Positions 1 to 44,446 of a DNA stretch of 44,446 bases are shown in pieces; position 1 is the first letter of the stretch, and the number at the start of each line of letters is the position of its first letter. Origin of the DNA: Caldifarciminota bacterium (lineage in GTDB: Bacteria; Hydrothermota; Tepidihabitantia; SM23-42). Location: NCBI GenBank assembly GCA_030671005.1, contig DAOVAN010000003.1, positions 1 through 44,446 on the forward strand, written 5' to 3'. A program made the translations under genes and the position numbers. The notes beneath the pieces are model-generated. The model was not told the origin of the DNA and did no database searches. It was given only the letters and a program-made list of their open reading frames with translations.

Positions 1-474
1 ACCCAATTCATTGCGCTACCAGTAACAATGTCAAAAACACCTGATAAATCTCCGAAGAGCGAAGCTCTTCGTGAGCAGGCAGGTAACTACTTTTCGGATA
101 ACAATGGAAGATTCCCCAAGCCCGCCAAGTAGTTCGGCGGACGAGGGGAACCTTACACCCATCTAGACCTTAACCCACCTTAACTTCAACCAATATCCGA
201 CACGTTTTCAGTTGCGGTGCAACAAATGGGCTAGGGTAAAGACGCCAAAATCTAGCATCTCAACCCTAGCCCTACACCCATCCCGACCTTAACCCATCTT
301 CAATTGAACCAATATCCGACACCATTTTTCAGTTCCGGTACAACAAATGGGCTAGGGTAAAGACGCCAAAATCTAGCATCTCAACCCTAGCCCTACACCC
401 ATCCCGACCTTAACCTCGGTAATTTCACAAAGAACATTTAAAATTTGAACATATAGCAGAATCATATCAAATAC
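1..474. other. Non-coding region downstream of trxB
   Basis: No credible gene is seen in these 474 bases. The stretch has a small perfect hairpin at 54-70 (GAAGAGC/GCTCTTC) and a nested hairpin at 112-150, in which TTCCCC/GGGGAA encloses CCGCC/GGCGG. A tandem repeat follows at 154-418 and is listed separately. None of the hairpins is followed by a clear T-run on the minus strand, so termination of the upstream trxB transcript here is possible but not shown. Confidence 0.6.
154..418. repeat. ~120-bp tandem repeat with internal hairpins, 2.2 copies
   Basis: Two head-to-tail units of about 119 and 121 bp (154-272 and 273-393) are followed by a partial third copy. The 3' half of each unit is almost identical, while the 5' half has diverged by substitutions and small indels. 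Each unit contains a perfect 10-bp inverted repeat, GGGCTAGGGT/ACCCTAGCCC (228-237 with 263-272, and 349-358 with 384-393), around a ~25-nt loop. The hairpin core is better conserved than the spacer, which suggests that the structure is what is maintained or most recently copied. Confidence 0.85.
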
Positions 475-1392
475 TCACTTCACAGATTCAATATATTTGT
501 ACGCATTGATAGCCGCGGTTGCACCTTCGGCGCACGCGGTCACCACTTGCCTGATAGCTTTTGAACATATATCACCCGCCGCAAAGATACCTGGTACAGA
601 AGTCTCCATTCTCTCGCTCACCACGACGAACCCCTTGGCATCCAGTTCTACCACCTCTTTCAAAAAATCAGAACTCGGCTCAAGACCTACGTAAACGAAT
701 ACACCACTGACATCCACCTTCTTCTCTTCACCCGTCTTACGGTCCTTTACCGTAATAGATTCTACTCGCACCTGGCCATTTATGCTAACCACTTCGTGAT
801 TCATTAAGAATGTGGCACGACGATCATCCTTGACAAGATCATATGTCATCTTTTCTGCCGTCACGTGAGGCAAGAATTCCACAAAGGTAACGCTATTGAC
901 AAACTGCAGCAGGAATTTTCCTTCCTGGATGCCCGAATTTCCGCAACCCACTACTGCAACATCACGTTTCCTGAAGAGTGGCCCGTCACAGGTTGCACAA
1001 TACGATACACCCCGGCCTCTGAGCTCATCTTCACCCGGAACATTGAGTTTCTTCCAGTTAGTGCCGATCGCGACTATCACCGCGGGTGCCTCTAACTCAC
1101 GGCTATCCGTTCTTATTACGACCGACTTATCCTTTTTGATGATCGATTTCGCCTCAGCACCTACAATATCAACTCCAAAGCGCAATGCCTGTTGTTTCAT
1201 CTTCTCTGCAAGTTCAACACCGCTCACGCCTTCTGGAAAACCAGGATAATTTTCAATGTAATGCGTCGTTGCCGCATGTCCACCAGGCATTGCCCTTTCA
1301 ATAATCACGACACTCAGACCTGCCCTTACACCATAAATTCCCGCAGCGAGCCCGGCTGGTCCGCCCCCAACAATTATCAAATCATGGGTCAT
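475..1392 (-). CDS. trxB: Thioredoxin reductase-like flavoprotein
   Basis: FAD-dependent pyridine nucleotide-disulfide oxidoreductase of 305 aa, the usual bacterial TrxB length. The N-terminal FAD-binding GGGPAG motif, the redox-active CATC pair at about residue 133 and a C-terminal GIFAAGD flavin motif are all present. By family it passes electrons from a pyridine nucleotide to thioredoxin in the cytoplasm. The second Rossmann motif reads GCGNSG, and the HRRxxxR segment that recognises the NADPH 2'-phosphate is replaced by VEFLPHVTAEK; an acidic residue there suggests NADH or another donor (inference). The ATG follows a GAAGGGAG ribosome site. It is the last gene of the division operon, 45 bp after ftsZ. 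A related ferredoxin-dependent or peroxiredoxin-linked reductase is possible. Confidence 0.88.
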   Translation of the reverse strand: MTHDLIIVGGGPAGLAAGIYGVRAGLSVVIIERAMPGGHAATTHYIENYPGFPEGVSGVELAEKMKQQALRFGVDIVGAEAKSIIKKDKSVVIRTDSRELEAPAVIVAIGTNWKKLNVPGEDELRGRGVSYCATCDGPLFRKRDVAVVGCGNSGIQEGKFLLQFVNSVTFVEFLPHVTAEKMTYDLVKDDRRATFLMNHEVVSINGQVRVESITVKDRKTGEEKKVDVSGVFVYVGLEPSSDFLKEVVELDAKGFVVVSERMETSVPGIFAAGDICSKAIRQVVTACAEGATAAINAYKYIESVK

Positions 1393-1437
1393 CGTACTCC
1401 CTTCTTTGTTACCGATGCAGGGTTACCTGCACCGGTG

Positions 1438-2547
1438 TTAATCGATCTGACGTCTCAAGAAGGTCGGTACCTCCAAGTCACTTTCGTTGTAGACTCTATC
1501 TTTCCCTTCTTTTTTGACTTCCCGGCGCTTGAACGCTGGTAATTCAAGATTCTCTTGTCGAATACTGATATCGATCGGTTCCTCGCGTACTTTCTCCTTA
1601 ATACCTGTAGCAACAACCATCACGCTTACCTTGCTGCCAATATATTCATCAATGACAACCCCGGTAATCACCTTTGGTTGACTGTCTGTTTCACTCGTAA
1701 TCAGGGATGCTGCCTCATTTGTTTCGGCCAGTGTCAAATCCTGACCGCCCGTGATGTTAATGAGCAATCCCCTTGCTCCCTTAATCGATATGTCGTCGAG
1801 CAAAGGTGAAGAAATGGCCGACTGTGCCGCTTGCATGGCACGATTCTCGCCCTCGCCAATACCTAAACCCATGACCGCGGTTCCCTTCTCGACCATCACT
1901 GTGCGCACATCAGCAAAATCCAGGTTTATTAGTCCTGATTTCGTCACCATCTCGGCAATACCCTTGATCGCGTTGAATAGAACCATGTTGCCCAACCTGA
2001 AGGCCTCAATGATAGACTGATCCTTTGGTGCAACCGCAATCAACTTCTGGTTGGGAATGACAATCAATGTATCGACGTTCTCCTTTAGCTCCTCGATACC
2101 GCTGTGTGCGTTCGTCATCCGCCATACTCCCTCATATTCAAATGGTTTTGTCACAACGGCCACAACCAGAGCCCCAGCATTCTTCGCTTCCTCCGAGATG
2201 ATTGGCGAAGCACCGGTTCCAGTTCCGCCACCTTCACCGCAAGTAACAAACACCATGTCGGCATCCTTAAATACGTCCCTTATCTTCTCCCTTGATTCCT
2301 CAGCAGCCTTGCGGCCAATCTCAGGATCACCACCGGCACCCAATCCCTGAGTAAGATTCGTGCCGATCTGTATCTTCTCATTGGCCTCGTTTACCTTCAA
2401 GACCTGTGCATCGGTATTAACCGCAATGCATTCCACGCCGTGTATTCCGTAGTTCGTTGCATAGTTAATTGTGTTACAGCCTGCGCCACCCACACCAATC
2501 ATTTTGATCTTAGCAATATATTTTGGGTCCTCAACTAATTCGTACAT
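1438..2547 (-). CDS. ftsZ: Cell division GTPase FtsZ with two C-terminal-peptide-like motifs
   Basis: Tubulin-like GTPase that polymerises into the Z-ring at midcell. Family signatures are GVGGAGCN near the N-terminus and the GGGTGTGASP signature loop. The start at 2547 (MYELVEDP) follows AAAGGAGGAAG; the longer ORF in the track runs back into ftsA and is not needed. The protein is 369 aa with a very short linker. The tail holds two motifs resembling the FtsA/ZipA-binding peptide: LELPAFKRR (about 334-342) and the terminal LEVPTFLRR (about 358-366). Most FtsZ proteins have one. The gene is 13 bp after ftsA and almost certainly co-translated with it. Confidence 0.97.
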   Translation of the reverse strand: MYELVEDPKYIAKIKMIGVGGAGCNTINYATNYGIHGVECIAVNTDAQVLKVNEANEKIQIGTNLTQGLGAGGDPEIGRKAAEESREKIRDVFKDADMVFVTCGEGGGTGTGASPIISEEAKNAGALVVAVVTKPFEYEGVWRMTNAHSGIEELKENVDTLIVIPNQKLIAVAPKDQSIIEAFRLGNMVLFNAIKGIAEMVTKSGLINLDFADVRTVMVEKGTAVMGLGIGEGENRAMQAAQSAISSPLLDDISIKGARGLLINITGGQDLTLAETNEAASLITSETDSQPKVITGVVIDEYIGSKVSVMVVATGIKEKVREEPIDISIRQENLELPAFKRREVKKEGKDRVYNESDLEVPTFLRRQID

Positions 2548-2560
2548 ATACTTCCTCCTT

Positions 2561-3793
2561 TCAGAAGTACTTTGCAAACCAATCTTCAAACCTTTTCTTG
2601 AGAGCATCGAAAACACCGACACCCCTTGTCCTTCTAATCAGAACCTGGTTCTTCTTCTCAAAGCCATAGAGAATAAGACCCACACCTGTGGCGTAGATCG
2701 GATCCTGCACTATGTCAGTGAGCCCGCCGATTTTTTTCGGAATGCCGATTTTTACAGGCAGATGAAAAACATCCTCGGCGAGCGCATCCAAGCCTTGCAA
2801 CCGGGCAGTACCACCGGTTATTACTACGCCTGCGGCAAGAATATCGAAGAATCCGCTTCTCTTGATTGCCTTATTAGTGATCATCAATATCTCTTCCACT
2901 CGGGGAGTGACTATCGAAGCGAGTAACTCTCTCGTGATATTACGGTCTTCACGACCTCCTATGCCTGGCACCTTTATCTCTTCTTCTCCCTCTTCATCCG
3001 ATAATGAGATACTCGCATTCTTCCTCTTTATATCTTCCGCCTGTTTATACGGCGTCCTTATACCGATGGCGATGTCATTGGTTATATATTCGCCACCGAG
3101 TGGAACAACCTCAGAATACCTTATTGCTCCATCATAGAATATCGCGAGATCGGTTGTACCGCCCCCGATATCCAAGAGGCAAACACCGAGATCGATCTCG
3201 TCCGGTTGAAGAACCGAATAGGAAGAAGCCAGTGGCTGTAGTACTAAATCCTTGACGCGGAGCCCGGCACTCTCTAGTGCGGTATAGATGTTCTGGGCAG
3301 ACGTGATCGCCGCGGTCACGATATGCACTTCAGCCTCTAGCTTGACACCGCTCATACCCACCGGGTCCTTGATCCCCTTCTCATTATCAACAACATACTC
3401 GATAGGTATGGCATGGATTATCTCACGATCCATGGGTAAAGCAATCGCCTTGGCCTGTTCGATCACCCTCTCGATATCACGTTTCGTAACAACTCCGCCG
3501 GTTCTCGCCGTAGCAATCATTGCGTGAGCATTGATGCTTTCGATGTGCGAGCCTGAAATCCCGGCATAGCAAGAATCGACTTTCACACCCGCCATTCTAG
3601 AGGCTTCATCGACCGCCTTTTCGATGGATTGAATCGCCTTTTCCAAATTGACGATAACCCCCCTCTTCAACCCGTTGGAAGGCGTCGAGCCCACGCCAAT
3701 GATTTTCAGATCGTCACCGTCAACTTCTGCAATGATCGCCGCTATCTTCGTTGTTCCCAGATCGACTCCAACAATTCTCTCTTTCCTTGCCAT
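2561..3793 (-). CDS. ftsA: Cell division protein FtsA
   Basis: Actin-like ATPase that tethers FtsZ to the membrane. The N-terminal VGVDLGTTKIAAI phosphate loop, the LLDIGGGTTDLAIF motif and VITGGTA are typical of FtsA. The extreme C-terminus (KKRFEDWFAKYF) is an amphipathic membrane-targeting helix. Length is 410 aa, as expected. Two adjacent ATGs exist (3796 and 3793); GGAGG is 5 nt before the second and only 2 nt before the first, so 3793 is preferred. It lies between the ftsQ-like gene (18 bp away) and ftsZ, the classic order. Confidence 0.97.
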   Translation of the reverse strand: MARKERIVGVDLGTTKIAAIIAEVDGDDLKIIGVGSTPSNGLKRGVIVNLEKAIQSIEKAVDEASRMAGVKVDSCYAGISGSHIESINAHAMIATARTGGVVTKRDIERVIEQAKAIALPMDREIIHAIPIEYVVDNEKGIKDPVGMSGVKLEAEVHIVTAAITSAQNIYTALESAGLRVKDLVLQPLASSYSVLQPDEIDLGVCLLDIGGGTTDLAIFYDGAIRYSEVVPLGGEYITNDIAIGIRTPYKQAEDIKRKNASISLSDEEGEEEIKVPGIGGREDRNITRELLASIVTPRVEEILMITNKAIKRSGFFDILAAGVVITGGTARLQGLDALAEDVFHLPVKIGIPKKIGGLTDIVQDPIYATGVGLILYGFEKKNQVLIRRTRGVGVFDALKKRFEDWFAKYF

Positions 3794-3811
3794 CATATCC
3801 TCCTTAATGCC

Positions 3812-4102
3812 TCATAAACCTTTCTTAGCTTTTAAAATAATCTGTCCACTATAACTCAAATCAATAACCAACGTTTCCTCAATTCCCAGCAAATTCAATT
3901 TCTGTAGCAAATGCTTCTTCTTCTTCAGGTCATTGGTGCCCAAAACATATCGAACACCCTTGTATTCAACAATTCCATCCTCCCTAGATACTACTTCTCC
4001 ATCAGGTATCACCTCATCCAAAACTACATACTCGTCACGTTCTCGCAGAAGCCCAAACATGAAGACCACGCCAACTATGATCAGCAATAGCACAACAATC
4101 AT
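3812..4102 (-). CDS. Minimal FtsQ/DivIB-like membrane protein
   Basis: A 96-aa protein in the exact slot normally held by ftsQ, between murB (4-bp ATGA overlap) and ftsA. One N-terminal membrane segment (about residues 2-17) is followed by a ~75-residue soluble part. The soluble part carries GVRYVLGTNDL and ends in VIDLSYSGQIILK, which resembles the last strands of the FtsQ beta domain (typically ...IDLRYPGQVIV). The POTRA domain and the first half of the beta domain appear absent; typical FtsQ is 220-280 aa. The open reading frame is clean and well embedded, so this is more likely a reduced FtsQ than a pseudogene. Its role in recruiting FtsB/L-type partners is inferred from position and the weak C-terminal match. 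Confidence 0.6.
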   Translation of the reverse strand: MIVVLLLIIVGVVFMFGLLRERDEYVVLDEVIPDGEVVSREDGIVEYKGVRYVLGTNDLKKKKHLLQKLNLLGIEETLVIDLSYSGQIILKAKKGL

Positions 4103-4983
4103 CTTAATAGTTGCACCTCCTCCTCAAGTATTATCCCGGTTTCTCGACGAACGATTTTCTTTACTTCTTTGGCCAAAACAATAACATCGGCCGCGCGTGC
4201 TTGACCGCGATTCATTATGTAGTTCGCATGTTTCCTGCTGACTTCGGCGTCACCCACTGATGTCCCCTTAAGTCCGCACTGCTCGATCAACTCACCCGCT
4301 GCATAACCTGGCGGATTCTTGAAGAACGAACCAGCAGAATAACCAGTGGGATGTTTTATCTGCCGGCTCTTCGTGTTTCTCCTAATTCTCGCCAAAATAA
4401 CCCTGTGCTTTTCTTTTCTCAATACAAGCTTCACCGATGTGACAATTTCTCCATCCCTGAGTTTCGAACGCCGGTATGCAAATCCCAATTTGTCCTTGAC
4501 TCGTAGCCCTTCAACTCCATGCCTGTCGATAATGGTGGCGCTTTCAATAATATCAGAAATCGAATTCCCAAAAGCACCTGCATTGCCCTTCATTGCGCCA
4601 CCCATGGTACCAGGTATACCGGCCATGAATTCTGCGCCCCCATAACCTTTTCTAATTGCCGCATCCAGAAAATCGCGAATCAATACACCACCACCACAGC
4701 GAAACAGGCTGTCGTGATGGGTAATTCTCTTGAACACTCCGCCCAACTTCAGCACGACGCCTCTAAAACCCTTATCAACAACCAGCAGGTTTGTACCCGC
4801 GCCAACCAGGAAGTATTTCATATCCTGTTTCTTGATGATCCCGAGCACACTCTTCAATGCCTTTACCGAGCAGACATAAACAAAATAGTTCGCAGGCCCA
4901 CCAATATGGAATGATGTATGATCAGCCAGTCTTTCGTTCAACACTACTCTGATGTTTTTTGTGCGGCCGAACGGATTCCTCAT
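4099..4983 (-). CDS. murB: UDP-N-acetylenolpyruvoylglucosamine reductase
   Basis: Flavoenzyme that reduces UDP-GlcNAc-enolpyruvate to UDP-MurNAc. The N-terminal part contains LADHTSFHIGGPA and VGAGTNLLV. The FAD-binding middle has FMAGIPGTMGGAMKGNAGAFG, and the C-terminal domain has the GYSAGSFFKNP motif with the catalytic serine plus HANYIMN. At 294 aa it fits the short type II MurB class. The start follows AAGGAGCTGAG. It overlaps murC by 4 bp (ATGA) and the ftsQ-like gene by 4 bp, so translation is likely coupled. Confidence 0.96.
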   Translation of the reverse strand: MRNPFGRTKNIRVVLNERLADHTSFHIGGPANYFVYVCSVKALKSVLGIIKKQDMKYFLVGAGTNLLVVDKGFRGVVLKLGGVFKRITHHDSLFRCGGGVLIRDFLDAAIRKGYGGAEFMAGIPGTMGGAMKGNAGAFGNSISDIIESATIIDRHGVEGLRVKDKLGFAYRRSKLRDGEIVTSVKLVLRKEKHRVILARIRRNTKSRQIKHPTGYSAGSFFKNPPGYAAGELIEQCGLKGTSVGDAEVSRKHANYIMNRGQARAADVIVLAKEVKKIVRRETGIILEEEVQLLR

Positions 4984-6365
4984 CTCAGCTCCTTGAGTAG
5001 TCTCTGCGCAACCTTATTTATGTCACCTGCACCCTGGATAATAACGATGTCGCCGGGCTTCAGTGTTCGCTTCAGAAATCTCAAGATATTTGTGAACTTA
5101 CCCATGAAATGAACCGCATCTTGCTCTTTGGCAATCCGTTTTGCCAATGCACGACCTGTCACACCCGGTATCGGCATCTCGTGGGCAGCGTAGATCTCGG
5201 TCACGATCACCGTATCGGCATTAAGGAAGGCAATCGCGAACTGGTCAAACAAGTGGTAGGTGCGTGTGAATCGATGAGGTTGAAAGACCGACACGATCCG
5301 CTGGTTCGGAAAGTAATCACGCAGCGTCTGCAAGGTAATGGCTATCTCGGTTGGATGGTGGCCGTAATCATCAAAAACCCGTATGCCCTTTGCATCACCG
5401 ATATACTCAATGCGACGATGAACACCTCGAAAATTCTCCAGAGCAGATCTTATCTTCTTAGTCGGAATACCCAATTCCATACCAACACCTATTGCGGCCA
5501 GGGCGTTGGCAACATTATGAACGCCCGGTAGATTGATTCTGAATCTGCCTACGAGCCGCTTGTGCGATCTCACTTTGAACGAAACACCGAAATCATATTT
5601 CTCCATGCCTTCGGCCCTCAGATCCGCATCGGTCTCAAAGCCGTACACGATCACCCGCCGGCGGATATTCGGCCTCACATCTCTAGTCACGGCAGAATCC
5701 ACACCCAAGAATACACACCCCCAGAACGGGACGTGATTTGCATAGTGGCCAAAATGCTCTTTTATTTCGTCGAGATCTTCATAATAGTCGAGGTGTTCGG
5801 CTTCTATGTTGGTGATCACTGCATAGGATGGAAACACGCGCAAGAAAGACTTGTCAGACTCATCTACTTCACACACCAGATAATCTCCGGTACCCAGACT
5901 CGCCTGGCTCTTCCCAATGGCAATACCACCGATTACCGTGGTTGGTGATAAACCACCATGCTGTAACACATCGCTGACGATCGAAGTGGTTGTGGTTTTA
6001 CCGTGAGTGCCCGATATGCAAATCGCAAATTTCATACGGGTCAATTCAGCGAGCAACTCGGCACGGTGTATCAAAGGAACACCCATACGCTTGGACTCAA
6101 TCAACTCGGAGTTGCCTTCCCTGATCGCCGAAGAATAGACAACCACGTCGGCACCTTTCGCGTTCTCCTTCTTGTGCCCGTACTTGACCTGGATACCCAT
6201 GCGCTTCAGGCGACGCGTTATTTCTGAAGACTGCAAATCAGAACCGGAAACTCTGAATCCCAGGTTCTTCATGATCGTCGCAAGTCCGCTCATGCCAATC
6301 CCGCCGATACCCACGAAGTGAATATGTTCAGTCTTGCCGAATATTCCTGATTTATATCTTCTCAT
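4980..6365 (-). CDS. murC: UDP-N-acetylmuramate-L-alanine ligase
   Basis: First Mur ligase; adds L-Ala to UDP-MurNAc using ATP in the cytoplasm. The N-terminal HFVGIGGIGMSGLA UDP-binding loop, the central ATP-binding SGTHGKTTTTS P-loop and the NIEAEHLDYY motif identify the ligase, and the DDYGHHPTEI motif (about residue 340) is diagnostic for MurC. Length of 461 aa is normal. The start overlaps the end of murG by 14 bp; the upstream AGGATG is a weak ribosome site, so coupling to murG is likely. Confidence 0.97.
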   Translation of the reverse strand: MRRYKSGIFGKTEHIHFVGIGGIGMSGLATIMKNLGFRVSGSDLQSSEITRRLKRMGIQVKYGHKKENAKGADVVVYSSAIREGNSELIESKRMGVPLIHRAELLAELTRMKFAICISGTHGKTTTTSIVSDVLQHGGLSPTTVIGGIAIGKSQASLGTGDYLVCEVDESDKSFLRVFPSYAVITNIEAEHLDYYEDLDEIKEHFGHYANHVPFWGCVFLGVDSAVTRDVRPNIRRRVIVYGFETDADLRAEGMEKYDFGVSFKVRSHKRLVGRFRINLPGVHNVANALAAIGVGMELGIPTKKIRSALENFRGVHRRIEYIGDAKGIRVFDDYGHHPTEIAITLQTLRDYFPNQRIVSVFQPHRFTRTYHLFDQFAIAFLNADTVIVTEIYAAHEMPIPGVTGRALAKRIAKEQDAVHFMGKFTNILRFLKRTLKPGDIVIIQGAGDINKVAQRLLKELR

Positions 6366-7434
6366 GCTTCACATCCTGTACCAAGCAATCGGCAATTCTC
6401 TGTTCAGCATCTCTGATTGTTGTTGCCCGCATCATTCCTTTTCTTTTCAAGAGCCCACGCACCAGCTCGGCCAGTGTGTCAGCCGTGAGATCCTTCTCCT
6501 CATGCACCACGGCGTCACCGATTCGGGAAAAAAATACCGCATTGTGGTATTGATGAGCATCGAGCGCATATGGAAAGGGGATGAATATCACCTTCTTGTT
6601 CAAAGACAAAATTTCATACCCGGCAAGAGCACCCGCCCGTGAAACGATGACGTCTGCCTCACTGATGTCCTGCCAGGGTTTTTCGATAAATGGCAAGACG
6701 CGGGTGTTTTTACCCCTTCTTGGCACAACCCGCTCATAATCACGGTTACCAGTGATCAATGTGAGACGCCACTTCTTTGGCATCATCTCCTGTAATTCCA
6801 GTGCAAGGTCATTCAGACGCTGAGCTCCTTGACTACCGCCATAGAAAAGAACCGTGACCGTACTCAGCTTATATCGTTTCTGGGTTCGTACCGATTCTCT
6901 GAATTCCTGCCTGACCGGAATGCCCGTTATCATGGTGTTACCCTTCAGTCTGTTTACCGGGGGTAAACCCAAGAAGACCCTCTTCGCCGAAGAGGCGAAT
7001 AGCTTGGTGGCTCTGCCCGGAATCCGATTTGCTTCAAAGATATAAAATGCGCTGCGATTTATCATACATGAAATCGCCAGGGGTACTGCTCCAAACCCTC
7101 CAAACGCCACACCAATACTATTTCTAGTCAGTCCATTCAGTCTCACTATTGAATAGAGAAGTGACACGATGAAAAAAATCTTTCCGACCATTGATTTTCC
7201 GAAGAAAGGCCGTGACTTAATCGGAAAGGTCTTTATCCCATAGCGATGCGCGACGTCTTCCTCCAAATACCCGGCGCGTGCTAGAAATAACACGTCAAAC
7301 TTCCTTTTCTGTAATTCATGTGCCACAACGACCGCTGGGAAATAGTGACCACCAGTGCCCACGCCGCCAACGACGATTCTGGGCATCGCATCACGATGGG
7401 TGACTACCTTCACTTCCTGGCCACCTGTTTTCAC
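6352..7434 (-). CDS. murG: UDP-GlcNAc:lipid I GlcNAc transferase
   Basis: Peripheral membrane glycosyltransferase making lipid II from lipid I. The GGVGTGGHYFP N-terminal loop, GGSQGAQRLN and the C-terminal donor-site SRAGALAGYEI ... DAHQYHNA are clear. The usual HEQN..PG segment is FEANRIPGRA here. The GTG at 7434 is preceded by AGGAGGATTGT and overlaps the ftsW stop by 4 bp, so it is preferred over the ATG at 7386, although the latter would give the more standard distance to the GGTGGH loop. Length 360 aa. Confidence 0.95.
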   Translation of the reverse strand: MKTGGQEVKVVTHRDAMPRIVVGGVGTGGHYFPAVVVAHELQKRKFDVLFLARAGYLEEDVAHRYGIKTFPIKSRPFFGKSMVGKIFFIVSLLYSIVRLNGLTRNSIGVAFGGFGAVPLAISCMINRSAFYIFEANRIPGRATKLFASSAKRVFLGLPPVNRLKGNTMITGIPVRQEFRESVRTQKRYKLSTVTVLFYGGSQGAQRLNDLALELQEMMPKKWRLTLITGNRDYERVVPRRGKNTRVLPFIEKPWQDISEADVIVSRAGALAGYEILSLNKKVIFIPFPYALDAHQYHNAVFFSRIGDAVVHEEKDLTADTLAELVRGLLKRKGMMRATTIRDAEQRIADCLVQDVKHEKI

Positions 7435-8498
7435 ACAATCCTCCTGCGTGATGCCTGCAGCATAATACCGACTGCAAAGAGGTTAGCAGTAAGCGACCAC
7501 CCACCAAAGGAGATGAAAGGCAGTGGTATTCCGGTAGGCGGGACAAGTCCAATACTGACCCCGACATGAACGAGGAAGATGATGAATATCGACGCATTCA
7601 AACCCAAAACCAACAATCTTGTAAATTCATCATCGAGGGCGCCCGCAATGGACAACCCTCGCAAATAAATCTGCCAATAGAATATGAACACAACGACACA
7701 TCCAATGAATCCCAGCTCCTCTGCGATATGTGCAAAAATGAAGTCATTGTGAATGCCCGGGAGAAACAAAAACTTCTGTAGTCCAGCACCCGGTCCCTTG
7801 CCGAAGAGCCCGCCCGAGCCGATTGCGATCAAAGATTGCTGGACCTGATAGGTCGGTTGTGAAATGAAGTTGGCGATACGATACTGGGCGTGCGGAAAAA
7901 CGCGCACAAAGATGGCAAGTATGACTATGCTGACCGCGCTCGTTGCCAACAAGAGCCTGAACTTCGCACAACCGTAAATCAACATCACAAAGAGCGTTGC
8001 CACACATATTACTGACATCGAGATCGATGGTTGTATGGCAACCAACACGACCATCAAGAAAGAAATCGACAGAATCGTCGCAAGGCCCTTTCGAGTGTTC
8101 GCCGTTTGAGGATGTGAGGCGAAGAAATTAGCAAGAAAAAAGACCAACCATATTCTGACAAACTCAGATACCTGAACACCCACCGATGCAATTACCAAAG
8201 ATCTTTTCGCCCCAAATTGAAAACGCCCCGTAACAATCGTGAGCACAAGACTCAAGACTATGAGCACTAACAGCGGTAATATCATCTTTCTGATCTTTTC
8301 ATAAGGAACCATCAAGCCAAGTAGAAAAAAGCCAATCGCAACCAATACGCGCTTCAAGTGTGCAGTCAGATAATAGGTTGAATCCTCACCTTGATGCATG
8401 GCGCGGTAATATGATGATGAGAAAACAAAAATGACCCCCAGGATGACGAGACCAATCATCAGGAATAGCATTACGCGATCAATCTTTCCGTGCGGCAT
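7431..8498 (-). CDS. ftsW: Septal peptidoglycan polymerase FtsW (SEDS family)
   Basis: Integral membrane SEDS glycosyltransferase that polymerises lipid II together with FtsI. Around ten hydrophobic segments are visible, with the GSGGLFGKGPGAGLQKFLFL loop and the C-terminal GIPLPFISFGG motif (GGW where most have GGS). The track ORF begins inside murD; the start at 8498 (MPHGKIDRVML) has GGGGAGG upstream, gives 355 aa, and overlaps murD by 20 bp. SEDS proteins cannot be fully separated into FtsW and RodA by motif alone, but the location beside murD/murG and in an operon with ftsI supports FtsW. Confidence 0.94.
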   Translation of the reverse strand: MPHGKIDRVMLFLMIGLVILGVIFVFSSSYYRAMHQGEDSTYYLTAHLKRVLVAIGFFLLGLMVPYEKIRKMILPLLVLIVLSLVLTIVTGRFQFGAKRSLVIASVGVQVSEFVRIWLVFFLANFFASHPQTANTRKGLATILSISFLMVVLVAIQPSISMSVICVATLFVMLIYGCAKFRLLLATSAVSIVILAIFVRVFPHAQYRIANFISQPTYQVQQSLIAIGSGGLFGKGPGAGLQKFLFLPGIHNDFIFAHIAEELGFIGCVVVFIFYWQIYLRGLSIAGALDDEFTRLLVLGLNASIFIIFLVHVGVSIGLVPPTGIPLPFISFGGWSLTANLFAVGIMLQASRRRIV

Positions 8499-9780
8499 TC
8501 GTGAATGCCTCCCCTCTTTCCTCGAAGTTACCGAAATAGTCAAATGACGCAAACCCCGGGTTGAGCATGATAGTGTCTCCGGGACATGCATAATTTCGTG
8601 CCTTCTTCACCGCATCAACCATGTCCTGAGCAATCGAGTACTGTTCATATCCGTGTGCTTGGAAATGCTCCGTGATGAAACCTGCATTCTCACCGAGTAT
8701 GACACATGCCTTTGCCTCTTTTATTAAAACATCAAAATATGCCTTACCCTCATCTCCCTTGTGCTTGCCCCCCAAGATGACCACCCTCGGTCCTTCGAGT
8801 GCTCGAAATGAGGCAATGGCAGCCGTCGCATTCGTACACATAGAATTATTTATGTATCGTATCCCATGGATGAATCCAAGGTCTTCCAGACGGTGTGATA
8901 GACTGCTAAACGCCTTAATACCTCTTTCAATATCCACGTCGTCGATATTCAAGATCTTAGCCACCGCTATTGCCGCCGCCATATTCATGAGATTATGTTT
9001 GCCCACCAATGGCAAATCTTCGCTTGAGAATAGTTCGCTGTCTTCATAATGGAATTTCCCGTTGATCGATACTCCCTCTGTTGTCCCATAACCAAAGAAA
9101 ACGGGACGTGACTTAATGCCACCCCCTATACTGCGCACCCACTCATCGTCGTAGTTGAGAACCGCAAAATCATCTTCTGTCTGGTTTAAAAAAATTCGCA
9201 ACTTTGCGGTCTTGTACTCATCAAAATTCTTGTGCCAATTCAGATGATCAATGCTCATGTTGGTGAACACGGCAACATACGGACGGAAATTATTGATACG
9301 CATCAACTGAAATGAAGAGACCTCGAGGACGTAGTACTCGCATTTCTCTCCAAAAAGGGCTTGAGAAAACGGTTTTCCAGGCGCAATATTGCCACCGAGG
9401 AAATTCTTGATATGTACCATGTCCAGAATGTTGCTTATCAACGCCGCGGTCGTGCTCTTACCGTTGGTGCCGGTTACCGCAATGGTTCTTGGTCGACCCA
9501 GCTCCCGATATGCAAACTCGATCTCGTCTATTATCGGCACTCCCTTTTCCTCCATGGCCTTGCATATGGCTTTATCGGGCGGAAATCCGGGTGACGTAAC
9601 AACGACGTCATACTGCTCATCATCATGTACCTTCACGTGGCCATCATTGATCAGCTGTTGCGCCGGTTCGGACAAACCCTCCATATTCTCATCGTAGAAG
9701 AATACACCCTCACCTCTCTGCACGAGATATCGTGCAACCGGTAGATTCGCGCGTCCCAAGCCTAGTAATAGAATCTTCAT
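8479..9780 (-). CDS. murD: UDP-N-acetylmuramoylalanine-D-glutamate ligase
   Basis: Second Mur ligase, adding D-Glu. The N-terminal LLLGLGRANLPVARYL loop binds UDP-MurNAc-Ala. AVTGTNGKSTTAALI is the ATP-binding loop, SIDHLNWH is the conserved His region and NNSMCTNATAA matches the MurD NDSKATN motif with a Ser-Met-Cys substitution. The C-terminus has NPGFASFDYFGNFEERG, the standard MurD SPAcaSfDqF..fE.RG block. At 433 aa it is full-length. It lies 4 bp after mraY and overlaps ftsW. Confidence 0.96.
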   Translation of the reverse strand: MKILLLGLGRANLPVARYLVQRGEGVFFYDENMEGLSEPAQQLINDGHVKVHDDEQYDVVVTSPGFPPDKAICKAMEEKGVPIIDEIEFAYRELGRPRTIAVTGTNGKSTTAALISNILDMVHIKNFLGGNIAPGKPFSQALFGEKCEYYVLEVSSFQLMRINNFRPYVAVFTNMSIDHLNWHKNFDEYKTAKLRIFLNQTEDDFAVLNYDDEWVRSIGGGIKSRPVFFGYGTTEGVSINGKFHYEDSELFSSEDLPLVGKHNLMNMAAAIAVAKILNIDDVDIERGIKAFSSLSHRLEDLGFIHGIRYINNSMCTNATAAIASFRALEGPRVVILGGKHKGDEGKAYFDVLIKEAKACVILGENAGFITEHFQAHGYEQYSIAQDMVDAVKKARNYACPGDTIMLNPGFASFDYFGNFEERGEAFTNAARKD

Positions 9781-9784
9781 ATAA

Positions 9785-10870
9785 TCATCTGATCTTCAAT
9801 GTCGACAGGGCAAACATCAGGAAGATGATGCCCACGATCCAGAAGCGCACCACGATTTTCGGCTCGACCAGCCCCTTCAGTTCAAAATGGTGGTGCAACG
9901 GGGCCATCTTGAATAGCCGTTTACCGCCGGTGCAACGAAAATAGATCACCTGGAGCAAAACCGTCAGCACCTCAATCACGAAGACACCGCCAACCAACAA
10001 TAAGAGGATCTCCTGTTTAATGAGAATCGCCGCGGTACCGATGATTGCACCAAGACTCAAGGCCCCGGTGTCACCCATGAACACCTGAGCCGGATGTGCA
10101 TTGAACCACAGAAACCCAAGGCTTGCTCCGAGAATCGCAGCGCAGTATACTGTTACTTCACCCCCCTGCCTAAGAAATATTATGTTCACATACTCGCTTA
10201 TCACTACGTGTCCTGCCGCATAAGCGAGTGCGGCATAGGCAAGGGCGGCGACTCCAATGAGGCCGATGGCGAGACCGTCCAGCCCATCAGTCAGGTTGAC
10301 ACCATTGGAAGAACCGATCACTACCATGACGACGAATATCGGATAGAGCATGCCAAGGCTTATGACATAGTTCTTCACGAAAATGAGGTTGGTCTTGGCA
10401 GCGTAACCCTCAGGTCCAAAAAAATACAAGAACAATCCGAGCGCTAACCCATACATTATTTGAAAAATCAGTTTCGTCTTTATCGATAGACCGCGTGGCT
10501 TTTTCTTGTATATCTTAACATAGTCATCCCAAAAGCCCAGCAATCCGAAATATATCGTCGCCGTGAAGAGTATTAAAACATTCGTGTTACCTAAATCACA
10601 AAAGAGAAAAGATGATATCAGAATGGAGAAAAGTATCAGGATACCGCCCATGGATGGTGTTCCCTCCTTCAAGCGGTGACTATCCGGCACCTCCATCCTG
10701 ACCCGTTGTGTAACCGATTTGTTGGCCAGCAAATTTATGAACCACTTGCCAAGAATGAGCACAATGAGAATCGCGAAGACTGCCGCGTAAGCACTACGGA
10801 ACGTAATATAGCCGAAAAGCCTTAACGGTCCAAAATAGTCCTTCAGTGGATACAAAAGCCAGTATAGCAT
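9785..10870 (-). CDS. mraY: Phospho-N-acetylmuramoyl-pentapeptide transferase
   Basis: Polytopic membrane enzyme that transfers phospho-MurNAc-pentapeptide to undecaprenyl phosphate to give lipid I. The catalytic block NLTDGLDGLA, the FMGDTGALSLG motif and the C-terminal HHHFELKG metal/uracil-binding block are all intact. Length 361 aa is typical. The start at 10870 (MLYWLLYPL) gives the usual N-terminus with a membrane segment. A 51-bp gap separates it from murF, one of the few real gaps in this operon; no convincing promoter is seen in it. Confidence 0.98.
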   Translation of the reverse strand: MLYWLLYPLKDYFGPLRLFGYITFRSAYAAVFAILIVLILGKWFINLLANKSVTQRVRMEVPDSHRLKEGTPSMGGILILFSILISSFLFCDLGNTNVLILFTATIYFGLLGFWDDYVKIYKKKPRGLSIKTKLIFQIMYGLALGLFLYFFGPEGYAAKTNLIFVKNYVISLGMLYPIFVVMVVIGSSNGVNLTDGLDGLAIGLIGVAALAYAALAYAAGHVVISEYVNIIFLRQGGEVTVYCAAILGASLGFLWFNAHPAQVFMGDTGALSLGAIIGTAAILIKQEILLLLVGGVFVIEVLTVLLQVIYFRCTGGKRLFKMAPLHHHFELKGLVEPKIVVRFWIVGIIFLMFALSTLKIR

Positions 10871-10921
10871 ATTATCTCGCCTGTTCTCTTACCGACAAAA
10901 TTGTCTCAATGAAAGATTTCT

Positions 10922-12202
10922 TCACCGCAACAGCCTCGGTAGCTCATCGATGAATCTCTCGAAATGAAGTGCTCTTGACGCTTTGAGCAGAACGACCTCA
11001 TCACCTGCGATGTTTTCACGCAGAAACCTTAGCAAATCTATCGCCTTAGAAAAATGCGTGCCCTTGTAGTATCTCGATTCTTGCCCGAAAGTCACCAGCA
11101 AGTCTGCATGCTGTCTCGCGTATTCGCCAGTGGCCCGGTGCAACTCCTTTGACTTCTCACCCAACTCAAGCATATCGCCAAAGACAAATATCTTCCTCCG
11201 CCCCAACTGTGCAGCAAAGTCGATCGCCGCCTTCATCGACACCGGGTTTGCATTGTATGTGTCATTTATTATCAACAACTCACCCAGTGTAATTGGTTCC
11301 AGACGCCCCGGCTCCGGATTCATCTCGGCGATACCTGCATACTGCGCATCATAATGGATGCTCAGTTTCGAGGTCAAACAGACCGCGGCTAGACAATTGT
11401 ATACGTTACCCAAGCCGAGCAGTTGTGTGAAGAACCGATTTCCTTCATATGAGAAATAGGATCCACGTTCAGTCAGCTCCACACTGTCCAACATTCCTAA
11501 GAAGAAACTGATGGTGTTGCTTCTACCCGACCCGCTAGCTCCCTCGCCAACCAGAGCGAAACCATCAGCGGGGAGTGCATCTATTAAGGCAAATTTCTCC
11601 TTTCGGATACCTTCGATCGAGCCGAGACCATCAAGATGACCAGGACCTATGTTAGTGATCACGCCGATATGAGGGCGTGCAATGTCACACAACCGGACTA
11701 TCTCTCCAGGGGCACTTGTTCCCATCTCCACCACCAAGTAGTCTTCATCCCCGGACAGCCTGAAAACCGTTAGGGGCAGACCGATGAGTGAATTGTAATT
11801 CTTCTCCGTATGTAATACCCGATACTTCTTCTTCAGGATCGACGCAATCAGATTCTTCACCGTTGTCTTCCCGTTCGTCCCGGTAATGCCAACGGTCTGT
11901 ACCTCGAAATGATTCCGATAATTACGGGCGAGTTCGCCCAAGGCAAAAAGCGTATCTGAAACCAATATCTCATTGGTCATCGATTGTGTCCGCTGGACAA
12001 CTGCTGCCAGTGCACCACGCCGCAAGGCATCTGCTACATAGCAATGTCCATCAGTGTGCGACCCCTTCAAGGCAAAGAACAGTTCGCCGGGCATTGTCTC
12101 CCGGGAGCTTATCGTAACCCCACGCACAAGATCCTGCCCGGGCAATTGTGCCTGACCATTCACCATCTTGACTATCTCCCCTAGCATGAACTCGCGAAAC
12201 AT
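10922..12202 (-). CDS. murF: UDP-MurNAc-tripeptide D-alanyl-D-alanine ligase
   Basis: Last Mur ligase; joins D-Ala-D-Ala to the UDP-MurNAc-tripeptide. ITGTNGKTTVKNLI is the ATP loop, GPGHLDGLGS is the central conserved region and NDTYNANPVSMKAA is diagnostic for MurF. Length 426 aa. The start at 12202 is supported by GAGGTGATC, close to the ideal complement of the 16S 3' end, and overlaps murE by 22 bp. No ddl gene is present in this window, so D-Ala-D-Ala ligase must be encoded elsewhere. Confidence 0.96.
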   Translation of the reverse strand: MFREFMLGEIVKMVNGQAQLPGQDLVRGVTISSRETMPGELFFALKGSHTDGHCYVADALRRGALAAVVQRTQSMTNEILVSDTLFALGELARNYRNHFEVQTVGITGTNGKTTVKNLIASILKKKYRVLHTEKNYNSLIGLPLTVFRLSGDEDYLVVEMGTSAPGEIVRLCDIARPHIGVITNIGPGHLDGLGSIEGIRKEKFALIDALPADGFALVGEGASGSGRSNTISFFLGMLDSVELTERGSYFSYEGNRFFTQLLGLGNVYNCLAAVCLTSKLSIHYDAQYAGIAEMNPEPGRLEPITLGELLIINDTYNANPVSMKAAIDFAAQLGRRKIFVFGDMLELGEKSKELHRATGEYARQHADLLVTFGQESRYYKGTHFSKAIDLLRFLRENIAGDEVVLLKASRALHFERFIDELPRLLR

Positions 12203-13605
12203 GCTTTGATCACCTCGGCATCGTTGAACTTGAACCTCTCTTCATTGACTATCTGATACTCCTCATGTCCTTTGCCGGCAACAACAACAATATCCTCTTC
12301 TTTTTTGGAGGCGATGGCATACTGGATCGCGGCAGCACGATCTTCGATTATCTTGTGATTACTACCTACCACGCCCTGCATGATATCATCTATGATCTGT
12401 TTAGGCGGTTCGCTGCGCGGATTATCTGAAGTTATCACTGTCAGATCGGCGAGTCTCGAGGCAATAGCACCCATCTTCGGACGTTTATTCTTATCACGAT
12501 CTCCGCCACAACCGAAGACAATTATCACCCTACCCTTGGCATATTGCTTCATCGATTGGAGGATGTTCTCTATCGCCGATGGTGTGTGAGCGAAATCGAC
12601 AAAGACATTGTCCATGACGCGTTCTAACCGTCCCCGCACCGCATGCAAATCCTCGATACCTTTTATGATGTCTTCTATACGGACACCCAGTGCGACGCCC
12701 GCCGCAAAGGCAGCCAGAACGTTATAAATGTTGAATTCACCAACCAAAGACGTCCTCACCTCATAGCTTTCGTTGTCACAATGAATTTCCAGTTTAGAAC
12801 CATTGAGGGATCCATCGAGTACCCGCGCCATTATGTCACTCTCTCTCGCTACACCAAATGATATCATGTTTGTTATCCGCAGGTCTTTGACCGATCTGCC
12901 AATGTCCTCGTCATTGTTGTACACGGCATACCCGCTTTCCTTGAGCAGTGAAAATATATGCAGCTTCGATTGCTGGTAATCATCCATCGTTTTATGAAAA
13001 TCGAGGTGGTCCTGAGTTAGATTTGTGAAGACGGCAACGTCGAAAACAATATTTTCCACGCGCTTCAGCTTCAGGGCATGTGAAGACACTTCCATCACCA
13101 CTGAATCGATCCCCTCGTTCTCGAAGTTCTTGAACAACTTCATGATATCCAGAATCTCTGGTGTCGTACGGACCGCCTTACTCCTTGCCCCGCCCAGATA
13201 ATAGATTGTTCCTATCAGTCCCGGGCTTCTTCCCGCTCGCGTCAATATCGAGTGAATGAGAAATGCCGTGGTCGTCTTTCCGTTTGTGCCCGTGATACCA
13301 ACCTTAGTCATTCCACCAAAGTCCCCGTAGAACCGTGTGGCCAATATGCCCAATATCTCACGGGTGTTATTGACTATGATCTGAGGTAACGTTGTCTCGA
13401 CCTTCTCCTGGGTAATGACTGCCACGGCTCCTCGTTTTTCCACATCCCGTATGAAATCATGTCCATCGAACCTTTCTCCCTTCATCGCGACATACAATCC
13501 CCCCGGCTTAATCTTTCTTGAATCGAATTCAACCGTAGTAATCTCGACATCCTTAAGGTTATGAGTCTGTGCAGGTATACCTGCAATCAATTTACTTAAC
13601 TGCAT
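12181..13605 (-). CDS. murE: UDP-MurNAc-Ala-D-Glu:meso-diaminopimelate ligase
   Basis: Third Mur ligase. VGITGTNGKTTTAFLI binds ATP, NLTQDHLDFH is the central motif and HTPSAIENIL follows. The substrate-specificity motif TSDNPRSEPP contains DNPR, which by family knowledge marks meso-diaminopimelate rather than lysine as the added residue. That fits a Gram-negative type wall. Length 474 aa; the start overlaps the ftsI stop by 14 bp. Confidence 0.97.
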   Translation of the reverse strand: MQLSKLIAGIPAQTHNLKDVEITTVEFDSRKIKPGGLYVAMKGERFDGHDFIRDVEKRGAVAVITQEKVETTLPQIIVNNTREILGILATRFYGDFGGMTKVGITGTNGKTTTAFLIHSILTRAGRSPGLIGTIYYLGGARSKAVRTTPEILDIMKLFKNFENEGIDSVVMEVSSHALKLKRVENIVFDVAVFTNLTQDHLDFHKTMDDYQQSKLHIFSLLKESGYAVYNNDEDIGRSVKDLRITNMISFGVARESDIMARVLDGSLNGSKLEIHCDNESYEVRTSLVGEFNIYNVLAAFAAGVALGVRIEDIIKGIEDLHAVRGRLERVMDNVFVDFAHTPSAIENILQSMKQYAKGRVIIVFGCGGDRDKNKRPKMGAIASRLADLTVITSDNPRSEPPKQIIDDIMQGVVGSNHKIIEDRAAAIQYAIASKKEEDIVVVAGKGHEEYQIVNEERFKFNDAEVIKACFASSC

Positions 13606-15217
13606 AGCGATGGGAGTTCATTTGATATATGCTATGGGCAATGTCTCTGAATACGGGTGCCGTGATCGTACTTGCCCAGTAACCACTCTTGGGCTCGTCA
13701 ACCATAAGGATTATCAGATAGTCTGGCGAAGCAGCCGGAAAATACCCGGCAAAGGTAGTGATGATAGAGCTGTTTGAGTAGGTACCATCGACAACCTTCT
13801 GTGCGGTTCCTGTCTTGCCCGCGATCTTAATGTCATTGAACGCGGCCGCGGTACCACTCCCCTCCTCGACAACGGTACAGAGTATGTCGGTCACTCGGCG
13901 TGCAGTCGGCGCATTGATTACACGTCTGATCCGTAGTGTCTTAGTTTCGTAAACAACTCTCGGGCCTCTTCGAATTTCGCGTACAATCGTAGGTTTGTTC
14001 AGCACGCCGTCATTAGCGATCGCCTGGTAAGCCATTGCCAGCTGAAGCAGGTTCACCGTGAGACCTTGACCAAAGACAAGAGTGGCAAACTCAACATCAT
14101 TGATCTTCATGCCATCGGGTAATCGACCCCGCACCTCGCCCGGAAATTCAATACCGGTGACTTCTCCGAAACCAAAATCCCGCACCATGAGGAGAAAACG
14201 CTCACGATCGAACTTCCTTGATAACTTGACCATCGCAACATTGCTGGAATGAGCAATCGCCTGTCTCAAGGTGACAATGCCGTAGTCTCTATAATCATTT
14301 ATCAAATGGCCGCGCACTCTTATCTTTCCATCCTCGGTATCGATGATATCGGCTTCTTTTACGCCGTTCTGTAGAGCGTAGGTGAGGGGCATCAATTTGA
14401 AGGTCGATCCGGGTTCGAATTCATCGCAGATTATGTGATTTCTCTGATCACCGTCCTTACCAACATTGACCATGGCAAGGATATCCCCGGTGCCCGGTTC
14501 GATAATCAAACCGCACGCCGACTGCGCGTCTTCGCTCCGGTGACAATCACTTAGGTTTTTGTGAAGAATTGCCTGCAACTGGAGATCGATGGTCAGGTAG
14601 ATATCCCTGCCCGGCCGCGGTTCTTTCTCGGGATGATTATGATACGGAAAAATCCCGCCCGTCGGGTCCTTCTGATATATCGCGAATCCTGTCTCACCGC
14701 TAAGAATGTCATTGAATTGCAACTCCAGGCCTTCGATGCCACGATTATCTGAACCGCATTTGCCAATGAGGCTCGCAAAGATCTCGGGCATGTTATACCG
14801 TCGATTTAAATCATGAGTATATCCAATACTGGGGTCATCAATTGCAAGATATCGGTCACGTTGTCTTTTATCCACCTTCATCTCCACCCAAAAGAATTCA
14901 CGGCTGCCAATCTGCTTCTTGATACGACTCCTCGATTTCCCGGAAACCTTTGCAATCTCACGCGTCAGCCTGCCGACGTCACCGGCATAACGCGGCGTGC
15001 AGAAAACTGAAAAACATTGTTCAGATGTAGCAATGGCCACACCGTTACGATCATATATGTTACCTCTTGCTCCCAGCAGCACAAACTTTTTCTCGTGCTG
15101 CCGCTTGGCTCTATTTTCGTAGTACTGATGTTTGAAGCATTGTATATAAAAAAGGTAGGAAAAGAAAACAACCGAGACAAAAAAGAGGAGAAAATTTAAA
15201 AACTTCGTCCGGATCAT
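13592..15217 (-). CDS. ftsI: Septal penicillin-binding protein FtsI/PBP3 type transpeptidase
   Basis: Class B PBP that crosslinks septal peptidoglycan with FtsW. It has a cytoplasmic stub, one membrane segment (about residues 9-25) and the dimerisation domain with RGNIYDRNG. The transpeptidase domain carries the catalytic S271TFK, the SSN triad near 324 and the AGKTGTAQK box in the C-terminal third. It ends soon after the catalytic domain with no PASTA repeats. Length 541 aa. It overlaps the ftsL-like gene by 4 bp and murE by 14 bp. The position makes FtsI more likely than a sporulation or elongation PBP. Confidence 0.94.
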   Translation of the reverse strand: MIRTKFLNFLLFFVSVVFFSYLFYIQCFKHQYYENRAKRQHEKKFVLLGARGNIYDRNGVAIATSEQCFSVFCTPRYAGDVGRLTREIAKVSGKSRSRIKKQIGSREFFWVEMKVDKRQRDRYLAIDDPSIGYTHDLNRRYNMPEIFASLIGKCGSDNRGIEGLELQFNDILSGETGFAIYQKDPTGGIFPYHNHPEKEPRPGRDIYLTIDLQLQAILHKNLSDCHRSEDAQSACGLIIEPGTGDILAMVNVGKDGDQRNHIICDEFEPGSTFKLMPLTYALQNGVKEADIIDTEDGKIRVRGHLINDYRDYGIVTLRQAIAHSSNVAMVKLSRKFDRERFLLMVRDFGFGEVTGIEFPGEVRGRLPDGMKINDVEFATLVFGQGLTVNLLQLAMAYQAIANDGVLNKPTIVREIRRGPRVVYETKTLRIRRVINAPTARRVTDILCTVVEEGSGTAAAFNDIKIAGKTGTAQKVVDGTYSNSSIITTFAGYFPAASPDYLIILMVDEPKSGYWASTITAPVFRDIAHSIYQMNSHRYAVK

Positions 15218-15465
15218 TCAACCACCCCTAATATGTCATCTCTATCAGGAAAGACATAGCCCATCGCCTTTGCCGCGGTTTCGATATCGGCGAGATTGGC
15301 AAGACCGATCAATTCAAATTCCAATTGTTTCTTCTCGTTTCTCAATGCGACAACACGATTTTTCAAATCTTCCTTACGCACCTCGCTCTTTACCAGTTCG
15401 CTCTCAAGGAGCACGAGCAAGAACAAGTATGCTATAACACCTACAAATATTATGAGCACACGCAT
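15214..15465 (-). CDS. FtsL-like bitopic division protein
   Basis: A small 83-aa protein between rsmH and ftsI, the standard place for ftsL. One N-terminal membrane segment (about residues 3-20) is followed by a charged heptad-like coiled coil (ESELVKSEVRKEDLKNRV). The end is typical of FtsL/FtsB proteins, with ETAAKAMGYVFPD (family pattern IE..A...LGM..P). By analogy it forms a coiled coil with FtsB and activates FtsW-FtsI. Sequence identity in this family is always low, so the call depends on size, topology, the motif at the end and synteny. It overlaps both neighbours. Confidence 0.75.
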   Translation of the reverse strand: MRVLIIFVGVIAYLFLLVLLESELVKSEVRKEDLKNRVVALRNEKKQLEFELIGLANLADIETAAKAMGYVFPDRDDILGVVE

Positions 15466-16337
15466 TTTTCGATAACCCTCAACTTCGCACTCCGCGCGCG
15501 CGGGTTCCTGCTGATCTCGTCTTCATGGGGTTTTATCACTCTCTTGTTGAGCAACTGAATCTGACCCTGTTTTTTCAGCCCGCGGAAGAAGTACTTCACG
15601 ATCCTATCCTCGCCCGAATGATATGATATCACCAGCATTCTGCCCCCGTCCTTGAGCCTTCGATATGCAACAAGCAAGCCCTGCCCCAGATTCACCAGCT
15701 CATCATTCGTCCAGATTCTCAAGGCCTGAAAGATCTTGTGCAGGTTCTTCTTCAGAAACCGCCTCGGCACAGAATCCTCAATCACCTTTCTCAGTTCCAG
15801 GGTTGTGTTGAGTGTACGTCTCATCTCAAAAATCCTATGCCCAATCTTCCTGTAATTGCGCACGTCACCATATTCCCTGAGGATCCGTACAATCTCTTCC
15901 TTCTGCGCCCTACGCAACCTCTCGCCGAGGGTGAGGCTGTTCGGTGACATACGCATCAGTAAATCGCCCTTTCTCTCAAAACTGAAACCGCGGGCCGACG
16001 TCGTGAGTTGGTGATATGAAACACCCAGATCAAAAAGCAAGCCATCAACCCTGTGGACCTTTAGCCCGTCAAGGATTAAATCTAGATTAATGAAGTTATT
16101 TTCGAAGAGAAAACACCGCTTGCGGTAATCAGCCGTCACCTGCCGGCTGTAAGCGATTGCCTCCGGATCACAATCAATACCGACGAACCGGGCCGTTCTC
16201 GTGCGCTTCAACATGACGAGGAGGTGTCCGGCACCGCCCACTGTGCAATCGCAGTACACACCATCGTCCCTCAGGTTAATCCAGGTAACAATTTCATCTA
16301 CCAGAACAGGTTGATGAAAAACCTGCTGCCGTGCCAT
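15450..16337 (-). CDS. rsmH: 16S rRNA (cytosine-1402-N4)-methyltransferase
   Basis: SAM-dependent methyltransferase (formerly MraW) acting on C1402 of 16S rRNA. HQPVLVDEIV at the N-terminus, the DCTVGGAGH SAM loop, LFDLGVSYHQL (family DLGVSS.QL) and the C-terminal ISYHSGEDRIVKYFF block are present. Length 295 aa. An upstream TTG (16340) is possible, but the ATG at 16337 is preferred. It follows the STAS gene instead of following mraZ directly as in most genomes. Confidence 0.97.
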   Translation of the reverse strand: MARQQVFHQPVLVDEIVTWINLRDDGVYCDCTVGGAGHLLVMLKRTRTARFVGIDCDPEAIAYSRQVTADYRKRCFLFENNFINLDLILDGLKVHRVDGLLFDLGVSYHQLTTSARGFSFERKGDLLMRMSPNSLTLGERLRRAQKEEIVRILREYGDVRNYRKIGHRIFEMRRTLNTTLELRKVIEDSVPRRFLKKNLHKIFQALRIWTNDELVNLGQGLLVAYRRLKDGGRMLVISYHSGEDRIVKYFFRGLKKQGQIQLLNKRVIKPHEDEISRNPRARSAKLRVIEKCVCS

Positions 16338-16340
16338 CAA

Positions 16341-16682
16341 CTAGGCAAAGCTCTTCAGTGCGGCTCTACGTGATGGGTAGATCTCAAATGGGTAAAAGCC
16401 GTATAATCTCAGGATATCGTACAAGTACGGTGATACATTTACAAGCTTTATATCACCTCCGTACTTCTTGAATTTTTGTTGGTATTCAATAAGCCAACCA
16501 ACAACTTTGTAGTTAATGTGACTCACCCGTGAAAGGTCTATGATTATGTTGAAATCACCATCTTCAATCATTTGCTTCAACTTCTGCTCTATTTTGGAAA
16601 ACCCCTCCTCATCGATTTCACCACTGGGTAAGAAAAACGATACCTTCTTATCCTTAACAGCCTCAACTGCTTGTATTTTCAT
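16341..16682 (-). CDS. STAS-domain protein (anti-sigma factor antagonist-like) inside the dcw operon
   Basis: A 113-aa single STAS domain. The NIIIDLSRVSHINYKVVGWLIEYQQ segment aligns with the SpoIIAA pattern DlsgVtfiDSSGlgvLl. The phospho-acceptor serine region (DSSG) is NYKV here, so serine phosphorylation at the usual site is not possible. Start is supported by AAGGAGGAAAG. It overlaps the end of mraZ by 20 bp and abuts rsmH, so it is certainly in the operon. No partner kinase or sigma factor is nearby. A structural or scaffolding role is as likely as control of an anti-sigma factor; function unknown. Confidence 0.8.
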   Translation of the reverse strand: MKIQAVEAVKDKKVSFFLPSGEIDEEGFSKIEQKLKQMIEDGDFNIIIDLSRVSHINYKVVGWLIEYQQKFKKYGGDIKLVNVSPYLYDILRLYGFYPFEIYPSRRAALKSFA

Positions 16683-17145
16683 CTTTCCTCCTTCTCAAAC
16701 CTTCGATGCCCTCGGCATCCTCCAAATAGAATTTCTCGACCTCCTTACCAAACGCCTCATAGTTTTCAGGAGACCATAATTCAATGTAGTTGATCTCGCC
16801 AACGATAATGACCTCTTTGGCAATGCGGGCATGAGTGAGTAGGAAATCTGGGATGAGGATTCTTCCTTGTCCATCGAGTCGATCCTCTTTTATGCCGAAC
16901 GTGAAGTGTCGTCGATACCGACGGGACTTGAGATAATCCATGGAAAGAGAAAGCATTTCTTTGTCCTCGATCTCTTCCCAAATTCTCAGCGGGTATACAG
17001 CTACTTCCCGGTCATAACCAGGTGTAAGAATTACCCGGCCTTCAGACTCGTGATTCAGAATGCTGCGGAATTGGCTCGGTACGGCCAGGCGTTTTCGGTC
17101 ATCCAAGATATGAGTGAAGAATCCCCGGAATCTAATGTTCCCCAT
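16663..17145 (-). CDS. mraZ: Division/cell wall cluster transcriptional regulator MraZ
   Basis: AbrB-like DNA-binding protein with two MraZ half-domains: FRGFFTHILDDRKRLAVPSQFR near the N-terminus and RLDGQGRILIPDFLL about residues 88-102. By family knowledge it forms a ring oligomer and represses its own operon by binding TGGGN repeats; three such repeats overlap its start. The ATG at 17145 gives the normal FRG N-terminus (160 aa); the GTG at 17160 would add five residues. It is first gene of the 17-gene operon. Confidence 0.95.
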   Translation of the reverse strand: MGNIRFRGFFTHILDDRKRLAVPSQFRSILNHESEGRVILTPGYDREVAVYPLRIWEEIEDKEMLSLSMDYLKSRRYRRHFTFGIKEDRLDGQGRILIPDFLLTHARIAKEVIIVGEINYIELWSPENYEAFGKEVEKFYLEDAEGIEGLRRRKDENTSS

Positions 17146-17164
17146 TGTTCCCCATTTCACCCCA
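17140..17164 (-). promoter_or_regulatory. MraZ-binding boxes (three TGGGG repeats, 10-bp period)
   Basis: Read on the minus strand, TGGGG occurs at 17164-17160, 17154-17150 and 17144-17140, each separated by exactly 5 nt. This is the known MraZ box architecture. The first box shares a base with the -10 element and the last overlaps the mraZ ATG, so bound MraZ would block both RNA polymerase and initiation. Confidence 0.88.
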
Positions 17165-17191
17165 TTTTACATATTATTTGATATTTGTCAA
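17164..17191 (-). promoter_or_regulatory. Promoter of the division operon
   Basis: A consensus -35 TTGACA (17191-17186), 16-bp spacer and -10 TAAAAT (17169-17164) on the minus strand. The expected start point lies inside the MraZ boxes. The ~190-bp gap between here and the rsmB stop (17192-17378) holds no gene and no clear terminator. Confidence 0.8.
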
Positions 17192-17378
17192 GTACCAAAG
17201 TTGTCAGCTCTTATGGTATAAGTCTTTAAATTTCGAGTGTTTTTGGTGTACCCAGTACTGTACTACAGGGATTACATGGGTTCGTTACAAATTTTGATAG
17301 GGATGTGATGTTCTTATGCTGACTATGCTATTGGACGAGCCTCTTGTCTTTACCCAAACCAGATTGATCAGCGACGAT

Positions 17379-18635
17379 TCATTCGGTCTTCTTGAGCCTT
17401 GCTGCAAAAACACCATCCGTGTTATAATCGCACGGCAGGACTTTCAGAAAGTCATCACCCTGTGGAGTAAAATCATTTGCAGGCTCGACTACGAAATTCG
17501 GATTGCTTTTAAGAAAAAGGGTAATGACATCTTCATTCTCATCTGGCAGAATACTACACGTTGAGTATATCAACGAACCACCGACGCGCAGGTAATGGGC
17601 TGCGTTCGTCAGCAAATCATACTGGAGTTTGGCCAACCTGGTGACCACCTTTTTGTTCACACGATCCTTCACCTCGGGTCTCTTGGCAATAACACCCGCA
17701 TTCGTACAGGGCGCGTCCACCAGCACTTTGTCTACACCTTCGAGTTTGTAGTAACGCCCATCTGCGATAACCGGTCTTATGACACGAATGCCCAATCGAA
17801 CCGCGTTGTCCACCACTAACTTGAGTCGTTCATTACTGATGTCTACCGCAATGACCATGCCTTCATTTTTCATCATCTCGGCCATGTATGTTGCCTTGCT
17901 ACCGGGTGCCGAGCACAGATCGACTATCCTCTCTCCTGGCTTCGGGTCCACCAGATGGCATACCAAACCCTGTGCTTCATCATGGATAGAGATATCCCCT
18001 TGTTTCATCAGCGGACTGTTGATCACCAAGCTCAGATGGTCGACCGACTTGAATTCAGAAAACCAATTTGCCTGCTTATATTCCAAGCCACTCATTCTTA
18101 ATTTCTCTCTTGCTTCCTCAACGGTGTTTTTCAGAAGATTTATGCGTATATACGGTGTGGGGCGAATCTTGAAACATTCGATGATCTTCTCACCTTCTAC
18201 CTGATATGCATCCATGATCTTTCGAAAGACCCATGCGCGTGGTTCACGTAGCACCTGGACACGCTTATTTCGGATAACACCACGTAGCACGGCATTTATC
18301 AAACCCTTCTCCTTCAGGGTCCGACCAAAATTGACCGCTTCGTTGACGATTGCATAAATGGGAATGCGGTCAAAGAATAGATACTGGTATACAGAAATTC
18401 TGAGCACATTCTTCAGCGTCGCATCGAGCGAAAAGAAATCACCGGTCAGAGTCTCCCTGACTATCTGATCTATCTCTTCACGATGACGCAACGTACCAAA
18501 TGCCAGTTCATTAGCCAGTTGCCGATCTTCATCCTTCATTTCATTCTTCTCGTAGATCGCAGCCAGCGCGTCCTTAAGGTTTTTCCCCTCGTCTACTTCA
18601 CACAGTGCACTAATTGCCGCCTCACGCGCAGTCAT
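17379..18635 (-). CDS. rsmB: 16S rRNA (cytosine-967-C5)-methyltransferase
   Basis: SAM-dependent RNA m5C methyltransferase. The N-terminal ~140 residues are the NusB-like RNA-binding domain (REAAISALCEVDEG, ELAFGTLRHREEID). The catalytic domain has VDLCSAPGSKATYMAE for SAM, the DAPCTNAG motif and the YSTCSILPDENED catalytic cysteine motif. Length 418 aa. The start is preceded by AGGAGAGGTG and overlaps the def-fmt stop by 4 bp, so the two are translated together. Confidence 0.95.
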   Translation of the reverse strand: MTAREAAISALCEVDEGKNLKDALAAIYEKNEMKDEDRQLANELAFGTLRHREEIDQIVRETLTGDFFSLDATLKNVLRISVYQYLFFDRIPIYAIVNEAVNFGRTLKEKGLINAVLRGVIRNKRVQVLREPRAWVFRKIMDAYQVEGEKIIECFKIRPTPYIRINLLKNTVEEAREKLRMSGLEYKQANWFSEFKSVDHLSLVINSPLMKQGDISIHDEAQGLVCHLVDPKPGERIVDLCSAPGSKATYMAEMMKNEGMVIAVDISNERLKLVVDNAVRLGIRVIRPVIADGRYYKLEGVDKVLVDAPCTNAGVIAKRPEVKDRVNKKVVTRLAKLQYDLLTNAAHYLRVGGSLIYSTCSILPDENEDVITLFLKSNPNFVVEPANDFTPQGDDFLKVLPCDYNTDGVFAARLKKTE

Positions 18636-20068
18636 CTTAACACCTCTCCTTTCTCTATACGGTAGCCATTGATGAAATCAAGAGCCGAGATGACTTTCCT
18701 GCCCTCTGGCTTGACCTCACGCAACACGAGCGACCTGTTGCCAGCACCGACATACAATTTCTTGTCTTCCACCGCGAGCAATCCCGGTGGCAATTTCCTA
18801 TCCCCGAGTTCTGCCCGTGTTATCATCAACTCTTTCTTACGAAAACACGTTCTCGCGCCAGGTCGTGGAGACAAGGCACGTATCTGATTGTGTATCTTCA
18901 CTGCCTCTCGCTGCCAATCGATGACCAGCTCTTCCTTTTTCAACTTCGGCGCATATGATGCTTTTGCACTCTGCTGCTTCGTCGTTGGACAATTACCCGA
19001 TTCGGCCGCGCGTAGTACAGCGATGATCATACCAGCACCGAGGTTCGCAAGTTTATCGGCCAGCGAACCGAAAGTGTCATCCTTCTCGATCGGAATCTCC
19101 TGCTGGGCGAGCATGTCGCCGTGATCGATCTTTTCATCCATAAAGAAAATCGTAATTCCGGTCTTGTCCTCTCCGTCCATGATGGCTCTTTGAATAGGCG
19201 CCGCACCCCGATAGCGCGGTAACAATGATGGATGAATATTGATTCCGCCGGACCGGGCGACCTGGAGCAATCGTCTACTGAGAATATGCCCATAAGCAGA
19301 AAGCACAAATATGTCAGGCTCCATCTGCGACAACGTCTTGATGAAATCATCACTATTCGGGTCATCAGGCATATACACATTCAATCCCGCGTTCTTTGCC
19401 CACTGTGCTACTCTCGGTAGAGACGTTCGCAGTCCCCTGCCTCTGGGTCTCGGTTTTGATATGACGACACCTAAGATCTCAAACCCCTCGTGGACACACT
19501 GTGCTATTGGTAATGAGAAGTCAGTGCTGCCGAAAAGCAATATCTTCATCAAGCGTTGCGAATCCTGTGCCTTTTCTGCAATATCTTCCACGTACTTCTC
19601 TACTTTCTCTTTTTCCGTATCCGCTGCGTGATCAATAAACAGAACACCATCCAAGTGATCCAATTCATGCATCGCCGCCCGAGCCAGAATCCCGGTTAGG
19701 TCAAGGACAAAACCCTCATTGTACAAACTCTTTGCATAGACACGGACCTTCTCCGGTCGGGCGATTCTCAAATAGAGCTCAGGAAAACTCAAGCATCCTT
19801 CCTCATCTACTACTTCGCCTTCCTTATTAAGCACAACCGGGTTTATGAAAGCCACGGGCTCTGGCTGTTCTTCGCTCGGGGCTGCATTCATAACGAATAT
19901 CCTATACTCTGAACCAATCTGATTCGCCGCGAGGCCAACCCCATCTTCCTGGAGCATGATTTCTATCAATTTGTCGATCAGTTGGAAAATCTCCTCGCCA
20001 ATTTTCTCCACGGGTGCAGTTTTTTTTCTCAAGTTTGACGCCGGGTATTTCAAAACTGCAGTTGACAA
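18632..20068 (-). CDS. def-fmt: Peptide deformylase - methionyl-tRNA formyltransferase fusion
   Basis: One uninterrupted 478-aa ORF with two enzymes. Residues 1 to ~165 are peptide deformylase, with GVGLAANQIG, EGCLSFP and the metal-binding HELDH. From M174 (MKILLFGSTDFSLP) it is methionyl-tRNA formyltransferase, with the NIHPSLLPRYRGAAPIQ folate/catalytic block, the catalytic Asp in MDEKIDHGDML and the C-terminal tRNA-binding domain. The two reactions open and close the formyl-Met cycle. The two domains meet with almost no linker, as if a stop codon had been lost. The start is TTG with GGAG 6 nt before it. An internal ATG (19549) could still give free Fmt but has only a weak ribosome site. 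yajC lies 44 bp upstream. Confidence 0.93.
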   Translation of the reverse strand: MSTAVLKYPASNLRKKTAPVEKIGEEIFQLIDKLIEIMLQEDGVGLAANQIGSEYRIFVMNAAPSEEQPEPVAFINPVVLNKEGEVVDEEGCLSFPELYLRIARPEKVRVYAKSLYNEGFVLDLTGILARAAMHELDHLDGVLFIDHAADTEKEKVEKYVEDIAEKAQDSQRLMKILLFGSTDFSLPIAQCVHEGFEILGVVISKPRPRGRGLRTSLPRVAQWAKNAGLNVYMPDDPNSDDFIKTLSQMEPDIFVLSAYGHILSRRLLQVARSGGINIHPSLLPRYRGAAPIQRAIMDGEDKTGITIFFMDEKIDHGDMLAQQEIPIEKDDTFGSLADKLANLGAGMIIAVLRAAESGNCPTTKQQSAKASYAPKLKKEELVIDWQREAVKIHNQIRALSPRPGARTCFRKKELMITRAELGDRKLPPGLLAVEDKKLYVGAGNRSLVLREVKPEGRKVISALDFINGYRIEKGEVLR

Positions 20069-20112
20069 TTTCTACTCCGTGTTATTAAACTAGGACTACA
20101 AACCCTTTTACC

Positions 20113-20418
20113 TCAACTACCGCTGGGGTTCAATTTATTTGTGATGTGCCCTTTTTCTAATTCAATCTTCACACCATCTGCGATCAAAAGAGTAATGGTG
20201 TGATCTTTGATATTGGTTATCGTGCCATGGATGCCAGATGAGGTCACAACACGATCGCCTTTCTGTAAATCTGCAACCAATTGCTGATGTTTTTTCTGTT
20301 TCCTCTGCTGCGGTAGAATCAAGAGAAAATAGAAAACGACGAAAATAAGAATCAAGGGCAGCAAACCCATGATCGGATTTCCCTGTCCTGAACTCTGGCC
20401 AATTAAGAAAAAAATCAT
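20113..20418 (-). CDS. yajC: Preprotein translocase accessory subunit YajC
   Basis: A 101-aa single-span inner-membrane protein associated with SecDF. The membrane helix (about residues 16-36) is followed by ILPQQRKQKKHQQ, the family hallmark, and then by the small soluble domain with LQKGDRVVTSSGIHGTI. The start is preceded by AAAGGAGCTGACT. First gene of the yajC/def-fmt/rsmB group; secDF is not in this window. Confidence 0.95.
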   Translation of the reverse strand: MIFFLIGQSSGQGNPIMGLLPLILIFVVFYFLLILPQQRKQKKHQQLVADLQKGDRVVTSSGIHGTITNIKDHTITLLIADGVKIELEKGHITNKLNPSGS

Positions 20419-20435
20419 AGTCAGCTCCTTTGACG

Positions 20436-20463
20436 ATTATACAGATTATAGGAGCTGAGTCAA
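20436..20463 (-). promoter_or_regulatory. Promoter upstream of yajC
   Basis: TTGACT (20463-20458), 16-bp spacer, TATAAT (20441-20436) on the minus strand. A second TATAAT lies within the spacer. A 9-bp inverted repeat (TCAGCTCCT/AGGAGCTGA) joins the spacer with the ribosome site; one arm would be upstream of the start point, so it is not an RNA hairpin. Confidence 0.75.
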
Positions 20464-20474
20464 GCCATGCGCAC

Positions 20475-20588
20475 CTGGGGTCAGGTCTCTACTTTGAACA
20501 TAACACTAGTTGTTACGTAAGTAACAATCCAGGATTTTATGATTCCCTGAGGTACCTGGTTATGTTCAAAGTAGAGACCTGACCCCAG
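20475..20588. repeat. 114-bp element with perfect 30-bp terminal inverted repeats
   Basis: Arms 20475-20504 and 20559-20588 are exact reverse complements, beginning CTGGGGTCAGGTCT and ending ...CATAAC. The 54-bp centre contains a second palindrome (TTGTTAC/GTAACAA at 20510-20527). It sits between divergent yajC and nnr promoters and carries no ORF, so it looks like a MITE or other non-autonomous mobile element. The GGGGTCA ends resemble the termini of the element at 33679-33925. Confidence 0.8.
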
Positions 20589-20606
20589 TAAGGAAAGGTG
20601 GAGCTA

Positions 20607-20634
20607 TTGACTTTCACCCCCTTTTCCGTAGAAT
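20607..20634 (+). promoter_or_regulatory. Promoter immediately before nnr (leaderless candidate)
   Basis: TTGACT (20607-20612), 16-bp spacer, TAGAAT (20629-20634), then only 6 bp to the GTG at 20641. The usual start point would coincide with the start codon. No Shine-Dalgarno sequence is present. Confidence 0.72.
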
Positions 20635-20640
20635 TGTACT

Positions 20641-22194
20641 GTGAGAGTAGTCAGTAATGCCGAGATGGCTAAAATCGATGCCTGGACGATCAGCAAATTA
20701 GGCATTCCTGGTACTGTCCTCATGGAGAACGCAGGCCGGGGTTGTGTCGACGTGCTGGAGAATTATTTTGGGCTAGAGGACATCAAGGCATTGATCATCT
20801 GCGGCAAGGGCAACAACGGCGGCGACGGGTTGGTTGTCGCTCGGCATCTGCACAACCGTGGTGCAGAAGTGAAAATCGCACTGCTTGGCAACGAAAGTGA
20901 TTTGAAAGGCGACGCGCTCCTCAATTACAAGATCGCCAAGAAGGCAGACTACGACATAAGGCATGCCACAAACATCAATATCCTGAAGAACGTATACCGG
21001 ACATTCGCTCCGAACGTCATCATCGATGCGATATTTGGCACTGGTTTCCAAGGCACACCCAAAGGAATCTACTACGGAGCGATCGAACTAATGAACAGCG
21101 CCGAAGCATTCATTCTATCAATTGATATCCCTTCCGGTATCAACGGCGATGACGGGCAATTCCAGAAGACATGCGTCATTGCCGACGCGACCGCTACCAT
21201 GTGTCTGCCAAAGAGAGGAAACTATCTGTATCCGGGCCGGGCCTTTTGTGGAGACCTGTACACCATCGACATAGGTGTCCCCTACGAGCTCATCAACAAT
21301 GATTTTCCCCAGGTAACCGAATACGATGACATTCTTTCACTCATTCCCTATCGACCGCCCGACGGTAACAAGGGGACATTTGGTCAGGTTCTCATCGTAG
21401 CAGGCGCACGCGGTTTTTCTGGCGCTGCGGCAATGGCTGCTCACGCGGCGCTCAAGGTGGGTGCCGGGCTTGTCCGCCTGGCCGCGCCCCGAGGCATCAT
21501 AGATGCCCTCGAAGCAAAGCTGCTGGAAGTCGTCAAGATACCTCTGGAACAGACTCCGGCAGAAACCATCAGTCCAAAGGCGATAGAGAACTTACAACCT
21601 TTTCTGAAAGGCAGTGAAGCAATCGTAATCGGGCCGGGTATAACGACACATCCTGAAACCGCTGAATTCATCCATGATATCTTGCCTAAAATAGGAGTAC
21701 CCTTGATCATTGATGCCGATGCAATCAATATCGTCGCGCAAGACTCCAGTCTACTGAAGAAAATCAGGGTCCCATTCATACTGACCCCGCATCCTGGTGA
21801 ATTGGCCAGGTTGATCAATATGACACCCCGCGCGATCAACCGAAGAAGAATTGACCTGGCAATAGAGTGTGCCCGGAAGTTCAAATGCATTCTGGTACTC
21901 AAGGGAGCTCCTACCGTGATCGCCGATCCCGACGGCAAGACGTATGTGAATCCGACTGGTAATTCGGGCCTCGCTTCGGCCGGTTCTGGAGATGTCTTGG
22001 TCGGAATGATCGCCGGTTTCTTGGGACAGGGGAAATCACCACTCCATGCCGCCGTCACAGCTGTTTTCCTACACGGCTTATGTGCTGACCTCGCGATGGA
22101 GGAGAGTAACGAATATGCCCTGACTGCCAACGACCTAATCGACCAGACGCCAGGAGCGATGAATTATCTCTTAAGGAGAGAATTTGCAGATTAG
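20641..22194 (+). CDS. nnr: Bifunctional NAD(P)HX epimerase/dehydratase
   Basis: Metabolite-repair enzyme that restores hydrated NADH/NADPH. The N-terminal ~215 residues are the epimerase (YjeF_N), with MENAGRG, GKGNNGGDGLVVARHL and DIPSGINGDDG. The C-terminal domain is the ribokinase-like ADP/ATP-dependent dehydratase, with GTFGQVLIVAGARGFSGAA, LTPHPGELARL and the NSGLASAGSGDVLVG active-site loop. Length 517 aa matches the fused bacterial form. The start is GTG, chosen because it gives the standard MRVVSNAEMAKID N-terminus and sits right after the promoter. The next gene follows after 6 bp. Confidence 0.96.
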   Translation: MRVVSNAEMAKIDAWTISKLGIPGTVLMENAGRGCVDVLENYFGLEDIKALIICGKGNNGGDGLVVARHLHNRGAEVKIALLGNESDLKGDALLNYKIAKKADYDIRHATNINILKNVYRTFAPNVIIDAIFGTGFQGTPKGIYYGAIELMNSAEAFILSIDIPSGINGDDGQFQKTCVIADATATMCLPKRGNYLYPGRAFCGDLYTIDIGVPYELINNDFPQVTEYDDILSLIPYRPPDGNKGTFGQVLIVAGARGFSGAAAMAAHAALKVGAGLVRLAAPRGIIDALEAKLLEVVKIPLEQTPAETISPKAIENLQPFLKGSEAIVIGPGITTHPETAEFIHDILPKIGVPLIIDADAINIVAQDSSLLKKIRVPFILTPHPGELARLINMTPRAINRRRIDLAIECARKFKCILVLKGAPTVIADPDGKTYVNPTGNSGLASAGSGDVLVGMIAGFLGQGKSPLHAAVTAVFLHGLCADLAMEESNEYALTANDLIDQTPGAMNYLLRREFAD

Positions 22195-22200
22195 AATGTG

Positions 22201-23661
22201 ATGATAAGTTTTTTACTTTGTTTTTTGGTACACACTACCATCTATCCACAAAACGCAGTATGGGACCATTACACAATAATCCCACCCCTCGGCACCGTGA
22301 AATCAATCGCCGCCTCTAATCTGCATGTCTACGCGATCAGTGACAACTACCTTTTGTTCATAAATAAGCAGAATTTTACTTTCGAAAAGTCAGTATATTT
22401 TAATTGCGAGCCGCGTCTGGTGGGTTATGATCGTTACACCAACGACCTCTGGATAGTCTGCCGCGACACCATCATCCGCTTCACGACAACGACCTACACC
22501 CTGCGCAAGCATCCTATCACTTTCCGGGTATACAGATTTGCCATCGACGCCAGCAATCTGTATGTCGAGACTACAGTGACGACTGAAAAGTATGCCATCA
22601 ATAAAACAACGGGTGCAATATCCAGAGTCAACACCTTCCCCAAAGATCTCTATTGGTATAAGAGAACGACGGCAACTGACATCCGTAAACATCCATTCTT
22701 GAATCCATACTACTATTATGATGATGCTAATATGTCACAACTACCCTTTCAACAATATCCCATAACGGCGCTATACGATGATGGCATGTATCTCTATGTA
22801 GGCACTGACCATTATGGTATTCTAAGATACCACACAATTTCATGGCAGAGTCAACGTATTGTACACGGACCACTGGATGGATTTATCAAGAGGATAAGAA
22901 AAGACGGCGAGACGATATATTTCCTCTCCACGTCAGGACTTTCGTATTTCATACGGGACGCCAAAAACTGGCAATATCTCCGCCTGGACGACATGGCAAC
23001 CGACTTCGTTGTATTTAATAGCGATCTATTTCTCGCAACACGTAACCAAGTCATGAGGACAACTGGGGTGCTCGAATTTCCCTTTAGTGATATGCGTACC
23101 GATATTTTGTCACTGGGCACGGACGACATCAGCATGTACATCGGAACGCGTTCTGGATCGTTCAGAATATTCAAGGGTAGCAACGATGTGCTGCAATTCG
23201 GTCCGGATCGATACGCTGTATATTCTATCTACCCTACTGAAGAAGCTGTGTACTTTGGCGGGGAATTCGCATTATACAAATTCGAAAAAAGCAACGCCGA
23301 ATGGTCAACCGTGCTCAATTTCGGGATCAAGAAAATCGTGGGCATGCATGCTGGGATATACGCACTGGGCACAAACAACCAAATAATCCAATACCGGCCC
23401 GCCGGCTCTGATACGCTCGATGCTGACACCAGCTGGACACTACTGCCATATTTCAATATCTACGATGTTGACGCCGGTGATGAGGTGGTGTATTGCGCCA
23501 CCTACTCGGGCATCTATTATTACGATCCCTCAACCATGCAGTACAGAGTGATATACAATCTACCACGTATCAAGTACGACTACGTCTTTGTTGTCGAAGA
23601 TAACATACTCGCAATAACCGAGGGCACGATATATGCACTGCCCGTGGAACACCGTGATTAG
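22201..23661 (+). CDS. Secreted protein of unknown function, possible beta-propeller
   Basis: Not recognised as a named family. A short N-terminal signal peptide (FLLCFLVHTTIYPQNA) is followed by about 470 residues rich in Tyr/Asp with recurring short beta-like units such as MYLYVGTDHYGILRY, MYIGTRSGSFRIF, VYFGGEFALYKF and VYCATYSGIYYYDP. Spacing of roughly 40-50 residues and the xY(V/I)GTxxG pattern suggest a beta-propeller of the two-component-sensor or Kelch-like sort (inference). It lies between nnr and tatC in the same direction with very short gaps, so it is probably co-transcribed. The ATG at 22201 is used; a GTG lies directly before it. Confidence 0.7.
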   Translation: MISFLLCFLVHTTIYPQNAVWDHYTIIPPLGTVKSIAASNLHVYAISDNYLLFINKQNFTFEKSVYFNCEPRLVGYDRYTNDLWIVCRDTIIRFTTTTYTLRKHPITFRVYRFAIDASNLYVETTVTTEKYAINKTTGAISRVNTFPKDLYWYKRTTATDIRKHPFLNPYYYYDDANMSQLPFQQYPITALYDDGMYLYVGTDHYGILRYHTISWQSQRIVHGPLDGFIKRIRKDGETIYFLSTSGLSYFIRDAKNWQYLRLDDMATDFVVFNSDLFLATRNQVMRTTGVLEFPFSDMRTDILSLGTDDISMYIGTRSGSFRIFKGSNDVLQFGPDRYAVYSIYPTEEAVYFGGEFALYKFEKSNAEWSTVLNFGIKKIVGMHAGIYALGTNNQIIQYRPAGSDTLDADTSWTLLPYFNIYDVDAGDEVVYCATYSGIYYYDPSTMQYRVIYNLPRIKYDYVFVVEDNILAITEGTIYALPVEHRD

Positions 23662-23691
23662 AGCACATACCTCTCTGGGGCTTCGGCATTA

Positions 23692-24396
23692 ATGAGCGAA
23701 AAACGGACAACATTCATCGACCACCTGGAGGAACTCAGGAAGAGAATACTATATTCTGTTGCCGGCGTCGGAATATTCGCAATTGTTGGCTTCTTCTTTG
23801 CCAAGAAGTTCTTGAGCATCATAATCCAGAGGGCATCCTTGGGAACCACATACTTCTTCGCACCCGCAGAAGCTTTCATTACTCAGATCAAGGTGGCTCT
23901 GTTCTTGGGCGTGGTCATTTCCTTTCCCTTCTTGCTTTATCAAACCTGGACGTTTATCGGACCCGGATTGACCAAGAGCGAAAGAAAAATCTCATTGAGC
24001 TACATAGGTTCAGGACTAGTACTTTTCGCCGTTGGTATCTCATTCGGCTATTACATACTCATACCCTTTGGCCTCAAATTCCTGCTCTCTTTCGGCAGCG
24101 AGGCCATTCAACCCCTTATGAATATCGGAAAGTACATAAACTTTTTCCTCTGGTGTCTCTTAGGAAGCGGCTTGCTGTTCCAACTACCGCTTCTCATTTT
24201 CTTTCTGATGCGACTGGGCATCCTGGATGTCGATACAGTCAGGCGCCACAGGGCTGAAGCGATTGTCGCCATCCTTGTGCTATGTGCGGTCGTCACCCCC
24301 ACGGGTGATTTTTTTACATTGCTGTTGTTATCTGTGCCCCTATTAATACTCTTTGAGCTCAGTATCCTTGCCGCAAGGCTGTCGAAGAAGAGCTAG
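23692..24396 (+). CDS. tatC: Twin-arginine translocase subunit TatC
   Basis: Six-span inner-membrane receptor of the Tat pathway for folded proteins. N-terminal FIDHLEELRKRILYS is the conserved substrate-binding signature; the first periplasmic loop has FFAPAEAFITQIKVAL with the expected acidic residue, followed by PFLLYQTWTFIGPGLTKSERK. Length 234 aa is typical. tatA/B are not in this window. The start follows the upstream gene by 30 bp and lacks a strong ribosome site. Confidence 0.96.
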   Translation: MSEKRTTFIDHLEELRKRILYSVAGVGIFAIVGFFFAKKFLSIIIQRASLGTTYFFAPAEAFITQIKVALFLGVVISFPFLLYQTWTFIGPGLTKSERKISLSYIGSGLVLFAVGISFGYYILIPFGLKFLLSFGSEAIQPLMNIGKYINFFLWCLLGSGLLFQLPLLIFFLMRLGILDVDTVRRHRAEAIVAILVLCAVVTPTGDFFTLLLLSVPLLILFELSILAARLSKKS

Positions 24397-24456
24397 TACA
24401 TTAGAATTAAACCTTCCCACTAACCCACTGCGTCAAATTCTGTAAAAGGAGGAACA

Positions 24457-25374
24457 ATGAAGTACGCAGGCCTACTATTACTCATGCCGTTGATCCTGGC
24501 ATTCATGGTGAGTTGTACAAAGGACGAGGACGAGGCGTCGATTCAGGATCTCCTCGAGTCTTCATGGTATGTCGCAAATGGCGCCCTTCACAGTCACGAT
24601 GATAGCACAAATGTCCCCAGAGGCGGCACGAATACGCTTGACCTGGTCGATACCATACCTTATGTCAGGTGGGTACGGTGGATCGAAAGACCCGTGATCC
24701 GTGAATACGACATAGTTGTAATCGGTGACAGCGCCGATGTGACGATACGTGCCTATTTTCATGGCGCACACCCGGGCTATGGTTTCTTCGTCAATAATGA
24801 TCCCATGGGACCGGTTTACCAGCGCGCCATCGCCGACAGCGCAATTCGCAGGGTCAAACTGTGGAAGAACGAAAATGGACGCTGGCGCATCGCAAGCCTC
24901 ACCGTAGCTGATATTTACACTGAAAATACCGATCATCCCGTGACCATTAGCGAAATTAGTGCGCTCGTTGCAAGCCGGAATTACGAATTCATCGTGAATA
25001 GTACGGACACCTATTTCGAGAGAAATGAACTACCCATATTCTATCCCAGCGACACGGTTGAGGTGACTGTCACATGTAGTGCCCAAGACGATTCCACGTG
25101 GGCGTTCCTGCATCATGGCACAGGACACCGACCAGGGTTCGGGCATCATATCCGGCAGCCGTTTTACCGCGAAGACATGAACACCTTCACCCGCACCTGG
25201 ATTATCGCTCATGACAGCATCATTGTCACACCTGCAGTCAGACACAGCGCGGTCGATGTCCTGGGCTGGCAGACTCTGTTTGCTGCCGATAATGCCACAT
25301 ATTATTCACGTGCCTGGTGTCTACCCTACATTGTTTTACAGCCGGGTGAGGAATTACCCGAGGACGAAGAATAA
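24457..25374 (+). CDS. Lipoprotein of unknown function
   Basis: 305-aa protein with a type II signal peptide: a hydrophobic stretch after MKYAG and a lipobox ending in MVSC at about residue 20, then an acidic TKDEDEAS spacer. The rest is not recognised. It is rich in Thr, Trp, His and aromatic residues, with ISEISALVASRNYEFIVNSTDTYF and DTVEVTVTCSAQDD suggesting beta-sandwich segments. The start is preceded by AAAGGAGGAACA. It is 60 bp after tatC and is followed by a strong hairpin, so it probably ends that transcript. Confidence 0.8.
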   Translation: MKYAGLLLLMPLILAFMVSCTKDEDEASIQDLLESSWYVANGALHSHDDSTNVPRGGTNTLDLVDTIPYVRWVRWIERPVIREYDIVVIGDSADVTIRAYFHGAHPGYGFFVNNDPMGPVYQRAIADSAIRRVKLWKNENGRWRIASLTVADIYTENTDHPVTISEISALVASRNYEFIVNSTDTYFERNELPIFYPSDTVEVTVTCSAQDDSTWAFLHHGTGHRPGFGHHIRQPFYREDMNTFTRTWIIAHDSIIVTPAVRHSAVDVLGWQTLFAADNATYYSRAWCLPYIVLQPGEELPEDEE

Positions 25375-25382
25375 CATATCAC

Positions 25383-25408
25383 GGAAGGGGCATTGGAATG
25401 CCCCTTCC
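25383..25408 (+). terminator. Hairpin after the lipoprotein gene
   Basis: A perfect 12-bp inverted repeat GGAAGGGGCATT/AATGCCCCTTCC around GG, starting 9 bp after the stop codon. Position and stability suit a terminator, but no T-run follows, so it may instead be a 3' mRNA stabiliser. Confidence 0.6.
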
Positions 25409-25866
25409 CTTCACACCCCACACCTCGTGTCGCACTCTTAGACCCTGGGACTTTTGACTCTTCGACTCTGTAACTCCTGCTCTATCTCACCCCGCACCTT
25501 TTCTGACGCCAAAACTTCAACCCTATGATATCTTCGTACGGCATGCGTGATTCAGTTCCCATAACCCAAAAAACTGTGAAGTAAGGGTTCGGATGAAACT
25601 CTTCGACTTTTCGACCCTTCGACTCTGTAACTCCTGCTCTATCTCACCCCGCACCTTTTCTGACACTGAAACCTCAACCGTACACCGTTTTACGCGGTGT
25701 ACACAATGCATTTCGAGGTATCCAAAGAAGCCCTCAAACAAAGGTGCGGGGTCTCCGCTACGCTCCGATATCCCGCACGAATTTTGCTCAAATCACTGAT
25801 TTGGTTGTAAAATTCAGTGTCCCGAATCTCTCCGAGATGAGGGGAATCCCGTATCACGTATTTTCC
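25409..25866. other. Non-coding region with a degenerate direct repeat
   Basis: This 458-bp gap before tRNA-Ala has no credible gene. A ~58-bp direct repeat occurs at about 25450-25507 and 25606-25664 (core TTCGACTCTGTAACTCCTGC), offset by 157 bp, with one small indel and few mismatches. A 7-bp inverted repeat GTGCGGG/CCCGCAC lies near 25744-25777. It resembles decayed repeat DNA more than a gene. Confidence 0.6.
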
Positions 25867-25895
25867 TTGACTTTGGAGTACTTTTGCAATATAAT
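25867..25895 (+). promoter_or_regulatory. Promoter for tRNA-Ala and the TPR lipoprotein
   Basis: TTGACT (25867-25872), 17-bp spacer, TATAAT (25890-25895), about 37 bp before the mature tRNA. No promoter or terminator is visible between the tRNA and the following protein gene. Confidence 0.82.
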
Positions 25896-25932
25896 TTCTT
25901 TAAATTAAGTTTAGATTAAGTGACTAATATCC

Positions 25933-26005
25933 GGGGCCGTAGCCCAGTTGGGAGAGCGCTTGACTGGCAGTCAAGAGGTCACGGGTTCGAATCCCGTCGG
26001 CTCCA
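25933..26005 (+). tRNA. tRNA-Ala (anticodon GGC)
   Basis: A 73-nt cloverleaf. The acceptor stem GGGGCCG/CGGCTCC has one G-U pair, the anticodon arm is CTTGA-CTGGCAG-TCAAG with anticodon GGC, and the T arm is ACGGG-TTCGAAT-CCCGT. The discriminator is A, and CCA is not encoded. The D stem GCCC/GAGC has one C-A mismatch. The G3-U70 pair, the key alanyl-tRNA synthetase identity element, is present. It lies 29 bp before the TPR lipoprotein start. Confidence 0.97.
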
Positions 26006-26034
26006 TAATGAAAATAAGCGAAATGGAGGCAAAG

Positions 26035-27246
26035 ATGAAAAGAGCGATTATAGGTGTCGGTCTTGTGATACTTGTCACAACGAGCCTATTCTTATGTTGT
26101 GCGCCAAGTCAAACGGTCAAGGAACCGGATACCCAAAAAACAAGTGCTGAGAATCAAGAAGAAGCACAGCAATATTATTCTATTGGCTTTGAATACTACA
26201 AACAGGGTAACTATGACGAAGCAATAAAATATTTCAACAAGGCGATAGAGACGACGCCAGGTTTCTACGCTGCGTACATTGCCAAAGCTAAGGCATACCG
26301 TGCTAAGATGGACATAGTTTCTGCTGAAGCTTCTTATAACGAAGCAAAGAACGTCGATCCAAAAGACCCCCGTGCATACGAGGGTCTCGGTGCTTTATAC
26401 GCTGAATTGAAACGCTTCGGTGAAGCAATGACCGAGTACGAGAGTGGTCTTAGCGTCAATTCAACCAATGTAAACCTACTCAACGGCCTCGGATATGTCT
26501 ACAAAGAACTGGGGCAATACACCAAGTCCATCGATTATTATGACAAGAGTCTCACATATGAACCTGAAAACCTGAGTACTCAGTATGCAATTGCCGACGT
26601 ATATATTCAAATGAATCAACCTGACCGGGCCGTATCATATCTAAAGGACATTGTCACCAAGAAACCCGACAACATGGAAGTCGTTGAGAAACTTGCCGAA
26701 ACGTTGCTCCAGCTGAAGCGATATGATGAAGCAGCCAAAGAGTACACAAAGCTAATTGAGAACAAACCCGACAACTACTACTATCACATAAAATTGGGTG
26801 AAGCGTATCATCGGCAAAAAAAGTATCAAGCAGCAGATCAGGAATTCCAGACCGCCCGCCGCTTGGCACCGGAAAAAGCACTGCCCCTTTACTATCTTGT
26901 TGATTTGAATATCGCCCGGGGTAAATATAGTGCTGCCGAAACGCTCGCCAAGGAAGCTCTAAAAATCGAACCTAACAACCTCTACGCCTACCTGCTATTG
27001 GGCGATATCTATGGTCGCAGGGGTCTTATTGGACGTAATCAATGGGTCAAAAACAAAAGCACAAAGAATTGCAACATATTAAACAACGCCTTGAGCTATA
27101 TGAGATCCGGTATTTCATATTATACGAAGGCAAAACCTGATGCTCAATGCTCCCAGTATTGTACCAATGAGATCAAGCGTCTCAGCAACTTCATCGATGA
27201 ACTCGAGGAAGACAAGTGGTTCTATTGTAAAGGCGGGTCCCAATGA
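26035..27246 (+). CDS. TPR-repeat lipoprotein
   Basis: 403-aa lipoprotein with about eight to nine tetratricopeptide repeats. The signal peptide ends at a lipobox-like LFLCC at about residue 20. Repeats such as YYSIGFEYYKQGNYDEAIKYFNKAIETTP and YEGLGALYAELKRFGEAMTEYESGL run to about residue 330, followed by a Cys-containing helical tail. The start at 26035 has GGAGG 6 nt before it; the longer ORF in the track overlaps tRNA-Ala and is rejected. TPR lipoproteins typically scaffold envelope complexes; the partner here is unknown. It overlaps the next gene by 4 bp, pointing to an operon with the Omp85-like protein. Confidence 0.88.
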   Translation: MKRAIIGVGLVILVTTSLFLCCAPSQTVKEPDTQKTSAENQEEAQQYYSIGFEYYKQGNYDEAIKYFNKAIETTPGFYAAYIAKAKAYRAKMDIVSAEASYNEAKNVDPKDPRAYEGLGALYAELKRFGEAMTEYESGLSVNSTNVNLLNGLGYVYKELGQYTKSIDYYDKSLTYEPENLSTQYAIADVYIQMNQPDRAVSYLKDIVTKKPDNMEVVEKLAETLLQLKRYDEAAKEYTKLIENKPDNYYYHIKLGEAYHRQKKYQAADQEFQTARRLAPEKALPLYYLVDLNIARGKYSAAETLAKEALKIEPNNLYAYLLLGDIYGRRGLIGRNQWVKNKSTKNCNILNNALSYMRSGISYYTKAKPDAQCSQYCTNEIKRLSNFIDELEEDKWFYCKGGSQ

Positions 27247-27605
27247 ACAGAGGAATCTCTGGCTTCGGTGCCATATTCCTGATCATCATACTCATGGTCA
27301 TTGGTTATACCGGATATCAAGTCGCTCGCCTTCACTTCAGCCATGGTTCAATAAGTGGAAAGGTCGAGACCATAGTACGCATCGGTCCAGTCCAGAATGA
27401 TGAAATGATACGGGAAGAGTTGATAAGAGCCGCCACAGAAATGAATGTTATGCTCATACCAGAAAACATTTGGATAGATCATTCCAAGTCCGATTCCTTT
27501 CGAATCTGCGTCGAATACGAAGATTCATCGAGCATCTTTGGTGTCTTCACATACAGCCGTAGGTTCAAGGTCGACAAGGTCGCACCTATTCAACTGAATT
27601 ACTGA
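27243..27605 (+). CDS. Small membrane-anchored protein of unknown function
   Basis: A 120-aa protein with one N-terminal membrane segment (about residues 8-26, FGAIFLIIILMVIGYTGYQ) and a ~90-residue soluble part. It is reminiscent of DUF4845-type proteins (one helix, then a small domain with a VEYEDSS..FG..TYSRRFKVD beta pattern), but I cannot confirm the family. It is translationally linked to the TPR lipoprotein (ATGA) and to the HNH gene (TGATG), so it belongs to this operon. Confidence 0.6.
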   Translation: MNRGISGFGAIFLIIILMVIGYTGYQVARLHFSHGSISGKVETIVRIGPVQNDEMIREELIRAATEMNVMLIPENIWIDHSKSDSFRICVEYEDSSSIFGVFTYSRRFKVDKVAPIQLNY

Positions 27606-28111
27606 TGCTGCAGCTACCCGTACTACTGCTAAACCAGAACTACGAACCCCTTACGATCCTCAAAGTCAAAAGAGCAATCGCCCTGCTGATACTAGGCAAG
27701 GTGGATATGATAGAAAAGGAAGATGGAAGGGTCTTGCATGCCGTCACCTTGACCTACCGTGTACCGTCAGTAATCAGATTGAGATACTACGTGCACATAA
27801 AGCGGAAAGAAATCTCTCTCACCAAGAAGAACATCATCAAAAGAGATAATCATCAGTGTCAGTACTGTGGCAAGAGAACGGGTCTGATGACTGCAGACCA
27901 CATCTTGTCCAAAGCACTAGGCGGCGATGAATCATGGGAAAACCTTGTTTGTGCCTGCCATGAGTGCAACAACAAGAAAGGGAATCAGAGTCTGAGGCAA
28001 GCGGATATGCATCTATCGAAGAAGCCAAGAAGGCCAAATTATTTTACTTTTGTGCTCACCGAATTCGGCACACCAAATATAAAGTGGCGTCCCTTTCTTT
28101 TTCAATGTTGA
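27605..28111 (+). CDS. HNH endonuclease-domain protein
   Basis: 168-aa protein. The N-terminal ~75 residues have VLLLNQNYEPLTILKVKRAIALLILGKVDMIE, a known lead-in of a widespread chromosomal HNH family whose role is unknown. The HNH domain has CQYC, the ADHILSKALGGDESWENLVCACHECNN ββα-metal core with the catalytic His, and the CHEC zinc pair. It is not near phage genes. It starts 1 bp into the stop codon of the upstream membrane protein gene, so the operon location is firm, but why a nuclease-like protein is encoded with envelope proteins is unclear. Confidence 0.88.
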   Translation: MLQLPVLLLNQNYEPLTILKVKRAIALLILGKVDMIEKEDGRVLHAVTLTYRVPSVIRLRYYVHIKRKEISLTKKNIIKRDNHQCQYCGKRTGLMTADHILSKALGGDESWENLVCACHECNNKKGNQSLRQADMHLSKKPRRPNYFTFVLTEFGTPNIKWRPFLFQC

Positions 28112-28129
28112 TTTGCGTGTAGTGCCATT

Positions 28130-29419
28130 TTGTTGAACAACATAATCTTCTCGATACTTCTGCTGTCTAATCAAGAATTGACAGTTGAAATCACAGGTAA
28201 CGTTTTTTTTTCCTCGAAATACCTGCTGGGTGATATAGCAAGCATCAGCGATCAGAAGGCAGCCGAACGGCTAATAGCGGATATCTTGGATGAATACAAC
28301 AACGCTGGATTCCCCTTCTGCACAATATTGCCGGAGTTCCAATATGATGATGACAGACCAGCCAGGCTACTCCTGACCATCGAAGAGGGACAAAGAGTCA
28401 TCATTGAAGAGCTACTGCTCAGATCAGATGGCAATACCGACGTCAATGCCGCGAGGAGAATAGCTAGCTTCAAGCGGGGTGAACACTTCTCCTCAAAGAC
28501 ACTCGCGTTTGCCAAGAAAAGATTGATGAGCACGAATGCCTTCGAGCGCATCGGTGAGCGAGTCGTAGATCGAGACGGCAAGTACTATTTGCTTTTTTCT
28601 TTAATCGAGAAGGAGAGCGATATTCTATCCGTATTTGGATCACTGAGCGGCACGGAAATCGAATTTGGGGCATCCTTCTCGTCGTTCAACCTCTTGGGCA
28701 CGCTTCGTCAACTGAATTTCAACTACGAGTACCAGAGACTCTTCTCTCTCCAGTTTCGCGAACCTGTCCTCATCGCACCAGCAATGCTCGATGCCGATTT
28801 CGCTATTTGGACTTATGATACCGCGAGACTGATTGAAGGGCATATCCGGTTCTTCGCACCGGTCGGCGAACTCTTCAATATTACCCTGCTTTCGGGAATC
28901 GAATACGTCAATTATTACGAAAACGATACGGTAACCTATCAGAGTTCGGACAATCTGCTGGGCATCGGAATGGGCTTTGACTACCAATCGACGAACTGGT
29001 CTAACCTACAAACCCTACACCTCGATTACCTTTTCCGGGATGACGATCGCTTGCGAGTAGAGTATGACGGTGAGTTGATGATCTACAAGTTTTTGGCCAG
29101 CCTGCATTACCATCGCGTACAAACCGACTCCTTAGAATTTTTCGATTACATACGGGTCGGTGGCGTGAAAAATCTAAGAGGCTACCTGGAAGACGAATTC
29201 CTGATCGCGCGTGCCTTATGGCTCAATCTCGAGTATCACCGTCTGCCTGTTTTTCCCCTCATCGACATTGCGCGTCTCGATGGTGAGTTGTTCTACGCAT
29301 ATGGTCTTGGTCTTGATGCTCGATCCAATTATGCTGATGCCTCAATTGTCATCGCCTGGCCAAGAGGGGGAACATGGCGCGATGGAAAATTGCACCTGAC
29401 ATTCGCAAGAGGCTTCTGA
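28130..29419 (+). CDS. Small Omp85/BamA-family outer-membrane protein
   Basis: 429-aa protein with a short hydrophobic N-terminus, two POTRA-like units (about residues 16-95 and 95-165) and a C-terminal beta-barrel. The GGVKNLRGYLEDEFLIARALWLNLEYH segment at about residue 343 matches the Omp85 VRGY loop motif, and the last residue is Phe as in many outer-membrane proteins. The barrel is about 265 residues, short for the family (BamA/TamA barrels are ~350-400). It could be a TamA- or FhaC-like transporter or an assembly factor. Start is TTG (28130 or 28133) with no clear ribosome site, so translation is probably coupled to the HNH gene 18 bp upstream. Confidence 0.72.
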   Translation: MLNNIIFSILLLSNQELTVEITGNVFFSSKYLLGDIASISDQKAAERLIADILDEYNNAGFPFCTILPEFQYDDDRPARLLLTIEEGQRVIIEELLLRSDGNTDVNAARRIASFKRGEHFSSKTLAFAKKRLMSTNAFERIGERVVDRDGKYYLLFSLIEKESDILSVFGSLSGTEIEFGASFSSFNLLGTLRQLNFNYEYQRLFSLQFREPVLIAPAMLDADFAIWTYDTARLIEGHIRFFAPVGELFNITLLSGIEYVNYYENDTVTYQSSDNLLGIGMGFDYQSTNWSNLQTLHLDYLFRDDDRLRVEYDGELMIYKFLASLHYHRVQTDSLEFFDYIRVGGVKNLRGYLEDEFLIARALWLNLEYHRLPVFPLIDIARLDGELFYAYGLGLDARSNYADASIVIAWPRGGTWRDGKLHLTFARGF

Positions 29420-29489
29420 TGCGTGGAAAGAACGTGCATACCTTTTGTCCATGGGTCACAACGAAACAACATTTGCGATTTCTTGACTG

Positions 29490-29517
29490 TTGCAAAATCG
29501 CCAACTTTCGCTATAAT
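29490..29517 (+). promoter_or_regulatory. Promoter upstream of the Wzi-like gene
   Basis: TTGCAA (29490-29495), 16-bp spacer, TATAAT (29512-29517), followed by a ~50-nt leader with an AAGGAGG site before the ATG at 29569. Confidence 0.7.
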
Positions 29518-29568
29518 TTCTGCAGATTACCGACGTTTCTTGACATGCGCTAAGCTAAGGAGGATACC

Positions 29569-30933
29569 ATGTTGTTACTCATATTGCTCGCTTACACGAT
29601 GCCATTGGATTCACCCATCATGGAAGAGGTTGAATATCTACAACTACGAGGGCTCTTCGATCTGCCTTCCATGAAACCTTATGATACAGAATGGATCATC
29701 AGCCAGGTGGATGAAATACTGATCACGGACATTATTCTCAACGATATCGATAAGAAAACCATTTCCTACTTTTCACCCCTGTTAGTCAAGGACCCGGATT
29801 TCTCTTATCTCGTACATTTAGCCGGTGTTTATCAGAATGAACCTGAATTATACGGTGGATATTTCGACGAGCGATTGGGCGGGAAAATCATAAAGCACGT
29901 CAAGTACGCACATGGTATGAGATTCACCCGCGCCAATGAGATCGACAGCCTCGGGCCGACGCCCTGGAACGACTTTCAGGTTTATCTAAACGAAGGGCTC
30001 ATGCGCCTCGATTTCGATAAGGTAATGTTCGACTTCGGTCGCCGTGATGTTCTGCTGGGGCCAGGCGACATGCATAGTCTTCTCTTTTCCCCTGACCGGC
30101 AAGCATACGATGGCTTCTTCATGCAAATACCCGCGCGCTACTATGAATTCCACGGCATCTTCACAGTTCTAGACGCCGCCGAGTCCCGGTTCTTGTCCGT
30201 GCATCGTCTCGGCCTGAATCTGGAACGTTTTCTGAAAATCGGATTTTCAGAAGCAATTCTCTTCAGCGGATCACTCGAGCCGATGTACTTGAATTTCTTC
30301 TTACCGTACTACCTCGCCCAGTGGGGCGGTGACCGTGACGACAACATAATGTGGTCAATAGATTTGCAATTGCGCATGTTCAATTCGATCCTCTACGCTG
30401 AACTGCTCATCGACGACTACATGTACGAAGACGACCCCAACAACTCCCATCCGCACAAACTCGCATATCAGGTGGGTTTGAAATCCTTGATCCTACATTC
30501 ATTGATCGCCAAGGTAAACTACACATCCGTCGATAAATGGGTGTATACCCATGATGTGGCAGCCAATGTGTATGAACGGAGTGGGCGCTGCCTCGGTTTC
30601 CCTCTGGGGAATGATGTCGACGAACTATCCTTTTCACTCCGTTACGAAAACAAGTACGGTGTGCGACCTCGCCTGGCTATTGACTACATCAGAAAGGGAG
30701 AAGGAAGCATCTATGTACCCTATGAAGAAGAAGGCGGTCCAGTGAATCCACCATTTCCGTCCGGCATAGTTGAAAAGATATTCGAGATAAAATGTGGTGT
30801 CGACTACACCTTCAAAAAGAGGTTTTACATAAAAACTGACGTGGGTAAAGTGTATAGGTATAATGAAGGCCACATATCAGGTAACGACCACGATGAATGG
30901 TTTTTTGACGCAGGCCTTTGGTTAATACTGTAG
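29569..30933 (+). CDS. Wzi-like outer-membrane beta-barrel protein
   Basis: 454 aa; a short hydrophobic N-terminus, a helical segment to about residue 85 and then repeating amphipathic beta strands. The FDFGRRDVLLGPGDMHSLLFSPDRQAYDG stretch (about residues 155-185) resembles the conserved (R)(W)xGPGxxxSLLxSxNAxP core of the capsule-assembly protein Wzi family. By family it would sit in the outer membrane and bind surface polysaccharide; with only this motif, a general porin-like barrel is the alternative. It is monocistronic: it has its own promoter, and the downstream purH is convergent with a 31-bp gap. Confidence 0.65.
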   Translation: MLLLILLAYTMPLDSPIMEEVEYLQLRGLFDLPSMKPYDTEWIISQVDEILITDIILNDIDKKTISYFSPLLVKDPDFSYLVHLAGVYQNEPELYGGYFDERLGGKIIKHVKYAHGMRFTRANEIDSLGPTPWNDFQVYLNEGLMRLDFDKVMFDFGRRDVLLGPGDMHSLLFSPDRQAYDGFFMQIPARYYEFHGIFTVLDAAESRFLSVHRLGLNLERFLKIGFSEAILFSGSLEPMYLNFFLPYYLAQWGGDRDDNIMWSIDLQLRMFNSILYAELLIDDYMYEDDPNNSHPHKLAYQVGLKSLILHSLIAKVNYTSVDKWVYTHDVAANVYERSGRCLGFPLGNDVDELSFSLRYENKYGVRPRLAIDYIRKGEGSIYVPYEEEGGPVNPPFPSGIVEKIFEIKCGVDYTFKKRFYIKTDVGKVYRYNEGHISGNDHDEWFFDAGLWLIL

Positions 30934-30964
30934 TATACTCACATAAACCAGCAACAACAATGGT

Positions 30965-32419
30965 TCAGTGCCGGAAATGGCGCAGGTGCGTGAATACCAT
31001 AGCGATGTCGTGCTCATCACATGCATCGATGACTTCCTGATCGCGCTTCGAGCCCCCAGGCTGTATCACTGCGGTCACACCACCCTTGGCTGCAGTATCA
31101 ATACCATCCCTGAAAGGAAAGAATGCATCCGAAGCCATTACAATACCCGCACTCCGGCTAACCGATTGCCGGAGCGCTATTTCGACTGCCCCTACTCGTG
31201 ATGTTTGCCCAGCACCGATGCCTACTGTTCTGCCCTTGATCGCAAAGACCACGGAATTGGATTTCGCCCACTTCACTACCTTCCAGGCAAACTTCAGCGC
31301 TGTGGTTTCATAGTCATCCGGAGGTCTTTTCGTCACGACCTCCCAATCCTTAAGGTCGGCTCGATCCCGTTCCTGCACGAGAATCCCCCCGAAGACGGGC
31401 CGGTAAACCACCGGTTTTATGAGCTCCGGATCCACTTCGACAATCCGCAGGTTCTTCTTCTTGCGTAGTATCTCAAGAGCTTGTTTCTCGTAGCCGGGAG
31501 CGATAACTACCTCAAAGAAATGCTTAATGATGAGCTCAGCCGCATCCGGCTCCAGCTTTCGGTTCAGACCAATTATACCCCCGAATGCTGATATTGAATC
31601 AGCCATATAGGCACGCTCGAATGCCTCCTGTTGCGTATTGCCAACCGCAACGCCGCATGGTGTCTGATGTTTTATGACCGCGCAGGAAATATCATCGGTG
31701 AATTCATTCGCCGCGCCAAAAGCGACATCAGCGTCAAGAATATTGTTATATGATATCTCCTTACCACCGTGTATTCTGAAACTATCTTCATGAAGCCGAT
31801 TCAGATAGAATGCCGCCTTCTGATGCGGATTCTCTCCGTAGCGCATGGGTATGAATTTTTCTGCAGCGGCTGCGAAGTATTTTCGGGATGCGAAGTCCGG
31901 CGTGAAATGCTCGGCAATAATCGCATCGTACCAGGCAATGTAATCGAGTGATTTTTTCGCCAATCCGAGCCTGTATTCTTCATCCGCCACGTCCCGTTTC
32001 AAAATGTCACCCACCTCTTTGTACTGCTCAGGATCGTATACTACACACACCTGTTTGTAATTCTTAGCGCCAGCCCGGAGCAGCGTCACACCACCGATAT
32101 CGATATACTCAATCATCTCATCTAATGACTTCGCCTTTTGCGCGAAAAAGGGATAGAGATTGCAGACCACCAGTCCGATTTCCCCTGTTTCAAGGATTTC
32201 GCTTGCGATACGCTGGCTCAGGGTCTTGACGCGCTCGCTCTCCGAGCCACCCGTGTAATCAGATATCTTGGTTGCCTCTACCCCATTATCACCCAGCAAT
32301 TTCTGAGTGCCTCCGGTCGCGATGATCTCGAACTTCAAATCCTGCAATGCTTTTGCAAATTCGACTATTCCTTCTTTGTTGGCAACTGATATAAGTACCT
32401 TTTTGTTGATCTTGCTCAT
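30965..32419 (-). CDS. purH: Bifunctional AICAR transformylase/IMP cyclohydrolase
   Basis: Catalyses the last two steps of de novo IMP synthesis. The N-terminal cyclohydrolase domain has the VLISVANKEGIVEFA start, ATGGT and IDIGGVTLLRAGAKNY. The C-terminal transformylase has RYGENPHQKAAFY, the catalytic KH in VIKHQTPCG, SAFGGIIGLN and the end block SDAFFPFRDGID. At 484 aa it is shorter than the usual ~510-530. The conserved FPE..DGRVKTLHP..HGG region reads GSESERVKTLSQRIASEI: the lysine stays but the histidines are lost. The ATG at 32419 is preferred because GGAGCGTAAA precedes it. It follows apgM by 1 bp. Confidence 0.94.
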   Translation of the reverse strand: MSKINKKVLISVANKEGIVEFAKALQDLKFEIIATGGTQKLLGDNGVEATKISDYTGGSESERVKTLSQRIASEILETGEIGLVVCNLYPFFAQKAKSLDEMIEYIDIGGVTLLRAGAKNYKQVCVVYDPEQYKEVGDILKRDVADEEYRLGLAKKSLDYIAWYDAIIAEHFTPDFASRKYFAAAAEKFIPMRYGENPHQKAAFYLNRLHEDSFRIHGGKEISYNNILDADVAFGAANEFTDDISCAVIKHQTPCGVAVGNTQQEAFERAYMADSISAFGGIIGLNRKLEPDAAELIIKHFFEVVIAPGYEKQALEILRKKKNLRIVEVDPELIKPVVYRPVFGGILVQERDRADLKDWEVVTKRPPDDYETTALKFAWKVVKWAKSNSVVFAIKGRTVGIGAGQTSRVGAVEIALRQSVSRSAGIVMASDAFFPFRDGIDTAAKGGVTAVIQPGGSKRDQEVIDACDEHDIAMVFTHLRHFRH

Positions 32420-32420
32420 T

Positions 32421-33614
32421 TTACGCTCCATATTTTTTTAGTTTCAATGCATTGGCGAGTAGCAAGGGCATGATATCCATCGATCGCAGCTTGCCGAGAG
32501 TACCCACGGCGCAGTTCCTCTCGGTGAAGCGCTTCTTTTCTGGAAAAATGTACTGGGAATACAAGAGCAGGGGATTAGGATGCCACGAATGTGAGTGTAG
32601 TATTGTAGGTGTTGAGTGATCTGATGTTATACATAAAACATCCGGTTTCAGACTGACAATAGTGGGCAGAATCTTATCAAATTCCTCTACCGATTTCACC
32701 TTCTGCGGTTGATCGCCATCCTCACCTGCTTTATCCGGACCCTTGATATGCATGAAGAAGAAATTGTAATTTATGAAATTCTCTTTGAGTGTCTTCAACT
32801 CATCGACTACTGTTTCGCCGGTCTTCAATATTTTCATACCAACCAAGGTGGCGAGACCCCGATACATCGGATACGTCGCGATCGCTGCGGCGTTCAACCC
32901 ATAACGTTCTGTCATTGGTTGAAGATTTGGGTTTCTGGCATAACCTCTCAAAAGCACGTAGTTGGTATCCTTCTCATCCCGTAGCACCTCGGTAGACTTC
33001 TCGATGAAAGCATTGATGACCTCGGCAGCTCTCCGGGCCTCTTCTTGCTTGGCTTCGGCGAACACCGGCTTGAGATTATCTTTCTGCGGATCAGCATCAG
33101 AGAGGTGTTCTGAAAGTCCTGCACCAACGAACTTCACAACGAATCTGTGCTCTTTTGCCGGCATTACTACAACTGGTATTTGTTGGATTTCCTTGATTGC
33201 AGCTCCGAGCTTCTTGCACAGTCTCGCACATTCCTTTGTCGAGATCCTACCAGCCCGGCGGTCAACAATAACACCATTTCTTATTGTCGCGAAATTGGCA
33301 CGTGCCGCGAGGTCACGCTCTCCCACGTCCATCTCTATGCCCAGAGCTTCGAGAACACCGCGTCCAATCTGAATCCTTATCGGATCGTAGCCAAACAGGG
33401 CGAGGTGAGACGGGCCACTGCCCGGAGTGATGCCTGATGAAATGGGGATGGTGAGTCCGAAACTGCTCCTCTTCGCCAACTTATCAAGGTTTGGTGTCTT
33501 GGCGATTTCCAGTGCCGTCTTCTCAGGGGCAGGCAGATCACCCAAGCCATCCATGACAATAAGGATTATCTTCTTCTCATTCTTGTTCAACAACTCATGC
33601 AGGATATCTACCAT
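32421..33614 (-). CDS. apgM: Archaeal-type cofactor-independent phosphoglycerate mutase
   Basis: Interconverts 3- and 2-phosphoglycerate. Members of the alkaline phosphatase superfamily; this ApgM type is common in archaea and scattered bacteria. [13 protein letters not shown] carries the first metal-binding Asp, and [19 protein letters not shown] is the nucleophile-region signature. [25 protein letters not shown] provides the C-terminal metal ligands. The track ORF starts upstream of the promoter; the ATG at 33614 follows AGGGGAG and gives 397 aa. It heads a two-gene transcript with purH. Confidence 0.92.
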
Positions 33615-33636
33615 GCTCTCCCCTTTCATCATGCAA

Positions 33637-33664
33637 ATATTAGCCGAAATTAATGCCAAGTCAA
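33637..33664 (-). promoter_or_regulatory. Promoter of apgM-purH
   Basis: TTGACT (33664-33659), 16-bp spacer, TAATAT (33642-33637) on the minus strand, about 22 bp before the chosen apgM start. The spacer length equals that of other promoters in this window. Confidence 0.65.
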
Positions 33665-33678
33665 GCAACACCAAGTAT

Positions 33679-33925
33679 TGGGGTCAAATCTAAACATTTG
33701 ACATGTACTCCATGATTTTCGCTCCAAGCTCATCATGGTGCCAGCATATTACACAACCTGGCATGTTTCCAATGTGTACCTTAGAACACGCGTCATATCA
33801 CAACTGCACCAAAAGCCGATTTTATATCAAACGGAATTGTAAAGTGTTTAGCTGAGTTCTGGAGGAACGAAGTCCCGCTACATTATTGAAATAGGAAGGA
33901 ACACGAGATCGGGGATTTGACCCCA
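33679..33925. mobile_element. 247-bp element with 12-bp terminal inverted repeats
   Basis: TGGGGTCAAATC (33679-33690) and GATTTGACCCCA (33914-33925) are perfect terminal inverted repeats around 223 bp without a credible ORF. The right end touches the lipA stop codon and the left end is 14 bp upstream of the apgM promoter. The GGGGTCA termini match those of the 20475-20588 element. It is most likely a decayed or non-autonomous transposon-like insertion; no transposase domain could be read in any frame. Confidence 0.65.
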
Positions 33926-34792
33926 CTAATCGAATATTTCGCCAGCGTGATACGATGAACGGACCAAAGGCCCACTGATCACGTACCTAATACCAATAGC
34001 CTGCCCAACTTTTCTCAACTCGTCAAACTCAGCAGGCGCATAATATTTCTGAACAGGAAGGTGCTTCCTCGTGGGCTGTAGATACTGGCCGATCGTGACA
34101 ATATCCACACCGACATTTTTCAAATCATGAAGGGTTTCTGTAATTTCCTTTTCCTCTTCACCCAGGCCCACCATAAACCCGCTTTTTGTCAGAATATTCT
34201 TGTCCAATTCCTTACATTTTTCCAGAACATCCAGGGATTTCTCATACCCACACCTTCGGTCGCGGATATATGGAGTTAATCTTCTTACTGTCTCCACATT
34301 ATGACCAATCACGTAAGGCTTGGCATCGATTATTCTCTGTAAGTAATGGAGGCCGCCCTCAAAATCAGGGATGAGTACCTCAACCCTTGTCTTCGGATTT
34401 ATCTTCTTAATTCCCTTTATCGTATTCGCGTAGTGGTGACTACCAAAATCCTCTAAATCATCGCGGTCAACCGAGGTAATCACAACGTATTGTAGACCCA
34501 AAGTCTTCACGACTTGCGCAACATGCTGCGGTTCATCCGGGTCTAACAGCCCTTGCGGATTCCCGGTCGCCACTGCGCAGAACCGGCACGCACGAGTGCA
34601 GACTTTACCAAGTATCATGACTGTAGCGCTCTTTTTGTTCCAACACTCTCCGATATTTGGACAACGGGCTTCCTGGCATACAGTCGAGAGATTGTGTTTA
34701 TTCAATATCTTGTATATTGATTTGTATTCATCTCCCGAGGGAATTTTGATTTTGAGCCAGTCTGGTTTTTTCAAATAATCTCTTCTGAACAT
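33926..34792 (-). CDS. lipA: Lipoyl synthase
   Basis: Radical SAM enzyme that inserts two sulfurs into protein-bound octanoate. The auxiliary cluster motif C39xxxxC44xxxxxC50 (CQEARCPNIGEC), the radical SAM cluster motif C65TRAC69RFC72 and the C-terminal VRSSYHAGE serine ligand block are intact. Length 288 aa is normal. It overlaps lipB by 22 bp, consistent with joint expression, and its stop codon is flush with the TIR element. Confidence 0.97.
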   Translation of the reverse strand: MFRRDYLKKPDWLKIKIPSGDEYKSIYKILNKHNLSTVCQEARCPNIGECWNKKSATVMILGKVCTRACRFCAVATGNPQGLLDPDEPQHVAQVVKTLGLQYVVITSVDRDDLEDFGSHHYANTIKGIKKINPKTRVEVLIPDFEGGLHYLQRIIDAKPYVIGHNVETVRRLTPYIRDRRCGYEKSLDVLEKCKELDKNILTKSGFMVGLGEEEKEITETLHDLKNVGVDIVTIGQYLQPTRKHLPVQKYYAPAEFDELRKVGQAIGIRYVISGPLVRSSYHAGEIFD

Positions 34793-35430
34793 GTCTTGCT
34801 GATATCCTGGTTGAATACCTTACCGAACTTTATGATGATGCTTTTCTTGACCTCATCCATCGAGATTTCTCTACCCAGTATCTGCTGCATTGACGTCATT
34901 TCAACATTTTTCAGGCCGCAGGGAACGATAAGATCGAAATAGGCTAAGTCGGTATTAACATTCAACGCAAAGCCATGAAAACTCACCCATCTCTTCACCG
35001 CGACACCGACCGAGCAGATCTTACCTTTCTCTGTCCACACCCCGATCATCTTTTCTCTCTTCTCCGCCTTTATGTCAAAATCGACGAGGGTCGCGATGAT
35101 GCTTTCTTCAATCTTCGAGATGAAGGGTTTGATGCCCGCGAGTCCGTCCCTGACATTGAATATGGGATAACCAACGAGCTGCCCCGGACCATGATAAGTT
35201 GCATCACCCCCGCGTTCAATATGATAAAAGTCAACACCTTTCTCCCTCAAAAAATGGACCGGGAAGAGCACATTATCCTGTTGCCCGCTCTTGCCCATGG
35301 TTATGACCGGGTTATGCTCCACAAGGACCAAAGTATTGGGTACCCTGTTATTCACCCGCTTCTCATGAATGGCCCGCTGCAGATCCCATGTTTCCTTGTA
35401 ATCCTTACGGTCTAAATCGAGAATATTCAC
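34771..35430 (-). CDS. lipB: Octanoyl-ACP:protein octanoyltransferase
   Basis: Moves octanoyl from ACP to lipoyl domains, the step before LipA. RGGDATYHGPGQLVGYP is the family signature. The catalytic lysine is in VGVAVKRW and the catalytic cysteine in IVPCGL. Length 219 aa. Start at 35430 (MNILDLDRKDYKE) lies 31 bp after the [2Fe-2S] gene, probably in the same transcript. Confidence 0.96.
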   Translation of the reverse strand: MNILDLDRKDYKETWDLQRAIHEKRVNNRVPNTLVLVEHNPVITMGKSGQQDNVLFPVHFLREKGVDFYHIERGGDATYHGPGQLVGYPIFNVRDGLAGIKPFISKIEESIIATLVDFDIKAEKREKMIGVWTEKGKICSVGVAVKRWVSFHGFALNVNTDLAYFDLIVPCGLKNVEMTSMQQILGREISMDEVKKSIIIKFGKVFNQDISKTCSEEII

Positions 35431-35461
35431 GCTTTTTTCTTAATGTTTTGTTGCTAACTCG

Positions 35462-35719
35462 CTACTTCTTGTCGACTGTGGCACTGATGGGAATAGGTTT
35501 GATGGGCGGTCGGTATGTCGGCTGCACGACTTTCTCAATTGGGACATTGAGTTCCCGGGAGATTATCTTGGCGATGTGCCTACGGCACCCTTTGCCCTGA
35601 CAGAGTCCCATGGTCACTCTGAGAATTCTTTTGAGGTCATCAATGGTATGATAGCCCTCATGAATTTTCTGAACAATCTCTTGCTCGGTAATGTCCTCGC
35701 AACGACAAATTATTTTCAT
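35462..35719 (-). CDS. BFD-like [2Fe-2S]-binding subunit
   Basis: 85-aa protein with CRCEDIT ... GLCQGKGCRRH, the four-cysteine pattern of bacterioferritin-associated ferredoxin-like domains, plus the TYRPPIKPIPI tail. That tail is typical of the BFD modules of multi-subunit FAD-dependent amine/proline/glycerol-3-phosphate dehydrogenases. In such systems it shuttles electrons beside a flavoprotein; none is in this window. The start is placed at 35719, 5 bp after a -10 element, with no ribosome site, suggesting a leaderless mRNA. Confidence 0.85.
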   Translation of the reverse strand: MKIICRCEDITEQEIVQKIHEGYHTIDDLKRILRVTMGLCQGKGCRRHIAKIISRELNVPIEKVVQPTYRPPIKPIPISATVDKK

Positions 35720-35724
35720 AATCT

Positions 35725-35752
35725 ATTCTATTCAATATTGTACCGGAGTCAA
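35725..35752 (-). promoter_or_regulatory. Promoter of the [2Fe-2S]-lipB-lipA transcript (leaderless candidate)
   Basis: TTGACT (35752-35747), 16-bp spacer, TAGAAT (35730-35725), then 5 bp to the ATG at 35719, all on the minus strand. Confidence 0.75.
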
Positions 35753-35813
35753 GAAATACCAAGTCGTCGATTATTTGCTGCCCTGCATCTAAATACCCGG
35801 TTGATTTCGGTAC

Positions 35814-35851
35814 TAGTCTGGTATTCTGGTACTTACCAGAATACCAGACTA
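35814..35851. promoter_or_regulatory. Perfect 16-bp inverted repeat midway between divergent promoters
   Basis: TAGTCTGGTATTCTGG (35814-35829), loop TACTTA, and its exact complement (35836-35851). It is about 62 bp from each of the two divergent -35 elements (35752 and 35914), so its centre coincides with the middle of the promoter pair. It could be a shared operator; the absence of T-runs and divergent neighbours argues against a terminator. Confidence 0.6.
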
Positions 35852-35913
35852 CCCATACGATCTGACCATCCTGACTGTATCATACCCATACCAAGGATCG
35901 ATCTTGAGCCGTG

Positions 35914-35941
35914 TTGACTACACTATTTTTTTGTATATGAT
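35914..35941 (+). promoter_or_regulatory. Promoter of the ferredoxin gene (leaderless candidate)
   Basis: TTGACT (35914-35919), 16-bp spacer, TATGAT (35936-35941), then 7 bp to the ATG at 35949. It mirrors the divergent promoter at 35725-35752. Confidence 0.75.
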
Positions 35942-35948
35942 ATGGTGT

Positions 35949-36395
35949 ATGAATACAGAGGTTTCCACAGAACGCAGAAAGAAAGGGCCGTATGTGGTCA
36001 TCGAGTGTCCGGAAAAGATACCATGTGATCCATGTGTTGATGCGTGCCCGAATGAGGCAATATCAATACCCGGCTCGATAATCGAATTACCAGAAATCGA
36101 CTATGATAAATGCACCGGGTGTCTGGTCTGCATCCCGAGATGTCCAGGACTGGCAATATTCGTGGTCGACGAAACGCCCAAGGATCATTCAATCATTTAC
36201 ATTCCATATGAAATGTTACCAAGACCCAAGAAGGGTGACACAGCAAAGGGACTGGACCGTGAAGGAAAAGAACGATGCGAAGTTGAAATAATAAAGGTCA
36301 TAGACGCAAAGAAATTTGACCGCTGCGCGATCGTCGGCTTTTCCGTACCCAGAGATTTAGCTCAAGAAATCAAGGCGATTAAACTAAGAGAGTAA
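35949..36395 (+). CDS. 4Fe-4S dicluster ferredoxin-like protein
   Basis: 148 aa. A complete second cluster motif CTGCLVCIPRCPG and a first motif IPCDPCVDACPNE, which with the preceding ECP may supply four cysteines. This arrangement is seen in small electron-transfer subunits that accompany FAD dehydrogenases with BFD modules, matching the divergently transcribed [2Fe-2S] gene. The ~85 residues after the clusters are not recognised. The track ORF is 15 residues longer at its N-terminus; the ATG at 35949 is chosen because it fits the promoter spacing and removes an odd hydrophobic lead. Confidence 0.82.
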   Translation: MNTEVSTERRKKGPYVVIECPEKIPCDPCVDACPNEAISIPGSIIELPEIDYDKCTGCLVCIPRCPGLAIFVVDETPKDHSIIYIPYEMLPRPKKGDTAKGLDREGKERCEVEIIKVIDAKKFDRCAIVGFSVPRDLAQEIKAIKLRE

Positions 36396-36437
36396 CCTTT
36401 TGCGCGCAAATCTTGTCTAAACAAATGAGGTGAAAAA

Positions 36438-38054
36438 ATGATAAAAAGATTGACATCAATTTTACTAGTCACGCTCGTCTTTGCCGTAGCTGACGAGTAT
36501 CTGGTACGTGTTGACCTTAATGAGGAAAGGTTAATACCACTTTCAGAGCAGGGTTTAAAGACCCTCGCAGAACTTGAACATACTGCGATTGTGCTACTTA
36601 CCGATGCTGAATTTGATAAAATCCAGCCATTCAGTCATCGAATACTGGACACACAGCCACAAGAGGGTGACTATTATCTTGTATTGCCTGTGGATCGTGC
36701 ACTTGATTTAACTATCTATGGCGATATCCTGATGCACGATGGCGACGACTATCTGCTCAAATTACACGCTGGTATGCTCGAATCACTGATAAAACAAAAG
36801 ATCATGATTAAACGCTTACCGTTCACGCCCATGGTGCTTCAAAGCAAGAAAGATCTCTCTCCACCGGCTCATGGTCCTCAACTTCCCGCTGTGTTTTACA
36901 ACTATATGGTTCAAGAAATGGTGGACAGCGTCGATGCCGACAGCATTCTCAGTTATGTACAGAGGCTGCAGGACTACGTCACGAGATACTCCACCCATGA
37001 TTCCTGTTTTGCAGCGGCTGGCTATATTTCTGACAAATTCGTTGCCTATGGATGTGATTCAGTCTTCATGCAGTATCATGTAGCAGGTCATGCACCGAAC
37101 GTTATCGGTATCAAGCGTGGAGAAGTATACCCTGATTCTATATATACAATAATATGCGGTCACTTTGACGCCACCTCCTATGCCGTGCCCGATATCGCAC
37201 CCGGTGCCGATGACAATGCCAGCGGTACCGCTGCCGTAATCGAAGCAGCACGGGTAATGCGTGATTATCAGTTCGAATATTCAATAAGGTATATCGCTTT
37301 TTCAGGAGAAGAATGGGGACTGTACGGCAGCGAGCACTATGCGCAACTCGCCCGCACTCAGGGTGACAGCATTCTCGGAGTACTCAACGGCGACATGATT
37401 GCCTACGCAGATGTGCAGCCGGAAAGCCTTGAGGTTTTTGCAAAAACCTCGAATCCTTCCTGTGGACCATTTGCCGATTTTTTCATCGCAGCGGCCGATA
37501 CCTATACTACACTCAGGACCAACAAGCGTTTGACTACGACCATGGTATATTCAGACCATGCGCCATTCTGGGACCAAGGATATCTGGCATTGTGTAACAT
37601 CGAAGACTTCTGGGTAATGAATCCTTATTATCACACGCCGGGCGACACCATTGGTGCCGGCTACAATGACCACACGTTTTGCACTGAAGTAACCAAAGCA
37701 GAAATCGCGGCCCTGGCACTACTGGCAATTCCGTATGGAACCGGAGTCGCCGAATACCCGAAAACGACATCGCAAATCACACGGCTCACCGTGTACCCTA
37801 ATATCAGCAATACCTATTTTACCATTAATCTCACCGCCAACGAAGCGGTCGGTTCGATACATCTGAAGATCTTTGATGCAACGGGTCGTGTGGTGAAAAA
37901 CATTCTCCCGCGGTCATCAGTTATCGCTGATCGGTTATCGGCAACGTGGGATGGGACCGACAATGCAGGACGGAAACTACCAGAGGGTATTTACTTCTTG
38001 GAACTAGAAGATGCCCGCTCTACCCCGCCCGTGAAGCTCATACTGCTACGTTAG
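36438..38054 (+). CDS. Secreted M28-family zinc aminopeptidase with C-terminal sorting domain
   Basis: 538 aa. A signal peptide (about residues 1-18) precedes a ~130-residue N-terminal region. The M28 catalytic domain has CGHFDATS, APGADDNASGTAAVIEAARVM, FSGEEWGLYGSEHYA and YSDHAPFWDQGY, supplying the His/Asp/Glu-Glu/His metal and catalytic residues. From about residue 450 there is a FlgD-Ig-like module (TWDGTDNAGRKLPEGIYFLEL) ending in KLILLR, the type of tail used for Por/T9SS-like secretion or cell-surface anchoring. The GAGGTG ribosome site precedes the start. It is 42 bp after the ferredoxin gene and may be co-transcribed, though a functional link is not evident. Confidence 0.93.
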   Translation: MIKRLTSILLVTLVFAVADEYLVRVDLNEERLIPLSEQGLKTLAELEHTAIVLLTDAEFDKIQPFSHRILDTQPQEGDYYLVLPVDRALDLTIYGDILMHDGDDYLLKLHAGMLESLIKQKIMIKRLPFTPMVLQSKKDLSPPAHGPQLPAVFYNYMVQEMVDSVDADSILSYVQRLQDYVTRYSTHDSCFAAAGYISDKFVAYGCDSVFMQYHVAGHAPNVIGIKRGEVYPDSIYTIICGHFDATSYAVPDIAPGADDNASGTAAVIEAARVMRDYQFEYSIRYIAFSGEEWGLYGSEHYAQLARTQGDSILGVLNGDMIAYADVQPESLEVFAKTSNPSCGPFADFFIAAADTYTTLRTNKRLTTTMVYSDHAPFWDQGYLALCNIEDFWVMNPYYHTPGDTIGAGYNDHTFCTEVTKAEIAALALLAIPYGTGVAEYPKTTSQITRLTVYPNISNTYFTINLTANEAVGSIHLKIFDATGRVVKNILPRSSVIADRLSATWDGTDNAGRKLPEGIYFLELEDARSTPPVKLILLR

Positions 38055-38096
38055 GTTATAGATTCGCGGTTCTCCTGTAACAACCAGAGGCATTGA

Positions 38097-38339
38097 TCAC
38101 GCTTTCTCAGCCTCAATCCATTTTCTGATTTCATCTTTGCTCGGCATCCTTCCTGAGCTAACCACTTTTCCATTAATGACCAATCCTGGGGTCGCCATTA
38201 TTTTGTATTCCATCATTCTCTTCAAGTCGGTGACCTTCTGAACATCAGCCGCGATGTCCATTTCGGCCAGGACATCGATCGTCCTTTTTGCTACCTCCTG
38301 GCAGCGGGGGCAACCCGGCCCCAATATCCTAATCTCCAT
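38097..38339 (-). CDS. Small thioredoxin-like redox protein
   Basis: 80 aa with the N-terminal active site GPGCPRCQEV and the cis-proline region ATPGLVINGKVVSSG, as in the redox-active disulfide protein 2 family. The start at 38339 follows AAAGGAG. It is the third gene after arsR and the permease, a frequently seen three-gene cassette, so it probably serves that transporter or a metal/thiol response. Substrate unknown. Confidence 0.9.
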   Translation of the reverse strand: MEIRILGPGCPRCQEVAKRTIDVLAEMDIAADVQKVTDLKRMMEYKIMATPGLVINGKVVSSGRMPSKDEIRKWIEAEKA

Positions 38340-38349
38340 GCTACTCCTT

Positions 38350-39516
38350 TCAGAATAAAGCACCAAACACCCAACCTGCAAAACTGGACATGATAACGAC
38401 CAACACAATATAGCAAAACGTTCTCTTGAAACCAATAATGCTGTGAATGACCAGAATACTCGGTAGACTCACTGCTGGACCAGCAAGTAGCAATGCCAGG
38501 GCTGGCCCCTTGCCCATACCACTGCCGAGAAGTCCTTGAAGTATCGGCACTTCGGTCAGCGTTGCGAAATACATGAAGGCACCAGCAATCGATGCAAAAA
38601 AATTGGACCACAGAGAATTGCCTCCAACCAACATGGCGACGAATCTTGAGGGTATTATTCCGGCATCGGTGTTGGGCCGGCCGAGCAGGAAACCCGCAAT
38701 AAGAACTCCGGCAAAGAGCAGGGGCAGGATTTGTTTGGCAAAAATCCACGTTGAATGTACCCAATCTGTGATTTCATTCTTCTTGAACCACCTAAGAAGC
38801 ATCATGGAAAGAACAACGAGCAGCCCGGCGGTCAGATACCAGTGAATACCGTAGATTGTGTTCCACAAACCATTTGCCTGGGTTGGTTTCGCCCAAGCTG
38901 CGAAAATCAGTATCAGGACAAGAACAAGAAAATACAAACCATTTTGCCCGAGGGAGCGCGATTTGCCAGCAGGTGATTCAGAGGCTATGAGTTCCTCGTC
39001 AGTTCCTTGTTTGTCCCTAAAGAAGAGCGACATCAAAAGACCGATGATAATGGAGAACGCTATCGCGCCAACTGCGCGTGCGATACCGAGCTCGTATCCG
39101 AGCACCCGTGCCGTGAGAATAATTGCCAGGGCGTTTATTGCTGGTCCAGAATAGAGAAACGTCGTAGCCGGTCCAATGCCCGCGCCTCTCGTATAGATCC
39201 CGGCAAACATGGGCAAAACCGTACAGGAACAGACGGCGAGTATGCTGCCGGAGATTGATGCTACACCATAGGAGAGAATTTTGTTTGCCCGAGCGCCAAA
39301 GTATTTGATCACCGCTTCCTTGGATATGAAGATACAGATGGCACCGGCGATAAAAAACGCGGGGATCAGACAAAAAAGAACATGTTCGCGCGCATATTCT
39401 TGAAGCATCAGGAATGCCTCAAGAATTGCTCCCTGCATTCTTATCCCTGTGAAAGGTACAAAATAGACGATCAGGAAGGCAACAATGAATAATAACAGTC
39501 TGGTTCGATCCTTCAT
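38350..39516 (-). CDS. ArsP/DUF318-type membrane permease
   Basis: 388-aa polytopic membrane protein with two pseudo-symmetric halves. Family marks are CSCTVLPMFAGIYTRGAGIGPATTFLYSGPAINALAIIL in the first half and LLGSGMGKGPALALLLAGPAVSLPSI in the second. It is related to ArsP organoarsenical exporters and to the SO_0444 group. It overlaps arsR by 4 bp and precedes the thioredoxin-like gene by 10 bp. The cassette suggests inducible metalloid or thiol-reactive compound export; the substrate cannot be assigned. Confidence 0.88.
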   Translation of the reverse strand: MKDRTRLLLFIVAFLIVYFVPFTGIRMQGAILEAFLMLQEYAREHVLFCLIPAFFIAGAICIFISKEAVIKYFGARANKILSYGVASISGSILAVCSCTVLPMFAGIYTRGAGIGPATTFLYSGPAINALAIILTARVLGYELGIARAVGAIAFSIIIGLLMSLFFRDKQGTDEELIASESPAGKSRSLGQNGLYFLVLVLILIFAAWAKPTQANGLWNTIYGIHWYLTAGLLVVLSMMLLRWFKKNEITDWVHSTWIFAKQILPLLFAGVLIAGFLLGRPNTDAGIIPSRFVAMLVGGNSLWSNFFASIAGAFMYFATLTEVPILQGLLGSGMGKGPALALLLAGPAVSLPSILVIHSIIGFKRTFCYIVLVVIMSSFAGWVFGALF

Positions 39517-39845
39517 TGCATACTCTTCATTAATGAATCAAACATATCGCGACTCTTCTTCAAATTCTCCAGAATGCAAATTTCCATCAGGTCAATGAGT
39601 TTGATGATCCTCGAGTCAGCGACCGCATACCAGACTTCCTGGCCTCGTTTTTCACTGCGCACGATACCGGCGTTGCGTAATATCGCCAAATGATGAGAAA
39701 CATTTGATTGCTCGCCACCAACATAGGGAATGATCTTGCAAACACAACACGGGCCAACACGCAATTTCTCCAGGATTTTGAGGCGCAACGGATGAGCAAG
39801 TGCGTTGAATGCCCTGGCTTTTTTTCCGGTCATTTGAATTGCCAT
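39513..39845 (-). CDS. ArsR-family metalloregulator
   Basis: 110-aa winged-helix repressor. The alpha3 region has GPCCVCKI, giving the cysteine pair (CVC) typical of As(III)/Sb(III)-sensing ArsR proteins, plus one extra Cys. QSNVSHHLAILRNAGIVRSEKRGQEVWYAV is the recognition helix and wing. The start at 39845 is 5 bp from a -10 element, suggesting leaderless translation; M5 at 39833 is an alternative. First gene of the arsR/permease/thioredoxin-like operon, most likely autoregulated through the palindrome in its promoter. Confidence 0.92.
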   Translation of the reverse strand: MAIQMTGKKARAFNALAHPLRLKILEKLRVGPCCVCKIIPYVGGEQSNVSHHLAILRNAGIVRSEKRGQEVWYAVADSRIIKLIDLMEICILENLKKSRDMFDSLMKSMQ

Positions 39846-39850
39846 ATATG

Positions 39851-39878
39851 ATTATATGTAGATATCTTCATATGTCAA
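39851..39878 (-). promoter_or_regulatory. arsR promoter with palindromic operator in the spacer
   Basis: On the minus strand, consensus TTGACA (39878-39873), 16-bp spacer, consensus TATAAT (39856-39851), then 5 bp to the ATG. A near-perfect 20-bp palindrome ATATGAAGATATCTACATAT (39873-39854) fills the spacer and touches both elements, a classic place for an ArsR operator. Confidence 0.8.
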
Positions 39879-39932
39879 TACCCGATGTGCTAGTCCTCTG
39901 CCGCTCGCTTCGTGCCTATTTATGAGGTAATC

Positions 39933-40283
39933 CTATCTTATGTGGTCGGGACAGGAAACGCGACCTGTCTCAGGGTCGTAAAGATACTGGCTATTCGTTA
40001 CCGGGCAGTAAAGATCGCTCTCGGCCAGGCCGTTCAAACCGGGCAGGTGCGCAGGATAGATGCCTTCTCTTATGTAGCACAGGCGCACCTCTATTTCGAT
40101 CTTTCTCACTTGCGCTAAGCACTCGACACTCCTTGCCCGTTCAATGGGCGATGTCATGTTCCCAGGGCCAGAGCTTTCTTGGCCGCGATAATAATAAATC
40201 GCAAAGAAAGCGATCACCGCGATGATAATCATCGAAATCACGAGTGATATGGCCGTGAAGCCTTCTCGGAACGGCCTCTTCAT
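39933..40283 (-). CDS. Type IV pilin-like protein
   Basis: 116 aa. REGFTAISLVISMIIIAVIAFFAIYYY resembles a prepilin peptidase site followed by the N-terminal hydrophobic helix, but the nearly invariant Glu5 is replaced by Ser. The C-terminal YCPVTNSQYLYDPETGRVSCPDH matches the CP..G..Y.YdP.tG.v.C..H motif of many minor pilins and pseudopilins. The start at 40283 is 4 bp after a -10 element; M4 at 40289 and a GTG at 40298 are alternatives. No other pilus genes are in the window. A minor pilin or pseudopilin is likely, function unknown. Confidence 0.65.
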   Translation of the reverse strand: MKRPFREGFTAISLVISMIIIAVIAFFAIYYYRGQESSGPGNMTSPIERARSVECLAQVRKIEIEVRLCYIREGIYPAHLPGLNGLAESDLYCPVTNSQYLYDPETGRVSCPDHIR

Positions 40284-40287
40284 GTTC

Positions 40288-40317
40288 ATAATGTACACTT
40301 TTGAGGTACGCTGTCAA
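40288..40317 (-). promoter_or_regulatory. Promoter of the pilin-like gene (leaderless candidate)
   Basis: TTGACA (40317-40312), 18-bp spacer, CATTAT (40293-40288) on the minus strand, 4 bp before the ATG at 40283. The -10 is weaker than others here. Confidence 0.5.
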
Positions 40318-40344
40318 TAACGACGTAATTGTGTATATTACCTA

Positions 40345-40372
40345 TTGACTTTTCGTGTGATTTGGGTATAAT
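40345..40372 (+). promoter_or_regulatory. Promoter upstream of rpsH
   Basis: TTGACT (40345-40350), 16-bp spacer, TATAAT (40367-40372), followed by a ~50-nt leader with AGGAGG. It makes rpsH the first gene of this ribosomal-protein transcript. Confidence 0.85.
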
Positions 40373-40426
40373 GCTAGTCTATGGTAAAAATAAAAAGTCT
40401 ATTTATCGAAACTTGCAGGAGGTTTG

Positions 40427-40810
40427 ATGGACCCAATTGCTGATATGCTGACGATCATTAGAAACGGCTGTCGAGGTCAGAAACAAGAGGTCACCGTTCC
40501 CTACTCCCGGCTCAAGACCGAGGTTTTACGGGTCATTCTCGAGGAGGGCTATATCAACAACTTTACGCTTGATTCGAAAAAAAGAAAAATCACAATCATG
40601 TTGAAGTACGCGAAGAATGGTGAATCTGTAATCAGAAACCTCGAGCGGATATCAAAGTGTTCGCGCCGCGTTTATGTCTCGAAGAGCGAGATCCCACGAG
40701 TGTTAGGAGGCCTAGGCACTGCCATACTCACAACGCCGGTGGGTGTACTCAGCGACCGTGAGGCACGACGCAAAGGCGTAGGAGGCGAAGTCATCACCTT
40801 CGTCTATTAA
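40427..40810 (+). CDS. rpsH: Ribosomal protein S8
   Basis: 127 aa, binding helix 21 of 16S rRNA in the central domain. The DPIADMLTIIRNG start and the SRRVYVSKSEIPRVLGGLGTAILTTPVGVLSDREARRKGVGGEVI block are standard. ATG at 40427 follows GGAGGTTTG. It leads the transcript; in most bacteria S8 follows L14-L24-L5-S14, which are not upstream here. Confidence 0.98.
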   Translation: MDPIADMLTIIRNGCRGQKQEVTVPYSRLKTEVLRVILEEGYINNFTLDSKKRKITIMLKYAKNGESVIRNLERISKCSRRVYVSKSEIPRVLGGLGTAILTTPVGVLSDREARRKGVGGEVITFVY

Positions 40811-40823
40811 CGGAGAGATCAAA

Positions 40824-41393
40824 ATGTCCAAGAATCGCTTTCGACCAATTATTATTCCAAAACAGGTCAAGCTCTCAGTCGTGAATTCGTTTGTTAAAGT
40901 TGGAGGACCGCTCGGCAATCTCGAACTGAAAATGAGTTCCAAGGTTAAGGCAGTAGTGGAAGAGGACAAGGTATTTATCAAGGCTCTCGAAAACACAAAA
41001 ACTGCTGCGTCACATCAAGGTACCATGAGATCGTTGATCAAGAATATGATAGATGGTGTGATGGAAGGATTCCAGAAGACTCTGATAATCGAAGGAACGG
41101 GCTACCGCGCACAGATGAGCGGCGCAGGTTTACAGCTCTTCCTCGGCTACTCAAAACCGAAAACGGTCGCCATACCTCAAGATGTGAAGTGCGAATTGAA
41201 AGTAGTGAAGAGTGCTGAAAAAGGAGACTTGACGTACATAACCCTGAAGGGAATCGATAAACAGAAAGTAGGCGATATTGCGGCGCTAATTAAGAAGACA
41301 AGAAAACCCGACCCCTATAAGCACAAGGGAGTTCGCTACGCGGATGAAGTTCTGAGAAAGAAAATTGGTAAGCGTGCGGTTGTACAGGCATAA
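40824..41393 (+). CDS. rplF: Ribosomal protein L6
   Basis: 189 aa, near the GTPase-associated centre of the 50S subunit. Two L6 domains are seen; NSFVKVGGPLGNLELKM in the first and the C-terminal IEGTGYRAQMSGAGLQLFLGYSKP and RKPDPYKHKGVRYADE in the second. The N-terminus is extended by a few residues (MSKNRFRPIIIPKQVKLSVVN). Start follows GGAGAGATC. Confidence 0.98.
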   Translation: MSKNRFRPIIIPKQVKLSVVNSFVKVGGPLGNLELKMSSKVKAVVEEDKVFIKALENTKTAASHQGTMRSLIKNMIDGVMEGFQKTLIIEGTGYRAQMSGAGLQLFLGYSKPKTVAIPQDVKCELKVVKSAEKGDLTYITLKGIDKQKVGDIAALIKKTRKPDPYKHKGVRYADEVLRKKIGKRAVVQA

Positions 41394-41403
41394 GGAGGAA
41401 TAA

Positions 41404-41748
41404 TTGGCATTACGTGGCAGAAAAAAAAGACAGCAGAGTATTAGAAAGAAACTAATCGGTACGACCGACCGCCCGAGGCTATGTGTCTTTCGAAGCAACC
41501 GTTATATCTATGCTCAGGTGATCGACGATACAAAACAGAAAGTGATGCTCGCATGTTCCTCGTCTAACCTAAAGGATACTAAGGACAAGAAAAAGATCGA
41601 GATAGCGACCGAGGTAGGCAAGATGATTGGCAAAATTGCGGCTGAGAAAGGCATCAAGAGAGTGGCCTTTGATCGCGCTGGATACAGGTACCACGGTCGC
41701 GTCAAGGCTTTAGCCGAAGGCGCCCGTGCCGCTGGGCTGGAGTTCTAG
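41404..41748 (+). CDS. rplR: Ribosomal protein L18
   Basis: 114 aa, binds 5S r[23 protein letters not shown] and [26 protein letters not shown] are characteristic. The start is TTG after AAGGAGGAATAA; the encoded [13 protein letters not shown]-terminus is normal for the family. Confidence 0.97.
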
Positions 41749-41759
41749 AAGGAGGTTTG

Positions 41760-42293
41760 GTGATAGAATCTACCCCATTCTTTGAGAAACTTATCGAATT
41801 AAAAAGAGTCTCAAAAGTAGTAAAGGGAGGTAAGAGACTAAAGCTATATGCATGTGTTGTGGTGGGTGATGGAACGGGCAACGTTGGCGTCGGTCACGCG
41901 AAGTCGTCAGAAGTGGCTCCCGCGATAAGGAAAGCCACCGAGGGTGCCAAGAAAAAGATGATGAAGGTTGATGTCACAGGAGGTACAATCCTACATCCAG
42001 TAATCGGCAGATTCTGTGCCTGCAGGGTAGTTCTGAAACCAGCCCTTACTGGTACTGGTATCATCGCATCGAGCGCAGTACGCGCGGTTTGCGAGGCAGC
42101 AGGTATCAAGAATATCCTCACCAAGTCGCTCGGCTCGAACAACACGACGAATCTCGCACGCGCCACTATAAATGGGCTGAAATCAATCCGTTCAATTGCC
42201 GAAGTCGCCGAGATGCGCAACAAACCGGTTGAATACTTCATGAGGAAGAAGAATGAAAAAGCTGAAAGTAACACTGAAGAAAAGTCTGATTGA
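41760..42293 (+). CDS. rpsE: Ribosomal protein S5
   Basis: 177 aa, involved in decoding accuracy. The N-terminal [37 protein letters not shown] double-stranded RNA-binding fold and the C-terminal [22 protein letters not shown] are canonical. The GTG at 41760 is preferred over the TTG at 41757 because AAGGAGG precedes it by 4 nt. The acidic/lysine-rich end ([13 protein letters not shown]) is encoded by DNA that also encodes the N-terminus of L30 in another frame. Confidence 0.97.
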
Positions 42294-42447
42294 CAAACAA
42301 AAGAAACACAAGCTCACGTTAAGAGCCTTGGGTCTGACAAAAATCGGAAAAACAAGGACATTTCCCGATAATGAGGCAGTACGTGGGATGATAAATCAGG
42401 TATCCTATATGGTGGAGGTTGAGGAGATCGCTCATGAAACTGAGTGA
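42253..42447 (+). CDS. rpmD: Ribosomal protein L30
   Basis: 64 aa. The full-length N-terminus [15 protein letters not shown] and [38 protein letters not shown] match L30 end to end. It overlaps rpsE by 41 bp and rplO by 14 bp, an unusually deep overlap for these genes. AGGAAGAAG lies before the ATG. Confidence 0.95.
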
Positions 42448-42874
42448 GTTGAAACCAGCAAAAGGTGCTACAAAAAGACCAAAGCGCGTCGGACGCGGCC
42501 CGGGGTCAGGACACGGTAAGACATCCACGCGGGGCCACAAAGGACATCGACAACGGTCTGGATTTCGCGCCAAGCTCGGATTCGAAGGTGGACAGATGCC
42601 TCTCGTGAGAAGAATCCCCAAGCGTGGTTTCACGAATATCTTCAGGGTGGATTACGAGATTGTGAATGTCGAAATCCTGAGTAAGTTTGAGCCTAATACT
42701 GAAGTAACACCCGATCTTCTGAAAGAGAAAGGAATTATCAAAGGAAAACATCGACTGAAGATACTAGGCAACGGTGAAATCGCTGTCCCCTTGACCGTGA
42801 AGGCCCACAAGTTTTCTAAATCAGCCCGAGAAAAGATTCTAAAGGCAAAAGGCAAGGTCGAGCAAATAGCATGA
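42434..42874 (+). CDS. rplO: Ribosomal protein L15
   Basis: 146 aa. [14 protein letters not shown] start, the glycine/basic-rich [26 protein letters not shown] extension and [18 protein letters not shown] are diagnostic. The ATG at 42434 is preceded by GAGGAGATC; the track ORF starts five codons earlier. Overlaps rpmD by 14 bp and secY by 4 bp. Confidence 0.98.
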
Positions 42875-44184
42875 TTTCGACATTTGGTAATATATTCAAA
42901 GTCCCGGAACTGAAGAAAAAGTTGCTGTTCACACTCTTTGCAGTAGCCGTATATCGTCTGGGAGCCCACATACCACTGCCCGGTATAAATGCACAGGCAT
43001 TGGGTATGTTGATGCAGCAATTGAAGCAACAAGGTTCAATATTTGGCATGTACGACATATTTGTGGGCGGTGCCCTTTCACGTGCGGCGATACTCTTCTT
43101 GGGGGTCATGCCCTATATCTCGGCATCGATCATTTTTCAATTAATGGGATCTGTCTTCCCACAGATTGAGAAACTACAACGTGACCAGGCAGGCAGAAGA
43201 AAAATCACACAATACACGAGGTATCTCACGGTTGGTCTGGCGGCTTTCCAAGCAATCAGCATCGCGATATTCTTGGAGACCCAGAAGTTCAGCGGCCCTA
43301 CTGGTGTCATGCCAATCGTTTTTAATCCAGGCTGGGCATTCAGGCTTCCCGCACTGTTAACCCTGACCTGCGGCGCCGTCTTCGCGATGTGGATTGGAGA
43401 ACAGATCACCGAGAAGGGAATTGGCAATGGTATCTCGTTCCTCATCTTCATCGGCTGCCTAGAAGAATACCCGGGGTATTTCTTACGCACCGTACAGCTC
43501 GTTATGACCGAGGGGCTATCAATCATTAACCTTATTCTCGTGGTTGTAATAATGATTTTCATAGTCGCCGCGGTGGTCGTCATGACCCAAGCACAACGCC
43601 GGATTCCTGTGCAATACCCAAAACGCATCGTCGGTCGCAGAATGTACGGAGGGCAATCGACATTCCTTCCATTAAGGGTAAACACGGCAGGCGTGATACC
43701 CATCATCTTTGCCCAGGCCTTAGTTGTCTTTCCGGGTACAATTGCAGCCTATGTGCCAGCGTTTAGAGGTCTCACCGAAGCCTTCAGACCTGGCTTTTTT
43801 CTCTATGACATCATATTCTTTTCACTGATCGTCTTTTTCACATATTTCTACACCTCGGTGGTGTTCAACCCCGTAGAACTGGCCGACAACATGAAACGAT
43901 ACGGAGGCTTCATTCCCGGCATAAGACCGGGCTCTAGAACGGCCGACTACATAGATACTGTCTTATCTCGAATCACCCTACCCGGAGCACTTTTCCTAGG
44001 ATCCATCGCACTCGTGCCATGGTATTTGATCAACTTCCTCAATGTGCCGTTCTACTTCGGTGGGACAACCCTGCTCATTATCGTGGGTGTTGCCTTAGAC
44101 ACATTGCAGCAGGTCGAATCGCAACTGATGATGTATCACTACGAGGGCTTCATGAAACGTGGCAAGATACGGGGACGGAGATGA
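42871..44184 (+). CDS. secY: Preprotein translocase subunit SecY
   Basis: 437-aa channel-forming subunit of SecYEG with ten membrane helices. Conserved regions include [12 protein letters not shown] in the first helix/plug region, [18 protein letters not shown]-like [24 protein letters not shown] in the cytosolic loop used by ribosomes and SecA, and [16 protein letters not shown]. The start overlaps rplO (ATGA) and the stop overlaps adk (ATGA). With YajC and TatC also in this window, three export-related genes are present. Confidence 0.98.
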
Positions 44185-44446
44185 GGATACTACTGCTGGG
44201 GCCCCCTGGTGTCGGCAAGGGTACTCAAGCACAACTACTAGCCAGTAAGTACAATCTTGTACGAATCTCCACTGGCGACCTATTACGTGAGGAAGTGTCA
44301 CTCAGCAGTCCAGTCGGACGGAAGGTTGAACAATATCTAAAGAAAGGTCACCTGGTGCCCGATGACATTATGTTCGAGATCATTGATAGCATTCTAATTG
44401 AAAACAGAGACCAGGAAATTCTCTTTGATGGCTTTCCCAGAAATCT
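44181..44446 (+). CDS. adk: Adenylate kinase, 5' part
   Basis: The first 88 codons before the window ends. The P-loop GPPGVGKGTQA, the AMP-binding STGDLLREEV and DGFPRN are visible. It converts ATP + AMP to 2 ADP. Adk after secY is the standard bacterial order. ATG overlaps the secY stop by 4 bp. Confidence 0.97.
   Translation, partial: MRILLLGPPGVGKGTQAQLLASKYNLVRISTGDLLREEVSLSSPVGRKVEQYLKKGHLVPDDIMFEIIDSILIENRDQEILFDGFPRN

Follow-up and report, generated by a model that had tools for sequence, protein, structure and literature searches.

FtsQ is regarded as the hub that joins the early and the late proteins of the divisome, with its POTRA domain as the domain of recruitment. The FtsQ/DivIB proteins (E. 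coli FtsQ, PDB 2VH1, 6H9N and 8HHF; P. aeruginosa FtsQ, 8BH1) comprise 215–287 residues, are encoded ahead of ftsA in the dcw cluster, have a single N-terminal membrane helix and end in a helix and two last strands that carry a DLRY/F docking motif. In E. coli, residues 64–87 of FtsB dock onto the final β-domain strand of FtsQ; Y248 of FtsQ is central to this interface and D245 and R247 are located at salt bridges, while a Y248F variant is tolerated and complements and R247Q is harmless (PMC6134095). In the full E. coli complex FtsQ S250–W256, FtsB E83–P88 and FtsL E115–V118 form one sheet, and FtsQ R213 together with the β10–α6 linker is part of site II (PMC10076392). The chlamydial FtsQ (Ct764) is reported to have no identifiable POTRA domain, and a different recruitment route has been proposed for it (PMC4643143).

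The protein described here, termed mini-FtsQ, is composed of 98 amino acids and shares with FtsQ/DivIB the position ahead of ftsA, the single N-terminal membrane helix and the C-terminal helix and strand pair with the docking motif, but it lacks the POTRA domain, the first half of the β-domain and any Pfam match. Ct764, which is likewise without a recognisable POTRA domain, is its nearest precedent. However, Ct764 keeps a large periplasmic domain that has been modelled on the whole of FtsQ, whereas the protein from candidate division WOR-3 consists of the docking end only and belongs to an FtsZ/FtsA-based divisome. In a search of mainly open-access literature, we came across no earlier description of a mini-FtsQ or of WOR-3 lineages that have lost FtsQ.

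The mini-ftsQ gene and its probable start codon

The window, that is, the whole 44,446-nucleotide stretch of DNA that was analysed, corresponds to contig 62 in a metagenome-assembled genome of 1.64 Mb with 94.5% completeness, and its nearest relatives are metagenome-assembled genomes of candidate division WOR-3 (Stahlbacteria). Its minus strand contains a dcw cluster with the order mraZ-mraW-ftsL-ftsI-murE-murF-mraY-murD-ftsW-murG-murC-murB-[ORF]-ftsA-ftsZ, where genes outside the family searches are named from sequence and gene order. The frame between murB and ftsA is mini-ftsQ (3812–4108, minus strand; 98 codons and a stop from a probable AUU start, with the ATG-started form of 96 codons at 3812–4102). 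The upstream neighbour murB (4099–4983, minus strand; MurB_C, 1.3e-32) overlaps its start and ftsA (2561–3796, minus strand; FtsA, 3.1e-43) lies directly downstream, so that the order murB, mini-ftsQ, ftsA, ftsZ is found in the window as in its relatives. The ftsL gene (15214–15465, minus strand), which precedes ftsI, encodes 83 residues with a membrane helix and a coiled coil (NF053549 FtsL, 3.7e-05, under the cut-off of that model), and its product is the probable partner of mini-FtsQ together with FtsB. An earlier note on this DNA, made from the sequence alone, had described an FtsQ-like gene of less than half the normal length at the ftsQ position and with one membrane helix, and the open reading frame proved to be real.

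The short N-terminus of mini-FtsQ is probably cytoplasmic, judging from its Lys and Arg residues, and leads into the one hydrophobic helix of the protein, a transmembrane helix (residues 2–21; 4046–4105, minus strand) indicated by the AlphaFold models and the hydrophobic sequence. A lineage-specific linker (residues 22–47; 3968–4045, minus strand), with a short helix at 30–33 and a strand at 38–41, occupies the place that POTRA and the beginning of the β-domain have in FtsQ. The FtsQ-homologous C-terminal segment (residues 48–98; 3815–3967, minus strand) comprises the end of a strand (46–49), a strand (52–55), a helix (61–70) and two strands (79–83 and 91–94), and the protein ends in VIDLSYSGQIILKAKKGL.

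When 61 related genomes were searched with the window protein, mini-FtsQ was found in all sampled members of the genus, in all but one member of the family and in all four members of another family in the order, with no convincing match outside those two families. In the one exception within the family, G012, the region around ftsA is broken or masked. The gene is present in every intact relative checked in the order, which amounts to 26 genomes (the window and 25 others) from 13 genera; it is located between murB and ftsA wherever the flanks are available, and its product is always 98–116 residues long. The dN/dS ratio ranges from 0.10 to 0.33 in the seven pairs with usable dS, and the gene is evidently under purifying selection. 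The alignment of the 26 proteins yields the consensus LxEVIPxxxIISxEEGIIEYKGVxYILGTNDLKxKKxLIESLxLLxLExxxIVDLRFxxQIIIR.

The length of 96 residues reported in the earlier note is correct as the number of codons from the ATG, but the start is not, as the true start is most likely an ATT codon six bases upstream (4106–4108, minus strand), which would give 98 residues. This codon is invariant in all 22 genes of family f1, in each of which it lies seven bases past a GGAGG-like or GAGG sequence; in the window this Shine–Dalgarno sequence, GAGGAGGAGG (4116–4125, minus strand), is located within the 3′ end of murB and 7 nt ahead of the ATT. We consider ATT the probable start because several of the homologues have no early in-frame NTG codon and because the Shine–Dalgarno sequence and the ATT are synonymously invariant within the end of murB. 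In several f1 genes, no in-frame ATG, GTG or TTG occurs before codon 10 to 32, and none ahead of the middle of the membrane helix. Within the last 60 murB codons of 22 genomes only three third positions are invariant, and these belong to the GAG of the Shine–Dalgarno sequence and to the codon pair xxA TTA, which contains the ATT. This constancy is seen although TTA makes up 8.4% of the window's Leu codons and the amino acid just ahead of it in murB varies. The mini-ftsQ genes of family f2 start with ATG. In E. coli, AUU starts are otherwise known only for infC and pcnB, where they limit expression (PMC9410913).

Homology to the C-terminal end of FtsQ

The window protein matches no FtsQ model of Pfam or NCBIfam: PF08478 (FtsQ-type POTRA) is absent from it in a Pfam search, and PF03799 (the β-domain, 114 positions) gives no match, with just the last ∼50 residues aligning. 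Against an FtsQ HMM the protein alone reaches an E-value of 0.022, which is among the weakest, and one shuffled sequence and one chance open reading frame score better. Since the single protein scores weakly and is without a match to a curated model, its homology to FtsQ rests on the family profile. When the minis were compared with 29 POTRA-bearing FtsQs by HHalign, the last 51 columns aligned with a probability of 95.8% (E 7.4e-9). The score was 56.0, whereas none of 150 column shuffles scored above 24.7 and reversing the alignment gave 18.6. The 26 minis compared with POTRA-bearing FtsQs of other phyla gave a probability of 93.1 (P 3e-7). Moreover, an HMM built from POTRA-bearing FtsQs only ranked 31 of 34 minis and β-only forms above the best of 1700 shuffles and above the other open reading frames of the window. 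A profile made from the minis only produced chance matches among PDB sequences.

AlphaFold2 with an alignment of minis only gave a pLDDT of 59.7, and fold searches with that model were empty or meaningless. Adding rows with the last 66 residues of other FtsQs resulted in a pLDDT of 89.0 and a pTM of 0.69, although this confident model is partly circular, FtsQ tails being present in its alignment. The high pLDDT includes the linker, a region outside the coverage of the FtsQ tails. The predicted order of elements is membrane helix, short helix, strand, hairpin, helix and two strands. In a Foldseek search of 350,542 PDB chains, ranks 1–10 were all FtsQ (8bh1, 8p1u, 2vh1, 6h9o, 2vh2, 8hhf and 5z2w); the best match was 8bh1_C (probability 0.96), and the E-values of the FtsQ matches were 0.09–0.9, the domain being so small. 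The FtsQ relationship suggested in the earlier note is borne out by the HMM–HMM comparison, which with 95.8% probability matches the final ∼50 residues to the FtsQ C-terminus, and the C-terminal strand that it likened to the end of the β-domain agrees with the fold predicted by modelling. Its proposal that the POTRA domain has been lost holds for the absence of that domain and understates the extent of the loss, as about half of the β-domain is gone as well.

Aligned by means of the full-FtsQ profile, the retained segment falls at about W199–W256 of E. coli FtsQ (numbering read off the alignment). This is the FtsB docking site of the E. coli protein; what is missing is the POTRA domain plus, approximately, the β-domain's first half. 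The putative FtsB-docking strand, D83-L-S-Y86...K94 (3827–3862, minus strand), corresponds to D245-L-R-Y248...W256 of E. coli FtsQ (PMC6134095, PMC10076392). Among the minis, D83 (the equivalent of D245) is invariant and position 86 (the equivalent of Y248) is always Tyr or Phe, while the R247 equivalent is Ser in the window protein and its closest relative.

FtsQ forms and FtsB tails across the phylum

The murB–ftsA interval was examined in representatives of about 30 families, which are referred to by family codes (f-numbers). A full FtsQ is encoded in f11–f16, f29, f30, f36 and the outgroup phyla. A POTRA-less FtsQ of about 130–160 residues that has much of the β-domain occurs in f28 (L263) and f21 (L250 and L251). 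Mini-FtsQ is found in f1 and f2 (with the window), f3, f17, f18 and f19, and no ftsQ is present at the locus in f4–f9, f22, f25–f27, f37 and f32–f34. The POTRA-less proteins of f28, f21, f17, f18, f19 and f3 have the same locus and the same C-terminal end as the window protein; f28 and f21 differ in retaining more of the β-domain and f17, f18 and f19 in being separate reductions according to the FtsA tree, while f3 falls within the clade of the window. In that tree f1–f3 form one clade (SH-aLRT 100) beside f4 and f8, both without ftsQ, and the mini state requires three changes and the presence or absence of POTRA four. The minis probably arose three times, and at least twice. A single origin of all minis was rejected by an AU test (p-AU 0.00175), in which the groups were named post hoc from a tree with long branches.

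At Pfam cut-offs, PF08478/POTRA_1 has no match in 65 genomes of the class, and PF03799 none in 59. As a positive control, the POTRA model recovers 17 of 17 outgroup FtsQs and several in sister classes, and diverged FtsQs of the phylum can be missed by it. The sub-threshold POTRA_1 matches are mostly in open frames of 550–785 residues, a length typical of outer-membrane or secretion proteins. The full-FtsQ profile revealed no hidden FtsQ in the ftsQ-less genomes; the minis known from G000 and G027 likewise escaped this profile, so a hidden mini may be present in the ftsQ-less genomes.

The loci without ftsQ differ in their arrangement. In the sister families f4 and f8, murB is joined directly to ftsA, and in genus g19 of f4 (L044 and L140) murC and murB are apparently one continuous open frame that leads straight into ftsA. 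In f32–f34 (L239, L243, L244, L247, L233, L237 and L262) murC is followed by ftsA, and both murB and ftsQ are absent from the locus. The short murB–ftsA spacer of f37-type genomes (L053, L054, L056, L061 and L065) consists of tandem ‘tcgtcaa’-like repeats, as deduced from translations.

FtsB (PF04977) was detected in most genomes. It was not found in the window's own genome (94.5% complete), which is probably an assembly gap, but the genus-mate G001 has an FtsB, whose sequence ...AREDLGMIKEGEKIYL... aligns with the E. coli docking strand ...ARNELSMTRPGETFYR... The docking tail (GEKxY) is kept in the mini-bearing lineages. A strict form of the motif occurs in 11 of 12 families with full, β-only or mini FtsQ versus 0 of 8 without ftsQ (Fisher p 7e-5, for a motif set after viewing the sequences and families that are not independent), and the sole FtsQ-bearing family that fails reads GEQVYL, one letter off. 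With a looser motif f4 (partly) and f37 pass despite having no ftsQ (p 0.004). The comparison omits eight non-FtsB or mis-picked open reading frames (L276, L272, L292, L290, L289, L307, L308 and L314). Since the docking tail is co-retained with the FtsQ forms, these data are suggestive of minis that still bind FtsB.

FtsB proteins without the FtsQ-binding C-terminal strand were seen in f4 (L188, L192, L195 and L196), in f6, f7 and f9 (L295–L304) and in f32–f34 (L274, L279, L282 and L286), where FtsB ends just ahead of the docking strand. Although the murB–ftsA interval of family f37 (L277, L280, L284 and L285, with L225–L228) contains no ftsQ, most of the FtsB docking tail is kept (GEKC-T-L). 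Because of this partial tail, f37 would be expected to have either a diverged FtsQ that escaped notice or a substitute for it.

A proposed reduced FtsQ and alternative explanations

We propose, with good confidence, that mini-ftsQ encodes a vertically inherited and functional FtsQ that is drastically reduced, having lost POTRA along with the first half of its β-domain, and that serves as an FtsB clamp in the inner membrane. Anchored there, it would clamp the tail of FtsB by strand addition and so hold the FtsB–FtsL coiled coil, and it may thereby act as a holder or regulator of FtsBL upstream of FtsW–FtsI. Recruitment that depends on POTRA would have been lost, and the protein would reach the septum without a POTRA contact.

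Split or re-encoded domains are common among bacteria, and mini-FtsQ could be merely the C-terminal half of a split FtsQ, with the POTRA domain and the remainder supplied in trans by a separate gene, as whole genomes were covered by profile search only. We regard this as improbable given that POTRA_1 exceeds its cut-off in none of the 65 genomes of the class, that the sub-threshold matches are mostly large frames, and that the mini has its own membrane anchor. To the same small degree one may suspect a vestige of little function, an FtsQ decaying towards the full loss seen in the sister families f4 and f8, where murB is joined to ftsA; an AUU start, presumably inefficient, would fit such decay. 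However, the constant length and invariant interface residues over 13 genera, the dN/dS of 0.1–0.3, the FtsB docking tail conserved alongside and a start site under selection are all at odds with a remnant.

Slightly less probable again is an unrelated small membrane protein at the ftsQ position with a chance likeness to the end of FtsQ. The segment is indeed short (about 50 residues) and no curated FtsQ model reaches its cut-off, but the shuffle controls, the all-FtsQ top of the Foldseek list, the intermediate forms in sister families and the invariant interface residues argue for homology. In a metagenome assembly one might suspect that a normal ftsQ has been shortened by an assembly error, a frameshift or a local truncation, but the probability of this is negligible: the same gene is present in 26 independent assemblies, among them several chromosomes in a single contig, and the murB–ftsA gap is too small for a longer gene. 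Local truncation is excluded because relatives in the order carry the same short protein rather than a full-length FtsQ, with 26 genomes sharing its place and length under purifying selection.

The reduced FtsQ would be a selected, natural protein made of an anchor and an FtsB dock, and since the phylum also has graded intermediates and further, independent reductions of this kind, it bears on the question of which part of FtsQ is essential; it suggests that the remainder of FtsQ beyond the anchor and the FtsB grip is dispensable in this WOR-3 group. As a small natural construct it comes with a prediction, namely that FtsB is tail-less where FtsQ is gone, and it represents a large clade in which standard annotation overlooks FtsQ. 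A wider scenario, which we put forward tentatively and as somewhat short of probable, is that FtsQ has been repeatedly reduced in WOR-3 to an FtsB clamp and then lost along with the FtsB tail. Holding FtsB would then be the indispensable task of FtsQ and POTRA recruitment optional, some FtsZ-dividers would run FtsW–FtsI on FtsB–FtsL alone, and the AUU start of f1 would serve to keep the dose low.

The FtsZ of the window has two motifs that resemble the conserved C-terminal peptide, NLELPAFKRREV and DLEVPTFLRRQID (window 1438–1530). The double tail, also present in L043, L046, L048 and L137–L141, is frequent among lineages in this part of the tree, whether or not they have a full FtsQ. The earlier speculation that it compensates for the shortened FtsQ finds no support in this distribution, as the double tail is present in many full-FtsQ lineages (TA06, Zixibacteria and others) and absent in several that lack ftsQ (f6 and f9). 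A direct repeat of ∼125 bases (..caatatccgacac..caacaaatgggctagggtaaagacgccaaaatctagcatctcaaccctagccctacacccat..), spotted by eye, is located beside trxB at about 120–420 of the window.

Follow-up and report, generated by a model that had tools for sequence, protein, structure and literature searches.

Can a bacterium make its peptide deformylase (Def), which takes the formyl group off new proteins, and its methionyl-tRNA formyltransferase (Fmt), which supplies that group, as one polypeptide, and how would two neighbouring genes come to be read as one? The question is raised by a single open reading frame on a contig of 44,446 nucleotides (the window, i.e., the whole stretch of DNA that was analysed) from an uncultivated WOR-3/Stahlbacteria MAG, which comprises 1.64 Mb in 188 contigs and is 94.5% complete. 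The reading that we favour, and hold to be reasonably likely, is that of a recent, species-level gene fusion in which def and fmt were brought into register by one nucleotide.

Two predicted enzymes in one frame

The frame opens with a TTG codon preceded by a GGAG Shine-Dalgarno sequence and runs over 478 codons with no internal stop (Table 1). In Pfam searches the fused protein matched Pep_deformylase (PF01327) over residues 4-153 (150 bits), Formyl_trans_N over 174-351 (134 bits) and Formyl_trans_C over 375-470 (76 bits), and each half exceeded the NCBIfam equivalog cut-off of its own family: 135.9 against 103.95 for the Def half (TIGR00079, pept_deformyl) and 260.7 against 201.5 for the Fmt half (TIGR00460, fmt). 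The Def motifs are complete (GVGLAANQ at 43-50, EEGCLS at 89-94 and HELDH at 134-138, following the patterns GxGxAAxQ, EGCLS and HExDH), as are those of Fmt (INIHPSLLPRYRGAAP at 276-291 and MDEKIDHGDM at 310-319, of the SLLPRYRG and D-x-GDM types), and the top PDB matches of the formyltransferase part are themselves Fmt.

Judged by its profile score above the curated cut-off and by its motifs, the N-terminal half is thus a predicted peptide deformylase; the C-terminal half, with its equivalog score, its N- and C-terminal domains and its motifs, is likewise a predicted Fmt. Each half being a full-length member of a conserved family, the shared frame is not to be taken for a chance one. The profile searches and the reading of motifs bear out the initial annotation, according to which both enzymes lie in one frame with the motifs of each intact, and the internal ATG that it had placed at the junction was located at M174.

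Table 1. Positions in the window of the fused def-fmt frame, its parts and its neighbours.
Feature	Position	Strand	Basis
yajC, next upstream of the fused ORF, conserved neighbour	20113..20418	(-)	locus comparison
Fused def-fmt ORF, TTG start, TGA stop, 478 aa	18632..20068	(-)	ORF call and profile searches
Peptide deformylase domain	19610..20059	(-)	motifs at 19942-19919, 19804-19787 and 19669-19655
Def C-terminal helix, residues 150-170, running into the junction	19559..19621	(-)	AlphaFold model
Interval to which the added base is assigned by comparison with congeners (ORF nt 486-519; final ~18 nt fit best)	19550..19583	(-)	in silico deletion compared with congeners
Internal ATG (M174), at which fmt begins in all congeners	19547..19549	(-)	congener comparison
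Fmt part, residues 174-477 (catalytic and C-terminal domains)	18638..19549	(-)	profile matches
rsmB, next downstream; ATG overlapping the stop of fmt (ATGA)	17379..18635	(-)	locus comparison

In the whole assembly, one match each was obtained for Def and Fmt, and no second copy of either was found, about 5% of the genome being missing. The host assembly (G000), at 1.64 Mb, compares with 2.3-2.7 Mb in six of the seven congeners, which would reflect either a reduced genome or the loss of short contigs.

Genomic context

The order yajC-def-fmt-rsmB-mraZ-STAS-rsmH-ftsL-ftsI is conserved in relatives and, because this flanking operon is conserved, the fusion locus is considered orthologous to theirs and not rearranged. 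A nearly complete dcw (division and cell wall) cluster (window 475-20418, minus strand) has the frame at its upstream end; it extends from yajC over def-fmt, mraZ and mur/fts genes as far as ftsZ and is followed by a thioredoxin-reductase-like gene, the gene names deriving mostly from reading the sequences rather than from profile searches. Between mraZ and rsmH, and overlapping the former, lies a STAS-like ORF of the anti-sigma antagonist type (window 16341-16682, minus strand), which is conserved, with 79-93% identity, in each of the nine relatives with loci extending that far. Within window 17379-20068 (minus strand), a marked contrast in rates is also apparent, rsmB being 88-89% identical to its congeneric counterparts and the adjacent def and fmt only 61-70%.

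One nucleotide between two genes and one

The start codon of def and the ATG of fmt lie 518 nt apart in all seven congeners, a spacing that does not vary despite protein identities of only 61-71%, and 519 nt apart in the host genome. Every congener has a separate def ORF (174-197 codons, counted from stop to stop); in six of them the def stop overlaps the fmt ATG as ATGA, and in the other (G002) def ends four codons earlier. Because of this difference in spacing, the fusion is read as the product of one extra nucleotide near the 3′ end of def. In silico deletions, made one base at a time and followed by comparison of the resulting tail with those of the congeners, placed the extra base within the last ~11 codons of def, the best fits falling in the last ~18 nt. 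In agreement with one added base, the AGG that several congeners carry 12 nt upstream of the ATG sits 13 nt upstream in the host.

A lost stop codon had been named at the outset as something to exclude. Since the spacing differs by one nucleotide, loss of the stop by substitution is ruled out for the genus, and the cause lies instead in a base added to an otherwise constant interval. A programmed frameshift was also discarded, there being no recognisable motif at the junction.

The ordinary def-fmt operon of the congeners and of most bacteria is like the host locus in order, neighbours and coupling, and the residues align end to end; it is shorter by one nucleotide and so encodes two proteins. 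Ancestrally, def and fmt would have been translationally coupled neighbours with overlapping stop and start codons (ATGA); one nucleotide added in the last ~11 def codons would have set both frames in register, and ribosomes would then produce a single Def-Fmt protein. In the shifted frame the former stop, TGA TGA, persists, and the fmt ATG has also been retained; because both still stand, nothing at the junction suggests that the fused state is old, which counts against the fusion reading.

Real mutation or assembly error

No fused frame was found among 60 relatives, nor, among 147 genomes of the phylum (the seven congeners included), any uninterrupted full-length match to the fused protein besides the host, which rules out a clade-wide fusion. 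In four of the genomes that match next best (G017, G025, G117 and G055) def and fmt share one frame, but one or two stops intervene. Long Fmt frames in five genomes were rejected as further fusions, def being separate or not adjacent, and so was a 359-codon Def frame (G057), which owes its length to an N-terminal extension. The fusion is therefore not conserved in the genus (0/7 congeners). The survey across the clade that the initial annotation had called for leaves it in one genome only, and separate genes in all close relatives, which had been named as a warning sign, are what is observed.

Such uniqueness, among eight congeneric and 147 phylum genomes, would also be expected if a spurious base at about 19550-19583, introduced by assembly or sequencing, had joined two coupled genes that are really separate. 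The genus spacing otherwise fixed at 518 nt and the origin of the contig in a single fragmented MAG fit this explanation, and it counts further against a fusion that the indel is the smallest possible and that the species has this one MAG and no second assembly. Against an artefact speaks a frame audit in which 41 contig pieces of the host (359 kb) were compared with 1.6 Mb of one congener (G007): none of 253 homologous genes (82 kaa, ~246 kb of aligned coding sequence) is broken in the host, the candidate breaks of the first audit having proved to be antisense shadow ORFs or the def/fmt junction itself. Among 139 co-directional neighbour pairs that are conserved, of which 85 are tight, def/fmt is the only fused one. 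By our own estimate the indel error rate lies below ~1.2e-5 per base (95% bound, 3/246 kb), a higher one being unlikely, and the absence of errors in ~246 kb therefore brings the chance of an error at the junction well under 1e-3. Moreover, no homopolymer there exceeds 4, and the contig carrying the fusion exceeds the other 40 examined contigs in length. Genuine fusions are likewise rare, so the balance favours a real mutation, not overwhelmingly: on the frame audit, a species-level mutation is likelier than an assembly error, which we regard as unlikely and nonetheless of appreciable weight.

Relation to known Def-Fmt fusions

A def-fmt fusion in one CDS has been published for Exiguobacterium (Mol Biol Evol 2025; PMC12690207); among 5,042 reference genomes it is seen in a single genus only, it restores growth when expressed in an E. 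coli Δdef-fmt strain, and is accompanied by a second complete Def (PMC12690207). The host locus has in common with it an uninterrupted CDS for def and fmt, and differs in that the fused Def is the only Def found in the MAG. Uninterrupted Def-Fmt frames of 463-582 codons (e.g., G477:C20:106066-107406) were found in 27 of the 400 Bacilli genomes sampled, and each of the 27 has another Def gene as well (two Def each). Because of this second Def they fit the published description; they are probably one clade-level trait, that of Exiguobacterium, which suggests that the published trait is widespread in that clade. They share with the host an open frame over Def and Fmt without a stop, but there the fusion is a trait of a clade and comes with a further Def, whereas here it is seen in one genome and no further Def was found.

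Aligned with the fused Bacilli proteins, the host protein reaches 239-260 bits at 33-35% identity; many Bacilli pairs that are not fused score higher, up to 327 bits at 36-40%. Because the host protein is closer to these unfused pairs, its fusion most likely arose independently of the Exiguobacterium/Bacilli fusions, and its distinctive features are most likely this independent origin together with the fact that no second Def was found. The overall reading proposed at first thus holds in part: the single frame is present and such fusions can work (PMC12690207), but the relatives are unfused and the implied novelty of the fusion type yields to an example already in print.

Predicted structure and mode of action

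The AlphaFold model of the fused protein, run on an alignment (A2) of 28 sequences anchored by read-through rows, has a mean pLDDT of 92.5 and two confident domains: a complete Def with a C-terminal helix at 150-170, then the first strand of Fmt at 175-179. Residues from about 161 to 170 are less certain (block mean 67) and, with a pTM of 0.65, the relative placement of the domains is not firm. The near-absence of a linker, asserted from the letters alone, agrees with this model, in which the Def C-terminal helix is joined to Fmt via a few residues.

In E. coli, the C-terminal helix of Def docks near the ribosomal tunnel exit. In the fused protein, Def would keep its usual co-translational action, Fmt being tethered behind this helix, while the Fmt half would formylate free Met-tRNA(fMet). 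We infer from the preserved sequences that both halves are active and, by analogy, such a fusion can serve both functions, given the growth that the Exiguobacterium protein restores.

It could be argued that the frame is real, yet much free Fmt is made from M174 beside the fused form, which would then be a partial or harmless by-product. M174 does match the exact fmt start of the congeners, and an AGGA stands 13 nt upstream of it, several congeners having AGGT at 12 nt. However, its predicted Shine-Dalgarno pairing is the weakest of eight (-4.1 versus -5.0 to -10.7 kcal/mol), the overlapping stop required for reinitiation is lost, and free Def would need a frameshift, for which no slippery motif is evident. 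With pairing weaker than in the seven congeners and the reinitiation stop gone, free Fmt from M174 appears possible but not favoured, and that the fusion is a mere by-product strikes us as very improbable. Under the fusion reading, with the termination-reinitiation signal gone and a weak internal Shine-Dalgarno, little or no free Fmt would be made from M174.

Implications

Altogether, the locus is seen as a single-genome, single-nucleotide event of a known kind that is probably real. With a single MAG and a single base behind it, its value stays limited until it is confirmed. We give an even chance to the fullest reading, namely that the sole deformylase of this organism is obligatorily tied to its sole formyltransferase, one polypeptide having to act both at the ribosome exit and on the pool of free initiator tRNA, by a single-nucleotide insertion independent of Exiguobacterium. 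To our knowledge, no earlier Def-Fmt fusion has been described in which free Def is absent. If real, this case would be a second, independent origin of the Def-Fmt fusion; it would mean that a coupled ATGA gene pair can turn into a fusion in one step, and that an Fmt tethered to the C-terminal, ribosome-facing helix of Def is compatible with the deformylation of a whole proteome.
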